The notes below the pieces were generated by a model. That model ran no database searches. It was not told where the DNA came from and worked only from the letters and a program-made list of their open reading frames with translations. Of a DNA stretch of 64,000 nucleotides, positions 1 to 64,000 are shown one piece after another (positions within the stretch are counted from its first letter, which is position 1; each line of letters starts with the position of its first letter). This DNA comes from Persicaria tinctoria (Eukaryota; Streptophyta; Magnoliopsida; Caryophyllales; Polygonaceae), in contig JBANSL010000019.1 of NCBI GenBank assembly GCA_037127255.1, positions 18,375,001 to 18,439,000 on the forward strand. Direction: 5' to 3'. Position numbers and translations under genes: made by a program.

Positions 1-73
1 TTTCTTCAGGTGCTTCAGCAAGAGGATGTGCAGCAGCCTGAACTTTAGCATAGCTTGAATTATCTGTCGCCAT
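1..73 (-). CDS. N-terminal coding start of an unidentified gene leaving the window (partial)
   Basis: On the minus strand an ATG at 73-71 opens a frame with no stop to the window edge; it begins MATDNSSYAKVQ and continues through an Ala/His/Pro/Glu-rich stretch. A good splice acceptor (pyrimidines then CAG) lies just upstream at 88-86, so the ATG probably sits near the start of a second exon, with a 5' UTR exon further right. Only 24 codons are visible and I do not recognise the protein. The gene would continue to the left of the window. Supported by a plausible acceptor, start context and open frame only. Confidence 0.45.
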   Translation of the reverse strand, partial: MATDNSSYAKVQAAAHPLAEAPEE

Positions 74-900
74 GGGCGGTAAAACCTGCGAATCGGCAAG
101 GAAAGCTAGAGATATCAAAGACATTCACACGGAAGATACAGAATCATGCGAGAAGAACAGTAAACAATTTATCATTCTCATTGTCCGGATCAAACTCATT
201 GAACAACTCCAAGAAACCGACAATTTTTACAATAAAGTAGGAATATAATCAGTTGAATATTCCTAACCGTTATACCGATTCCCTAAAATGAAACCGATGA
301 ACAAGTCAGTGTCGAAATCAGCTAAATTACATCGGTGAAAAACAATCTCAATTGCAAAGGATAACAAGCTAGAGGAGTTGATTCGGCATTGGAATCGTTC
401 AAAGCCAGCGAAGTAACGAACAACGGAGAACAAGAAAATGGAGGAATATGCGAAAAAAGAAGTTACGTATTCCAAGGCTGTAGCTCCGAATCAGCAAGCA
501 GTGGATGCAAAAGCAAGGCGAATAATCCCGAACAACTGGAGAACTTTTGTAGAGGAATAAGAATGCATACAGACAATCAACAAAATAAAAAAATGTGAAA
601 GAGATTGGAGATATTTTTGCAGAGCAGCAAAGAGCGATTCGAAGAGAATATGCGAGAGGCGACGAATATAGGGGGGGGAGAGATGGGAGGAGGGATGGGA
701 GTGAGAGGAGGAGAGCAGCACGGGATGATGTGTCACGGAAAGCTTGAGAGTGAGTGAGAAATGATAATGGCCGTAGACACGGCAAGTGGCAGACGTTGAT
801 CGTCTTCTTGGACTTGCTCTTTTCTTTTCCTTCTTCTTTTGTTTTTTTCTATTTTGCATAAAATTATTAATTAATGAAGGCTGGATTTGGGACGTCAATT
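74..900 (-). promoter_or_regulatory. Probable 5' UTR intron, leader exon and promoter of the left-edge gene
   Basis: Read on the minus strand, this stretch changes from AT-rich sequence near 860 to a C/T-rich leader between about 800 and 600, with a TATA-like CCCTATATTC near 670 and CT-rich tracts typical of plant leaders. It then passes into intron-like sequence ending at the acceptor near 86. The overlapping open frames here are low-complexity Ser/Leu/Arg-rich translations and are not convincing proteins. The transcription start and the leader intron are inferences. Confidence 0.35.
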
Positions 901-1276
901 TGTAGTGGGATCCCACGCACCCAATCTACGCCGTTGGTTCTCCATCTCAGATATTTTCCTTTACTTTTTATTACTCCATAGATTTTATTTTGAGGATTTT
1001 CCTAGATTTTTATTTGGGGTTCGTGTTATAAAGAAGGTCAATTTTTTGTCAATTGTATACTCCGGATCATTTGCTTTTAGTGTTGTCACGATTTTTAGTC
1101 TGAAACAAGTTTACCCAAAGGGAAAGTCGGTGTTAGCCAAATTCACTGAACGCTGATATTTTAGATGTTTTGAAGTCATGTTTAGATTAGTTTCAATTAA
1201 TTTGTGCATATTTCTAGAAATTGGAGTTTATAGGTATAGTTTGCTTGCTTTTTCATGTATGTTAGACGATTCACAG
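901..1276. other. Intergenic AT-rich sequence
   Basis: No gene-like frame, splice pattern or repeat was recognised. The open frames here are short, AT-driven and unlike known proteins. Confidence 0.5.
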
Positions 1277-1920
1277 TGGTTTTGTACAAAATGTACACAT
1301 TTGCACAAGGTGTGTAAAAATATACATTATTTTTTAGCAATTTGCTCAATTGGCGAAATATGCATTTTTTTACCCACAGTTGAAATACAATTCATTTAAA
1401 ATAAAAGGGAAAATAAAATCATAAAAAAATAAATCAATGAAATTGTCTTTTTTTTTAAAAGTTTTGCACATGAAACTAACTCCAATGGTTGTGTGCAAAT
1501 GTCTAAATGTGCATTTTTTTGACATTTTTTAGCTCCATTGGTTGCTTTTGGGGTGTGCAAATGTGCACATTTGAGCTTGTAATTTGCAAATTTGAGCACA
1601 TCACTTCCCCAATGTGCAAAAACTTTGTCAAAAAGCAAGACAACCTTATTGGTGTGTTTTTTATGATTTTTGTTTTCTTTTTTGTTTTAAATTAATTGTA
1701 TTTGAATAGTGTGTAAAAAATACACATTTGACCATTGGAGCAAAATATCAAAAAGTAAGGTGTATTTTTACACACCTTGTGCAAATGTATACATTATAGA
1801 CAAAACCATTTTATGGATAGTCTGAGGGAGATGGTGTGCTCAAATTTGCACATCACATACTCAAATGTGCACATTTGCACACACCCAAAACAACCAATGG
1901 AGCTAAAAAATTTCTAAAAA
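1277..1920. mobile_element. MITE-like element with nested inverted repeats
   Basis: Two inverted-repeat pairs interleave here. The arm at about 1277-1355 (TGGTTTTGTACAAAATG, then CATTTGCACAAGGTGTG) returns inverted at about 1727-1815. A second arm at about 1525-1605 (TTTTTTAGCTCCATTGGTTG, then TGTGCAAATGTGCACATTTG) returns inverted at about 1835-1918. There is no coding frame. The structure fits a foldback or MITE-like DNA element, or one MITE inserted into a related one. Superfamily and target-site duplication could not be fixed by eye. Confidence 0.55.
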
Positions 1921-2459
1921 ATACAGACCAAACATGTAATTTACCCATGCCATAACATACCGATCTGATGTCCTATTTATAAGTAAAGCATTATATTAGA
2001 CGTTTGAAACATGAATATAATTTTTTTAATTTTAAAAAAAATAAATAAAGTATAAAATAATTTATTGTTACATCAAGTGAAACAAGTGAAATAAAAGATC
2101 TCCATTGCTTAATACTGTATATATTTGAAGTAATGAGAATTCATTAATATCCTAGTATTTTATATTTAGACACAGGATTTGGAAACTCAAAATATATCAC
2201 ATCTTCATTAGACAAAGTCGACATGATTTTTCATATCCGATGGGATAAACACACACACCATGACACCAACAATAAAAGACAACAGTAATTATATACTAAT
2301 TATGTATATATACAACTAAACATATATACCAATGTAATTAAACACAATCACTATACTGAACACAGTTCTGATGTGGTCAATTAACATCTAACACCATCTC
2401 TCACCATTATGCGTACACAAACATCAAATTTCTTTACCTTGGTTTGATCTCCAAAGCAT
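1921..2459. other. Intergenic sequence downstream of the kinase gene
   Basis: AT-rich DNA that must contain the 3' UTR of the minus-strand kinase gene close to 2459. Nothing else was recognised. Confidence 0.5.
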
Positions 2460-5400
2460 TCACGCTTTTCGTATATGATCTCTTCCGTAGAGATCCGCAT
2501 TTCGCTGGGAGGCAGAGTAGTCCAGCTTGGCTTGATCCCGGAAATCCTTCCTGATGCTCCATAGCTCCTCGGCGCATTCCCTCATGGATGGTCTTGAGGG
2601 TCGGGTAGACGCTATGCATTTCTGGGCAAGCTTCAGCATCCTCTCGACTGCTGAGATGGATGCCGGGCTTCTTTGAAGCTTAGGGTCCATTGCCATCACC
2701 GGGGCATCTTGTCTTAGAGCTTGCATTGCCTGCATATTGAGGACAGATTCTTTATTCTTGTAACAGGGAATTTCATTGGTATTTCATCTACATTGCCATC
2801 ATTCATAGCAGCAATTAAGAAACACTTGGATTTTGACCACCTGTTGTTGCACTTAACAACGGGTGGTTTTATGTAACTGTGACCTTAACTAAAAGCACAA
2901 GGCCATTCAAGATCAGTCATGGTATGGAAAGTTGAAACAACACTACGAATTTAATTAAGACCCAGAATGGAAAAAGCACGAAATTTGTACAGATGAGAAA
3001 CTGGCTTGTTTAGCATGAGGATGTCTCATTCTCATATGCAAAAGAGCAGGCAAGAGCTGAGGGTGACTAGATTAAAAGCATGTATGGGAGAGTTTCTGTG
3101 TAATGAATGGGTGAGACAACATAATAAATGTGTTTAATCCATGCCAAATAATGCATACCTGACATGCTATGCAGGGGATAATTGATGGTGTCAATGTTTA
3201 TTTTGCAGAACAATCCAAAGGAAAATATAAAGAGGTTTGTATTATCATATTCGATCATTACAGAAAACAAAATGCACATCAGTAAGACAAAAGATGAAAA
3301 GAGATTACGTAACAAATATTAAAAGGAAAAAACTCACACGTGCTCTCGTGCATGCACACTACTAGTATAGGGAAATTCCACCTAGTACTCCTATGTTTTT
3401 ACATTTCCAATTGGTACACAACATTTTGGATTCACATGGTACGCTCGTGCTTTCATCAAGTGAGTTTCCCAAAGTCGTTCAATTAAAGTTATCGACTCTT
3501 TTCAAACCACAATAATACTTATGTAGTTATATTTGATGAACACCAAAAATATTGGATGGTTATTAGGTTATATGTATAAGGACCCTTGTAGTTGTATTTT
3601 CGGCTGCAACTAATTAAACGGTTAAAGAGTTACAAGTACCAAAAATAACACCATAACACTTGACAGTCGACTTAATGCAATATCATGTTTTTATGGAGGA
3701 TTTAGAAAGGAAACCTAAGATAAGAGGGTACCACGGTAATGAGACATTAGAAAGGAACTCTAATGTACGAGCCTATGAGGGTACCACACGACAAATCAGT
3801 TGTGTATATTAGCCTATTAGGTGGAAAATGTGAAAACACAAGGTTAATGACTAATGATGGAATATCCCTTATTTATAAATTAATTTTATAACAGATCATC
3901 ATACATCAGCTTCTGGGCAAAGCAAGGTAAATATTTCAGCTATCCATCCTTGAAAATGCATTTTTCCAGCATTCAGTGAACTAAAAGGGCATAAGTGCAC
4001 AGGAATGCATCAAGAATCAGCTAGATAACAGCAGGCCTTCATCAGTTTGAATGTGAAAAAAAAAAAACTAGCAAAGTATGTTTGAGGCACTTACCCACTT
4101 TGTTGTTACCCTCTCTTTGAGGCCTCTCTTTGGCTCAAGTGGGCGTCTCCCTGTGAGTAGTTCCACAAGAAGTACACCAAAAGAATAGACATCACTCTTA
4201 TCGGTCAAATGATAAGTTTTCACATATTCAGGATCCAAGTAGCCAGATGTGCCTTTGACCTGAGTTGAAATATGAGTTGGAGCATCTTCTTCTGGGACCA
4301 TTCGAGCAAACCCAAAGTCTGCAACTTTTGCCCGTAGCTTCTCAGTGATGAGAATGTTTGATGATTTTATATCTCTGTGGATAATTGGAGGATCTGTCAA
4401 CAGCAAGAACATGAGCAACTCAATAAATGATTCCTCAGATAAGTCCATAAATGATAAATCACAGCCACTTCCGCTGTTCAGACTTTGCTTACATTCATAC
4501 AGTAATAATGATTTTTCTCTTTTTTCAGTGTAGTTATAAAGGAGACTGTAGTTGTCAACTAATCATAAGCAACAAAGTCCTATGAGACCACAAAAATTGG
4601 AAATTAAACCAAATCGTATTAAATAAATGGGAAGATTACTCTACTCATTATTAGATCAATTTTGCACTTGGACTCCCTTTATAAACAAAATTTTAGAAAA
4701 CCACTGACCCATGTTCATATTTCCATTTAACACTTGATCACCCGTGACATTATGACCCATTTTCCATTAAATGGCAGTCAATGTCCATCAAAAACCTGTT
4801 AGTACATTTCATTTATAATTATATTTTAATAACGAAAAGGGATCCTCTCGACTGGTTCGGGGTAAGGATGCATACATCTCAATCCCACATACCATGCTTC
4901 ATTGTTGTAGCGGAAAAGGGTCATGGTTGGTGAAAAGCTAGTGTATGTATGATAATCAGAGATTTTCTATAATTTCGTTTGGTAGATGTAATTAACCCTA
5001 AACAAATTATGGCAAGTTCTGGCAACATATGAAATTCAAATACACCCAAAAAAAAAATTCAAAAGAATCAGAGGTAAGGGCATACCACTGTAGTTGTGCA
5101 AATAGGCAATTGCATGAGCTACATCAATAGAGATGTCTAGTCGCTGAGCCAATTCAAGCCCATTTCCTCGCGTACCTGCATCACATTGAACTTAATCAAC
5201 TGAAAAAGCAACATAAATAAAAGCCTAATTAATAAACATAATATTACAAATGACACTTCATGAGCTATGAATACTTTAAAAAACATATACCATCCAATTG
5301 CTCCTGTAGATTACCATTGCCAACAAACTCAACCACAATAACCTTTTCTTCGCTATGCTCAACATAACCGTACAGCTTCACCAAGTTGAGATGCTCAATC

Positions 5401-6408
5401 TTTGATAACGCCAGGATTTCATTACGAAACTCTGAACCAAAGCGCTTCCCAAACAGGTTCTGCCAGATAAAATAAGAGACTCAGTGCAATTTCCATGTCC
5501 AAATCTTCACTTCAGGCATTATTTTAATGACTAATGGTCTACAGATGAACTCATTCTTCTTCAATATGTATATACAAAAATCTCCCATTCTTACACTTCT
5601 AGCACGCTTTACTGCAATTAGAGATCCATCCTTGAGCTGTCCTCTATACACCGTCCCAAATCCTCCTTGTCCAATCAGATTTTCCCGGGAAAAATTGTTA
5701 GTAGCTTCAAGAATATCTTGTAGAGAGAAATTCATGGAGCCTACATGCCCATTTGCTGAACTCGAAGAGCCGAAGGAATCCGGGTGCTTCCCAATCCCAT
5801 AGGATGAACCACTGCTCTTGCTTCCTGCTGAAAGGCCAACTGAAACAGCTAGATATCAGCATCCCATTTTGTGCCTTTGGCAAAATCTGATCAAGGCACA
5901 TGATCAAAGGTGCCCAATTACTCAATTAGCAGATAAATCATGGATTCATTGAAGTCTAAGCTGAAATTTTCCTCGAACAAGAAAAAAGATTGTTTTTTTA
6001 ATGAAAAAAAAAATCCTCCACCTGGGCATTTCGTCGAACAAAAGAGGCGCAAAAGAGAAAACATTGAATTGAAAAGTTCAAACTGAATTTCGGATACAAT
6101 AGTTATCAGAAATTACAAGGCGACTTACAAGAGATCCTTTCAACCGCATCAGGGACACTGCCGGCATAGCCATGATCTCGAGCTGCTACATCACCACCCT
6201 CCAGAGCACCAACTCCATCCGATTTGGATGCAAAAGAAGTGAAGATGATGGAGAGTTTGCGGGTCAATTGGCGGAGCAAAGAGGGCTTATCAGGGGTGTG
6301 AGCGGGAGTCGATGGATTGCGGCTGGGAAATTGGGGATGACGTGGAGTATTGTGATGATATTGATGATTTGGGAGATGATGGGTTTGAGGAATTGGAGAC
6401 TTCCCCAT
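2460..6408 (-). CDS. CRCK: Calmodulin-binding receptor-like cytoplasmic kinase (CRCK type), six exons
   Basis: Serine/threonine protein kinase without visible signal peptide or membrane segment, expected to act in the cytoplasm or at the membrane face. Inferred exons (minus): 6408-6129, 5839-5595, 5459-5291, 5175-5086, 4393-4095, 2729-2460, all GT-AG and in phase, giving about 449 residues. Visible kinase features in order: glycine loop [12 protein letters not shown]-binding Lys in AVKRA, catalytic [14 protein letters not shown], activation-segment end SGYLDPEY, and [19 protein letters not shown]. It is an RD kinase. The exon order and the ending [10 protein letters not shown] resemble Arabidopsis CRCK1-3, whose calmodulin-binding site overlaps kinase subdomain II (family knowledge). 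The N terminus is Pro/His-rich. An upstream in-frame ATG at 6444 would add 12 residues; I chose 6408 because it gives MGKSPIPQ. The last intron is long (about 1.4 kb). Member assignment within CRCK is not certain. Confidence 0.85.
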
Positions 6409-6811
6409 TAAACTAGTCGTCTGGGTTGCACATAACAGCAACAAGGGGGGCAGGCGAGATCCGTTCCTTGTCTGCTACCGCGATGTGCAGGGGATCTTCC
6501 AAGAACAAGACAATGATCAGGAGTTTGTCAAAGGCAGACATATCACATACGTGCTAATTGCTACGGAGGACCCTTGTTTTAAGTGAATATTACACAAAAC
6601 AACCCGCGAAATACACCATTTTTCATCTAATCACCACTCTGATTGAAAGTTTATAAAAATAGTTTTTGTTCACAAAACTTATCCCAATCTTTCGTAATTC
6701 GTACCCTAAGCAAGCACGACATTTTAGATGCACTGCGTTTAATACTCGTATTATTTTTTTGCTTTTTGAGAACCAACAAAATCATTAGCTTAAATCATTA
6801 TACAATCCTCC
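6409..6811. other. Upstream region of the kinase gene
   Basis: Should contain the 5' UTR and promoter of the minus-strand kinase. No clear TATA box was picked out and no other gene is visible. Confidence 0.4.
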
Positions 6812-7022
6812 CTCCATCATAAAATACATATTCTTTGACTTTTTGACACGTTATTTTAAGAGTTAAAAATTATATAAAATTTTAATTTTTTAATTTTAAT
6901 AATTACAGACTTATTATTAATAGGGTTTGTAAATATTTAAAAAAAATAAAAAAAATATTTTATATAGTTTTTATAAAAAAAAAAACATGTCAAAAAGTAA
7001 AAACTAAAAAGACATGTAATGA
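6808..7022. mobile_element. Stowaway-like MITE remnant
   Basis: Begins CTCCCTCCATCATAAAATAC, close to the terminal motif of plant Stowaway (Tc1/mariner) MITEs. An arm near 6835-6880 (ACTTTTTGACACGTTAT, then TTAAAAATTATATAAAAT) is returned inverted near 6960-7005. The expected matching right end is missing or decayed, so this is probably a truncated copy. Confidence 0.45.
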
Positions 7023-7139
7023 TGCTATTTAAGGATTATAATTATTAATTTTTGGAGATACAAATTCACAAACAACCCATAAACCCAATGGAGAAGTAAC
7101 AAATATGTGAAGAAACACGTATGGTTCTGGCTCAATTAT

Positions 7140-7420
7140 CACAAGGAAACATTGGCATTTTTTTTTTACAGTAGACAAAGAGTAGAATGTCTTATCATGA
7201 CAAGATTCATTGTCATTGATGATGTTATATAAATCCTCATGCAATGGGAGAGTCGACATGTTACATACACCTCTAAATCTAGTAATATAATCAGCTGCTG
7301 CATTTGACTCTATGAAACAATGTCGGAATTCAATCTTGTCAAAATTCTCTTTCATCAGATTGATCTTCTTAATATTCGGACATATTTGGTGAATTACAGA
7401 TGTATGTGATTGTGATCCTA
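7140..7420 (-). pseudogene. LINE RNase H-domain remnant
   Basis: The minus frame 7355-7200 reads FRHCFIESNAAADYITRF, the pattern of the C-terminal RNase H-like domain of plant L1-type LINE polyproteins (H-V-x-R-E-x-N-x-x-A-D-x-L-A, here degraded). An oligo(T) run near 7157 on the plus strand could be the LINE poly(A) tail. No reverse transcriptase part is present. Call based on pattern only. Confidence 0.4.
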
Positions 7421-8532
7421 TCCTCTAGTTGTTGAAAATGATTTAATTTATCAGTTCACATATGGTATGCCAAATGAAGAATAGGTCCTCAAATGATTTG
7501 TTATTAACTCGAAAGGATTCAGTGGAGGGTTATGGATCCTTGCAAGATACTCCAATTCTTCCAAACCTTTAAAGGTTCTTGATCAAAATGATAGAATGTT
7601 TATGTTTGAAGTTAAAATTTGCAATTATGTTTGTCTTGAGAGAGGGTTAGACAACATAACATTCGAATTATACTAATAGAATCAAATATAATGTATGTGC
7701 AATCAATTCACTTGCAAGCAAATGTACTACCCGTGGAAGAACGAAATGGACTTATGATTATTGACATAGTGGCTTCGATTAAGAATAGATCAGGCTTCAA
7801 TTAAGCTCTATGACTTATTTAAGGGGTTAACCCTCTTATACACAATGACTCATTACTTTGATATTTTCAGATTATTTTGATATTTTCAAAAGAATTTGAA
7901 CTTGAAACCTCTTAGTCTTAGCATGAGATATAACTCCACAACCACTAATCCAACTTGAAACTGGTATAACTTAAGTTTGATAGCTCATGTAACTGAAAAA
8001 ACTGTTTCATGGAGGCTAAATGAGTGAAAGATAAATCAGGAAAACGGGGCCACTTTTCTGATTTTTCTCTTGTCAATTGGAACTTATCAAATAATATGAA
8101 ATATATATATATATATATATAACAAAGTCAAATCATGTTCTAGGTTGGTCCGCTGCGTACATGAACCTGAATAAAAAAGATACTTTTTCAATAAAATACC
8201 ATGCTATACAGGAGGATGTAGGAAACAAGCTCTAAACAAGTAGCAGATCACCGGAGGATGTTCTTTCTCCGCGCACCAATTCATGATACCTAACTCTTAC
8301 CTAAAAACTAAAGGCCGACGCCTGTAACATGATGAATTTATACATACCATGACCAAGTATAAACAAATCATTTCCTACTTCTGCAGATTGAAACTTAGTA
8401 AAGGTACCAGTCAAAGATTTCCTTTCATGGTAAGGAGATGACTTTCGGAGTTGGGTCAAATAACACTCTGGATTTTTAGCTTCACTTGAAAGGTAGCACA
8501 TTAATGTCCGCCCAAGAGAAGCAAAATTTGGT
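7421..8532. other. Intergenic sequence and 3' UTR of the transporter gene; short (AT)n
   Basis: AT-rich, no gene seen. A perfect (AT)10 microsatellite lies at 8101-8120. The part from about 8200 to 8532 probably holds the 3' UTR of the minus-strand transporter. Confidence 0.45.
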
Positions 8533-11500
8533 TCAATGGTCTGCATTGTTCAACATTTCCCAGTACAGCATGAGTTATTTTCTCATTTTTGATATTGTTT
8601 TTGCAAATGAATGTTTTGAGTAATGGTAAATGCTCATATTTATCTGTTGATATGATAGATTGACACTTACCAGCTTCATTGAAGTTGATTCTCTCAGCTG
8701 TTGAGAATAGGAACCAGAACAGTGCAGCAAGGATGTACAGAAACGATGTGAGCCACAGAAATCCTTTGAAGGATCCGACGAGTTCAACGAAAAATCCTAC
8801 TCCAACAGTTCCAATGATAGCAGCAACTGTCCCCGCTGTTGTTGCCAATCCTGCACCATATTGATTTCCCGCGGTCCAGTCAAACAGTTTACTAGTAGCA
8901 TATAAATCATTTTCTCTTGTCATACAACTAGAGACTTAAATTATTAGATCAATTTGGTGCGGGAATTTCATATAGAATAAGATACAAAAAGATAACAACA
9001 AAGAGACAAAATGATACCATTTAGGACACCCGTGTACTCTGGAGCAATTTCCTAACATCACCAAATAAATATTATAAAAAGATCAGTAATTATATTGAGC
9101 CTGGATGCTCGGTGTGTAGGACCTGAGTATACCACCAACCTGGATGTTTACAAGAAAACCAGAATGGCTGAAAGATTTCAACCCAACAGCTAAAGTTAGC
9201 CAAGCAGAAGCAATTGATGGATTCTTTGCTTGAGTCAAGCCGAATAGAGCAATGGCAGGACCGATAAACCCAATTGACTGCATGCAGGGGAATTAAGAAT
9301 GAGTGGTGCTACTGCTGAGTAAGAGTTTTTCACACAAGAATTTGACTTCTTTAGGTAATGATTAGATAAATTAAAGTTCTTAGATCAAGAGAAAGTTTCA
9401 GCAACATGGTAGAAGGTTTTGGCGTATGAGACAAATTTAGACATGATATAATAAATGAAAATTCAACCTGCATAATTTTTCGGGTTGCAGTGATACCAGT
9501 GCCACTCTGTATCAAGAAGTCTGACCACATACCAGCAAAATATCCTATCACAGCCATCAGGCCCCATGGAACAGCACTAAACCATGCTGCTTGTCTAAGC
9601 TCAACATGGTATACCTGCAGCACATTACTTGCTTAATCCACATAAATGTCACAATAGCTGTACTAAGATTGCACTAGATCACTAAGGTTCACCCAACAGA
9701 GAAAAGAATAAGATCATGCAGCCATTTAGATTATAACTTACACTGTTGAAGTATATAGGCATCCATGAAAGTATAACAAAGAATCCCTGCACAAGAATAT
9801 GCTGGTTATTCTCAGATTCATGCATAAAGACTGAAGGATTAGCATACTACCAGCTGCATTAGGCTCTCAAAACAATGGAAGTGAACAGCAGTAAGATTTT
9901 TCATAACAAACCCTCCACAGAATTTTGTTCCTGTTTTATGAATTGCTTATCTTAATTTTATTTTATTTAAAAAAAAAATAGCCTAACGTGTAAAAGCAGT
10001 TATGACTTATCAAGCCAGAAATAGTTGTCCAACATTCTTTCTAAATACCAATTAGACAGGATAGCAAGATTACCCAGGAATGCATCGCATTTGCAACCAT
10101 AAGTGCCCATGTGGGAAGCTTGGAGAGCAACTTTTTAAAAGGTGGAATTACTTTAGAGTTGGCTTTGTGATCTGCAGATGACTGTATGGACAGTGACCTT
10201 TTCCTTAGTATATAATTTAGCTCAAACTTTGAAATTTGTGGACTCCTCTCAGGAGAGCTAGATGTTGCAGATAGCCAAACCAAAACCCAGAGCAATCCAG
10301 ATGAGCCAAATATGACAAATGGCCCAAAAATACCAGCCTGTGACATAAGGATAGGAGAAAGTACGAGACCGACAGCATTTCCCAGCGTAAACCCAGCCAT
10401 TGCAATGCTGACTGCTCTTGCTCGTTCGACTTGAGGAAACCATCTAGAAAGAATCACACCAAACATTTTTAGACCTGCTGATTCGAGAACTTTTTCAGGA
10501 TAGTGAATTCACAACTAAACCTTAGGCATTCCGAATTTGAATGAAAGGATACCTTGATATGACACTGTTCATGCAAGGTAAAGCAACACCTTCCGCCACA
10601 CCAACCATAGCACGGACAGCAAGAAGAGCCCATAGAGAAGATTCAGCAGCCCAGGGAGTAAGAAATGTGGCCACTGACCATAAAGCCACACCCCAAGCCA
10701 AGACAGTCTTGCCGCCATAATAATCAACCAGGGCCCCTCCAGCTATTGGTGAAATAAGGTATCCCCAAAGGAAAGATGACTGCCATCGGTGGCTATAGAC
10801 AGATTTAGAATCAATAGGAGCAAGATGCAAGTTAAAATTTTCTAATCCAGGTTCTGTAAAGGAAAATAACACAAGCATCATAACAGTTTTACACTACTTA
10901 CCTAAGCTCACACCCTCGATCAGGTCAGTTATGGATCAACTAAAGTATCCTTCTTTAACCAATTCATAATATATAATAGTGGTAACTGGTAAGTTTAACA
11001 TGTTATCATATTAATAAATTTACTGTAAAGAGTAGTACAATGTACTCATATCTATTGGAGCTTAAATTAAAAGATCAAACAACTATTGCCGTATTGCAGG
11101 AACCTATTTCAAATAGTTGGATTAGATCAATTAAGATCCAGTTTTTAACTTCACCAAAATCAGAAAGCGCCATCCATTCCCCTTTTGCAATGGAACTCAG
11201 TAGCTGATGAAATGAGAATAATTAAGTATAGTTCATCTACATATTTCTGATTCCTCCAGTTGGCAACTTGAACTCAGCAAGTGAAATTCAGCGTTGTGAA
11301 GCCATTTCACATGATCGATCATCCGATTGATTTAGGTGGCTCCTAACACCAATTTCAATCAATTGCTAACAGCGAACACTCAACAAAATAAACAACAAAA
11401 CATCGATGGAGGAGGAGAGAGACAGTCGACCTGAACAACGCCACCGAAGGCGCGGCTCCATCCATGGGAGAGAGAAAGGGGGACAATAGCCACAGACATA

Positions 11501-11886
11501 ACAACACGATCGGTGCTGCAAAGAACCAGAGCTAAGCCAATCATCATGACCACTTTGACCCTCTCCGATGTCAAGAACTCCAAGAACCCCGGCATCGGCG
11601 CAAGCGCCCCTTGATCATCTCCGGGAGATAGCGGCTGAGCGTCGCTGGGTGAAACTCTAACTCGGCCGGCAGGCGAACAGTGAAATGCACCGTTTTGGGG
11701 TGTGAATTTCTGCAGAGAAGTGGAGGCCCCGTGGTTAGGGAAGGAAGCGGAAATTGGGGGTTTGGGGAAATGGGGGATTGGGCGATGATTTGAGAAGGTG
11801 CGCTTGATGAATTTGGAGGTTGGACGAGAAATGAGAAGGGGCGGAATGAGTACTCCATTTGGGAAGGTCAGTGAAGAGCTCGCCAT
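8533..11886 (-). CDS. PHT4: PHT4-type plastid anion/phosphate transporter (PHT4;3/ANTR-like), nine exons
   Basis: Major facilitator superfamily protein of the plant PHT4/ANTR group, which move phosphate or other anions across plastid or Golgi membranes (family knowledge). Inferred exons (minus): 11886-11431, 10779-10553, 10443-10074, 9786-9742, 9614-9468, 9277-9140, 9051-9018, 8850-8671, 8540-8533, all GT-AG and in phase, about 534 residues. The first about 95 residues are Ser/Pro-rich with few acids, fitting a plastid transit peptide. Then come the typical segments DRVVMSVAIVPLS, SSFLWGYLISPIAGG, GVAEGVALPCMN, WFPQVERARAV, the short exon FVILSWMPIYF, GMWSDFLIQSG, EIAPEYTGVLNG and a final hydrophobic pair. 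The wording around WSRAFGGVVQ and WFPQVERARAV is closest in my memory to PHT4;3, but I cannot exclude a sister member. The last coding piece is only 8 nt, so the exact C terminus is the least certain part. Confidence 0.85.
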
Positions 11887-12119
11887 GGTTGCGTTGCGTG
11901 GTATCTGAGATTCTTGAGTGATGAAGAAGAGAGAGTGGGAGTCTGGGTGAGGGGTTTTGTAAATCGTATGCGACCGGGAAAGTGGGGGTTTTGTTGAGTC
12001 TCTCGACTCTTGAGAGACGCTGGTGCGATCTCATCTCCATTTTTTTTTTCAGCATTTTCAAAAGTCGAAAGATTTTTTTATTTTTTTTTGGGAGCAAGTC
12101 GAAAGAGGTTAGGATAAAC
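11887..12119. promoter_or_regulatory. Upstream region of the transporter gene
   Basis: Contains the leader and probably the core promoter of the minus-strand transporter. It is bounded on the right by the target-site duplication of the LINE at 12120, so the promoter is compact or the LINE inserted into it. No single element was identified with confidence. Confidence 0.4.
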
Positions 12120-12139
12120 ACAATCCAATCCATATTATT
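12120..12139. repeat. Left target-site duplication of the nested LINE
   Basis: ACAATCCAATCCATATTATT at 12120-12139 recurs at 29192-29213, after a poly(A) run, with a 2-bp AT expansion. The pair brackets the whole LINE plus gypsy block. Confidence 0.8.
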
Positions 12140-13494
12140 CATGACTATTGTGCCATATCGGGATAAAAGATCAATTTTCATAAATTAACCTTTCAAACTT
12201 CTCCAAAAGTTTATCCAAAGTATAATCCATATAACAAACAAAATAGCACTTGACAAATACCTCGGTTGTCCCATTATCAACGGTCGAGTAACCGAACCAC
12301 TTTTGAAGAAACAGTAAGCAAAACCAAGCAACAACTCATGAAATGGAAAGCCAACTCCCTATCACAAGAATGAAGAGCAACCCTAATAAGATCAAACTTG
12401 GCAACTAAACCAAACTATATTATGCAAAATTTTATGCTCCCCACAACAATCCATAAAGAACTTGATCAAATAAACAGATGCTTCTTCTGGAACAAAGAAC
12501 AATCATTTTCTCCCCTTATTGGGCGGAACAAGATTTGCAAGCAGAAAAGACTAAGAGGCGCAGGAATACATAAAACGAAATATATGAACCAAGCATTACA
12601 AATGAAATTGCTTTGGAAAATCTTAGCAGAACCATGTAACCCATGGGTCCAAGTGATAAAAGGAAAATATATGAAAGAAACCCCCCCTCTTTGAATACCA
12701 ATGGAAAGGTAATTCATCTTGCCAATGGACCAAACTAATGGAATTGAAAGAAGAGTTCTGCAAAGGACTAATATGGCAAATCGGAAATGGAAAGACAATC
12801 AATTTCTGGAAGGATATGTGGCTAGATGACAAACCATTACAAGGGCGACAATATCCCAACATCACAATCAACGAAAATGACAAGGCGGAAAAATATATCG
12901 ACACCTACAGGAAATGGAATATTGATGAACTATCCAACATTCTCCCACTAGATGTGGTCAAGAAGATCGAGAACATTTACATACCAGAACATGAAATAGA
13001 AGACATACTATATTGGAAACCAAGTACATCAAGTGCCCTAGCACACATCACAAGACAAAACACATAAGAAACCAGTGACACGACATGGATATGGGCCCTA
13101 GACACATTTCCGAAAGTAAAAAACTTCATTTGGAAACTTGCACTAGATGGAATCCCGACGAAAACCAGACTAGCAAACAAAGGCATCCATGTTCCACTAT
13201 CCTGCGCTTTGTGTGATTAGATGGATGAAAGCCAAATCCATCTCTTTACTGAATGCAACCACACCCTACAAATGATTCACAAAATTGACCCAAATATTGA
13301 AAAAGTGATTCGAGACATCGACACCAGAAACAAATCGATCAAAAACATTGTGTGTGAAATTTTTACAAGACTCAACCCTGAGCAAAAAGGAAAACTTGCG
13401 ACGACATGGTAGAGCTTATGGACAAGTAGGAATCAGAAAGTATTTGAAAACCTCAATACAACATCCATCCATACTATGGAGAATTATACCATAC
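12140..13494 (+). pseudogene. 5'-truncated plant L1-type LINE, reverse transcriptase C-terminal part (left half)
   Basis: Translation in shifting plus frames shows the end of a LINE reverse transcriptase: LDKYLGCPIINGRVT near 12250, then the thumb and zf-RVT-like region (INRCFFWNKEQ, QALQMKLLWKILAEP, INFWKDMWLDDKPL, FPKVKNFIWKLALDGIPTK) and SLWTSRNQKVFENLN near 13415. Several stops and frameshifts break it. The 5' part of the LINE is absent, as is usual after incomplete target-primed reverse transcription. It stops abruptly at 13494, where LTR sequence of the gypsy element begins. Its 3' end continues at 28936. Confidence 0.75.
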
Positions 13495-13517
13495 AACGTC
13501 TCTCTATCTGTTGTTTC
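13495..13517 (-). repeat. 23-bp remnant of the 3' LTR left of the hAT-like insertion
   Basis: These 23 bases are identical to 28624-28646 inside the intact 5' LTR and end exactly where that LTR goes on into an A-run. They show that the LTR was cut here by the inserted element and that the rest of the LTR to the left was lost. Confidence 0.75.
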
Positions 13518-15341
13518 TAGGGGTGTTATCTGAGCCGAACAGCTCGAGCTCGGCTCGGGCTCGGCTCGAAAAAGCTCGAGCTCGGATCGTTCGAATGCAT
13601 AAAACAAGCCGAGCTTGAACAACATTTTGAGCTCGAACCGAGCTCGAGCCGAGCTCGGAAGCTCGATGTGATAATTTACGAAATTACCCCTCCCTAGGGT
13701 TATGAATTGAGGAATGATGAGTCGTTCGGCCAAAGCGCTTCACTTCAGCCGCTTCTCCCTCTTCCTCCAGTCGCTTCTCTCTCCTTCTTCCTTCCCTCAG
13801 GCGGCGCCGTTCAATCGCTTCTCCCTCTTCCTCTAGCCGCTTCTCCCTCTCCCTCTTCCTTCCCTCAGGCGGTGCCGTGGTTCAATTGCTTCTCCCTCTT
13901 CCTCCAGTCGCTCGCTCCTTCCTCCAGCCGCTTCTCCCTCTCCCTCTTCCTTCCCCCAGGCGGCGCCGACGAACTCCTGCAGCAACGCCAGGTTCCTCTT
14001 CCTCCCTCTTACCGAATCCTCCTCCTCTTACCCTCACAGACGCACACAAGACCAGAGAGAGAACGCGCAATGGAAACCGCTGCAGTTGGGATATTACCCC
14101 TATCTCCTAGCTATGTCTTCAACCCTAAACCAGGTACCCTTTCAAATCTTTTGATATTTCCCTATTTCTCTCTTTGTTTCTTGTTTTATCCATCGGAGCT
14201 AATTTCATTTCTTGAGCAATTTCTCCATCCGATTGAGGTAAAAAGCGACTGATTGTTTGTTGATTCTTGTTGTGGTTTGCAATTTCTTGGTGATATTAGT
14301 TGATTTGCTTCTGCTTTGTTGTCAATTTCTTGATTACTGACCTGTTGAGTTGATCTTATTGTCTGCCATTCATTTGCTTGATTACTGTTTTGATGTGTGA
14401 ATTGAGTTTGTGGTGAATTTTGTTTTAGATTTGAATTTTCTCAAGCAATCATTTGATTAGGTTCTTGGAATGGGGATGGCATGGAGTCAGATTATGCTTA
14501 ATGATGCCTTCGTGGTTACTGGTTCCAGATGATATACAGAGACTCTATACGGAGGTTCATTCAACTTCATCACTGAACGTAATATTGGTACAGATCTTTA
14601 GAGCTCATCTTCCCTTTTTTGCCTTCAACTTCATCACTGAATGAATGTATTTGCTGCTTAGTTTTGTTTTCTCATAACTTTAGTTGCACACTAACAGATA
14701 AAACACCAACCTACGTGCTAATTTTGCTATGTTGGGTTTGAATTTTGAAGTGACTTTTTCATTACATTTCAGATACCATGCCTATGCTAGGGGAGAAGCA
14801 AACTCTTCATCGAGAACCCGTCAACTATCGGAGCATTACTATGGTGGTAGCCACCACAGAGAAGACGACAACAGACCGCTGGAAAAACTTGTTACAGAGA
14901 AGACGACAACAAACCGAGAACACTTAATCTTTTGGATCTTATTGTTGTATTTTGAGGTGCTTGATTTCCGATGGTCTACTATCCATTGAACTTGTGTTTG
15001 TTTGGTTGTACATGGTTTAACAATCCACTTTAAATCTGTAATTTGCATTTAGACTTTTAGATACGAACCGAGCTTGAACGAGCCGAACGAGCCCAGTTGA
15101 CGAGCTTGAACGAGCCGAACGAGCCCAGTTCACGAGCTTGAATGAGCCGAAGTTCGTTCGTTCGGCTTGGTCGAGCTCAAACAAGCCGAGCTTGAGCTTT
15201 CCCCTGGGCTCGCGAGCCGAGCTTGAGCGCAAAAAAAAAGCTCGAATAGATTTTAGGCTCGAGCTCGGCTCGGCTCGTTTACCGTTCGAGCCAAGCTTGA
15301 ACATGTCAAGCTCGGCTTGTTCGGCTCATATATCAACCCTA
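13518..15341. mobile_element. Non-autonomous hAT-like element with GAGCTCGAGCC-rich ends
   Basis: Inverted ends: left TAGGGGTGTTATCTGAGCCG, right (inverted) TAGGGTTGATATATGAGCCG, both continuing AACA. Each end is followed by 150-280 bp packed with short GAGCTCG, GAGCCGA and GCTTGAAC motifs (13540-13670 and 15062-15320). The 1.8-kb size, TAGGG ends and dense subterminal motifs fit a hAT-type element. No transposase is present. The middle (about 13700-15000) is gene-like: CT-rich leader with repeated CTTCTCCCTCTTCCT blocks, an ATG at 14070 followed by METAAVGILPLSPSYVF and a GT donor. It may be a captured gene fragment. No 8-bp duplication is seen because the flanks are rearranged. Confidence 0.6.
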
Positions 15342-15411
15342 GTAGGAGGGCAGCGAAGCATGCTATAAGAAGGAGAAGGCACTCTAAGAAAGAGGTTTTT
15401 TTTTTAAAACA
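15342..15411 (+). repeat. Inverted copy of LTR sequence forming a foldback with the 3' LTR
   Basis: The reverse complement of 15342-15403 matches the first about 62 bases after the A-run of the adjacent LTR (15421-15482) with one or two differences. The two arms meet at AAAACAAGTTGTTTC, making a palindrome of about 140 bp. Confidence 0.75.
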
Positions 15412-15414
15412 AGT

Positions 15415-15709
15415 TGTTTCAAAAAAAAAACCTCTTTCTTAGAGTGCCTTCTCCTTCTTATAGCATGCTTCCCTGCCCTCCTACTGAGGGGAACGTTCCA
15501 CCTTTTCGGCCCCTTGTTGAGATATGGTTGCCACGTGTGTTGGGGAGAAGGTACACATGGATAGTGGGCATGTGCGTCATCTGTCCTTATGTGCATGTTC
15601 CTCTCGTCCGCGGACCGTATGTCGTTGTGTTTTCTTGGGCCCACTTCTACAAACCTTTTAGCCCTTTTATTTGTTTTTTCCTTATTTTGCTAACTTTCGG
15701 GCATCATCA
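15415..15709 (-). repeat. Truncated 3' LTR of the gypsy element
   Basis: 295 bp nearly identical to 28641-28935 of the 5' LTR. On the minus strand it starts TGATGATGCCCG at 15709, the LTR terminus, and is cut at 15415. A weak purine stretch (GAGGAGATG) just before it could be the polypurine tract. Confidence 0.8.
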
Positions 15710-15935
15710 CATCTCCTCGAGCCGTGGGGAAACCGGACAGGTTTGTCCGCAGTTCGAAATCCTCCTCCGTTCTTGGTGCTTCTCTAGGGCAAAAAGGTGA
15801 AGAAAAGGAGGCCCGTTGGGCCCTCTTGGGCTTTTTTGGGCATGTACCCATTTGGCCCGTTTACCCGATTGATGTGAGCCGTGATTTTGACACGTGGACC
15901 GAAATGGGAGGTGAAACGTCGTTGATTGGGGAGCC

Positions 15936-15943
15936 TATAAATA
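15936..15943 (+). promoter_or_regulatory. TATA box of an antisense transcription unit inside the gypsy element
   Basis: TATAAATA in the context GCCTATAAATAGAGG, a near-ideal plant TATA box, placed about 270 bp before the plus-strand ATG at 16209 and about 230 bp inside the 3' LTR. A possible donor (GAG|GTAAACC near 16013) and acceptor (CCTAG near 16158) suggest a leader intron. Transcription opposite to gag-pol is inferred from position and spacing. Confidence 0.6.
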
Positions 15944-16208
15944 GAGGCTCCTGACCCCTTTCATTTTTACCGTTCTCCGTTTTTTACAGCTCTCGTTTCC
16001 GAACATCTCGAGGTAAACCTAACTCTTACTCTCTCTTTTTTTTCCGCGTCTTAGTTCTTGATTTGATTTTAGTTTTTCCTTCTTTCTCCTCTTCTTTTCG
16101 GCCGCGGTTGTCGTGCGGGAATCTTCTGGATGCCTATTTAATCACTGCTGGTCCCTAGGCCTCTTCTCATTCTGCCTCTTTCCTCTTACTTGGTAAACCA
16201 TCTTCGTC

Positions 16209-18601
16209 ATGTCGACCTCGCAAAGTAGTTCCGGTAGCGTTCAAGCCTTGATCAGACCTCCGTCCACCAGGCGTTCTGACGGCAAACTCCTAATGGGTGG
16301 TATAGAGCTCCCTGAACACGTTACTTTTCGTCAACCCAAAAATCTCGCGGACCCCTCCTTTTACTCTTCTCCGGGTCGCGTGCGTGGCGAAAACTCCTCC
16401 CTTGTTGATTCCGCGTCTTCGCGGTCGGGTGGTAGAGCTTCGTCGTCAGGGTCGGACTCAATATTGAAGTCTCCTGAGTCTCAACATTATTATAAGGAGT
16501 GGGACTCTCATACCGACTTGCCCTCTGGCTCTGTCTTTCTACCAGCGGAACGCCGCTCGTCATCCGTACTGGGGGACTTCCGTCCGGTTCTGTATAATGA
16601 GGGAGTGTTAGCGACTTGCCTTTTTAGGGGGGATTTTCAGCCATCCGCCGCGGGCCCGATCCCCAGGTTGTTTGGTTGTGTACATAGAGAGCTTAGTTCA
16701 GGGGTTTCGGCTCCCTTTACCTAATTTGTTCAAGCGTTATCTAAAGGCTTGTGGTTTGAGCCCTGCTCAACTGGTCCCGAACAGCTGGCTTTTCTTGACT
16801 TCGTTTGTGATGCGTTGCTTGGAGATCGGGATCCAACCCACCCTGGGACTCTTGAGTAATATGCTCACCTTGGGTCATGGGGGTACTCACAAGAGCCTCT
16901 ATCAGGCTAAGCTCAGTGTTCCAATTGTGGAGCGGAATTCCAGCAAACCGGAGTGGCGACATAAATGGTTTTTGGTCCGTGATCCTTCTCGCCAAGTGCT
17001 GAACTTTCACACAGAGCCGCGTCTATACACACGGGTGAAGAGAAAAGTTGTGTCTGGTCTGAAAGAGATTGAGCAAAGGTTCGCGGTCGGGACAAAACCT
17101 TCGTGGAAAGAAATAGTTTCTCCTTTGCGGCTGGAGATGGCCGGCTTGAGTCACCCTCATCCACGCATAGGTTGTAGTTAATTTGGGGGTGCTTTTATTT
17201 TTGCTTTTTTCGGTGTTTTTTGACCTGGTATTGACGTTTTTGTTCTTTTCGTGGCTTTTTTAGACGTCGTGGAACTGAAAGCAATGGTAAATGCTGCGAA
17301 AACGTCTTCGGCCCCCCTTCCTCTGCTAAAAGGAAAATCCCCATCGACGTGATGAGAGCCTTAAAGCGCCCCAAGACTTCGGCCCCAAAACCGAAAGGTA
17401 AGAAGGTGGTGAAAGAGAAAGCGATGGTTGTAGTTTCTTCCTCTCCTGTTGCCCCGGTGGAGCCCGAGCCTCACGTTATCACGATCGATTCTTCTCCGGT
17501 CGCAGATGTCCAGCCTCTTCCCCTCGTGGCCCCCGCGGAGCCTCGAGCTGTTTCTCCTGCTGAAGCGGGAACTTCTAAAGCACCTCCAAAGAAGAAGAAG
17601 ACGCGTCCCTGTCCGGATTGGGAAGGTGTTGACTGGGATATGCCGGTTTTTCATGTGGATGCCAACGGTCGTCCCGCGTACCTGATGCCCAGTTTTGACT
17701 CCGACATCCTTAATCAGTTGGCCTTTCCCCCGGAGCTCAGAAAGGCGGAGTTACGATACTTGGACCACCTAACTGATGAGCAGTTTACGATCAAGCAAGA
17801 ACGTTGGTGCAATTGGGTAAGTGAATCGCGTCTTATGACTCTTGCCTATCTGATTCCCTTGACTTTTCTTTTGGGGGGTGTTTTAAACCCCATGGTGTTT
17901 TTTGCGGTTAGGGTCATGTTTTCGCTCATAGCGGCTGGGGTCGATATCTTCGCTTGGGTCAACACGCTCATGGTTTCGAAGAGAAGCTAGAGCAGATGAA
18001 AGAAAGGCTCTTGGAGGCGGAAACGCCGCAGAAGGAAATTGAGTCCCTCCATTCGCGGCTGGAGGAAAAAGACGAAATCATAGCCGCCGAGAAGGCGAAA
18101 AGTAATAAGCTGGCTGAGGACATGGAGACGTTGCAGGCCCAGCTTGGGTCTTCCCAGCAGGCTCTGACCACTTTGCAATCTAATTCCGAGGCCCAGAAGA
18201 TTGGGTTCGAGAACCTGCTGTTAGCGGCGAACGAGGTGCGGAGCAAAGCGATCGTGGAGGCCAATCGACATTCAATCGAGTTGGAGCGATACCAGTCCCG
18301 TACGGACGGTGATATCGTCCTGTCTTGGTTAGAAGTTCCACACAATCGTACAAAGCTTGTGGATGACTGGCAGAAAACCCCGAACGGCCTGGAGTTTATG
18401 AAGAGCGCGGTTCCCGAATTGTTGTATGAAGAGGCCGGGCAAGAGTTCATCCAAGGTCGGTACAGAGATTGCTTTTATATAGGGATGAAAGTCGGGATTC
18501 ACCAGAGCGTGAAGAAATCCGCGGAGACCCCGGGTGTTCCCCTTCAGCCATTCTCCCCAAGTGAAGACCGGGAGGACTCGAACTTGGTAGACGACGAGTA
18601 G
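16209..18601 (+). pseudogene. Antisense accessory gene: putative gypsy-type transposon domain plus coiled coil
   Basis: Plus-strand (antisense to gag-pol) coding unit. Part 1 (16209-16670) is Ser/Arg-rich. After a frameshift near 16670, the part to 17170 reads GFRLPLPNLFKRYLKACGLS and PNSWLFLTSFVMRCLE, the pattern of the putative gypsy-type transposon domain (Pfam Transposase_28, PF04195). An intron is likely at 17171-17263 and a second is clear at 17817-17911 (95 bp, GTAAGT...TTAG), which joins two frames in phase. The last part is a long Glu/Lys/Leu/Gln coiled coil (about 17980-18300) ending in a conserved-looking tail to the stop at 18599-18601. A further frame break lies near the C-run at 17312. 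Between the breaks the reading frame is well kept, so decay is recent or some breaks are sequence errors. Some Tat elements (for example maize Grande) carry antisense genes at this position (family knowledge). Confidence 0.65.
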
Positions 18602-18629
18602 GTGGACTTTAGTGGTTACGGTTTGTAAG

Positions 18630-18654
18630 CCCCCCCCCCCCCCCCCCCCCCCCC
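18630..18654. repeat. 25-bp poly(C) tract
   Basis: A run of 25 C (poly-G on the sense strand of the retroelement) lies 29 bp after the antisense stop codon. Such a run is a known site of sequencing and assembly error, so its true length is unsure. Confidence 0.85.
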
Positions 18655-18989
18655 ACCCTTTTTATTGTTCTTCTGGGTTAGACAAATTTCGATACTCCGC
18701 TCGATGCCTTATTTTGGCTTATGTTTTTTGGTGCCCGCGGGATGTCCGCGTAGGAAACTTTGTCCGCGACGTCGTTCTTTTGTTTTACTCTTTAATGACG
18801 ACTCTTTTTGAACCAGGTTTCGTTTCTCTTAATCGGTGAAAAATACGAAAACTTCGCCTAAGGGGCGTCTTTTGTTTTCATTCAACATTTCACATTTATT
18901 TGGGCTTCCTTCCTGACAAACAAGGCTTTAAATCTTAAAGACTGGTTTCCGCCCTAAAAGGTGTCCTCGCTGCCTTCGCCTTCAGAAGT

Positions 18990-19140
18990 GTTGTCTTCTC
19001 CTGAAGGGACGTAGCTGGCCTTGAAGCGCGAGAACGTGGGTGCCTCTCCTCCCCGACCCATTGGTTAAGACTATTCTTTCGACACCTGGTAGTCCGTACT
19101 CTGCCTCGAAAAACGCCGGCAGGGGCTGTGGTTGTTGGGG
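18990..19140 (-). pseudogene. B3-like domain fragment, N-terminal half
   Basis: The minus frame from about 19134 reads PQPLPAFFEAEYGLPG and then VERIVLTNGSGRR, which lines up with LLPSRFEVEYGPDLPGRILL in the plus-strand frame at 21226 and with the start of B3 DNA-binding domains (L-P-x-x-F ... V-x-L). The C-terminal half (GW..F motif) is not seen and the frame ends soon. Overlapping frames give an acidic tail (NTSEGEGSEDTF) that could belong to a protein end after splicing. Tentative. Confidence 0.4.
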
Positions 19141-19194
19141 AAAACTTTAGGCACGAAAGGAAAACTAAGAATTAATGGAGAGTTTTGAGGAACA

Positions 19195-19386
19195 TTACCA
19201 TTCTTTGTAGGAAAGAGGCGTTCTGGATCCATCAGAGGAAATCTCTGGGGCGGTCATTGCATGCTGCCATCTTGCTTTGGAATTTTTGTTATCTTCTAAT
19301 ATAAAAATGTCCAAAGGGGATCCCTTGGCTTTGGTTTTTATAGAGGAGATGACGGATATTGTTTCTTTATTCGTTAGATTTTTCAT
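19195..19386 (-). CDS. Small unidentified frame between the B3-like pieces
   Basis: A 63-residue minus-strand frame beginning MKNLTNKETISVISSIKTK, basic at the start, no recognised domain. It lies between two B3-like pieces on the same strand and could be a linker exon, or chance. It is listed because the surrounding frames on this strand appear to form one decayed gene. Confidence 0.2.
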   Translation of the reverse strand: MKNLTNKETISVISSIKTKAKGSPLDIFILEDNKNSKARWQHAMTAPEISSDGSRTPLSYKEW

Positions 19387-19559
19387 TTATTAATTCCACC
19401 AATTTTGTTCTTCTCCCCCCCTTGTTTCTTTTTCTAAAATCGTTCCTTCCCTAGGCTTCTAGGGACCGAAGATAGAGAGCGGGGGGAAAGCAACTTTTCT
19501 GACTTGCTGTAAGTGCTTTGAGAACGACAAATCCTTTATTTTTTGAAAAAACTTTTATT

Positions 19560-20010
19560 GTTACAAGGTACATCGGGGCTCAAAGATTCACATTTTGCGC
19601 TTCTGGGCCTTCGAGCTTCCTTGGGCTAGCGTGGGCTCTCGGTGGGCCTTGGCTTTGGGAGGGCCCATGTCTGTTGGGCCACGCTTCTTTTCGCAATCGG
19701 GGGTTGAGTCGGGATAGGATACGTACACCTCGAAGAGGGACTCCCCCTCATAAACGAAGAGGAGCGAGCATCATGTGACTACTCGGTTAAAGAAAGTAAA
19801 GTCCGGCCACCCGTCCGTGAACCAGTACGCCCCGTCCGCGTCTCTTTCAACGTCGACCTCGAAATCTTGACAAGTGGCGGACCATAGATAGACAAGCATG
19901 TGTGTTTCATCTCCTAGTTGTTCGAACATCCGAGGCAATTACAGTGTTTGTAATTGCTCTTCCTTAGTGATGAAACGGTAGAAAGCATGTGGAGAGTTTC
20001 GAGAACCCAT
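19560..20010 (-). pseudogene. Decayed B3-like DNA-binding protein gene (copy 2) in the retrotransposon
   Basis: From ATG at 20010 the minus frame reads MGSRNSPHAFYRFITKEEQL, then LPRMFEQLG, then FEVDVERDADGAYWFTDGW and LLFVYEGESLFEVYV, interrupted by two in-frame stops (one after QTL, one after NRVVT). The order F-Y-R ... L-P-x-x-F ... V-x-V ... GW..F ... L-x-F ... F-E-V is that of plant B3 domains. It resembles copy 1 at 20392-20796 closely enough (FYR-(V/F)-I-x-KEEQL, then a GW motif) to suggest a tandem duplication. The tail is Lys/Pro/Ser-rich without known motifs. Function as a DNA-binding protein is inferred from the fold pattern only. Confidence 0.5.
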
Positions 20011-20391
20011 ATTGAAGTTCCTCTAAGGGTAATGGTTTAGGTGGTCGGCTTATGTCGTTTTCTTTCCCTCCTTTTTATGGTGTTTAATTTACCGGAGTTG
20101 CCTATAGCCAAGTGGCTTTTGGGTCAGCGACTCCTGTCCTACGTGGAGGTCCTTTACTATCCACATTTCATTCTTTCTACTGATCGGGGTTTGCGTATTT
20201 TTCGAGAAATCTGGTCACAATATGCATCTCATATTTCTTAGAGGAAAAAAGCCATTAAACGTGATTTATTGAAAAGATGCAGTCCTTATTTGAAATTCGA
20301 ACTAACTCCCGATACAATTGTGCTTGGGGTTAAAGGAATAAGACGTGGGGATTCTACCAAAAAAGGGGGACTGATCTCTCACCCGATTTTC

Positions 20392-20796
20392 TTAGGCGAT
20401 CGAGGTGTGGTCTTCATAACCTGGGTCTGGATCGACCACGGAAACCTCGTATCGAACTGCTCCTCTTTCTTTGGTGAATCGGAGGATGGTCCCCACCCGT
20501 ACGCGGGTGGCTGTAGTAAAGTTGTTCCACCCTTCCGTTATCCAGTAGATCCCGTCGCGACCACGGTCGATTCTGACTTCGTGTTCTTGGTATGCTTGTG
20601 AGCTGAGGGTAAGGCTCCCTTGTGCATCTTGTTCCAATATCTCGTACATAAGTGGAAGGCGGAGTTGTCGGAGTTGTTCCTCCTTCAAGATAACTCTGTA
20701 AAAAGTGGCCTGGGGTGATTCCATGAGGGGGTTCGTGGTTATCTGTGAAACAGCTCCCGTCGCCAGGCTATTTTCTTCTTCTCCCTCCTTTCCCAA
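20392..20796 (-). CDS. B3-like DNA-binding domain protein (copy 1) inside the gypsy element
   Basis: Intact frame of 134 residues. From about residue 25 it reads MESPQATFYRVILKEEQL, LRLPLMYEIL, then GSLTLSSQAY, HEVRIDRGRDGIYWITEGW, NNF, VRVGTILRF and YEVSVVDP. This matches the B3 pattern: start F-Y-R-V, L-P helix, paired V-x-V strands, the GW..F motif, G-x-x-L-x-F strand and a last V strand. The length of about 100 residues for the domain is typical. In plants B3 domains are found in ARF, LAV, RAV and REM transcription factors; REM-type domains are the most variable and would be the nearest guess. The frame runs in the same direction as gag-pol. It starts head-to-head with the plus-strand frame at 20745, with the starts overlapping. 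Profile search is the deciding test. Confidence 0.55.
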   Translation of the reverse strand: MGKEGEEENSLATGAVSQITTNPLMESPQATFYRVILKEEQLRQLRLPLMYEILEQDAQGSLTLSSQAYQEHEVRIDRGRDGIYWITEGWNNFTTATRVRVGTILRFTKERGAVRYEVSVVDPDPGYEDHTSIA

Positions 20797-21194
20797 TTTT
20801 TAAAGTTGAGGGAAATCACGGGCTCTCTTTCATCTCTCTGTTGTCGAGTCTTTTCGTGGTGGCAGGTATTGATCTGCCCGAGGTGGGTCCTTGTGATACA
20901 GATGTCCGTCATGCCCGATCTGGGGCAGTGATGCCTTATCGAACTGTTCTTGTGTTTTTCCCAGGCCCCCCCTATTATGTTTTCGAGGTGGTTTATATGC
21001 GACATGTGACCTCGGGAAAATCCTTTAAAACCGGGATCCCCGAGTTCCTTAGTCCTCACAAATTGAGTCCTTCTAAAGATGTCATCCTCCGGTCGGACAA
21101 ATTGGGCATTCTTCTGGTCACTGGACTTCCCGGAGCAGATGCACCATCTGATAGGTTCTTTCTGCGGCTCACAGTTCTTGTTAGAGTTCTGTGA
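20745..21194 (+). CDS. Antisense unidentified frame upstream of a B3-like frame
   Basis: A 149-residue plus frame with a hydrophobic start and the late stretch PSDRFFLRLTVLV, which could be the first strand of the B3-like domain completed at 21226 (F-F-x-R-L-x-V). If so, the two frames are parts of one broken or spliced gene. The first 80 residues overlap the opposite-strand B3-like gene and may not be coding. I do not recognise the rest. Confidence 0.3.
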   Translation: MKQLPSPGYFLLLPPFPIFKVEGNHGLSFISLLSSLFVVAGIDLPEVGPCDTDVRHARSGAVMPYRTVLVFFPGPPYYVFEVVYMRHVTSGKSFKTGIPEFLSPHKLSPSKDVILRSDKLGILLVTGLPGADAPSDRFFLRLTVLVRVL

Positions 21195-21225
21195 GCGATT
21201 TTATCTTTGTTTATCTAACTAATTC

Positions 21226-21591
21226 ATGTTTGAGAAGCTGCTGCCTTCTCGTTTCGAGGTCGAGTACGGCCCGGACCTTCCCGGGCGCATTTTGTTGTCG
21301 TCGAGAATTATTCGGGACTTCCATGTGACGGTCTACCGAGGTGACTACCGCGTGCCCTACCTTGGGCATGGGTGGAATCATTTTGCCTGTATGCATGGCG
21401 TCGATATAGGATCTTCCATCACCTTTTTGCACAAGTGGAACGCACGGTTTGAGGTTCATATCTTGTCTGCGGATGGCGATGAGGTTGATCCCGAATGGAG
21501 AGAACCTCATCCTGAAGGACCCTTGCCAAATGGGACGCGGTTGTCTGGGGACAGGACTCTTTTGGTTCCTGATCAACCCAGGGAGAGGTGA
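21226..21591 (+). CDS. B3-like domain frame on the antisense strand (copy 3)
   Basis: Intact 121-residue frame: KLLPSRFEVEYGPDLPGRIL, FHVTVYRGDYRVPYLGHGW, NHF, GVDIGSSITFLHKW and ARFEVHIL, followed by an acidic-basic tail. The L-P-x-x-F, V-x-V, GW..F, G-x-x-(I/L)-x-F and F-E-V-x-I positions are those of a B3 domain lacking only its first strand, which may be in the previous frame. It runs opposite to the B3-like copies 1 and 2. Its ATG lies inside the domain, so the real start is upstream and the gene is spliced or truncated. Confidence 0.5.
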   Translation: MFEKLLPSRFEVEYGPDLPGRILLSSRIIRDFHVTVYRGDYRVPYLGHGWNHFACMHGVDIGSSITFLHKWNARFEVHILSADGDEVDPEWREPHPEGPLPNGTRLSGDRTLLVPDQPRER

Positions 21592-21814
21592 TCCCGTGAG
21601 CTAGTCTGGGTTCTTCCCCCCAAAGATTGCTTCTGGGCTTCCTTGGGGCTGTTCGACTGGTCTTTTTCAACCTACGCTTTTAGAATTTCTGCTTTGTTTT
21701 CAATTTTTTGGGTTATTCCTTTTGGGTTTTAACAACACCGCTTCTGATGATGTCGGCGGTCTTGTCAAGTGTATCCCATATTCCTGGGAGGCAATGGTCT
21801 ACTTCAAATGCTTG

Positions 21815-22600
21815 ACAAGGATCGAACTCTAGTGTCATAGGACTTTAAGTATAGTCCAGCGGCTCTATGCGTTCACCGGATGTCCGACGCGGAGCAAGCT
21901 CCAGCGTCATAAGACTTCAAGTATAGTCCGGGAGCTCAACGCGTCCACTAGATGTCCGATGTGGAGCAAGCTCCAGCGTCATAGGACTTCAAGTATAGTC
22001 CAGCGGCTCTATGCGACCACCGGATGTCCGACGCGGAGCAAGCTCCAGCGTCCTAGGACTTCAAGTATAGTCCGGGAGCTCAACGCGTCCACTAGATGTC
22101 CGACGCGGAGCAAGCTCCATCGTCATAGGACTTCAAGTATAGTCTGGGAGCTCAATGCGTCCACCGGATGTTCGACGGGGAGCAAGCTCCAGCGTCATAG
22201 GACTTCAAGTATTGTCCGGCGGCTCTATGCGTCCACCGGATGTCTGACGCGGAGCAAGCTCCAGCGTCCTAGGAATTCAACTATAGTCCGAGAGCTCAAT
22301 GCGTCCACCGGATGTCCGACGCGGAGCAAGCTCCAGCATCATAGGACTTCAAGTATAGTCCGGGAGCTCAACGCGTCCACCGGATGTCCGACGCGGAGCA
22401 AGCTCCAGCGTCATAGGACTTCAAGTATATTCCGGGAGCTCAATGCGTCCACCGGATGTCCGACGCGGAGCAAGCTCCAGCGTCGTAGGACTTCAAGTAT
22501 ATTCCGGGAGCTCAATGCGTCCACCGGATGTCCGACACGGAGCAAGCTCCAGCGTCGTAGGACTTCAAGTAGAGTCCGAGAGCTCAATGAAAGTTGTTTC
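21815..22600. repeat. 72-bp tandem array in the 3' region of the gypsy element
   Basis: About ten to eleven units of 72 bp, each with GATGTCCGACGCGGAGCAAG, CTCCAGCG, GACTTCAAGTATAGTC and GAGCTCAA. Because 72 is divisible by three, one frame stays open and gives a 24-residue repeat (KLQRHRTSSIVRELNASTGC core), which is probably not a protein. Units differ by a few bases. Tandem arrays between integrase and the 3' LTR are known for Tat/Ogre elements (family knowledge). Confidence 0.85.
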
Positions 22601-22684
22601 AAGAATGTAGAAAGCACCCACTAACCGCTTTGATTTATTTACTGATAGCGGGGGTGAATTGATAAACTTCGAAATAGCTGAATG

Positions 22685-23936
22685 TTACACATAGTACTTT
22701 TTCAAGTGTTCCGCGTTCCACGTTTTTCGAAGAACAACACCTTCAGGGGTTTGTAACTTGTATGCTCCAACATGGACACATTCGAAAACTACATATGGTC
22801 CTTCCCATTTAACGTCCAACTTCCCACCTGATAGAGCTAGGCAGAGGACCAGATCTCCCTTCTCGAACTGTCGCGCGTTGAGATGCTGATCTCTATGTCT
22901 TTGGGTCTTTCTTTTGTACTCTCGAGCCTTGATTTCAGCGAGCATCCTCCTCTCTTCTCGAAGGTGCAGTTCAATATCCAGAGCTTCGTCATTGGCCTTG
23001 GATTCGTAGGCTAAAACCCGCGCAGAAGGGATCAAACGTTCGACTGGGATGACGGCATCTGCCCCAAATACCAAAGCAAACGGTGTTTCCCTAGTGGGAG
23101 TTTTAGAAGAGGTTCGGTATGACCAGAGTACTAGTGGGAGCAGCTCTGCCCACCGGCCTTTGGAGGTTTTCCCTAGCTTCTTCTTGATTCCTTCTAGGAT
23201 TTGGCGGTTAGTTGTTTCTGCTTGTCCGTTCGTTTGTGGGTGAGCTACCGATGAGAACTTTAACTTTATCCCGAGGCCCTCACAAAAATCCCTAATGCTT
23301 TCACAGTCGAACTGAGTTCCGTGGTCCGTGATGATGGCCTCGGGTACTCCAAAACGGCACACCAGGCTCTTCCATAAGAATTTTCTGACTTTCTCCGCAG
23401 TGATCAAACACATTGCCTCCGTTTCTACGCATTTGGTGAAATAGTCCACCAGAACTAGGACATATTTTAATTGTCCGGGAGCTGTGGGGAAAGGGTCCAG
23501 AATGTCCATTCCCCATAAGGCGAAAGGGCATGCCCTATATATGCTTTGAAGTGGTTCGGCGGGTAAATTCTTCACATTTCCATGTCTCTGACAAGCGTCA
23601 CAGCTGCGCACAAAGCTCTGTACATCCGCTCTAACCGTTGGCCAGTAGTATCCCAGTCTCAGAACTTTTGAAGTTAATGCTCTCCATCCTTGGTGGTGAG
23701 CGCACACTCCCTCATGCAATTCTTTCACGATGGTGTGCTATTCTCTCGGGTGGAAGTATTCCTTTCCCCAGATATTCAGCAATCGGTGTCCGCCAATCTT
23801 CGGAGCCCTCGGTTTGGACAAAATATACCTCTTGCAGAAGTTTCCGTTGATCCTTTCTTTCAAACTCGAATTTCCCGTCCACTTCTGGTGGCATAGCGGC
23901 CCCAATTCGGGCCAACAAATCGGCCTGCTCATTCAT
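22685..23936 (-). pseudogene. Ty3/gypsy integrase
   Basis: Frame 23728-22685 holds the integrase: HHCC zinc finger (HEGVCAHH ... CDACQRHG), catalytic core with the three acids in LVLVDYFTK, IITDHGTQF and NGQAETTNRQ, and a C-terminal domain ending near WNAEHLKKYYV. The short frame before it (23936-23712) carries the linker from RNase H and is joined by a frameshift near 23720. Integrase inserts the element DNA into the host genome. The core looks complete, but it can only be made as part of a broken polyprotein. Confidence 0.85.
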
Positions 23937-24539
23937 TTATCTAGGAACGGATTCCACGGTGAAGTGTAAGAATGCTCTTCTTAGAGCGTTTACCTTCCGT
24001 AGGTAATCTGGTAACAGCCCAGTCCTGGCTTCGTACACCCCCTCTATTTGCTTTGCGACGATCTCGGAATCTGTATACACCATGACGGCCCGAGCTCCGC
24101 GGGTCAATGCTAGCTCAAGCCCCGCTATCAGAGCTTCTTATTCTGCCTCGTTGTTGGTGGCTTGAAAATCCAAACGGTGAGCAAAGAAAAACCGATCTCC
24201 CCCAGGGGAGGTCAGCGCTATTCCTACCCCGCATCCGTCCGCGTTCACGGCTCCATCGACCTTCATTGTCCACCTGTTTTGCGTGTCACTGCCTTCATCT
24301 CCAAAGTTGGTTTCACCAATGAAATCTGTCAGAACCTGAGCAAGTGCTACCTTGCGCGGGACGTAAGCTATTACAAATTCTGAGAGCTCAATGGACCACT
24401 TCGTCATTCGCCCCGAAAGACCTGGTGAATGAAGAATCTGTCTAAGCGGCAGATCCGTCAAAACTTCTATTAAGTGATCATGGAAACATGGACGAAGTCT
24501 TCTGGCCGCGAACATCGGACTGAGGACCACCTTTTCCAC
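23937..24539 (-). pseudogene. Second (plant/archaeal-type) RNase H domain of the Tat lineage
   Basis: Frame 24539-24138 and the following same-frame stretch read WTMKVDGAVNADGCG, TNNEAE, a stop where a Tyr codon is expected, EALIAGLELAL, VYTDSEIVAKQI and NEQADLLARIGA. These hold the catalytic Asp-Glu-Asp-Asp positions of an RNase HI of the plant/archaeal kind, with the N-N-E-A-E motif. A second RNase H just before integrase is typical of Tat-lineage elements (family knowledge). A second stop lies just before NEQAD. Confidence 0.7.
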
Positions 24540-24998
24540 CGGCTCGTATCTGGTTTCTGCATCCTATAATACCCGGCTTACATAGTAAACTGGATACCGT
24601 CCTTCTCGGGTGAGGACCGCGCTGATAGTGGCTGCTTTCACCGCTAGGTATAGCTATAAACTTTCTGACTTCTGTGGTTGATGTAGAGTTGGCAAATACT
24701 GTAGGAAAACTTTTAATTCTTCGAAAGCCTGTTGGAGATCAGGTGTCCACTGAATCGGACCTTTCTTTTTTAGCAACGCGAAGAAAGGTAAGGATTTATC
24801 ATCCAGGCAAGAACAGAAACGTCCCAGGTAGTTCACCGCTCCATTCAAATACTGTACCTCTTTTATGGTACGTGGTGGGCGCAGCTCCTGTATAGCAGCT
24901 ATCTTAGCGGGGTTCACATCTATCCCTCTTTGGCTTACCATGAAGCCCAGGAATTTTCCCGAGTCGACCCCAAAAACACACTTTTCTGCGTTCAGATT
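24540..24998 (-). pseudogene. Reverse transcriptase end and first (gypsy-type) RNase H, degraded
   Basis: Frame 24941-24654 shows VSQRGIDVNPAKIAAI, the end of the RT thumb, then YLGRFCSCLDDKSLPFFALL and QWTPDLQQAFEELK, the usual entry to the gypsy RNase H. The rest of that domain is broken by stops and continues into PLRQILHSPGLSGRMTKW downstream. Confidence 0.7.
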
Positions 24999-26509
24999 CA
25001 GCCCTCCACACTTAGAGAATTGAAAGTCTCCTGCAGATCAGCCGCGTGATTCTCTGCTTTCTTACTCCTTACAACGATGTCGTCCACGTAGATAGACACA
25101 TTCCTGGCCAGCTGCTCGCGGAATATCTTGTCTACGGCTCTTTGAAAAGTGGCCCTAGCATTCCTCAGACCAAAAGGCATGACCTTGTAATAGAAAATTC
25201 CTTGATTGGTGATGAAGGTGGTCGCCCTTTTATCCATCGGGTCTAATCGGATCTGGTTGTACCCAGAATACGCGTCCAAGAAACTTAAAGCCTCGTTTCC
25301 AGCAGTAATATCAACCAACTCGTCAATTGATGGCAAAGGATAACTGTCCTTGGGGCAGGCTTTGTTTAAATCTGAGAAATCTACACACATCCTCCATTTC
25401 CCGTTGGCCTTTTTTACTAAGACCACGTTCGATAACCAGTCTGAATCCTCTGCTTCCTCTATGAATCATGCTTCAAGTAACTTTTCTACTTCTTCCTTTG
25501 CTGCTTGGGATTTCTCCGAGGCCATTTTTCTCTTCTTCTGGGCCACGGGCCGCGCGTCATGGCGTATTCTGAGGGTATGGATTGCTATCAACGTGGGAAC
25601 GCCCAAAAGATCCTTCGGGGACCACGCGAACACGTCCCGGGATTGACGGATGATTTCCAGAACCCGTTTCTTTTCCCCTGCCCCTAGAGCTTGGCCCATG
25701 TAAATTCTCTCTTCGGGATTTTGAAATGGCTGATGGACGGTTCTTTGATCCGCGGTTGGGATCTCCCTTTCTGACGGTCTGACTTCAAGTTCCGCTTCTG
25801 ATGCAATTTCTTTGGTGACGTTTACTGTTTTGTTTTCTGCTTGGGAGTCTCCTTTTGGGCCTTCGATCTTACTTTGAGCGGATTCTTCGAGACACATGAT
25901 CTTCTTCTTCTTTTTCAAGGAATTCACATAACATTTCCGGCTCTTTGGCTGCTGAACACATACTTCCCCCGTCCCTCCTCCGGAGATAGGGAATTTTTCT
26001 TTGAAGTGATAGATCGAAAACACCATCTGAAACTTGTAAAGGGACACCCTCCCCAAGAGTGCATTGTAAGTAGTGGGGATCCGTACCACCGTGAAGATGA
26101 TGTTTTCCATTCTTCGACAAGGTGCGGTACCCAAAACCACCGTGAGCTCTATGGTGCCCGCCATATGCACCTCATCTCCCGAAAAGGTAATCAGTGTACC
26201 ATGATAAGGCCTTAACGCTGTTGCGGATACTCCTAACTGGGAAAAAGCTTCCCACGAGAGTATGTCCACCGATGATCCGGTGTCTATGAAGACTCTTTTT
26301 ACAGTCTTGGTGGCGATCTGGGCATGAATCACCAGGGGATCCGCGTGTAGCATGCGAACTTCTTCAGCATCTGTTGTAGTGAAGATTATTTCTGGATGTG
26401 GTTGTACAACGATCTTCTGGCTGGCGGTTGATGGAGGCTGCCTTGCCTCCCTTTCGTAATTTTTTCTCTCCTGTCGACTTATTCCTGAGATGGACGGTGC
26501 TCCTGCCAA
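24998..26509 (-). pseudogene. Ty3/gypsy protease and reverse transcriptase
   Basis: Frame 26509-25466 holds an aspartic protease with active-site FIDTGSSVDILS and the flap and ALLGR region, then a linker ending EEVEKLLEA at a TGA. The same frame reopens as the reverse transcriptase: GKWRMCVDFSDLNKACPKD, SFLDAYSGYNQI, MPFGLRNARATFQ and the catalytic YVDD near 25096. A frameshift near 25005 cuts the thumb. The protein would cut the polyprotein and copy the element RNA. The single TGA between protease and RT is read as a mutation of a Gly or Arg codon. Confidence 0.85.
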
Positions 26510-26579
26510 AGTGTCGATGAAACACTCTGGTTCTGGGATTTGATTGACCCGCGATCCCTCTCGACGGACCTCGTCGCGT

Positions 26580-27957
26580 GAGGCCTAATTGACTGACATC
26601 TGTGCAGGTTGACCCTGACCCCTTCGGCCACCTCTCCACCATCGTCCCCGCCCCCTGCCTCTGTTTGCGGGGGGAAATCGCTGTTGTTCATCCCATTCAT
26701 GGGGGTATTCAAACCTCGAGGCTCGTTGATAATTTTCTCTGTTATCCGCGTGGCCACCATCATAGCTGTTCTGAGCTTGGTGACGATACGGGACGTTGTC
26801 ACGATGCTCATTTTTCCTTCGAGGAGAAACTTGCTCTCTTCTATGTCGTACTCTTTGATCGCGCTCCTGATCCCCATCGTCTGGATTCTTTCCTTCGCGG
26901 TTAAAATGGACCTCGTCTTGTCGGGAAGTGTGCAGGTTGTCCGTGGAGTAATTCTTCCTCGGCCTTATCATTCCTTTGTCTTTCCGAATCCTGCCATCTT
27001 CCCTAGGAACCCCCGCGGGCCCTCGTTGGCTCTTGAGCTGGAGGTCGCGGATTCCTTTACCTCAATTTGAGCAGATACCGGATTCCTCAATGTGTCGTAA
27101 TCTTTCGGTTTTTTCCTGAAGAGTCGGGTCTTGAATCCGCCTTCAACTAAGTTCTCCATCAAGATTATGACCACTGATTCATGATTGAAACTAGGAATCT
27201 GCACCACCACAGAAGTGAATCGCGCAAAAAACTGCCTAAGAGTCTCATTCGGCCCTTTTCGGATTGAGTTAAGATCCAGCATGGTCTTCTTTCTGGACCG
27301 CGAACTCCCGAAATGGGACTTGAAAACCCAGGAAAGCTGAGCAAAGGTATCAATCGGTTAGAGTTGAAGGGAAAGTGCGGCACAACATCGCGCCGTCATA
27401 CTCGTTAATCCCCATTGCTGTTGTAAAGTGGCACATGTGGTCATCGAGGTCAGAGGTGCCATCATACTTCATAAGGTTGGTGTCTCTCCATCGTTTAGGA
27501 ACCTGAGCTAAGCAAACCTCGGTGGTGAAAACCGAAGGGATAAAGTTATGTCTCCTCTCATTCTCACAGGGTGAGCCCGTTCTGGTTGACGTGGAAATGT
27601 CGGATGAACGCTCGCCCCTCTGGTGTTTGTGAGCACGTCTATCTTTGCAGCGATGGTGCGTGCCGAAATCATCGGAGAATCTTGACTAGTGGTAATCTTG
27701 ATGAGCATGCCATATAGATTATGGGGAATACCGTTGTAAGGGTTCCCCTGTTGGAACGACTGGTATCCATCGTATCCGTAAAAGAAACCTTGCCCAGGAT
27801 TGGGCGGTGGGAAGTAGTGTTCCCCATGCATAAAATAGCCCTGGCCCATCTGTTGAGGGATGTATGGCGAGAACACCGGATTTTCCGGCGCGCTGTCCTG
27901 ACCCGGGGAATTCACATGCATGGTGGACTCTTGGAATCCTCCGTTGTCATGACTCAT
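26580..27957 (-). pseudogene. Ty3/gypsy gag
   Basis: The ATG at 27957 opens a Gln/Tyr/Pro/Gly-rich N terminus. The Retrotrans_gag core is in frame 27282-26968 (LRQFFARFTSVVVQIPSF, LMENLVEGGFKTRLF). A frame change at 26970 (stop and ATG overlap) leads to a basic Arg/Gly tail (RGRGRGRWWRGGRRGQ) that takes the place of the CCHC nucleocapsid knuckle. A single TAG near 26588 separates gag from the protease in the same frame. Gag forms the virus-like particle. Confidence 0.75.
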
Positions 27958-28084
27958 CGCCCCCTAAGAGGCTCCTCTCATGCTTTCACTCTATTTCCAC
28001 TTGACCATACAAAAGTTCACGGTTAGTGATGGTATTTTCATTAATATCTCTTTTCTTAAAATTGGGAACCCCTCAGGGTGAGAG

Positions 28085-28105
28085 AGTTCCCACAGACGGC
28101 GCCAA
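28085..28105 (-). promoter_or_regulatory. Primer binding site and start of the internal region
   Basis: Directly after the 5' LTR end (TTTCATCA) the minus strand reads TTGGCGCCGTCTGTGGGAA, a sequence often found at the primer binding site of plant gypsy elements. TGGCGCC matches the 3' end expected for a tRNA-Asp-type primer. This fixes the LTR border at 28106. Confidence 0.75.
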
Positions 28106-28935
28106 TGATGAAACCACAAATGAAAAAGTAGACCCCACCCCACATTTCCATGGGAGGAGGATGCCACGTATTTCCTCATATGATAATTTGGTCGAATGGT
28201 CTTACCTGAAGCCCTTCCCCTACTATGATCTGGCGCTTGGTATGGGCGCAATGAGGGAAAGGGTCTCAACCTGTGCCATACCGACCTGGAGGAAATTATG
28301 ACGGTCTTACACGTAACCTGAGATCCTCGTCATCCGCGAAGACCTCACGGCCAGTGCCGCCGAGCCTTTGGACTAGGCTCGCATCACTTATCGTGTTATG
28401 GGTTCATCAAATGGCTTCTTGGTATAGGAAGTACATCAATTTACTACAATAGAGATCAAGGTTAGAAAACGATATTCTCTCTTGCTTCCCCGACTGTCGT
28501 CCTACTACCTGTCCCGTGCAGACTCCCGTTCTCAAGTACTCGTTGCCAGCGGATGGATAAGGGACGAAGAAGAAGAAGAATATTATCGTAACTTTTATCC
28601 CCCTCTCTCTCTATCTCTGAATTAACGTCTCTCTATCTGTTGTTTCAAAAAAAAAACCTCTTTCTTAGAATGCCTTCTCCTTCTTATAGCATGCTTCACT
28701 GCCCTCCTGCTGAGGGGAACGTTCCACCTTTTCGGCCACTTGTTGAGATATGGTTGCCACGTGTGTTGGGGAGAAGGTACACATGGATAGTGGGCATGTG
28801 CGCCATCTATCCTTATGTGCATGTTCCTCTCGTCCGCGGACCGTATGTCGTTGTGTTTTCTTGGGCCCACTTCTACAAACCTTTTAGCCCTTTTATTTGC
28901 TTTTCCCTTATTTTGCTAACTTTCGGGCATCATCA
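28106..28935 (-). repeat. 5' LTR of the gypsy element (830 bp)
   Basis: Bounded on the minus strand by TGATGATGCCCG at 28935 and GTGGTTTCATCA at 28106, that is TG...CA with an extended TGATGA/TCATCA inverted pair. The primer binding site follows at once. The last 295 bp on the right are shared with the truncated 3' LTR. A solo LTR at 58511 has the same ends. Confidence 0.8.
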
Positions 28936-29191
28936 GTGGGAGATTGAGATGCTGATTTCCGACACCCTGCTCATACTCCAACAATTTGGTAGGGTGCAAT
29001 TTGGCCATGTTTTCCGGGAGGTCAATTCGACCGCGGACAGGATTGCGCGACTCGTACACACGACATCCATGCAGGACATCCACGCTGATTCTGCTTTGCA
29101 CGTCCTCATCCGTAAGGATGCTCTTTGGTGGTGGTCTAGCAGGACCTGACCTCACCCAAATCTTTACCTTAGCAACAAAAAAAAAAAAAAA
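28936..29191 (+). pseudogene. LINE RNase H domain and poly(A) tail (right half of the split LINE)
   Basis: The plus frame reads WEIEMLISDTLLILQQFG and FGHVFREVNSTADRIARLV, the end of the RNase H-like domain of plant L1-type LINEs (HV-R-E-x-N-x-x-A-D), then a short tail, a stop and a poly(A) run at about 29177-29192. The repeated target sequence begins at 29192. Together with 12140-13494 it is one LINE, but the start of the RNase H domain is missing at the junction. Confidence 0.75.
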
Positions 29192-29213
29192 ACAATCCAA
29201 TCCATATATTATT
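29192..29213. repeat. Right target-site duplication of the nested LINE
   Basis: ACAATCCAATCCATAT then ATTATT, matching 12120-12139 apart from one extra AT. It directly follows the LINE poly(A). Confidence 0.8.
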
Positions 29214-29357
29214 GGGAGATTGAATTATTCTTTTTCAAATTGAGAATAACTACAGTAGTATAATTCTTGTGACATGTTGTACTTTTTAAAATTAAATAGT
29301 AAATTAATAAATATTTTAATTTAATTTTGAGAAAATAGTAGTCAATATATCACTTTT

Positions 29358-31968
29358 TCCGGCCCTTTGCAAAAATAACTCTCATTCATCCCAATTTGCA
29401 AAAATGTCAAAAAAGTCCACTTATTTGCAAATGTAACCGGTTTTCTAAACGCGTTGCTCCAGGTTACACTTATTACTGAACGAGCTCTCACCGCCCGCCT
29501 CCTTCTCTTCGGCCGTTCCCCGCCCTTCACGAGCCACCTCCGGCCACCCAACCACCGGCGTTCGAACCCTCTCCCTCCGGCGCACCCACTGAGCCCATAA
29601 CCCACCCGGCTCATGCCCCGCTGACCCCACTGGTTGCGACTGCGGTTGCTGTCTAACAGTGGCGACATGGCCGACGACCTCCATTTTCGCTACCTCCTCA
29701 CCTTCCCCAATCTACTATGCTCTTTCTCCTTGTCGTCCATGACTTCTTCTTTACTCTGATTCAATTGCCTCTTTCTTTTCATCTCCCAGCTCCGGGCATC
29801 GCCTGATTTTGCCCTAATTCGCATATCACTTGTACACTCTCTCCTTTCTGATCATGTTTTGGATCCTTTTGTTAGTTTATCTGTCTCACTGGTTGACTTT
29901 CACTGCATAGTTTGTGTTTTTTTTGTTGGAATTGATCTTCGTGAATGAATGAAATTGTCTGATTTATGAATCAGGAAATTTGAAGGGCTTACAAATTTTT
30001 TTTACCCCTTTCTTTTAGCAATTTGGTTATTGTTCTTGATGCAGTGCTTGTCCAAATTGGATTAGGTTATTGGTTTTCTTGGGATTATAAAAGTTCCCCT
30101 TCCCAATGGTTGAGTTAGGGCTTCGATTTCATTTTCTAATGATTTGCCTTTGCCTTTTAAGTATAGCATCTCGTTCGTCTACATTTCAATTCGGCAATCA
30201 AATTTGAGGGTTGAACCAATTGAACGTTGTAGAATAATGTGATTTTGTGCTTTGTATTGCATAATGTTGACAAGGCAGGTGCAAAATTAGTCTTAGATTG
30301 TGTTTATTATTGCATTGTGCATTGTTGTGACACGAGAATCTGAGAATTTCTATCATGGCAGGTATTTTTTGTAATGGCAAGAATTATTTTAGTATTGGCT
30401 AGCTTTTTTTATTTACTTTCGTTGGTGTTACCAACCTCTGAACAAGTTATTCAATGATGTCACATGTTCACACCGAGCAGCCGTGACTAGAGTTAAATGA
30501 GGGAAGATTTTTTGTTGTGTTAGGAATCCAACGTGATCTGACATTGGCAAGACAATCATGCATGTGGACTCATATGCAACTCCATATTGTTGTATTTGTG
30601 TTGGTGATATTAATCGTGAAGTGGGATATATGTGCAACTGACATTAGCTTTAGAGGGAGGTCTCACCACTTCTCGAAGATGGGCCTCCTGGATCGCATGA
30701 ACGCCCTCGCTGCTGCAGACCGGAAGATGTTGAAGGAAAGCAGTCGACTTTAGGTTTAGTACTTCGTTGTGTTTGTTTTAGGTCTAAAACGTTTCGTCCT
30801 TTTTTATGACTGATTCCTTATGTTCTGGATTTATGTATGGATGGTTTTATGGTTGGTTGTTCTGAATGTTGTTCTGACTGGTTTAGTTTGAGCTTAATAT
30901 TGTATATCCTGCTGTTGGGAAGTTTATGAGATTGACAAGATCCGACAGGGATTAGTCTTAAATTGGCTAAGACGAGATCCGGCAGGGGTTACTTCTACAT
31001 TGGCTAAGACATCGTTGTCCCTGGCTAGATAATAGTATTTATTGGCTAGTAATTTACATCGCAAATATTCGGGTTTCACATCTTAGGCAAACAAAATAGA
31101 CAACCACATACTTTACCTTGAGTTCATGCCAAATAACAAAAACCATCCTTCGCCGACTAAAAAGAAAAGGCATCCGTACGACGAGCGGCATATGATGACC
31201 TTACCATTCCACACTTACTTATGTCCTCCGACGCTTCCGGCGAACATACTGTCCACGTGACAGATACTTTTGGTGGATTTCGAGATCGGGGGGGGGGGGA
31301 TTGTAATGATCGGAAGCAATGTGTCGTATTGCTGCGCCCTTATCCATTACTTATGTTGTTTTGTACTTAACTTGTTATGGACTGTATTGGTTAGGAACTT
31401 TAGTACTTCGTAGTGTTTGGTTTAAGTCTTGTTTCATTCTTTACTTGTGTCAGTTACCATTTTGAGATTATCCCCCTCCTCTATGTCCACGTCGGCAGCT
31501 TTACCTTTCATCTCCAGAGCAACGATTGTTAGTTCTGCCCAGGTTTTTCTAGTTTATCTTGCTAGTTGTGTGAATTTTCGTGACAGCTAAATTGTTGTCT
31601 TTGTCATCCAAATAGTTATCCATGTCATACTCCAAATTGAGATCAAGATGCGATGTGGATCCAGTTTTACTTCGAAATATTTTTTCTATAAACATATATA
31701 ATGTGAGTGTCTATAGATAGATAAAATTAAATTAAGTTCAAAAATAAATTTATTTTTTTATTGTAACAAATAAAAATGGCTTTAAATTAGTTTAAAACAA
31801 TTAAAACTTAAGTTTAGCTACTTGTCATCATCCTATTTGCCCTCTCTCCCCACAAATCTATTTTTTTTTTGTTTTGGCCAAGTGACATACTACCGGGTGA
31901 GGGGAATTTGCAAAATTTACATTTTGACACCCCCTTGCAATTTATACCCCCATTGACATTTTTGCAAG
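29358..31968. mobile_element. Candidate Mutator-like element with degenerate TIRs
   Basis: About 85 bp at 29358-29445 and the reverse complement of 31888-31968 share, in order, TGCAAAAAT, AATTTGCA or AATTGCA, TGTCAAAA, TTTGCAAA and CCGGT. The inside has a GC-rich block (29460-29690), AT-rich intron-like DNA and a short Lys/Leu-rich frame at about 30640-30753 (MGLLDRMNALAAADRKMLKE), perhaps a captured exon. No transposase is visible. A short direct repeat (GATCCGACAGGGATTAG and GATCCGGCAGGGGTTAC) lies at 30940-31000. A non-autonomous Pack-MULE is the best guess; no clear 9-bp duplication was found. Confidence 0.4.
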
Positions 31969-33004
31969 ACTATTTTTTTGGTTAAATTTGGTGAATATCC
32001 ATTTTTCATGTCAAAATTAAGTAAATGTCCACTTTTTTTTACATAATTAAGTAAATTTCTATTTTTTCCAAAAATATCCCTCCTTCCCCATCCCTAACCC
32101 TTCCCCCTTCCCTCTTTGACCATTTTTAATTTTAACATTGACTAGTCAACATTGACCATTTTGATCAACGCCTGCATTTGGTGACAATTTTTTGGTGACA
32201 GTTGAGTATATTTTTTTGGTGACAGTTAATTGTGACAATTATTTTGGTGACAAATAATTTTTTGTGACATTTTATTTTTTCCGGTGACAGTTATGGGGAA
32301 ATCTTTTCTAGTGACAATTGATTTTCTTTTTTTCTTATGATAATTGTTGGTGACAAAAAATTTTGGGTGAGAATTGATTTTCTTCCAGTGACAGTTGCCA
32401 GTAATACTTTTCCTCGATGACAAATGGGATTTTTCTGCTAATAGATGATTTTTCTTATGACAATTGTTGGTGACAACTATTAATGACGAGGTTGATGACA
32501 ATATATTGTCACCATAATATTGCAACCTTAAAAAAATTGTCACCATAACATTATACATCACCAAGACATTGTCACCAACTACAGAACACAATTTTCATAT
32601 TGTTTAATCAACCGTATTGTCACCAACTTATAAAAAACATTGTCACCAAACTCTTTTCGGTAATCTATTGACACCAACAATAAAACAGTGTACCCAACCT
32701 ATTTTCATCAAGCTTTGGTCAATAACCTGTTGTCACCAATTACAAAACTTTGTCACCAATCTAATGTCAACCACCTACTTTTAGAAATTAATTGTCACCA
32801 ACAACAAAACAATGTCACCAACCAATTGTCACCAACTACAAAGCACTTTCATCAAACTAAAATGTTTACAATGCTAATGTTATCACATTTGTCATCTAAT
32901 ATTAACACATTTTTGTTACAAAACTGAAATCCTAGAACAAGGGAATCATAGACTCAAGAGGGGCTAAACCTGAGCAGACGAAAATTTGATGTACAATATA
33001 GTTT

Positions 33005-33064
33005 AAGGTTTAGGGTTTAGTCTTTAGGGTTTAGGGCCAATGCCCTAAACCCTAAACCCTAAAA
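33005..33064. repeat. Short interstitial telomere-like palindrome
   Basis: GGTTTAGGGTTTAG and TTTAGGGTTTAGGGCC face CCCTAAACCCTAAACCCTA across a 4-base loop (CAAT). The units are the plant telomere repeat TTTAGGG and its complement, so the stretch is a hairpin of telomere-like repeats. Confidence 0.8.
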
Positions 33065-33547
33065 TGTGTGTACAGTACCAATGTTATCAGATTTTTCATC
33101 TAATATTAACGCATTTTTGTTATGAAACTGGAACCCTAAAAGTAGGGGAGCATAGACCCTAGAGGGGCTAAACTTGACCAAACGAATAATTCGATGTACA
33201 ATACTATAATGGCATCACATTTGTCATCTAATATTAACGCATTTTTGTTACAATAATAACCCTAAGTAGATGAAATTTGATGTAAAGTTTTCTTTGTAAT
33301 ACTTAATTGTCAGACTACATCAACTTGCAAAAATATCAAAACAAAGGGGAACAGTTGAGACATTCATACTTAACATCCAAAATAGTAAGACCCTCTATAG
33401 CCATCATCTCTCTCTATACGCATCCATATACTTGTCTGAAATAGCTTCAATACCACCATGAAATGCAAGACCCTCGATATATTTGATGATATACATACCA
33501 CAACTTCCACTACAATTGAATAGAAGGATAATAAAAATTACATTATA

Positions 33548-34290
33548 GCTAAATGAGATATAAATTCCATTTGTCACCAAAACAGAATATATAACTCTAC
33601 CAATTGTCACAAATCTAAAAAAAAAAGAACAAAATAACAACATAAATTCCATTTGTCACCAAAATAGAATATATAACTCTACCAATTACCAATGACCTCT
33701 TGCCCTAGTGGTAAGAGTGAGGTGCTTCCTTGTGCCTCACTACCATGAGGTCAAGGGTTCAAATCCCACTAGGAGCAATTTGTGCTTGAGTGGGTACGCA
33801 TGCCCTTGTTTGCCTTGGCATGGGTTAGCCTGTCTTGCGGCTTGCCGCTTGGCTTACCCGGCTCGAGGGCTTTGCAGGCTAGTGCTCGGCCCGTGGAGGA
33901 CTAGTCAATAACCTCGGAACCTCCACGTCAATAAAAAATAAATAAATAAATAAATATAACTCTACCAATTGTCACCAATCTAAAAATAACAACATAAATT
34001 CCATTTGTCACCAAAACATAATATATAACTCTACCAATTATCACCAATCTAAAAATAACAACATAAATTCCATTTGTCAGCAAAACAGAATATATAACTC
34101 TACCAATTGTCACCGATCTAAAAATAACAACATAAATTTCATTTGTCACCAAAACAGAATATATAACTCTACCAATTATCACCAATCTTAAAAGAACAAC
34201 ATAAATTCCATTTGTCACCAAAACATAATATATAACTCTACCAATTGTCACCAATCTAAAAATAACCACATAAATTCCATTTGTCACCAT
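33548..34290. repeat. 69-bp tandem array interrupted by a SINE
   Basis: About seven units of 69 bp, each with ATAAATTCCATTTGTCACC, AGAATATATAACTCTACC and AATTGTCACCAATCTAAAAA. Two lie left of the SINE and five right of it. On the minus strand the units make a 23-residue repeating frame, considered non-coding. Confidence 0.8.
33688..33953 (+). mobile_element. tRNA-derived SINE with target-site duplication
   Basis: 266-bp insertion in the 69-bp array. It begins ACCAATGACCTCTTGCCC, has a Pol III A-box-like GCCCTAGTGGTAAGAG near 33703 and a good B box GGTTCAAATCC at 33756-33766, and ends in AAAAAATAAATAAATAAAT. The 17-bp ATATAACTCTACCAATT at 33671-33687 is repeated at 33954-33970. The host repeat unit holds this sequence only once, so the duplication is real. 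Confidence 0.8.
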
Positions 34291-35436
34291 ACAATGAAGC
34301 AAACCCCTGATAGTCTCATTTAAATTGATGATATAGAATCAAGCTAAATATTAATTGTCACCAAACAAACAATTGTCACCAAAACAAACAAGCAATGATA
34401 AACACTTGAAATAGAACAACATATAAAGTAAGAACGAATTAGATTCATCAATATGAAACACTAACCTGGATTATCCATTTGAAGTAGATAGAAACGCACA
34501 AACCCTATAAAAACACAAACAAATTGTCATCAGAGCAATGTATTCACACAAAAATCCGCATTTGTTGTCCCAAATCATAAAATTAACATGTCGAAATGAT
34601 CAGATTTTCCTCGTGTCAGTTGTTGGTGACAATGGTTAGTGACGAGGTAAATGACAACCACCACGATATTGTAACCTTAAAAAACTGTCATCAAAATATA
34701 TATTGTCACCTTAAAAAACTGTCATCAAAATATATAGTATATAACCAAGACATTGTCACCAAGATATTGTCACCACGATCTGGCAGTGTAGAGGCCGGAT
34801 CTGGTAGTTCCGGCAGAGAGGAGGCCTGTGGGGGCGGTGGCTCGCCTGGAACTATAGTCATTAGCTATAGATCTGACCAAAAAGCAATCAGCGGTGCCAT
34901 TGTGGATCTACTACTTCTTCTTTTTGTTTTCCCTTTTTTTTTATGAGAGACAAAGTGGAAGATCTAGAGATCTGAGGCTATGGGCGAACACCATCCGGTA
35001 GCTCTTTGCTACACTGAACTCGGATCTGAACAAAAGCAATAGGGGAGGATGTTTCGCTCCAGCAGAAAACGAAAGTGACAGGGGAGTATCGTGGTAGATG
35101 GAAGGTGGATGAGGATTTTTTATGAGAGATGTAGAGAGGTGGATAGACAATGGTGGCCATAAGACCATGCGATAGCCATGGATTCCATGAAAACTACCTA
35201 TTTCCAGAGATTTCAATGTGAAAGGCCTATTAAGGGAAAGGGAGAAGCAAGCAAGAGTGCACTCTCTAACTTTCCACTTTAACCTAATTATTTCCAGGAG
35301 GAATGAGAAGGGAGTAGCTAAAATATAATGAGGGTATTGTGGGTATTATGAAAATATTATGGACACTCTCTAAATTATTAAATAAAAATGGACATTTACT
35401 TAATTAAGCATTCTAAATTGACATTTCACCAAATTA

Positions 35437-36427
35437 TTCCTATTTTTTGTTTGTATATCTATGCAAATTGGCCTTTAATTTTTAATAAAAAGATTTATAA
35501 AAAAAATGGTTTGATTTGACCTAAGATTTTTTTTGAAAAAAATTATATCTATCTTCTTAAACAAAACAATTTTTTATCTACGTGTAATTTCTCTTATATC
35601 CTCTCTTTTTCTATTGGTTTTTTCTTTTATTACTTTGTTCTTCTTTCCTCTATTTTTAGAAAGCAATCACATTTTTTCATCCGTGGAAACCCTATGTAAA
35701 ATAAAAGAATATTATATGTAACATAATGTGAGAATACGAAAATAGAGCAACACATTACATTTTTTTAAGAAGTTAGAAACTTTATATATATTTAAAAATT
35801 AATTAATAAAAGTTAATATTTTATATAATTTGAACTCTCTTGTCAAAAATAAAACAATCCATATTTTGAGACAGATGGATTTGTCCTTGGACGTTAAAGG
35901 AAAATAGAACCTCTAGAGATTAAATTTTTAAAAAAAAAAAAAAAAAAAGATATGATCATCTCGTTTATTTCCCATTAGTATTAGCATTCAGTCTCCCGTC
36001 CCAAGCAACAATTCCATTGGATGATAGGATTACAATTTATTCTAATCTGGACAATACAGTGCGTAGATATCAACCAGTTCAGCTGTACCTGTTTATCAGC
36101 TTCATCTGTGATCTGTCGCATTGCTAAAGAGAGTTCTGAATGTCTAAAATCTACGGAACAAGAACATTTCTAAACACACACAGCACCTGATCGAGCCAAA
36201 TTTGACTGACTCGGCCGCATACATCTTTTATTCTTTGCTTAATAGATCCATCATGCAATATAAACCAATAACAGGGAAGAAGCCAACGCTTCTCACAATG
36301 CCCAATTGCCTATATGCAAAACATGTGGCTCATTGGTCATTCAACAAATGCACCTCAATGCGTGGCTACCTGCTTCGTGCACAGCTCTCTGTTGGCTTTG
36401 AAATTCTCCACAACAATGCAATTGGCT
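35437..36427. other. AT-rich intergenic DNA and thioesterase 3' UTR
   Basis: No gene. Includes an A-run at 35933-35949 and, from about 36000, the probable 3' UTR of the minus-strand thioesterase gene. Confidence 0.45.
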
Positions 36428-37600
36428 TCAAAGTTTGCTCGCGTGTTTACAGAACAACTGGTGTCGGCCTTCAGCTACGATCTCCCCAGTGTCTTTTGCT
36501 ATTATGACATGGATATCAACAATGTTACCCTTCTTCCCCATAAGTTTTGCAGTCACCTCGAGCTCATCCTGGCATGGACATCATTTAAAGATCAACGCCT
36601 CCTCAGCAAAATAGAATAAAATCGCAAGATCCTGAACCACGTGCCTTGTAAAGCCCCAAAAGTCCCCAAGTCAAGTAAGGATTATGTAACACTGCAAGAT
36701 TTCAACAAGGATCACAAGTTCGACAAGGTTCGGGTAAGGGTCTGAGTCCGGAAAGCACAAACATTGGGGTGTGAATCGTGTGATATCCACAGAAGAAAAT
36801 GTTTTGAAGACATTGTCACAGAACTTCCAACAGCTGATTACTTCATGAGAAATTCACATTGAAGATGCAAAATTCAATCATACTTGTAGTCACAAATGCA
36901 TGAAAGATGTACTGAAACATGCCTGGAGATATCCCCAAAGACATGCCAAACACATTAGAGTAGACTGAGTAGTTATATTAAAATGAAGAGGATCACTTAC
37001 ATCGACTTTAGCAGCCGCCATGTAAGAGACGGACATGTTGACGGAGACACTCATGGGCAGGCCTTGTCTGTAAATCAAAGAAGCACCAATTTCATCAACA
37101 AGACCTACAATCGCGCCCGATGCCAAATTCCCATCCCTATCCTGAAAATCAAATCCGATTCAAATTGCATAGTTGCTCTAATTCCAGCGAAGATGATCGA
37201 AATTGAGTGCGAAAGATGCTTCCAGCGAAGATGAAAACATGTAAATCCCTAATTCCTGGCAGTCATGGGGAACTGAGTTTACCATTCAACGACCCAAATT
37301 CAAATGGATGGAAAGGAATATATGCTAACAGTAAAATCAAAGCAAATAGATCTGAACCTATTGAAAGAGGAAGGGTGGAGGGATGCGTACGATGAGGCGT
37401 GGGGGAACCTTGAGAGAGCAGACGATAAGGTGAGGTTTGACTCGGAGGACACGGAGGCCACGAGTGGAGAAATCCTCGTAGAAAGACATCTGGGCGTGAG
37501 GGAGGTGAGGATTAACCTTGAGGAGGTCCACTTTCATGGAATCGTCCGGCGTCAAATCAAACAGGGTTTTGGCTCTCTCCATAGAATCAGTGGTACTCAT
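36428..37600 (-). CDS. Hotdog-fold acyl-CoA thioesterase-like protein, copy 1 (three exons)
   Basis: Exons 37600-37391, 37141-37001 and 36568-36428 (GT-AG, in phase) give about 163 residues. Order of motifs: MERAKTLFDLTPDDSMKVD, SFYEDFSTRGLRV, KVPPRL, then DRDGNLASGAIVGLVDEIGA, the central helix of the 4HBT hotdog fold with the Asn/Gly/Asp-Glu signature, SVNMSVSYMAAAK, DELEVTAKLMGKKG and EIVAEGRHQLF. This is the plant ACOT13-like thioesterase family, which hydrolyses acyl-CoA esters (family knowledge). Length fits the family. An in-frame ATG at 37663 lies upstream; I chose 37600 because MSTTDSMERAK aligns with copy 2. It ends SKL, a peroxisomal targeting signal 1. Confidence 0.85.
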
Positions 37601-39630
37601 CTTCAACCCCTCAAAACTCACCTGCTGTTTCAATCCCTTCCTCCTATTAGTCCTATAAGACATACATGACTCATCACACAGCGGCCGACAATCAATCTCA
37701 TCCCAAATCTTTCTATATTAGTAAAAGAAGTTGTTGTTGTTTTTTTTACGTAAAAGAGGTTGAATAAATGAAAAATATTTAATAATTTTTTTTCTTTAAA
37801 AAAATTCATCACTTGAGTAAAAATAATCTTTATAAGAAGTTTAAAAGTCTAATATTACATTATTTAATTAATTATTTGAGTAATATTTTAAAAGTGAAAA
37901 TCAATTATCATTTTTAAAATCAACACTTGAGTAAATATAATATACAATGAAAATATCAAATTAAATTATATTAATAAGCTTCATCAAATACTTTTAAATT
38001 ATAAATTTTCAAAAATAGACCCCATATTTAAAAATAATTTATTATATACAATAATATATTTTAAAATATCTAATACTATAAATTTTCATTGGTGGATAAA
38101 TAAGTACTTCGTAAAACAGTAAGATGCATGCTCTACCATAATTTCAGTTTCCGACAAGAAAAAAATAGTGTATAGAAAAGTAAAAATAAAAATAAAATAT
38201 TTTTAGTATAATCTAGATGGAAAATCAAAACCTTGCATACTTAATTTAAGAAATAACTAAAATATGAAATGAAAAAAAATCTTTAAAAATTCAAATAGGT
38301 TAGACAGAGTTTCTATTTAATTAAGTTTTAATTTTGTGTTGTTTTTATTCGAATTAATACATGAATGTATAAACTCATCGATACAAAAGTCGATAATCCC
38401 GTGCATAGCTCGGGGTAGTCCACTAGCAAGTATGAAAAAGAGGGTTTTAAGGAAATTTATTGAAGGCTACCCGCTAAATATGAGTTTTTTTATATCTAAA
38501 CATCCATTTAATATTGAAATTATATAAACTCTCCCATTAAATGGGACTCGTGGACACGTGCGTACATCCTAACTCTGATACCCCCAAATTCCGAACCTCT
38601 AGGGAAACGTATCAGAAACGTTTCTCAAAGGTTAGAAATTTCGATCGTTTCGTTGACCAGATAAGTCAGAAACCTTGACCATTTCCGTTTGGTCAGAAAC
38701 ATTTCTGCCTTGCCAGGTGGCATTTCCACTAATTTTATAATTAAAAAATAAATAAAAGATCAAACTCTAAATCCCCCCTTCCTCCTGTCTGAAACTCTCG
38801 TTTCCTTCTAGCATTGTTGCCTCCTTCTGCTCCATTTTTGGTCTTCCCTCATCTCTCTCTCTCTCTCTCTCGATCTCGATAAGCTCTCACTTGCTCAATG
38901 CTCTCTCCCTCTCGACTCTCACTATGTCATCCTCAAATACGAGTAGCGATCCTAGCGGAAGTTATGGTGTTAAACAAAGCCAACAAATTGACTTTGCAGC
39001 GGATGGAGTCGAAGAAGAGTAAGAACATTTAAAATGTTTGACATGCTTGTATTCATTTCTATTAAGGAGTAATGACACTGTTTATCACGGTATTGAACAT
39101 TTTATTTTGTAGCCTAATGTTGCATTCTATGCGTATGAAAATTGGTGATATGTTTATTGTTCTAATTTAGACCTTTAAATGAACATATATTATATTTATG
39201 TTGTCGTTTCCCCGTTTCCGTTTCCGTGTAACATAACATCCTAAAACCAATTGACAATTGGAGGTGTAACCGACTATCTTATATACTTGTTTGTTCATAT
39301 TTTTAACTTATTTGCTTTCTACACGGTCAAAATATCGTCAAATACACAGTGGTTGCTACGGTTTTAACATAACATCCTAAAGCCAATTGACAAGGTATTT
39401 TTTAACCCATTTTATTAGTTTTTTTTAGATAATTTCCTACGATTTCTGAAACTGTACCCGACATCGTTTATTATGCAAGATGTGTTAATAGTAAACCCGT
39501 TTTTTAAAACTATGATTTTGAACAATTTTGTTTGCAAGAGTGTAAGTGTATACATATGAATCACCATCTGGCTTTGGACATCTCCAGGTGAACTAATTAA
39601 GAAATCACAAGCTGGCCGATTCCTTCCATT
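37601..39630. other. Intergenic region with possible hAT-like remnant
   Basis: 37700-38530 is AT-rich with no gene. At 38590-38720 short GAAACGTTTC and CAGAAAC motifs repeat. A CT microsatellite lies at 38857-38874. An ATG at 38923 opens a short frame MSSSNTSSDPSGSYG that stops after 33 codons. CCCGTTTCCGTTTCCGTG follows at 39208. This mix suggests the end and first exon of a hAT-like element, but no transposase domain is seen. Confidence 0.3.
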
Positions 39631-39650
39631 TGTGAATTCAATTCAACCAA

Positions 39651-40245
39651 CAACAACAACAACTGACTATATCCCGCCAAAGCCGGGTCTGGGGGTCAGG
39701 ATGTACACACTCATTCCCCGAACAAGTCGAAAAAGTGTTTCCGAAAGACCCAAAATAATAGGATACTAGAATTACGAGAGAGCATGACTCATACACGGAA
39801 AGCAGAATCATAAACGACGCACGGGGAAGATAAAAATGAAGCAAGGGCAAAAGGACAAAACATCAAAGCCCAAGACACTATCCATCTGCAGCCCGAATGC
39901 ATCTCCTCCAGTGGTCCCTGACTGAAGTCAAATCTTCCGACATGTTTGGAAGGTTGAGATCCTTACGAATAACCTCCATTCAACTCTTCCATGGTCTACC
40001 TCTCTCTCTACGGATATCTCCAAGATCCAAACTCTCACACCTGCGAACCGAAGCCGAAGACGGTCCCCTACACACGTGCCCAAACAAACGCAATCTACCC
40101 TCCCGCAGCTTGTCCACTATACTCACAACTCCAACCTTGCTCCTAATGTCTTCGTCTCTGATTTTGTCCACTCTTGTGTGTCCACTCATCTAGCGCAACA
40201 TTCTCATCTCAGCCACTGACAACTTATGTTCGTTGTTGGCCAGCT
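39651..40245 (-). mobile_element. 5'-truncated RTE-type LINE with 20-bp target duplication
   Basis: The minus strand carries the C terminus of an RTE-class LINE polyprotein (MSGHTRVDKIRDEDIRSKV, LREGRLRLFGHVCRG, RRERGRPWKSW) and ends in a (GTT)n-type tail at 39651-39663, as in RTE elements. TGTGAATTCAATTCAACCAA occurs at 39631-39650 and again at 40246-40265. It lies in the 3' flank of thioesterase copy 2. Confidence 0.8.
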
Positions 40246-40528
40246 TGTGAATTCAATTCAACCAAAATTTGAAAATCCATGTGGAAAAGCGTTGTTTCAT
40301 ACTAATGTGTGTAATCTCTCACAGAGTATTTACCAGTCCTGATCTCTCAAAGTAGTTTGTGTTTGTGGTACAACAAACAAGCTCTCTTTGTGCAAATACT
40401 GGGTAGCTTCTTAATCAGTTAAACATGGTGGAGCTCTTACACTACAGCCAACAAGAGCACTTCAAACGCATAGTAGCCGACTGTGTATACATCCTCTCCG
40501 TTGGCCACAGAATGACAGAGAATCAGTT

Positions 40529-42703
40529 TCAAAGTTTGCTTGCTTGTTTACAGAGCAACTGGGTTCGCCCTTCAGCAACAATCTCTCCATTGTCCTTCAC
40601 TATGACTACGTGGGTATCCACAATGTCGCCCTTCTTCCCCATAAGCTTTGCTGTCACCTCCAGCTCATCCTGCCACGCAACAAGGTAACAGCTTACAAGA
40701 GCCTAAACCCTAGGCGTTTTACTTATTACACCACCAAAAAGGCAAAAACTCATCCTCAACACTGCAGTAGAGGGGGCTCGAGGCTGAAGCCCGAAATATC
40801 GGGGAAAAAAAAGACGCTTTTAGACCATCCGCAACCATGGGGAAATCTCTTTCACCTTTTTTTTCCAATCTTCCTATCACAATTTTACAACTCATTTATT
40901 TTTTTGTTTAAAATAATTTTCACTTTTTCTACCTCTTTCTAAAAGTTTTCCTCTACAACCATGGGAAACCTCTTTTACTTCTTTTCAAATTTATTTTCAC
41001 CTTTTCTTTTCCTTTATATCTTTCCATTTATTATATGTGTATCATTATATATTATTGTGAGTTATTTTTATTTATAATGTTATAAATAAATAAAAATAGC
41101 AAGTAGTTAATATAAATATATTTTTATTACATCTAGATTAAAATAAAAAAAAATAAAAACATATTTTTATTATGAACAACAACTTCTTCGTTCTCTTGTA
41201 CTTGATGGACTTGCCTTGCATCTTCGGTTGGACTTCAAGTGGCACTCTCTTGAACACCCGGAGAATGCTCAAAATGTTGTTGGTTTGGAAAAAAAAAAAG
41301 AAGAGGATTGTACACATTGATAGGATTATGTGGGATTTAATTTGGATATTCAGGTGTTGAATAATTATTAAACATTTGCAACATCACTTGAAATTGATGA
41401 TTTTTTAGAAGATTTGGATCAAAAGACATATTTGGAATGGATGGAGTATTTGGATATATTATTGTGATCCATGGTTAAGAAAATATGTGCAACTACAATA
41501 GATCAAGATGGGATTATATATAAGATAAAATTGGGCTCATATTATAGAAAAAAATAAAATTAAACCAATGGAATATTTTATTTTAAAAAATAATGAAATA
41601 TAAATATATTTTTATTTCATTTTAAATCTTATTACAACTAATAAATCTAAATGTAAAATATATCAACATACTTTATCATAAAAAAAAAATTAGAAAAGGG
41701 AAGAGGTTACCTTTTTCTACCAAGGTAACCCCTTCCCACCTCTTACCTTAAGGTAAATGTCACAACCATGGGCTTACCTTTTAGTAACCTTAAGGTTGCT
41801 AAAACCCATGGTTGCTCATGCTCTTAAGGTGAATCTTTATTATCTTAAAGTCATGGTTCAAATCTTTTTGTATTTAAAAAAAAACCATTTTTTTTGATAT
41901 ATATTTCCATTTTATGATAATTTTTATTTTTTTAAAAAAATTTATATTAAAAATGACTATTTTAAAAGATTTCCATTTTTATACATAAAAAAAAAAAATA
42001 ACCCCCTAAATTTTTTTAGGGGGCTAATTGCTACAGCAAAGACAAAATTGCAACAGCAAAGAAATTGCTTACGCCTAGTTTTGCAGCCGCCATGAAAGAG
42101 ACGGATAGGTTGACAGAGAAGTTCATGTTCTGAACTTGTGTTTGTGTGAAGAGTGAAGAAGCCCCAATATTATCAACCAAAGTTGCAATTGCACCGGACG
42201 ATAAATTCCCATCCCTATCCTGCAACACAAAGAATCAATTATAAACATGACATGATGAAACCAACCAGCCCTGCCCTTGCAATTTGCAAATCCCAATGGA
42301 TCAATTCTAAAATCATAACCTCTGAGTTCAAGGAAGTAATAGTAATTGAGCATATGCAGATAACAAAGGTATAATTACGAAATGGAAATTTTATTTGAAT
42401 CTGATCAAATTGAACCCGATATAGAGATTGAAACACAAAAAACGTCCTTAAATTGAGGATGATAGATTGAACGAGGAAGGGTGGAGGCTTAATTACGATG
42501 AGGCGCGGAGGAACCTTGAGAGAGCAGATGATAAGACCAGGTTGGATTCGTCGGATTCGGATGCCAAGAAGAGAGAAATCTTCGAAGAAACTCATCTCCT
42601 TTTGAGGGGAGTGAGGATTGACCTTCACCTGTTCAACTTTCATGGCGTCATATGGAGAGAGCCCAACTATGCTCTTGGCTCTCTCCATACTATCCATGTT
42701 CAT
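40529..42703 (-). CDS. Hotdog-fold acyl-CoA thioesterase-like protein, copy 2 (three exons)
   Basis: Exons 42703-42497, 42219-42073 and 40669-40529 give about 164 residues in the same exon pattern as the gene at 36428-37600. Motifs: MERAKSIVGLSPYDAMKVEQ, SFFEDFSLLGIRIRRI, KVPPRL, DRDGNLSSGAIATLVDNIGA (hotdog helix, with Asn where copy 1 has Glu), FSVNLSVSFMAAAKLG, DELEVTAKLMGKKG and EIVAEGRTQLL. It ends SKL, a possible peroxisomal signal. The second intron is 1.4 kb against 0.43 kb in copy 1. The Glu-to-Asn change is in the helix that carries the active-site acid in many 4HBT enzymes, so activity could differ. Confidence 0.82.
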
Positions 42704-42830
42704 CTTCCCAACTTTCCTTAAGAGTTATCTTCCCAAAACAATGGAAAAATAAAAAATAAAAAAAAACAATTCATTGGGTTATTGGAAGAGAAAATGTCAC
42801 CAATATGTCAACGGTCAACCCTTCCATCCT
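42704..42830. promoter_or_regulatory. Upstream region of thioesterase copy 2
   Basis: Only about 130 bp separate the ATG from the first repeat tail at about 42836. Any core promoter must lie here or within the repeat. No TATA box was recognised. Confidence 0.3.
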
Positions 42831-42900
42831 TTTTTGTATTACCAGTAGGAAATAATTTGAGGGTTGGGCAGAGCCGACACCTCGAGAGGCTGGCCAAAGG
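42831..42900 (-). repeat. Retroposon 3'-end copy (GGAAATAATT...CCTCGAGAGGC family)
   Basis: T-run then GTAGGAAATAATTTGAGGG and CACCTCGAGAGGCTGGCC. Similar ends follow T-runs at 44331 and 51829. On the minus strand each reads as a retroposon end followed by poly(A). Confidence 0.5.
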
Positions 42901-42912
42901 TTTGTTTATAGG

Positions 42913-44330
42913 AAAATTTCTTTTGATACCCTGTATTTAGTGCAATTTCGGATGGTGTCTCAAAGGTTTTTTTTTTTTTTTTTTCCGTTTGGTACCCTCG
43001 AACTTTTGTAGAATTCCGGCATGTGTCCAAAGTTGAATGTAAAAGTTGTAGGTTGTTAAGTTGTCGTTAAGTATGATGATTTTAAACCAAATTAACTCAT
43101 TAACCTCTTTTAAATCAAATTCAACCCAATTTAACCCAATATAATATTTAATAAGTGGATTCAACCCAATATAATATTCAACCCAATTTCCCCCCTCCCC
43201 CAAAAAAAAAAATTCAACCCAATTTAACCTATTATGCCAAAGTTATTGAACCCTAAAACTAAATATTATATTGTTTAAATAAATACTAGTATAAGGCCCG
43301 TGCCTATGGCACGGTACGAAATCTTTTGATTGTATATTACAATGTAATGTTATACAAATATATATATATATATATGAAGCATCATCATTTCATGAAAGTG
43401 AGAAAAATAGTACTGTTTGATGTTTGTTTTTTTCAGTGTATTTTTTTTAAAGTTAAAAAATATATAAAATATTAAATTCACATATATTATTTGTTAATTT
43501 CCTAATCATTACTAATAGATATGAAATTATTAAAAAAATAAAAAAAAATTTATAAAAAAAATACTCCATAGTACTGTTTGAAGTTTGTCTTTTAGTGTAT
43601 TTTTTAAAAGTTAAAAACTATATAAAATATTGATTTCATATATATCATTTATTAATTTCCTAATCATTACTAATAGATATGAAATTATTAAAAAATAAAA
43701 TTAATAGTTCATAATTTATATAAAAAAATTGCTTCGGCAAAAAGCCATGCCAAAAGACATCTAAGGGGTGACAAAAGGCATCTAGCTTCATCTAAGCTAC
43801 ATCAAGTGAAAGGGTGGGGAATTGTGGGATGATAAAATTTTGTATCTTCGGCAAATAGTCATAGCAAATTAATTAGCCACAGCTATGCTACGGCAAGCAA
43901 CCCCTAATGAAATAAACACCACATTTGTCACGACAAGCTGACGTAGCTAAAGTGTGGGTGGAAAATTAAAAAAAAAAAAACCTACTTCTTAGCCCGGATT
44001 CTTCGGACCTAGGCTAAATAAATTCAACACAATTTAACCTATTATGCCAAAGTTATTGAACCCTAAAACTAAATATTATAATGTTTAAATAAATATTTCA
44101 ATTGGCATAATAGGTTAAATTGGGTTGAATTAGATTTAAAAGAGGTTAATGGGTTAATTAGGTTTAAAATCATCATACTTAACGGCAACTTAACAACCTA
44201 CAACTTTTACATTCAACTTTGGACACGGGCTGAAATTTTACAAAAGCTCGAGGGTACCAAACGGAAAAAAAAACATTTGGGACACCATCTGGAATTGCAC
44301 TAAACACAGGGGTACTAGACGAAATTTTTT
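42913..44330. mobile_element. Long-TIR element, probably Mutator-like foldback
   Basis: About 240 bp at 42913-43155 are returned inverted at 44090-44330 (for example GTCCAAAGTTGAATGTAAAA, TAAGTATGATGATTTTAAAC, CATTAACCTCTTTTAAATC). The inside contains two direct copies of TTATTGAACCCTAAAACTAA (about 43245 and 44056), a 161-bp tandem duplication (43408-43720) and no gene. The element is flanked by two copies of a retroposon end, which hides any target duplication. Confidence 0.55.
43408..43720. repeat. 161-bp tandem duplication
   Basis: TAGTACTGTTTGATGTTTG at 43408 restarts at 43569 and both copies run on to TAATAGATATGAAATTATTA. AT-rich, non-coding. Confidence 0.7.
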
Positions 44331-44599
44331 TTTTTTTTTTGTATTAGGAAATAATTCGAGGGCTTGGCAGACCCGGCACCTCGAGAGGCTAACCAAGTCG
44401 GCAAACGGCAATGATTGAGGAAGACAAAAGTTCGTGATTTCTTGTTCGAGATGCATTTCCGACGTGAAGAAAGAATCTTCGTTACTGTAATGATTTTTAT
44501 ATGGCCATTTGTCGTTACTATTCATAGGGTTATAAAATAAGAAAGAATTCAGGATATGGCAGCCGGATGCAACACATTGTAAAAAAGCATCCCGGCAAA

Positions 44600-44920
44600 G
44601 AAATCGAGGACCTCGATCATTAACCCCCCACTCAGATATCGACGAATATTTATCTACTAACTTTGACTTTGTTGATATTGAGGCGAGTGATTTCGACGTT
44701 TTGAAATTGTGAAGCCGCCTAGAAAGATTGTGACACCTTACTCTACAGGTAATTGTCTGTCAAATTCTTGGGGCACCATACTCGACCGTTGCGATTGAGC
44801 AACTTTTTAGTCGAAGCAGACAGATCTTAACGACCCACAGATCGTTTATACTCCCGGATAACCTAGAGATGCAAGTTCTAATAAGCGTTTGGAATCGGGC
44901 AGATGAAAGAACCCAGAGTG
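44600..44920 (+). pseudogene. hAT transposase C-terminal dimerisation fragment
   Basis: The plus frame reads ASDFDVLKL, then ILGAPYSTVAIEQLFSRSRQ and ILTTHRSFILPDNLEMQVLI, matching the hAT dimerisation domain (I-P-x-S-T-V-A-x-E-x-x-F-S-x-x-x-R-x-L ... R-S-x-L). Only this end of the gene is present and upstream frames carry stops. Confidence 0.7.
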
Positions 44921-44929
44921 GGGGGTCGG

Positions 44930-46020
44930 ACCTTGCGGGACCATATCTCTTTTCTCTCTCTCTCTCCCTCACCCTCTCCTCCTCTCTTTTGTCCTTTTGC
45001 TCATAAACCCTCATAAAACCCCTCATAAAACCCACCCATTACTCCCCTATTTATAGGAAGCACCAATCCCAAAAACCCTAAATCCACATAAACTTCCGAG
45101 CCACCAAAAACTTTAGACACTCTCTCTCCCATTTGAATCCAAGAAAAGGAAACCCTCACCTCATCCTCCTTCCTCCATTTTCAATCTTCAAACCCATCTC
45201 CAAATCATTTATTTTGTGTCTCTCCAAGCTCAAACACCACCACAATCACCTCTTATCCAAGCAAAACAAAAGCTACAGATCGAAGCCCTTTCACCACCAC
45301 GAGTTCCTTCTCGCCGACGCGAGTTGGAGCCCGGGAGGTCCCTGTTCGTTTGTTCTTCGCGATATTCTCCTTTTCATCCCTCGCTTTGCTTTCTTTCCCT
45401 TCCAAACCTTTTAAAGGTGAACCTTTACTAAGTTTTCTACATTCCAAGGTCGAAAGGAAGCGGATCCAACCCCAACCGAAGTAAAATCGAGCCCTCCACT
45501 CTCTCTTTCCCCTGTTTTCGAAGGTAAGCTCAATCTCTCTCGTTTTCGTTCGTTTTGGTCTCAAACTTTCGTAAAAGAGGACCTTTACTCATCCTTTGTC
45601 TTTCCTAGACTCATTCGGTTGCTTTACTCGTTGATTTGGAGCTCGGATGACCCCCATTGAAGCTTGAGGAGACTTTTCGAAGAACCTTAGGTAATCTCTC
45701 TTCCGCTCTCCTCCTCTGGTCCTCGTTAGTGTCTATGTGTGTTGTTTGTGGTTAGGATGGGTAGTATCATGTCTAGGTTTAATTTGGGAAAGAATGGGAT
45801 TGATTCAAGATAAAAGCGAGCCAAAGTGTTCGTATCTCGGCATGACAAAACCATGGTCGCTATGGCGAGTTAGAACAGAAGTTAGAGAGGAAGATGAAAG
45901 TCTTTCACCGCAACGAGTGACCATTTCGCTGTGGCAAGTGACCAATTCGCCGCGGCAAAAGAGGTCCCTTGGTTGCGGGTAGCAAGAGTCATGTCTTCGT
46001 GGGAGCCAGGGGATGAGTTA
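44930..46020 (+). other. Promoter-like, retroelement-type leader region
   Basis: CT-rich tracts, a TATA-like CTATTTATAGGAAG near 45047, then a C-rich AACCCTAAATCC leader and three GT-donor-like AAGGTAA/AGGTGA steps (about 45415, 45522, 45690) suggest a plus-strand LTR or leader of a retroelement. No protein is recognised. Short GCAACGAGTGACC, GCTGTGGCAAGTGACC and GCCGCGGCAAA repeats lie at 45908-45960. Confidence 0.3.
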
Positions 46021-46048
46021 ATAAAAAAACGTTAATAACCACTAGTAT

Positions 46049-46275
46049 TAATTAAAACTTATCGTTTACTATTCATGTACGCCTTTTTTAAATGATAAAA
46101 ACTATATAAAATATTAACTTTTTTACATTTATTTTTATAAATTCATACTTAATAGTCATAAGTATGAAGTTATTTAATTTTAAAAAATTATTAAAAAAGT
46201 TAATATTTTATATACTTCGTAGTTTTTAACACCTAAAAAAGCATGCATGAATAGTAAATCATCAAGTTTTAATTA
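46049..46275. mobile_element. Hairpin MITE
   Basis: About 80-bp inverted arms: TAATTAAAACTT, TTTACTATTCATG and CTATATAAAATATTAAC at the left, the same inverted at the right. Only about 60 bp of loop. No coding capacity. Confidence 0.65.
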
Positions 46276-46279
46276 GCAG

Positions 46280-47102
46280 AATGAGTAGTTTGGGTGCATC
46301 CACCGAGCTTGGGTGCATCCACCACCATCTTGCCCCACCTTTGCTGGTTTCCACCTCGATCGCCGCTCCCCACGGCCGTCGTTTCAAGCCCTTTGGTTCC
46401 CCATGTTGTCATGTCGTTTCACCTCTACAGGTATGCTTCTTTCTTTGGGGGCGCCAGTTTACTCTCTCCATGCTTTCTGCCGCCGACATCTTTTTTAGCG
46501 TTGGATCTACACTGATTTTACCTTGTTTTGGCGAACCAATCTCAATCCATTTTTCCGACTCGATGCCTTTTTTTATATTATTGTTCATTTTCTCTGCTTT
46601 AGCCCGTTTCGTCCACCTTTGTTTTAACTACCTAATAGTTGCTCACAATCTTGTTATCGTCCTTGGTTTGGGATGGGTTTGGGGGGTTTTAATGGATAAT
46701 GGTTTGGCTTGGAGTCGAGTTTGCGAGTTGATGTGCAGTGTTGTTCTTGTTGTGTTGCAGGCTTCTTTGAGCGGTGTTTGATTTGACATGTTCGATGACG
46801 TCGTGGATGTGTGTTGACATCTGATGACTCTTTTGAGTCCATAATATGAGGTGCCCGCTGATGTTCCCCAGAGTTCTCTGTGTGCGTCGTCCCTTTGTCC
46901 GATCGTTTCGTTGTCTCTTTGGCTTGTGATTTTAAGTGTAGGATGTCTTGTTCATTTTCTTTGTATTTTCTTTTATGTCATTTGATTCTGTATTTTTCTT
47001 TCTGTCTTTTGCTTCTATTATTTGCTTTCCGTTGTTCATCACCGACTTCTCTGATCTCTCAGTTTCTATAGACTTGTCTAGAAAACCGAATTCTTATCTT
47101 GC

Positions 47103-47135
<33 letters not shown>

Positions 47136-47150
47136 TGCACCCATACCAAT
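46280..47150 (+). other. Probable non-coding retroposon ending in an A/AT tail
   Basis: C/T-rich sequence with a start-to-end gradient and an end TTGCTTAAAAAAAAATATAT followed by (AT)n at 47112-47136. The 166-residue frame at 46281 is Leu/Phe/Cys-rich and unlike known proteins. General composition resembles the retroposon at 51814-54665 (other strand), but I could not prove relation. Confidence 0.3.
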
Positions 47151-47591
47151 ATTATAATAGGTTGGTTTATAAAACCATTTTGCAAGTCTAAAGTATTAAA
47201 GAAACAATTTTAAAAGAATGAGGATCGGATTTCGGAATCGAGTAACTTTTTACATTGACAGCCATAGATGTAGTGTAATTTATTAAAGGAAGGAAGAAGA
47301 GTCACCTCTTGTTGGGCGTGGGATTGTTTCTTCAATCTCCACCAGTTCATCGAACCAACAAAGATTCTGGCTGACAAATACAATAAATTAAGCAAAAAGA
47401 CAAGAAACAGAAGCCCCACGTGCGGATCATGACAAGGAAAACCCTGCATCCGTGCCGGGTGGGTGTGTGGGGTTTAATCCAGCCTTTCTCCTCCAACTCC
47501 CACTCCCCCTCATCAATCTGCAACTCCACTGCACTGCACTGGCGCTGCACTGTATCCCCACCCTCCCCCTCGCCCTCTCCGCCGCCCATCC
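47151..47591 (+). promoter_or_regulatory. Promoter and leader of the OCTOPUS-like gene
   Basis: Contains the region upstream of the ATG at 47592; the last about 120 bp are C-rich (CCACTCCCCCTCATC and similar), a usual plant leader. No clear TATA box. Confidence 0.4.
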
Positions 47592-49325
47592 ATGAAGCCC
47601 AAGCCCCGCCGCCACCGCCCCTGCCACCGCCACCCCGACCAGCCCCACTCCTCCCTCTGCGCCTCCTGCCTCCGCGAACGCCTCTCCCTTCTCAACCCCT
47701 CGCCCGCCGGCATCAGCGCCGCAAGCGCTTCCTCCACAGGCGCCTCCCCATTTCCTGAGCTCCGTCGTTCCAGGACCTTCACCGAGAACAGGCGCGGGAG
47801 CCTCGGTTCCACCTGCGAGCCTGGGAGGAGGTCCTGCGAGGTTCGCCCTCGGAGCACGCTCGAGGATCTGTTCACCGTCAACGAGGTGGAGGTCAGACAC
47901 GAGCTTGAATCGAAGGATCTAGGGTTTCTGGGAGATACGTCTCCCGTCCCGGAGGTTATTGAAGAAGAGGACGAGGAAGAGAGGAGCGATTGCGAAATCA
48001 AGGTTTCCGCTGATTTGATTTCGCCCAATATTAACGCCAATGCGGGAGCCGTTGATCGAATTTTTCAAGAAGAGGAGTTCCAAGACTCCAGGCCGATGAA
48101 AGAGTTCATCGATCTTGAATTGAGGAGTGACATTAAGCCTTCTAGGAGAGATTTCAAGGAAATCGCCGGCAGCTTTTGGGTTGCGGCCTCTGTGTTCAGT
48201 AAAAAGTTGCAGAAATGGAAGCGAAATCAGAAAAATGGCAGGAGGCCTGATTACAATTACGACAGAGGCGGTGGTCTGAGTGGAATGCGCCTGGAGATGC
48301 TAAGAGGGAGGCGGCTGCGGGACACGCAATCGGAGGTCGGAGAATGCGGATTCGGGAGGAGATCCTGCGATTCCGATCCTAGGGTTTCAATTGATTTAGG
48401 CAGAGCTTCCATTGATGGAGGCGGATACTCTGGGAGGAGGATTCATGATCCTCATCCAAGATCTTCTCTGGATCTTGCTCGAGCTTCCATTGATTGCGGG
48501 AGTGTGTTTGTTGACGATCAAAGACAGGGTTCAGTTGATGCCCCTAGAGCCTCCTGGGATGGCTGTCTCAACAGCAGAACGATCCCGGTGCGTGCCACTC
48601 CCATGGTCTCGGTGATCGAGAACGCAATGGCAACTGTCTACGGATTGGATCCTCACACATTGGTATTCGAAAGATTGAATGCAGAGAACAAGGATCCGAA
48701 GAGCTTCAATGGCATTAAACAATTGGATCCGCTGGCCTCACCTGTGCGAAAGATAGGTTTTGATCGATCTAACTCGAAGAGGAATCCGCAAGGAGAAATC
48801 GAGATCCTCCATAACACAAAGTTGATCATAACGGAGAAGGAATTGATGGGATCAAAGACAAGGTTTAGCAAGGAAGACAGCTCAGACAGTAGCACTGTCG
48901 GTGCCACTTCCAAGGATACAGCAACCTCCTCGGCCTCGAGCAGCAGCTGCAGTGGGAACGAGATTCCTGATTCGAGGAAACGGGGAAAGCTCTCGAACAT
49001 CCGGGCTCTCTTCACCCGACGAAAGCATCCAAAATCTTCTGAGAATGAGAAGCTTGATCCTCCAAGGAAGATAGATAACCCGGATCGTAAATGGGAACTT
49101 GCGCGTAGTAGCAGCGTTGCTAGCTCAAGGAGCTTGTACACGACGGCTAGATCAGCTCTCCGGATGAAGACACATGAAAATGGCAGTCTGGAGCGCGAAT
49201 GCAGCATCGACGATGGCATGCTGCGGTTCCATCTGACGCAGCCGAGTAGCCACAGGAGAAGTGAGCTTGTAAAGAGTAAGCTAAGGAAGTCTCATTCCGT
49301 AGCTCGGACCTTTCTAAAGCTCTGA
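47592..49325 (+). CDS. OCTOPUS-like protein (DUF740/UPF0503 family), single exon
   Basis: Uninterrupted 577-residue frame. N terminus: basic Pro/His region then SSLCASCLRERLSLL, the family Cys-x-x-Cys motif. Next RRSRTF, RRSCEVRPRSTLEDLF, an acidic block (EEEDEEERSD), then SFWVAASVFSKKLQKWKR, the strongest family signature, and repeats of the type RVSIDLGRASID / RSSLDLARASID / QGSVDAPRASWDG. The C terminus is Ser/Arg/Lys-rich and ends KSHSVARTFLKL. OCTOPUS and its relatives are polarly placed plasma-membrane proteins acting in root phloem (protophloem) differentiation (family knowledge). This protein is shorter than OCTOPUS itself (about 685 residues), so a family relative is likely. No introns, no signal peptide. 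Confidence 0.85.
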   Translation: MKPKPRRHRPCHRHPDQPHSSLCASCLRERLSLLNPSPAGISAASASSTGASPFPELRRSRTFTENRRGSLGSTCEPGRRSCEVRPRSTLEDLFTVNEVEVRHELESKDLGFLGDTSPVPEVIEEEDEEERSDCEIKVSADLISPNINANAGAVDRIFQEEEFQDSRPMKEFIDLELRSDIKPSRRDFKEIAGSFWVAASVFSKKLQKWKRNQKNGRRPDYNYDRGGGLSGMRLEMLRGRRLRDTQSEVGECGFGRRSCDSDPRVSIDLGRASIDGGGYSGRRIHDPHPRSSLDLARASIDCGSVFVDDQRQGSVDAPRASWDGCLNSRTIPVRATPMVSVIENAMATVYGLDPHTLVFERLNAENKDPKSFNGIKQLDPLASPVRKIGFDRSNSKRNPQGEIEILHNTKLIITEKELMGSKTRFSKEDSSDSSTVGATSKDTATSSASSSSCSGNEIPDSRKRGKLSNIRALFTRRKHPKSSENEKLDPPRKIDNPDRKWELARSSSVASSRSLYTTARSALRMKTHENGSLERECSIDDGMLRFHLTQPSSHRRSELVKSKLRKSHSVARTFLKL

Positions 49326-49743
49326 TGTCGAAGAAGGCGAAGGGGGCTGCATATTGTTCATCGTTGTCGCGATTCTAGTATTGGCATAATGTGTTTCTGA
49401 TCCGTTTATTTTTACCATATTTCTGGTCTTTCGAGTTGTGTATTGTAATAACCATATGCTTATTATGTACTGTATGTTAAACTCTGCTTGATAATGATAA
49501 TGAATGATAGATGTAAGTTGTAACCATTACATAGCCATTCACCGAGGCATTCATATATCTCTGCAAAATCAATGAAATTATCCACAAAGTGAAAGGGAAG
49601 TTCAATAGAAAGGATTCTATTCTAGTTGGTAATTCATATATAGCACTTTGTATCCTCTTCAGAGTTCAGCCTATTCATTTCACTAGCAGTTCGTTCAAGA
49701 AGTATGCTCTGAGTTTCTCGCACATTTTATCTCGATTCGATTT
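49326..49743 (+). other. 3' UTR and downstream flank of the OCTOPUS-like gene
   Basis: TAATGATAATGAATGATAG near 49490 is a plausible polyadenylation area. Nothing else recognised. Confidence 0.4.
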
Positions 49744-49841
49744 TTACATATTTTACAGTTAAAAAGGGTTTGTGTGCAACTTACTCAAAAGGTTACATAT
49801 TTTACAGTTAAAAAGGGTTTGTGTGCAACTTACTCAAAAGG
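49744..49841. repeat. Perfect 49-bp tandem duplication
   Basis: TTACATATTTTACAGTTAAA through ACTTACTCAAAAGG occurs twice head-to-tail without visible differences, which points to a recent event. Confidence 0.8.
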
Positions 49842-50166
49842 CGAAAATGCATAGAAATAAATATTGATATTTATATATTATTACATTTTATTAAAAATTA
49901 CGATAAATAATAAAAATAAATATTTTAGACCAGATATAGTATATAATTACAAGCACTGGAATTTATGAACAACGTCTTTAATTGTAGAATTTTAAAATTA
50001 TCCAAAATTATCAAATCATGATTTTTTTTTTAATTTAAAAAAGAAAAAATTGACAAACTCAAAATCGACCCAAAATTACCCGAAATTCAGCCAAACCCGG
50101 GTTCGAGACAACCTGGATGTACCCGAAACCCGTTTTACTCGGGCCTCGAAGTGACCCATTTGATAG

Positions 50167-50760
50167 GTCTGATTGTAATACCCGAAAAATCAAGCAATGG
50201 AGAGAAGTATAATTGTCTTTTTACTAAAAATGAAACATTAAAGAATAGGGGTATAATTGTCTTTTCATATTAAATTAAGTGAGGTTTAACAAGAAAATGG
50301 TATGGGTGGTTAGTTGCAACCAACCTATATTTAATGGGTGATTATTTGACAATTTTTTAATAAGAAGTGGTTATTTGCAAACAAGGTTTTATGCATTTTT
50401 TCCTATAATATAATAATCGAGTGTTTACCATTTGACAGGTCTAATTGTAATACCTGAAAAATCAAACAACAGATCGAGAGAAGTATAATTTTCTTTTTAC
50501 TAAAAATGAAACATTAAAGAATAGAGGTATAATTGTCTTTTCATATTAAATTAAGTGAGGTTTAACAAGAAAAGGGGTATGAGTGGTTAGTTGCAAACAA
50601 CCTATATTTAATGGGTGGTTATTTGACAATTTTTTAATAAGGGGTGATTATTTGCAAACAACAATGAATAGTGGATGATTATTTGACAATTTTTTAATAA
50701 GAGGTGGTTATTTGCAAACAACAATGAATAATGGATTGTTTTATGCATTTTCGCCTACTC
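50167..50760. repeat. About 275-bp tandem duplication
   Basis: GTCTGATTGTAATACCCG at 50167 and GTCTAATTGTAATACCTG at 50441 start two copies that share ATGAAACATTAAAGAATAG and TTAAGTGAGGTTTAACAAG. The second copy carries extra short units with GTGGTTATTTGCAAACAAC. Non-coding. Confidence 0.7.
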
Positions 50761-51039
50761 AAAATTATCTCATCAATAACCACGTTCACATCTTATCAAT
50801 AATCTCGTTTAGACTTTATTTTAACATGGCGTATGTTTTGGAATGGGCCCATATTTTTTGAAAAAAATGAAAGGATACTAATCTATCAACCATCCAACAG
50901 AATGTGATGGGCCTTGTTGTTGTATGCATTATATCAAAGGCCATTCTCTACCTGTCATCTGTTGATATCAACCCAAATCTTGCAAAAAACCTAGATGGAA
51001 ATCTATCAATCATAAGACAACAGAAATTTGTATAACAAA

Positions 51040-51262
51040 GAAAAATTACACCGCAAAATCTATTACTATGACCCAGCCGGCAAGAGTCACGCACCAGGTA
51101 AATCGGCTTTCGTCGACCGACTCGACCCACTGAAAAGGAGCAAGGCAAACCTTTAATTTTCATCGAAGGAAAGGGGCAGAGGTAAGCATCGAACCCGAGA
51201 CCTCCTGACATACCCCTGCTCCCCACTAGTGAATCACCCCGATTGGGGCCATGTAGCTCCAC
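51040..51262 (-). mobile_element. Probable tRNA-derived SINE
   Basis: On the minus strand: head ATGGCCCCAATCGGGG, A-box-like TTCACTAGTGGGGAGCAG, and B box GGTTCGATGCT (51195-51185) about 40 bp on, then a body ending TTGCGGTGTAATTTTTC. The spacing of the two boxes fits Pol III promoters of plant SINEs. Target duplication not found. Confidence 0.5.
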
Positions 51263-51797
51263 TTTGGTTACCGTGCACAGACACGTGTTTCACTTATGAA
51301 GTACTTTCCCCATTACAAAATACTTCATCCGTTCTTTTATAACTGTCGTTTTAAGGCATTTTATGTTTAGCAAAATATTTGACGTTCTTATCTGTCCCAC
51401 TACTTTTTCTAATTTACTATAATTTCTCTAATCAATACTCCCCGGTTTTTAAAGAAAATACTGACAGGGTCTCAATTGAGTCCAAGTGAAACGAACTTGG
51501 GAAGTACACTTCATATGAATTTAATAGATGAGAAATTAAGTTAATGAGAATTGAACTTCTTATCTTATAATTTAAGAAAATATGTTTGGGTAAGTTTAAC
51601 TTTATGTAAACTAAAATCTCGCATTTTGTTTGGTTGAATATGAACTTTTATGAGAATTTGTGTAAAATTATTTTTGTAACCCTTATTAATAAAAAAAAAC
51701 TGTTTATTTAAATTTTAGGCAAATACGTAATTTGTTATTTAAAAAAAAAAGAATTTTTTTTTGAAATAAATTAAAAGGGTGGATTTCAACTTACCCA
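51263..51797. other. AT-rich intergenic DNA
   Basis: No gene. From about 51320 sequence resembles common MITE-type ends (TACTTCATCCGTTCTTTTAT), but no partner end was found. Confidence 0.35.
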
Positions 51798-53194
51798 CCT
51801 CACATGGTAATTTTTTTATTTTTTTTTTGATAAGGAAATAATTCGAGGCCGGACAGGCCCGGACCTCGAGAGGCCGACAAAGTCGGCAGATGGCAAGCCG
51901 TCTAAACATACATCAACGAAATAGAAAATATAACAAAAATACAAAAAAAGAGCACCCAAAGTAAACCCAGAAAAAACCCAAGACCTAAGCAAACCCGCGG
52001 ACACAGCATCGAGAGGAAGGAAGTCGTCGCGGAGAAGTGGATAGCGAGCGCATGGGACAGCTGTAGCTGACACGATGTCTCGCCGCCGGAATAACGGAAA
52101 GCAGAAATCCTCTAAAGGCAAAGGCGACTCCTGGGGAAGTGTGGATCACACGACGTTCCCCCCACCTGGATGAGGGATCTTCGGAGACCACAAACACCAC
52201 CAACACGATCACGTCGATCAACCAGGGCCGCAGAACTGCTCTTCAACCGAAACTAACCACGAACCAACAGACAGACATCAAACCACACGAGCAAATGAAG
52301 CACAGCCGCGAGGAAGACAAGGAGCGCGGGAAGAATCCGGAATTAATTAATTATATGTAAGCATAACCTTTTTAATTAATTAATTATACTTTGTCATTTG
52401 CTTTAACAAGAAAAAACACTCTTCCCGTAAAACAAACACACTTATTTTATTTGTAATATTCACAAGGATGTATATGGGCCCAAAAGAGGAAACTTGAGCC
52501 CAAAGCACAACTACGGGCTCAAATCTGACAACCATCGGGCCACCAAAAGCCCAAGTACAACCCACAAGCTAAAAGCCATGGGAAGTATAGGTTAGCAGAG
52601 GACGCCAACAACGCACATCCATCAGCGGCCAAGGCAGCCGAAGGGAGGCCGCCGGCGACCCAGACAAACACAAGGGACGGAAAGCCGTCGAGGGACACGA
52701 ACCACCATGCTGCAGCGGACAGCCCCCGACGCCGGACACCGCCGACAGAGAGAACCGGCGACGACGAGGCAGAACAAGTGCGACCCGCCTGAGGGCGAGA
52801 GGAAGACGGGGACCACAGTAGGGGAAGGTGGTCGGAGTGGCCAGAACAGGGCACCCGGAAAGCCCTGAAGGTATGCGGAGGCGCTGAAGAAACCAATTGC
52901 AAGTCGATACAGGAAGGCCTGAGCGACGAAAGGGCGATTGATAGCAAATTTGGGCTCAAGAAGAGCAGGAATGGGGAAAGGAGACACCAGACGATAGATC
53001 CCCGAAATCAATTGAAAGATCGAAGGCAGGCCGAAGACAGATTCGGATCGGCCAAGCCGGAGGAGAAGCCGCTGAGAATCCGAGGCGAATAGGGGGGGGG
53101 GGGTTTGTGAGGTGGCCGGGGCCGAGGAGGTCGGCCAAAGCGAAATTAGCGGAAGAGGCGCAACCGAGGAGAAGCAGAGCAACCTCACGAGCCG

Positions 53195-53310
53195 AGACTC
53201 TCCGAAGAGAGGGGTTGGGGCTCTCCGAAGAGAGGGGTTGGGGCTCTCCGAAGAGAGATTTGGGCTCTCCGAGGAGAGATTTGAACTCTCCGAAGAGAGA
53301 TATATAATCG
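53195..53310. repeat. Short tandem array of CTCTCCGAAGAGAG
   Basis: Five units of 22-24 bp, each holding the palindrome CTCTCCGAAGAGAG or CTCTCCGAGGAGAG, spaced by GGGTTGGGG or ATTTGGG. Confidence 0.8.
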
Positions 53311-53334
53311 GAGGTGTTGATCGGGGCACACCCT

Positions 53335-53784
53335 GATGTGCTCGGGAACTCTCCGAGCCGCCAGGATCGACGACAAGGTTCCTCTTTTATTTGAAGAGAT
53401 GAAGTTTCTACTAGTAACCGGATATGTATGGCGAAATTCGCAGGCCTCTCACCCTTGAACCTCCCACACTCGATCTCAATCCTCTCGGAATCGCACTCTG
53501 AGGATCTCGACCCTTCGACACCTTCGCCTCTCACTAGGGTGTCTCCCTCGGCATCTCACCAAAGGGTTTTGTTTTTAGCATCTCACCAAAAACATGATCC
53601 TTAACCCGGAATCAAAGGAAGCAAATGTGCTCAACTTTTCACTCAAAAATTCAACTTGTATTAAAAATGGGAAACCTCACACAATATATAGGAGAAACTC
53701 TAGCCTCCTATGTGTTTACAAGCGATGTGGGACACTTTTTAAATAGAAAAATATAAGAAAAATCTATAAGTCTAAATCACATCA
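53335..53784 (-). repeat. 3' LTR of the TRIM-like element
   Basis: Plus-strand start TGATGTGCTCGGG, end AAATCACATCA, 450 bp. Nearly identical to 54072-54522. Target duplication CACCC at 53330-53334. A polypurine tract AAAGGAGGGGAGGA lies next to it at 53785-53798 (minus strand). Confidence 0.85.
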
Positions 53785-54071
53785 TCCTCCCCTCCTTTGA
53801 AAAAGATTCGTCCTCGAATCTTGCGTTGCCCTTCCAAAAGGTACGATACGCCCCTGTACGTTGGATCTGCGTAAGGTATTGATGGTCGGTCATGCAAAAG
53901 CTCTCGAATCTACTTGTCCCTTCCAAATGGTACATGACGCCCCTGTACGTTGGATCTGCGTAATGCACTTCAATGGTTGGTCCTGCACAAAACTCCAACG
54001 GATGGTTGTGGATGCTTGTGACAACAACACAAAAAGATTGAGGAACCCTAGCCGGAAGCTCTGATACCACT

Positions 54072-54522
54072 TGATGTGCTCGGGAACTCTCCGAGCCGCC
54101 AGGATCGACGACGAGGTTCCTCTTTTATTTGAAGAGATGAAGTTTCTACTAGTAACCGGATATGTATGGCGAAATTCGCAGGCCTCTCACCCTTGAACCT
54201 CCCACACTCGATCTCAATCCTCTCGGAATCGCACTCTGAGGATCTCGACCCTTCGACACCTTCGCCTCTCACTAGGGTGTCTCCCTCGGCATCTCACCAA
54301 AGGGTTTTGTTTTTAGCATCTCACCAAAAACATGATCCTTAACCCGGAATCAAAGGAAGCAAATGTGCTCAACTTTTCACTCAAAAATTCAACTTGTATT
54401 AAAAATGGGAAACCTTACACAATATATAGGAGAAACTCTAGCCTCCTATGTGTTTACAAGCGATGTGGGACACTTTTTAAATAGAAAAATATAAGAAAAA
54501 TCTATAAGTCTAAATCACATCA
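54072..54522 (-). repeat. 5' LTR of the TRIM-like element
   Basis: 451 bp, differing from 53335-53784 by a few substitutions (for example GACGAGG for GACAAGG, CCTTACAC for CCTCACAC). Followed on the minus strand by the tRNA-Met primer site. Confidence 0.85.
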
Positions 54523-54681
54523 CACCCAGCCCACCATCAAGGGAGGAAACAGTGTGAAATCTTGATGATGTTGGTGGTGGAAACCATGGGGATGAAGGTG
54601 AGTTGGCGGACTCTTCCTCTCTCTAGATTTTAGAGAGAGGAGAGAGCGTTTTCTTATCTGTAATTCCTCACATGGTAATTT

Positions 54682-55430
54682 CAATTCCTTCATTTTGGTG
54701 GAATTGGAATTTCCATGAATTATATATAGCTACTTCATGAGTTTTTTAAACACAAAATTCCAATCCAAACACATGTATTGAAATCTAATTCTTAGGTTGT
54801 TTCAATTCTTGAGTTTTTTTAATGTAATCCAAACGAGAACCAACTCTTTTGTCCTCATTTATGTCCCATCCGTCTGTTTTTATTTTTAAATAAGGATGTT
54901 TTATTTTCAAATAAGGATTGTCAGAAGTACATAGAGGAGGGGGTCAGGGGTAAGGAAAGGGGACAAAGGACGCCTCAATTCCCTCAATTTGCATCTACTC
55001 CTTTATCTATTCAATACTCTCCTGATTTCTCTATTTAATACGAAGTAATTAATACTACTCTCTCAGTTTTCAAATTTTGGCACTAAGATTTGAGTTATTT
55101 TGGAAGTTGTAAAGTCGTTTGTAATTCACATAGTACAATATTGATCCACACTAATGTTCCCTTAATTAGTGTGCATAATCTCAAAACGACTATTACCCGG
55201 AGTATAAAAGAATAGAGGGAGTAAAATACTTCGAAGTATCTTTTTCCATAATGTTGCACTGGAACTACTCCGAGGTATTTGGTACTTCGTACACAATAAT
55301 TTCAGGTGGTTTTATTTTAAAGTTCAGACACCTCGATCTTACATTCCACGAATTACCATTTGAAAGAGTACAAATTCAAAATTTCGATCCAAAACTACGT
55401 ACAATTAAGGAAAAACAAGAAAATACTAAT
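54682..55430. other. AT-rich intergenic DNA
   Basis: No gene seen. A GGGGGTCAGGGGTAAGG block lies near 54940. Confidence 0.4.
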
Positions 55431-55431
55431 A

Positions 55432-56060
55432 CACTACGTCCTGGTACAACTCAGGCAACGGACATAAAGTCGTCGCCTGAATGCCTCTCACGTCACATGA
55501 GGATTCAGGCAATGGACATGTCGTCGCCTGAAGCCCCGTCACTTCAAGCCCGTGCCTCTGATCTACATGTGATGAACAACCGTTTGTCCGTTGCCTGAGT
55601 AGTCTTAGGCGACGAACAAAGCGTCCGTTGCCTGAATATGGTCAACGCCCTTAAAATGGTTTAAGCCATTCAAGCGACGAGGAACGTCTGTGGCTTGAAT
55701 GTTGTAGCAACGAACCTAATGTCGTTGTCTAAGTCTTGAATAAGGTGTTTTCCATGTTGTAGCAACCGCTAGAGTTGCTTTATTCGTTGTTTTTCGTTCA
55801 AGCGACGAACATAATCTCGTTGCCTGAGCCCTAAAGGAGGTGTTTTCTACATTGTAGCAACAACATGAGTTGCTTTGTTCGTTGACTGGTCATTCAAGTG
55901 ACGAACATAATCTCGTTGCTTTGTTCGTTGCATGGTCGTTCAAGTGACGAACATAATCTCGTTGCAAGAGGCCTGAAGGAGGTGTTTTCCATATTGTAGC
56001 AACAATAGGAGTTGCTTTGTTCATTGCCTAGTCACTCAAGCAACGAAGATAATGGTTTCC
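55432..56060. mobile_element. CACTA-like element terminus with subterminal repeats
   Basis: CACTACGTCCTGG at 55432 is followed by about 600 bp in which short motifs recur in both directions: TCGTCGCCTGAA, AAGCGACGAAC, GACGAACATAATCTCGTTGC and GTAGCAAC...GTTGCTTTGTTCGTTG. A CACTA start plus such motifs is typical of CACTA (En/Spm) ends. The matching right end is not in the window or is lost. Confidence 0.5.
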
Positions 56061-56384
56061 ATATTGTAAGATCTATTTGCTCCATGTTGTTACGCACCAA
56101 ATCACACATACATAAACAACACCTGTTTCTCAGACATTCACAAACGTAGACATTCACAATTGACGAAAAAGTGCATTCATTTGAGATTCATACGCAAGTC
56201 ACATTCATAGTTTTCATTCGAGCAAAATATTCACAAAACCTATTCCAGCAAAACCCACAAACACAATAGTTTATTTTGCACAAGAAGATTTAGAAGCCAA
56301 TCACAGTTGTTCAAAAGTAGAGCTCAAGAGTCTGAAGCTGAGTGATGAGAGGGTTTCTCGACCAAATAAATTTATAGTCAAGAC

Positions 56385-57835
56385 CCCGCTATAGTATAGG
56401 GAGTCAGGATCGTCCACAGGAGAGAGTCATCGCTTCTTATTTAGTTGCTTTGTCGAGTTGAAAGTAACAAAAGAGATGGAAGAGAGATGGGCGGTGATAA
56501 GAGCATAAAATCTAAATTTTAATTAATAAAAGGGAAAACTTCCAAGGCAAAGGATCACCACAACAATAAACACATGTATGAATCAATAAATCATAGAAAA
56601 GATCACGCTTTTATCATCAAAAGAGTCGACTTTCTTTAATCAACAAGCAAATCAATTCACTTTCGCATAAAAGATCTACTTGTTTCTACCTTCTCTTAAC
56701 TATGATCCTTTAATTTTCATTAGAAAACCCTAATTACTATCAAGTTAACAATTTCCTCTTTCAAGTTCAATTGCAACTATGAATTCCTTTAGACTTTCAT
56801 CAAAGGTTAAGCACATAGGTAGAAGACAATAAAAACATCACACAATCATAGATCCATCAATTCAACACACATGTCTATTGTTGGGCTCACCCCAACCCTA
56901 GAAGAAAGAGAACTACTGAAACATGGTAATGGAAAACATGAATTTAAGTGAAGAAAACATAAACTGAAATTAAACTAAATAAAACCTGAAAATTAGCGTC
57001 TTAATCGCAACAAACACGCCCAAGCTTTCGCCCAAATGCCAAAACAAAACCCTAAAACCGTCTCTACAGCTGCTGCGTGCAGCGTTGCGCTGTCTGTCGT
57101 CCTCCTTCTCCCACCAAAAATCAGCCCCTAATAGGCTTTATTTAAAGATAGAAATTAAGACTTAATCTCCAAGGAAAGAGATTTAATCTTAGGAAAATAA
57201 TAAAATCTATCTAAGGAAGGATAAAATATCCCAGGTCTATCTAACTAAAAGATCCTAAAAAACTTTAGAAGAAAACCCTAATTAAAAAGCCCATTAAGTA
57301 AATAAATCAGCCCGCATAAAATTTTGCTGGTGCGCAGGGTATCGGCGCCGAGGTCTGGGTGTCGGCGCCGAGGTATCTGTTCGAATGCAGTAACTTCTGA
57401 TTTTCTCCAACTTTTCGACTCTGTCTTCAATCGCACTTTCTCGAATCCTCGTTAATCCGATTGACGCATACAAATATGCGTTGGAAAGCTCTTTTCAAGG
57501 ACTACAAATCTCATGAAGGCTCTAGATCTTGAATCAAAGTGATGGATGGCGAAATTAAGGCTTTTCTACAGCTGCACCCCTTTTTTTTGCTTTTGCTTGG
57601 CTTCTCCATTGCCTTCATGATTTTTCATTAAGCTCTAAAGTGCGTCGAAACTCTTCCAAATCAGCTCCAAAACCTACAAAAATACCACCAAAGCTTGTGT
57701 AGACTCCATATCTTGCAATATTAAGCATAACTACACATTTTCCTTACTTTTCCAACACAAAAGCTAATAAAATGACTTAAACGAGATGAAAACATGATGT
57801 AAAATATGACTAAATATGCGGACATCACTGAGTAG
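56385..57835. repeat. Unclassified dispersed repeat, copy 1
   Basis: Shares an ordered set of blocks with 59880-61760: AGGATCGTCC..., TTGGGCTCACCCCAACCCTAG, ACGCATACAAATATGCGTTG, AAGCTCTTTTCAAGG and the TGTGTAGACTCCAT end. The start (reverse complement TGTGGACGATCCTGACTCCC) resembles leader sequence of plant LTR elements. TCGGCGCCGAGG is repeated at 57344 and 57363. No gene. Confidence 0.55.
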
Positions 57836-57857
57836 TTCTAGGATGAGAAATTCACAT

Positions 57858-58139
57858 TCAAACCTTATGTATCAGTCGGGCGAGGGCTGTGTTGGCAACT
57901 AGGCTCTGCACTACATTCTCCAACGCAGAAAGGCGGGATAGAGGTTCTTTTGCCTGCTCCGTGGCCACCCTTTCCTCCTCCCGAGCCTTAGCAGCAACCT
58001 CCTCAGCCTTTGCGGCTTTCTCCTGCAGTCCCCTCCTCTCTTCAGTAGCTGCAACAATCCATGGCCCTCCTCTCTTTTTTGGAGATCTCCGGTGAGTGCC
58101 TCCCAATCCTACATAATCACCATGCAAACATAAGTGCAT
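57858..58139 (-). CDS. Unidentified coiled-coil frame
   Basis: 93-residue minus frame: basic start (GGTHRRSPKKRGGPW), then an Ala/Glu/Lys/Leu coiled coil (LQEKAAKAEEVAAKAREEER) and LENVVQSLVANTALARL. Plant CACTA transposases often end in such a coiled coil, and a CACTA-like end lies 1.8 kb away, but the link is inference. A poly(A) run follows at 58145 on the plus strand. Confidence 0.3.
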   Translation of the reverse strand: MHLCLHGDYVGLGGTHRRSPKKRGGPWIVAATEERRGLQEKAAKAEEVAAKAREEERVATEQAKEPLSRLSALENVVQSLVANTALARLIHKV

Positions 58140-58505
58140 GATGCTAAAAAAAAAAAAAAAAAAAAGGCTGAAGCCTGATGCTAAAGAAAAAAAGGTAGAA
58201 GAAGAAGAAATTACAAGTTTGTGTACAGTTTATACTAACTTATGAGAAGTTATAGAAAATACTTTATTACAAGTTAAGTTTATATACAATACTAAAATCT
58301 AATACTTTATGAGTATTAAAAATTATCAGTTACTGATACATATCAGCTGATATCCTACTCTGAGTTTGTATACGGTTTTTTTTATTATAATAGATAAATA
58401 TCACTTTAGTAATAATTATCAGTTTTTATATAACTAATATTTATAACTGATATTTAAACTGATACTTTAAATGAAAAAAGATAATTCAATAAGTAACATA
58501 AGTTA
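58140..58505. other. AT-rich DNA
   Basis: No gene; only A-runs and TTATCAGTTACTGATA-type short palindromes. Confidence 0.4.
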
Positions 58506-58510
58506 GTAAT

Positions 58511-58899
58511 TGATGATGCACGAAAAATAAAATATTGATAAATCCTACATGTGGAAATACATGCTTACACTATAAATACATGAGAGGGGGGGATGGAATA
58601 AGGGGTCGGTTCTCATTATATTCCTAGAGGCATAGGCCGGGAATAAGGGGCTCTACGAGCCTATCTGAGCGGGTTCATCTCGACTTAATACTGAGCCGAC
58701 ACTTGGTGAGATCATCGCCCGAACAGTGGAACGAGTTGAGCGTTAGGTCCGGCGGCACAGGTCGAGGCCCTCACTTAGGATAGACGATAGGAGAAGGGCG
58801 GCTCCAGGTAAGACCGCCGACCAACTAACAATCGACACGCGGCTCATCTCCCCCACGGGGACGTGGAAGGAGGTTCATCTTTCAAATGTGGTTTCATCA
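58511..58899 (+). repeat. Solo LTR of a gypsy family, with 5-bp duplication
   Basis: Starts TGATGATGCACG and ends GTGGTTTCATCA, the same termini as the LTRs at 28106-28935. GTAAT flanks both sides (58506-58510 and 58900-58904). TATAAATA at 58571-58578 is a good TATA box for plus-strand transcription. No internal region is present, so it arose by recombination between two LTRs. Body sequence differs from the other LTR, so it is a related family. Confidence 0.85.
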
Positions 58900-58904
58900 G
58901 TAAT

Positions 58905-59879
58905 ATTTAGGATATGTTTTTTTATTATAAGTTTGTATACATTATTAAAATAACTGATATTTATAGCTTATATTTATAAGTTTCTTGACAGTGTTTTTAT
59001 TTTAATTTCCAATCAAGTTTTTTATCTTCATTTGTCATCAACGTTTTATAGTCATACAATGTTATTATAAGTTTTTATGTGAAATTTTAATCAAGTTTTT
59101 ATAGTTGTATAATGTTATTATAAGTGTTTATAGTGATAGAGTGTTTTTATAGTTATAAAGGATTTAGGGTTTTTGTAAGATATTATGATTCATTCTAGTT
59201 ATATAGTGTCTTTATTTTCACTTCTAATCAAGTTATAAGTTATAATAAAGCCACATTCATGTAGTTATATAGTGTTTTTATGAGATATGATAATTTATCC
59301 AGAATTAATAGTCAACTAGAAGTTTTTATAGGACATTGTAATTTGTAAGTTATTATAAGTATTTATATTTATCAAGTGTTTTTATTTTAATTTGTAATCA
59401 AGTTTTTATTTTCATTTCTAATCAAGTTTTTGTAGTTTTACAGTGTTATGATAATTTATCCACAATTACAGTGTTATGATACTCCAGTTTTATAATTCTT
59501 ACAGTTTTTATAAGATATGATAATTTATCCAAAATTTCAGTGTTAGTATAAGTTTTTATAGTTTTTGTTTCAATTTCTAATCATGTTTTTATAGTTATAC
59601 AGTGTTGGTATAATTTCTTATAGGTATACACTCTTTTTATAGTTATACAGGGTTTAGGGTTTGTATAAGATATTATAATCATTATAGTTATAGAGGCACT
59701 GAAGCTAACTCACTCTTGTATGATTGCAATTAAGCAGCCCTCCCAGAGAGCCTGGCTCATTTATATGAGTGCATCCAAGATTTGTATTTGTTACTCAGCA
59801 AATATCTCTTCCTTGCGAGCTGTTGAAGGAGGAAATCGAGTTCAAAATAACCAGATCCGTGCCCACACAAATAATTACA
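58905..59879. other. AT-rich DNA with AGTTTTTATAGTTATA repeats
   Basis: From about 58980 to 59700 imperfect short units such as CAAGTTTTTATAGT, ATACAGTGTTATGATAA and AATTTATCCA recur, an irregular array. No gene. Confidence 0.5.
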
Positions 59880-61760
59880 AGACCTCCTCCTGATGTAGCA
59901 GCGGCAAGTTAGGATCGATCCTCGAGGAAGCACGTCAGCGGATCTCAGGTAGCTGTAAATCTCACAGACAGAAAGACAGAAATAACAAAGAAAAGCGGAA
60001 AATAAAGCAAAGCAGCAGAAACTAGTCGATATCGACAAAAAGGTGCTCGATATCGACAAGAAATATCGACCAACAGTAAGTCAAAATCGACAAAAAGAAA
60101 CCAAAACTCAGCAGAACAACCCGATGTCGAGTAAACTTTCCTCAATATCGAGGAAACTCCTCGATGTCGACAAAAACTTCCCGATTTCGAGTAAAGACAG
60201 AAACGTAAATTTGCAACCTTTCGAACACAGAACACGGGTTTCGGTGAAATAAATCAATAAACTAAAAGACTTCCAAGATCAGGGTTTCAACACCACAACG
60301 ATAACCATGTAAAATAACACACAAAGGCATAAAAGATCATGCTTTTCATCAAATAACTTTCGTTATTAACAAATAGGAAGATAAAGGCTTTCGCATAAAC
60401 CTTAATTGTTACTAACCCTTTTCACATAATTAACCCAAGTTGTATTAAGATCACTTTCGCTTCAATAATACAAACAAGGATCACCTTCAACTTTCGCAAA
60501 AGAATCATGCTCATAGGGATAGAAGACGAATTACATAAAAAGATCGTACATTTACCGCATCACCTCACATGGCCACCGCCGGGCTCACCCCGACCCTAGA
60601 AGTGGGTGGACTACTCGCTCTTCATTGCAATCACATACATCTTTGATGAAAAAGAACTAACTTGCATTAATAAACTCAACCAAACTTACAATCTCTTCTC
60701 CTTCTCTCTCTCCTTGCGTTCTCTCTGAAATTGAATGAATAAAATCCAGCCCCTAAGGCTTTATTTATAGGCTTCCAACCCTTACTAATCAAGGTAAGAA
60801 AGTCTATCTATTTATATCTATTTATCTACTTACTTAAAGATTAAATAATGGAATAAAGGAAATAAATCAACTAGGACTATATCTAATTTGTGGATAAATC
60901 CTCCATGGAGTTGATAGATCTTGATAGGTCTTGATGGAATTTGATAGAATTTGATCTCAAAAATATCTCCATCGGCTTCGGGATAGAACCTTAACAAGAT
61001 CTCGGACTGCTCCTCGTCGGCTTCTGGGATTTCCTCGATATCGAGTAGAATTCCTCGATATCGAGTAGCACTTTCCTCGTCTTCTGCTCAGCAACTCGAT
61101 TCCGGCTTCTGGACGCAAAGTCGACTTAGTTTTGACTCGACATCGAGAAAATTCCTCGATATCGAGTAACATGTCTTCGTCTTCAGTCTCCTTCGTCGAC
61201 CTCGGCTCCAGGACAACACATCGTAGTGACTTTTCCTCAACATCGAGTAAATTCCTCGACGTCGACGAACATCTTCAGCTCCCAGGTTCACTTGTCAATT
61301 TTTGGGGTCTTTACTCGATTTGGGCTTGGTCGATATCGACTAAAATCCCTCGATATCGAGTAAATCTCTCAGCTTTCTGCTCTGTTCTTGAAATGCACTT
61401 TCCTGAGTCCTCGTTCGTCAGATTGACGCATATGACCATGCGTTGGAAAACTCTTTTCGAGGGCTACGACTCTTATGAAGACATCAAAGCTTGACTCAGA
61501 ATGATGAATACCGAAAAATGGCCTTTTCTCCAGCAACACCATTCTTAGCTTCTTCATGGGTTTCCTTTAAGTTCCAAACTGCGTCCGATTTCTGCGAAAT
61601 ATAACAAAAACTTGTGTAGACTCCATAATTTGACAAATAAGTGTAAACTACATAGATTCTGTATTAATCTAACCCAAATGCATGAAATGCATACAGAAAT
61701 CGATATAAAAGTAACTATAAAACATGGCAAATTAGGCTCACAACACGAGCAAATGAATAT
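59880..61760. repeat. Unclassified dispersed repeat, copy 2, rich in TCGATATCGA
   Basis: Same block order as 56385-57835 (ATCGATCCTCGAGG, CCGGGCTCACCCCGACCCTAG, ACGCATATGACCATGCGTTG, AAACTCTTTTCGAGG, TGTGTAGACTCCAT). At 60025-60195 and 61035-61370 it carries many copies of TCGATATCGA and variants (TCGATGTCGA, TCAATATCGAGG, TCGACATCGA), where copy 1 has TCGGCGCCGA. No credible gene. Confidence 0.55.
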
Positions 61761-62724
61761 GTTAACACTTGCAAACATAAATACTAATGTATACAGAACT
61801 CATCCTAAAGGTAGAAAGGATATCAAGTCTTGTATAGTCTATCTTACTTGTAGATAATCTTTTCTTAGCCTATATAATGTAACTCATATTTTCATTAATA
61901 AAATCATTCAAGTATATAAGCCTTACATTCTCATCTTTGTGCCTTCCTTGTCTTGATAATCAATCCTGGCAAAATACAGAGAATTAAATCCTATCCACAA
62001 CATCAAAACCAAGCACCAAATCATTTTAGTCTAGATTCAAAAGCAAAAAAGGCCCTAATCTACCATAACAACACATACCTGGGCAAGATCCTCCTAAACA
62101 ATAATAAACTGTAAAGTCTGCAGCACCTAAAAAAATGAAAACAAAAAGAAGAAACTCAGAGAGGAACCAAAGAACACATTTGCCTTAGGCTACCTTGATC
62201 TACATTTGAAATCCAGAAATCAATAAACAAAGTTTAAGCAAATTTTCCAAAAATGAAATTTAAGTAGAACCTTGTTCAACTTTGAAATTAATAAACAAAA
62301 TTTAAGCAAAACCTAAAATCATACGTGGTGGTGGTCGTAGAAGGGCGGTAAATTGAAATGGTAGATAGCTAACGGTGGAGGAGAGACATGGAGAAGTAGG
62401 TTGTTACCGACGTTTGACTGAAGCAATCGAAATAGAGGAAAAGCAAGCATAAAAATCTATCAAGAGCGAAAAATATAGTACAAGCTCATAACACATAGTA
62501 AAAACTGAGACCCCACGAGTAATGGTCCGGGGGAGGGGAGGTTACACAAAGAGGTTTCAAATCCAAATGCGAATCAATGTATAAATAGCATTATCGATCG
62601 GAACAAGCAAGAAACTAAGGCAATCTCAAAATGGCCTACAAGAAATCAACCATACAAAGCAACTTATAGTTTTCATCAAGTCACCTTTTACAATAGATGA
62701 TATTGTATATATGTGATAATATAT
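61761..62724. other. Intergenic DNA
   Basis: No gene or clear repeat recognised; AT-rich. Confidence 0.4.
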
Positions 62725-63398
62725 GGAAAAATGGACAAAAATAATACCAAATATCAACTTTTGGCTAAAAATAATACGAACTTTAAAATTGACCGTTTCA
62801 TATACAAACTATCGCCCTATTAACCGAAAATAATACATATGTGTATTTCGGTGAACTTTCCGACCAAATACGTCACGTGGACGCCGGAAAACACACATGA
62901 CATAAATTTTTGTCACGTCATCAAACTTGTAAGTTATGCCATTTCATAAATTTATTTTTCTTTTTCTTTTTCTTTTTAAAAAAAGAAAAAAATAAACAAA
63001 TAGACAAATAGCTACAATACATTTCGAAACAATGGAATCGAGGGTGGGCGTCTTCACTTTCTTCTCAATGTTATATGCTCGTTCTCTCCTCCATTGTTTC
63101 GAAAGGTACTGTAGCTATTTCCCTATTTGTTTAATTTTTCTTTTTTTTTAAAAAAAAAAATGAAAAATAAATTTATGACATGGTATAATTTACAAGTTTG
63201 GTGACGTGGCAAAAATTTATGCCAGGTATGTTTTCCGGCGTCCACATGGTGTATTTGGTCGAAAAGTTCACCGAAATACACATATGTATTATTTTCGGTT
63301 AATAGGACGATAGTTCGTACATGAAACGGTCAATTTCAAAGTTCGTATTATTTTTGGCCAAAAGTTGATACTTGGTATTATTTTTGTCCATTTTTCCA
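62725..63398. mobile_element. Mutator-type foldback element with 9-bp target duplication
   Basis: 674 bp made almost wholly of two inverted arms of about 315-320 bp (start GGAAAAATGGACAAAAATAA, end its complement) around a loop of roughly 40-60 bp near 63040-63080. ATAATATAT flanks both ends (62716-62724 and 63399-63407), the 9-bp size typical of Mutator-like elements. No gene. Confidence 0.85.
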
Positions 63399-63407
63399 TA
63401 ATATATT

Positions 63408-64000
63408 GTCTACTAAAAGAGATGCGTTTTAGATCAAGATCATCTAGAATTTGTGTAAAACAAAATATCATATATATGCAAGAATCGAGAGTGAAGTTCA
63501 CTTTTACTTCCTGCAGCATGAAATTGATCATCTATTTTAAGAGATGAGTTAAATTTTATCATATTTTTTAAGAAATGTGAAAAATAATAAAATGATTGTT
63601 TTAAAATTATATAATTATTTATTTTATTATATCATTATTCCTCACAATTATTCCAACCCCTTCACCATTTTATTTGTTTTATTATATCATTATTCCTCAC
63701 AATTATTTCAATTGAAAATATTATATTTAATTTATATAATTATTTATTTTATTATATCATTATTCCTCACAACTATTTTAATTAAAAATGACACATTAAA
63801 ATTATATATTTAACATTTTCTTTCAAAATTGCTTTAAAATCAATTCTTCTTGATTTTTTTTCTATATTTTTTGTTTCTCTCAACTATTTAAATAAAAATA
63901 ACATAAAAAAATTAATTAACACTTTTAGTGTTTTTTCAATATTTTAAAAAATATTTTTAATAGGTATACACAAAAAAATATTTACGAATTTTTTTTAGCA
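63408..64000. other. AT-rich DNA at the window end
   Basis: Contains three near-direct repeats of TTTATTATATCATTATTCCT (about 63620, 63676, 63748). No gene. Confidence 0.5.

Follow-up and report, generated by a model that had tools for sequence, protein, structure and literature searches.

Small B3 genes and a conserved palindromic array between pol and the 3' LTR of a Tat/Retand-type retrotransposon

The analyzed stretch of Persicaria tinctoria DNA (64,000 nucleotides, here called the window) contains, to judge from its predicted domains, a Ty3 retrotransposon of Tat/Retand type, a single decayed member of its family. Besides gag-pol and an antisense TRP28 gene, the element carries four small predicted genes with a single B3 domain each, three oriented like pol and one (copy 3) antisense to it. 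The following features were located:

15415..15709, minus strand: 3' LTR, TG...CA on both strands, direct repeat with the 5' LTR
15936..15945, plus strand: candidate TATA box, CCTATAAATAG, of the antisense TRP28 gene
16209..18598, plus strand: TRP28 (Transposase_28, PF04195) gene in several exons or frames, antisense to gag-pol
about 18960..19143, minus strand: remnant of B3 copy 4 exon 2, located by tblastn with the open relative of L005
19199..19270, minus strand: B3 copy 4 exon 1, 24 codons, carrying a stop here
19336..19343, minus strand: candidate TATA box of copy 4, CTATAAAA
about 19560-20010 (gene 19588..20010), minus strand: B3 copy 2, intronless, two stops within the domain
20392..20724, minus strand: B3 copy 1, intronless, open (PF02362 E = 9.5e-6; profile match to At1g16640)
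21079..21150, plus strand: B3 copy 3 exon 1, encoding the first strand of the domain in 24 codons
21151..21237, plus strand: B3 copy 3 intron, without a GT start in the window copy
about 21226-21591 (exon from 21238), plus strand: B3 copy 3 exon 2 (PF02362, 30.1-30.4 bits)
21808..22683, no strand assigned: 72-bp tandem array of about 11 units, beside the antisense B3 gene
22685-23737, minus strand: integrase (PF00665 E = 1.4e-13, PF17921 E = 2.3e-12)
23738..24563, minus strand: RNase H end, then a second RNase H at the aRH position (PF17917 E = 1.2e-6, PF13456 E = 4.2e-17; scanned with stops as X)
24998..25465, minus strand: reverse transcriptase, partial frame (PF00078 E = 3.5e-26)
25466-26584, minus strand: protease frame (PF13975 E = 7.6e-4, below its cut-off)
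26968-27357, minus strand: gag frame (PF03732 E = 2.4e-8; protease and gag together span 25466..27357)
28641..28935, minus strand: 5' LTR, direct repeat with the 3' LTR

The LTR limits were taken from a direct repeat of about 296 nt (15415-15709 and 28640-28935) with 8 differences (K2P 0.0276), and homology to the element copy L036 begins at 15413, near the edge of the 3' LTR. Neither a primer-binding site nor a target-site duplication was seen on inspection by eye. On its left, the element is flanked by the LTR end in inverted orientation. The minus-strand order RVT_1, RT_RNaseH, RVT_3, rve is that of Tat/Retand elements, the placing of aRH between RH and INT being the Ogre/Retand arrangement (PMC6317226), and the second Tat/Retand character, PF04195, was detected on the plus strand (34.4 bits, E = 2.7e-8 at 16612-17178). 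A long stretch separating pol from the 3' LTR, an antisense TRP28 gene and a tandem array by pol are shared with Retand elements bearing an antisense TRP28; the stretch measures 6,975 bp here (between 15709 and 22685), slightly over the surveyed range of 2,933-6,566 bp (PMC11963269).

A preliminary description of this DNA had recognized B3-like patterns in three frames and a fourth fragment between integrase and 3' LTR, two of them as a tandem pair and copy 3 pointing the other way. Both the place and the divergent orientation were confirmed, and all three frames matched the Pfam B3 profile. Copy 3 gave a best figure of 30.4 bits (E = 3.9e-7), narrowly above the curated cut-off of 30.1, while the copy 1 frame (20392-20796, minus strand) reached 25.3 bits (E = 1.5e-5), below that cut-off, and copy 2, scanned with X in place of its stops, 19.3 bits (E = 1.1e-3); the two stops reported for copy 2 both lie inside the domain. 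The fourth fragment (about 18990-19134, minus strand), whose exon 2 is broken by a frame shift and the loss of its middle, had no Pfam match in three frames of the window, but since its open relatives elsewhere match PF02362 (4/4 given, E = 2.8e-4 to 7.4e-6), it can be regarded as a B3 remnant. All 33 family members of alignments A2 and A3 matched PF02362 at E<=0.01 and no other Pfam family at this threshold, which argues against a chance signal. The copy-1 homologue in L010 scored 39 bits, above the cut-off of 30.1, and five further relatives scanned alongside it remained under it at 21.2-26.3 bits.

A B3 fold was also supported by structure prediction for a relative of copies 1 and 2; a prediction from three window rows had a pLDDT of 44.4 and was not used. 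Searched alone against the PDB, copy 1 found At1g16640 only at E 0.084, and copy 3 found no B3 chain, its matches being unrelated chains (PapG, E 0.17 and worse) taken as chance. The profile of copies 3 and 4 found solved B3 domains at E 0.07-0.27, with two antibody chains at a comparable E of 0.14. Protein searches with copy 1 and with three window copies gave no match within their limits, and the sole protein search with matches, which used a 19-row alignment as query, found two proteins. Searches with copy 3 returned 7 pattern matches and 0 relatives in viral contigs and nothing useful in plasmids.

Relatives were sought in one plant genome, with the best 150 places per search. The same gene set was present at the same places in 8/8 relative pieces, the TRP28 gene and the array being found again in all eight, and the frames described earlier thus recur in other copies of the element within the genome searched. 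The B3 genes are under purifying selection, with dN/dS values of 0.10-0.26 in frame and 0.99-2.0 out of frame; selection on copies 3 and 4 was about as strong as on integrase, which was present in 7/9 pieces, and that on copies 1 and 2 somewhat weaker. For the in-frame and out-of-frame values, L001, L002, L009, L012, L013 and L022 (duplicate places of other loci or of the window), rows below 80% of the longest of their class, and pairs that were saturated or whose dS did not exceed 0.02 were removed. This reduced the rows from 16 to 10 for copy 1, from 20 to 19 for the class termed copy 1', from 18 to 9 for copy 2 and from 11 to 8 for copy 4, with none lost for copy 3; the pairs used were 557 of 595 in copy 3, 27 of 28 in copy 4 and all of them in the other classes. 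Stop-free rows numbered 27/35 for copy 3, 4/10 for copy 1, 12/19 for copy 1', 7/8 for copy 4 and 0/9 for copy 2, where the query continues past the usual gene end.

In the window, copies 2 and 4 are disrupted and the copy 3 intron does not start with GT, as would be expected from passive transduplication, in which host B3 fragments are caught by chance and carried without function. However, this explanation is contradicted by the in-frame and out-of-frame dN/dS values, the constancy of the gene set in the relatives and the presence of B3 genes in a second family; we rejected it as hardly conceivable. Profile matches, structure prediction, genomic recurrence and selection all agree with several B3 genes in a Tat-type element, as first proposed.

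Copy 3 is a two-exon gene, of which the frame spotted earlier is the second exon alone, and copy 4 likewise has two exons. A 465-nt plus-strand frame (20727-21191), considered as an extra B3, was dropped after the true exon 1 of copy 3 had been found. This exon was detected in 34/35 copies examined; in the family the intron measures 82-100 nt, with a GT donor in 30/34, an AG acceptor in 31/34 and both in 28/34 copies. In copies 3 and 4, exon 2 begins one codon ahead of (L)P, like 15/16 host loci (for L050, one listed acceptor match is chance and the real acceptor was seen separately). Copies 3 and 4 thus retain the intron of the REM family, which is absent in copies 1, 1' and 2. In a tree of 80 columns with long branches, in which host loci were termed REM by intron and likeness rather than by name and window copy 1 dropped out owing to a trailing stop codon, all element B3 classes formed one clade (UFBoot 97) that adjoins host locus L058 (95) within a clade of L049, L056, L057 and L060 (98). 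In this tree, which the preliminary description had called for, the element genes accordingly appear to group with REM-type host B3 domains. Fold, sequence clade and intron position are shared with the host REM genes (PMC2688026; At1g16640, 1yel; VRN1, 4i1k), whereas the element proteins have one domain of about 110-140 residues and three classes are intronless. The set most likely goes back to one host REM-type gene that was captured and then duplicated within the element.

Candidate TATA boxes are conserved in position upstream of copy 4, the copy-1 homologue and TRP28. Among the nine elements examined, the box lies at -71 to -81 from the ATG of copy 4 in 7/8 elements with the ATG located, and at -271 to -285 from that of TRP28 in 5/6. 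Upstream of copy 3 the nine elements showed no TATA box at a shared place, the single one being at -381 (L031), and upstream of copy 2 a shared place was seen in just 2/9. Targeting domains are carried by several other retroelements, and the integrase-like selection on copies 3 and 4 would suit B3 proteins that act in integration by tethering the pre-integration complex or shielding sibling copies from insertion. We nevertheless consider this improbable, as the B3 genes are not joined to integrase and some of them seem to be driven by promoters of their own.

The conserved tandem array also belongs to the set, although the preliminary description had not counted it in. Its unit contains an imperfect palindrome, GACGC GGAGC AA GCTCC A GCGTC, and is 70, 71, 72, 75, 77 or 78 bp long in relatives. 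The array is open for 263 codons in the window, but a coding function was rejected because of this variation in unit length. The palindromic core is conserved far above intron and synonymous sites and is common to a second, divergent Retand family that also bears B3 genes. A host factor or recombination could be an alternative cause of this conservation. As the core is an inverted repeat and one unit of family 2 folds at z -1.74 (plus) and -2.66 (minus), the array might instead act as RNA, through hairpins in genomic or antisense RNA that serve packaging or export and have no relation to the B3 proteins. This seems very improbable, since the tested window unit barely beats shuffled sequences (z -1.25 and -0.40) and no covariation was found, with 7 double changes against 8.7 expected in 192 cores and 72 + 167 one-sided changes.

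Two B3 classes were compared between the families, and of these the copy-1 homologue shows the higher conservation (77% amino acid identity against 54%). Its pS is 0.618, compared with 0.74-0.85 for other genes; the copy-1' comparison left out the copy-1 forms of the window, L031 and L036, and that of integrase comprised 7 pairs with L068 as the single second-family member. The inter-family alignments of the homologue (71-81%) in part extend past the gene, which together with the lower pS points to an exchange of modules rather than constraint alone. B3 genes, array and integrase were absent in 13 kb of the second-family copies L066 and L069, which are uninformative because they are probably truncated.

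Array and B3 genes occurred together in 9/9 pieces of family 1 (window counted) and 4/4 B3-bearing copies of family 2. Compared with shuffles, words of the array core were no more frequent elsewhere in the pieces (LTR, genes and promoters) at k=8 (78 matches against 65.8, sd 8.5) and only slightly more frequent at k=9 (21 against 15.7) and k=10 (8 against 3.7), and they had no common place there. The B3 genes might encode DNA-binding proteins aimed at the LTR, internal promoters or host genes, for instance REM-like factors tuning reproductive tissues in favor of the element, while the array would act in cis independently of them, for example as an enhancer under host factors. B3 identity, selection and REM origin apply equally to these targets, word sharing between array and promoters is not clear, and several long-branch B3 classes could mean several targets. 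We judge this reading unlikely, yet well worth keeping in view: it leaves the co-occurrence of array and B3 genes unexplained, which is a weak argument because descent predicts co-occurrence too.

VANDALs are DNA transposons of the Mutator type, and VANC is not known to be a B3 protein. VANC is an anti-silencing protein of these transposons whose binding to tandem motifs in the transposon has been shown (PMC5735166). The likeness, an analogy only, would lie in a protein encoded by the transposon and tandem repeats in its noncoding DNA that go with it. VANC targets differ considerably between related elements and VANC binding was demonstrated (PMC5735166), whereas here the core of the array is conserved between families and its binding by B3 proteins is proposed.

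We give about even odds to the following reading. The B3 proteins would each be translated from a separate short transcript, move into the nucleus and attach to DNA of the element itself, in all likelihood as dimers at the palindromes of the array. There they would keep the element transcribable or counter its silencing, as a retrotransposon counterpart of the VANC system. The earlier suggestion that B3 proteins could control the element's promoter or target sites would fit the evidence. Somewhat short of even, we put forward tentatively that flowering-plant Retand elements possess a self-recognition system, consisting of a captured and multiplied REM-type B3 family and a palindromic operator array, that activates or de-silences the element and its sibling families, modules being swapped between families. 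Such a system may have escaped notice, since in any single copy its genes are short, contain an intron or are disrupted.

In the Retand survey of Vicient (2025), 63 clusters are tabled with Smc, topoisomerase, Mis12 and other domains and no B3, in line with the preliminary view that B3 genes are not standard in Tat elements; apart from TRP28 it took in ORFs from 600 bp upward (PMC11963269), a length that the B3 ORFs do not reach. A domain screen of 121 genomes includes Aegilops tauschii consensuses of Ty3-type LTR elements with a B3 domain (PMC9289625). The likeness is the B3 domain inside Ty3-type elements; the section concerned mentions it in a single sentence, from this one genome, and states neither place nor introns, selection or array. 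Grande gene23 is antisense and transcribed from its own promoter (PMC7264820), and the Grande protein is nuclear (PMC11963269). Grande gene23 and Retand ORF4 resemble the present case as antisense genes between pol and 3' LTR and are not described as B3 (PMC7264820), whereas here an antisense B3 gene is added to an antisense TRP28.

Almost every Retand element active in recent times has retained a long segment from pol to the 3' LTR that contains antisense genes and, in many cases, tandem repeats, for reasons still to be explained (PMC11963269). In this family the segment holds selected genes of transcription-factor type and a conserved palindromic array, and the question is therefore directly testable by DNA binding in vitro. 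The B3 genes were probably taken from the host plant long ago and kept intact by selection, and the neighboring array may be their candidate binding site. The intron that survived retrotransposition in the antisense gene is also a natural marker of a gene expressed through its own transcript. Should the array prove to be bound by the B3 proteins, an LTR retrotransposon would possess a self-regulating or anti-silencing system built from a host transcription-factor family, and genome-wide counts of plant B3 genes may include element-borne genes.

The preliminary description had recognized B3 domains, by pattern only, in frames between the integrase and the 3' LTR of a Tat-type element. The Pfam B3 profile (PF02362, cut-off 30.1 bits) matched copy 1 (E=1.5e-5, 25.3 bits), copy 3 (E=3.9e-7, 30.4 bits) and, with stops read as X, copy 2 (E=1.1e-3), as that reading had predicted. 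The fourth fragment gave no PF02362 match in the window, whereas its relatives at four other places did (E=5.7e-5, 2.8e-4, 7.4e-6 and 2.4e-5). The solved B3 domain At1g16640 was found by a profile of the three window copies (E=0.0027), and a 19-member profile of classes 1, 1' and 2 reached it at E=2.6e-4, where copy 1' is the homologue of copy 1 in other elements. A 14-member profile of classes 3 and 4 reached RAV1, ARF5 and TEM1 only at E 0.07-0.08.

The element lies on the minus strand of the window and comprises the following features:

15415-15709 and 28641-28935, minus strand, LTRs (8 differences in 296 sites, K2P 0.0276)
minus strand, gag, protease, RT, RNase H, second RNase H and integrase
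16209-18598, plus strand, antisense to pol, Transposase_28 (TRP28) gene (PF04195, E=2.7e-8)
about 18960-19143, minus strand, B3 copy 4 (remnant)
19560-20010, minus strand, B3 copy 2
20392-20796, minus strand, B3 copy 1
21238-21591, plus strand, B3 copy 3, exon 2
between copy 3 and integrase, tandem array of 72-bp units

The LTR divergence corresponds to an insertion about 1-2 million years ago at rates that we take to apply. The window copy is decayed, with stops in copy 2, a broken copy 4 and a copy 3 intron that does not start with GT; open relatives of every B3 class exist elsewhere in the genome. No target-site duplication was seen at the element ends in the window. By eye, flanking frames at 12374-13067 and 28936-29149 are LINE-like, the latter with an RNase H-like end, and the element may therefore have inserted into a LINE. 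A ~76-nt inverted copy precedes the outer end of the 3' LTR, forming a near-perfect palindrome (15337-15490). The TRP28 gene appears split into exons, and since the gaps between its parts are similar in relatives (trpA to trp28 ~160 bp in most), this antisense gene probably also contains introns. The layout with a second RNase H and an antisense TRP28 gene is the Tat/Retand arrangement (PMC6317226, PMC11963269). A run of 29 C-rich bases (18630-18658) separates the TRP28 gene from the B3 set, and G runs precede copy 4 in two relatives (L033 and L036). Elsewhere in the window, a perfect 300-bp direct repeat (53334-53633 and 54072-54371) is spaced 738 bp apart.

The B3 genes recur well beyond the window. 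In the window's own genome (1.68 Gb), the 150 places scored for copy 3, out of 5,909 candidates, all had E≤1.7e-55 at 73-100% identity, with stops in 37 of these 150. A strict 23-nt pattern taken from the domain of copy 3 had 75 exact genome matches (reversed control, 0). An opposite-strand B3 domain adjoined copy 3 in all 30 fetched loci, which include the window (L001) and two overlapping loci (L005 and L012), and the order TRP28(+), copy 4(-), copy 2(-), copy 1 or 1'(-), copy 3(+) was found in 8/8 10-kb pieces, placing the frames at the same site in other elements. Integrase(-) followed copy 3 in six of these, the L034 and L035 pieces having none; L036 has copy 1 without its middle. In the two overlapping loci (C11:48221442-48224238), a module of copies 3 and 2 forms a local tandem array of three units ~1,218 bp apart. 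Elements with copy 1' also retain a decayed copy 1 remnant (L033:4695-5153, plus; L035:5267-5422, minus; L010:3201-3350, plus), so that copies 1 and 1' either succeeded one another or were present together. Some 14 B3 exons scattered over the genome, e.g. L061 and L062, have similar scores, the same short profile range (~16-84) and an open frame of ~76-85 aa; two of them were read, and they look like another B3-bearing repeat.

Median pairwise dN/dS (Nei-Gojobori) was lowest in copy 3, at 0.101 (n=35, of which 27 had no stop), followed by copy 4 at 0.122 (n=8), copy 2 at 0.164 (n=9), copy 1' at 0.174 (n=19) and copy 1 at 0.255 (n=10), compared with 0.99-2.0 in the two shifted frames. In nine long pieces, median pN/median pS was 0.150 for copy 3, 0.158 for copy 4 and 0.245 for copy 2. 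Integrase, present in 7 of them, gave 0.162, the TRP28 exon 0.113 and the coiled-coil exon of TRP28 0.185. Copies 3 and 4 are thus constrained about as tightly as integrase, with somewhat weaker constraint on copies 1 and 2.

The first strand of the domain is missing from the copy 3 frame because an upstream exon of 24 codons encodes it; this exon was found in 34/35 copies (with a stop in 3). The intron of 82-100 nt begins with GT in 30/34 and ends with AG in 31/34 (both in 28). Copy 4 has the same build, a short exon 1 and an intron, while copies 1, 1' and 2 are intronless. Of 16 host B3 loci fetched from this genome, 15 have their acceptor at that codon, and the remaining one (L063) looks ARF-like. 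In a tree of 80 columns, the comparison with host B3 domains proposed in the preliminary description, all element classes formed one clade (UFBoot 97) with host locus L058 as sister (95), nested within a clade of host loci L049, L056, L057 and L060 (98). The simplest history would involve a single captured REM-type gene that was duplicated within the element, with some of the sense-strand copies losing their intron. When spliced RNA is reverse-transcribed, a sense intron can be removed but an antisense one cannot; as copy 4 illustrates, an intron in sense orientation may also be retained. Candidate TATA boxes stand at a fixed distance before copy 4 (7/8 located), copy 1' (5/5) and TRP28 (5/6), before copy 2 in only 2/9 elements, and at no shared place before copy 3 in 9 elements.

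The array recurs in eight relatives as 70-75-bp units in about 3 to 41 copies, running to the end of the piece in L035. The median p between individual units of different elements is 0.143 (0.159 when the search anchor is excluded, 0.036 net of within-array variation), compared in the same elements with 0.314 for the intron, 0.294 for the 250 nt before copy 3 and 0.44-0.56 at synonymous sites. A 30-nt core had 2,786 exact genome matches (control, 0). The core, GACGC GGAGC AA GCTCC A GCGTC, is an imperfect palindrome; its arm changes are nearly all one-sided and double changes are not in excess, so that RNA pairing has no covariation support.

A second family was sampled by fetching six of the best PF04195 matches in the genome, among the 150 that were scored out of 1,309. 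Its TRP28 is ~45% and its integrase ~59% identical to those of the window family. B3 genes are present in four of the six pieces, arranged as TRP28(+), B3(+), copy 1'(-), B3(+), copy-3-like B3(+). The copy-3-like gene was observed within the pieces L067, L068 and L070, whereas that of L065 lies in the continuation of the piece; integrase was found in L068 and likewise in the L065 continuation. All four also bear an array of 77-78-bp units, whose core is GACGC GGAGC C AA GCTCC A GCGTC; in L065 the array follows a probable nested insertion. The other two showed no B3, array or integrase within 13 kb. The two families share 77% identity in copy 1', with a pS of 0.618 versus 0.74-0.85 for other genes, and the copy 1' alignments (322-847 nt at 71-81%) partly reach beyond the gene; the B3 module was therefore probably exchanged between the families. 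The 24-mer core of the second family had 18,869 exact genome matches, a figure that is no count of elements since part of them lie in a satellite. The palindromic core also occurs in a satellite of 1,637 bp close to the end of one contig (L071, C1:284900-288600; C1:33148-318926), whose unit holds ~200 bp of this family's array and no B3. This subterminal satellite seems to have been seeded by an element array.

Retand elements with accessory genes are known already. The one statement found on B3 in LTR elements concerns Aegilops tauschii consensuses and gives no detail (PMC9289625). The term 'B3 domain' occurs once each, for host genes, in PMC7602945 and PMC10881582, and not in PMC13317346, PMC11728184, PMC6317226 or PMC7264820. 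As far as the literature was searchable, with subscription papers and preprints outside the search, no description was found of multiple B3 genes kept together under selection, with REM introns and a conserved array of palindromes.

The data show that selection maintains several B3 proteins encoded by the element. B3 domains usually bind DNA and these proteins likely do so too; to our knowledge, binding is not shown for every REM domain. The palindromic array would be a putative binding site of one or more of these proteins, with a symmetry that suits a dimer. VANC acts at tandem motifs within VANDAL transposons (PMC5735166). By analogy, binding at the array may keep the element transcribed or unsilenced, and we give these four steps, taken jointly, about an even chance.
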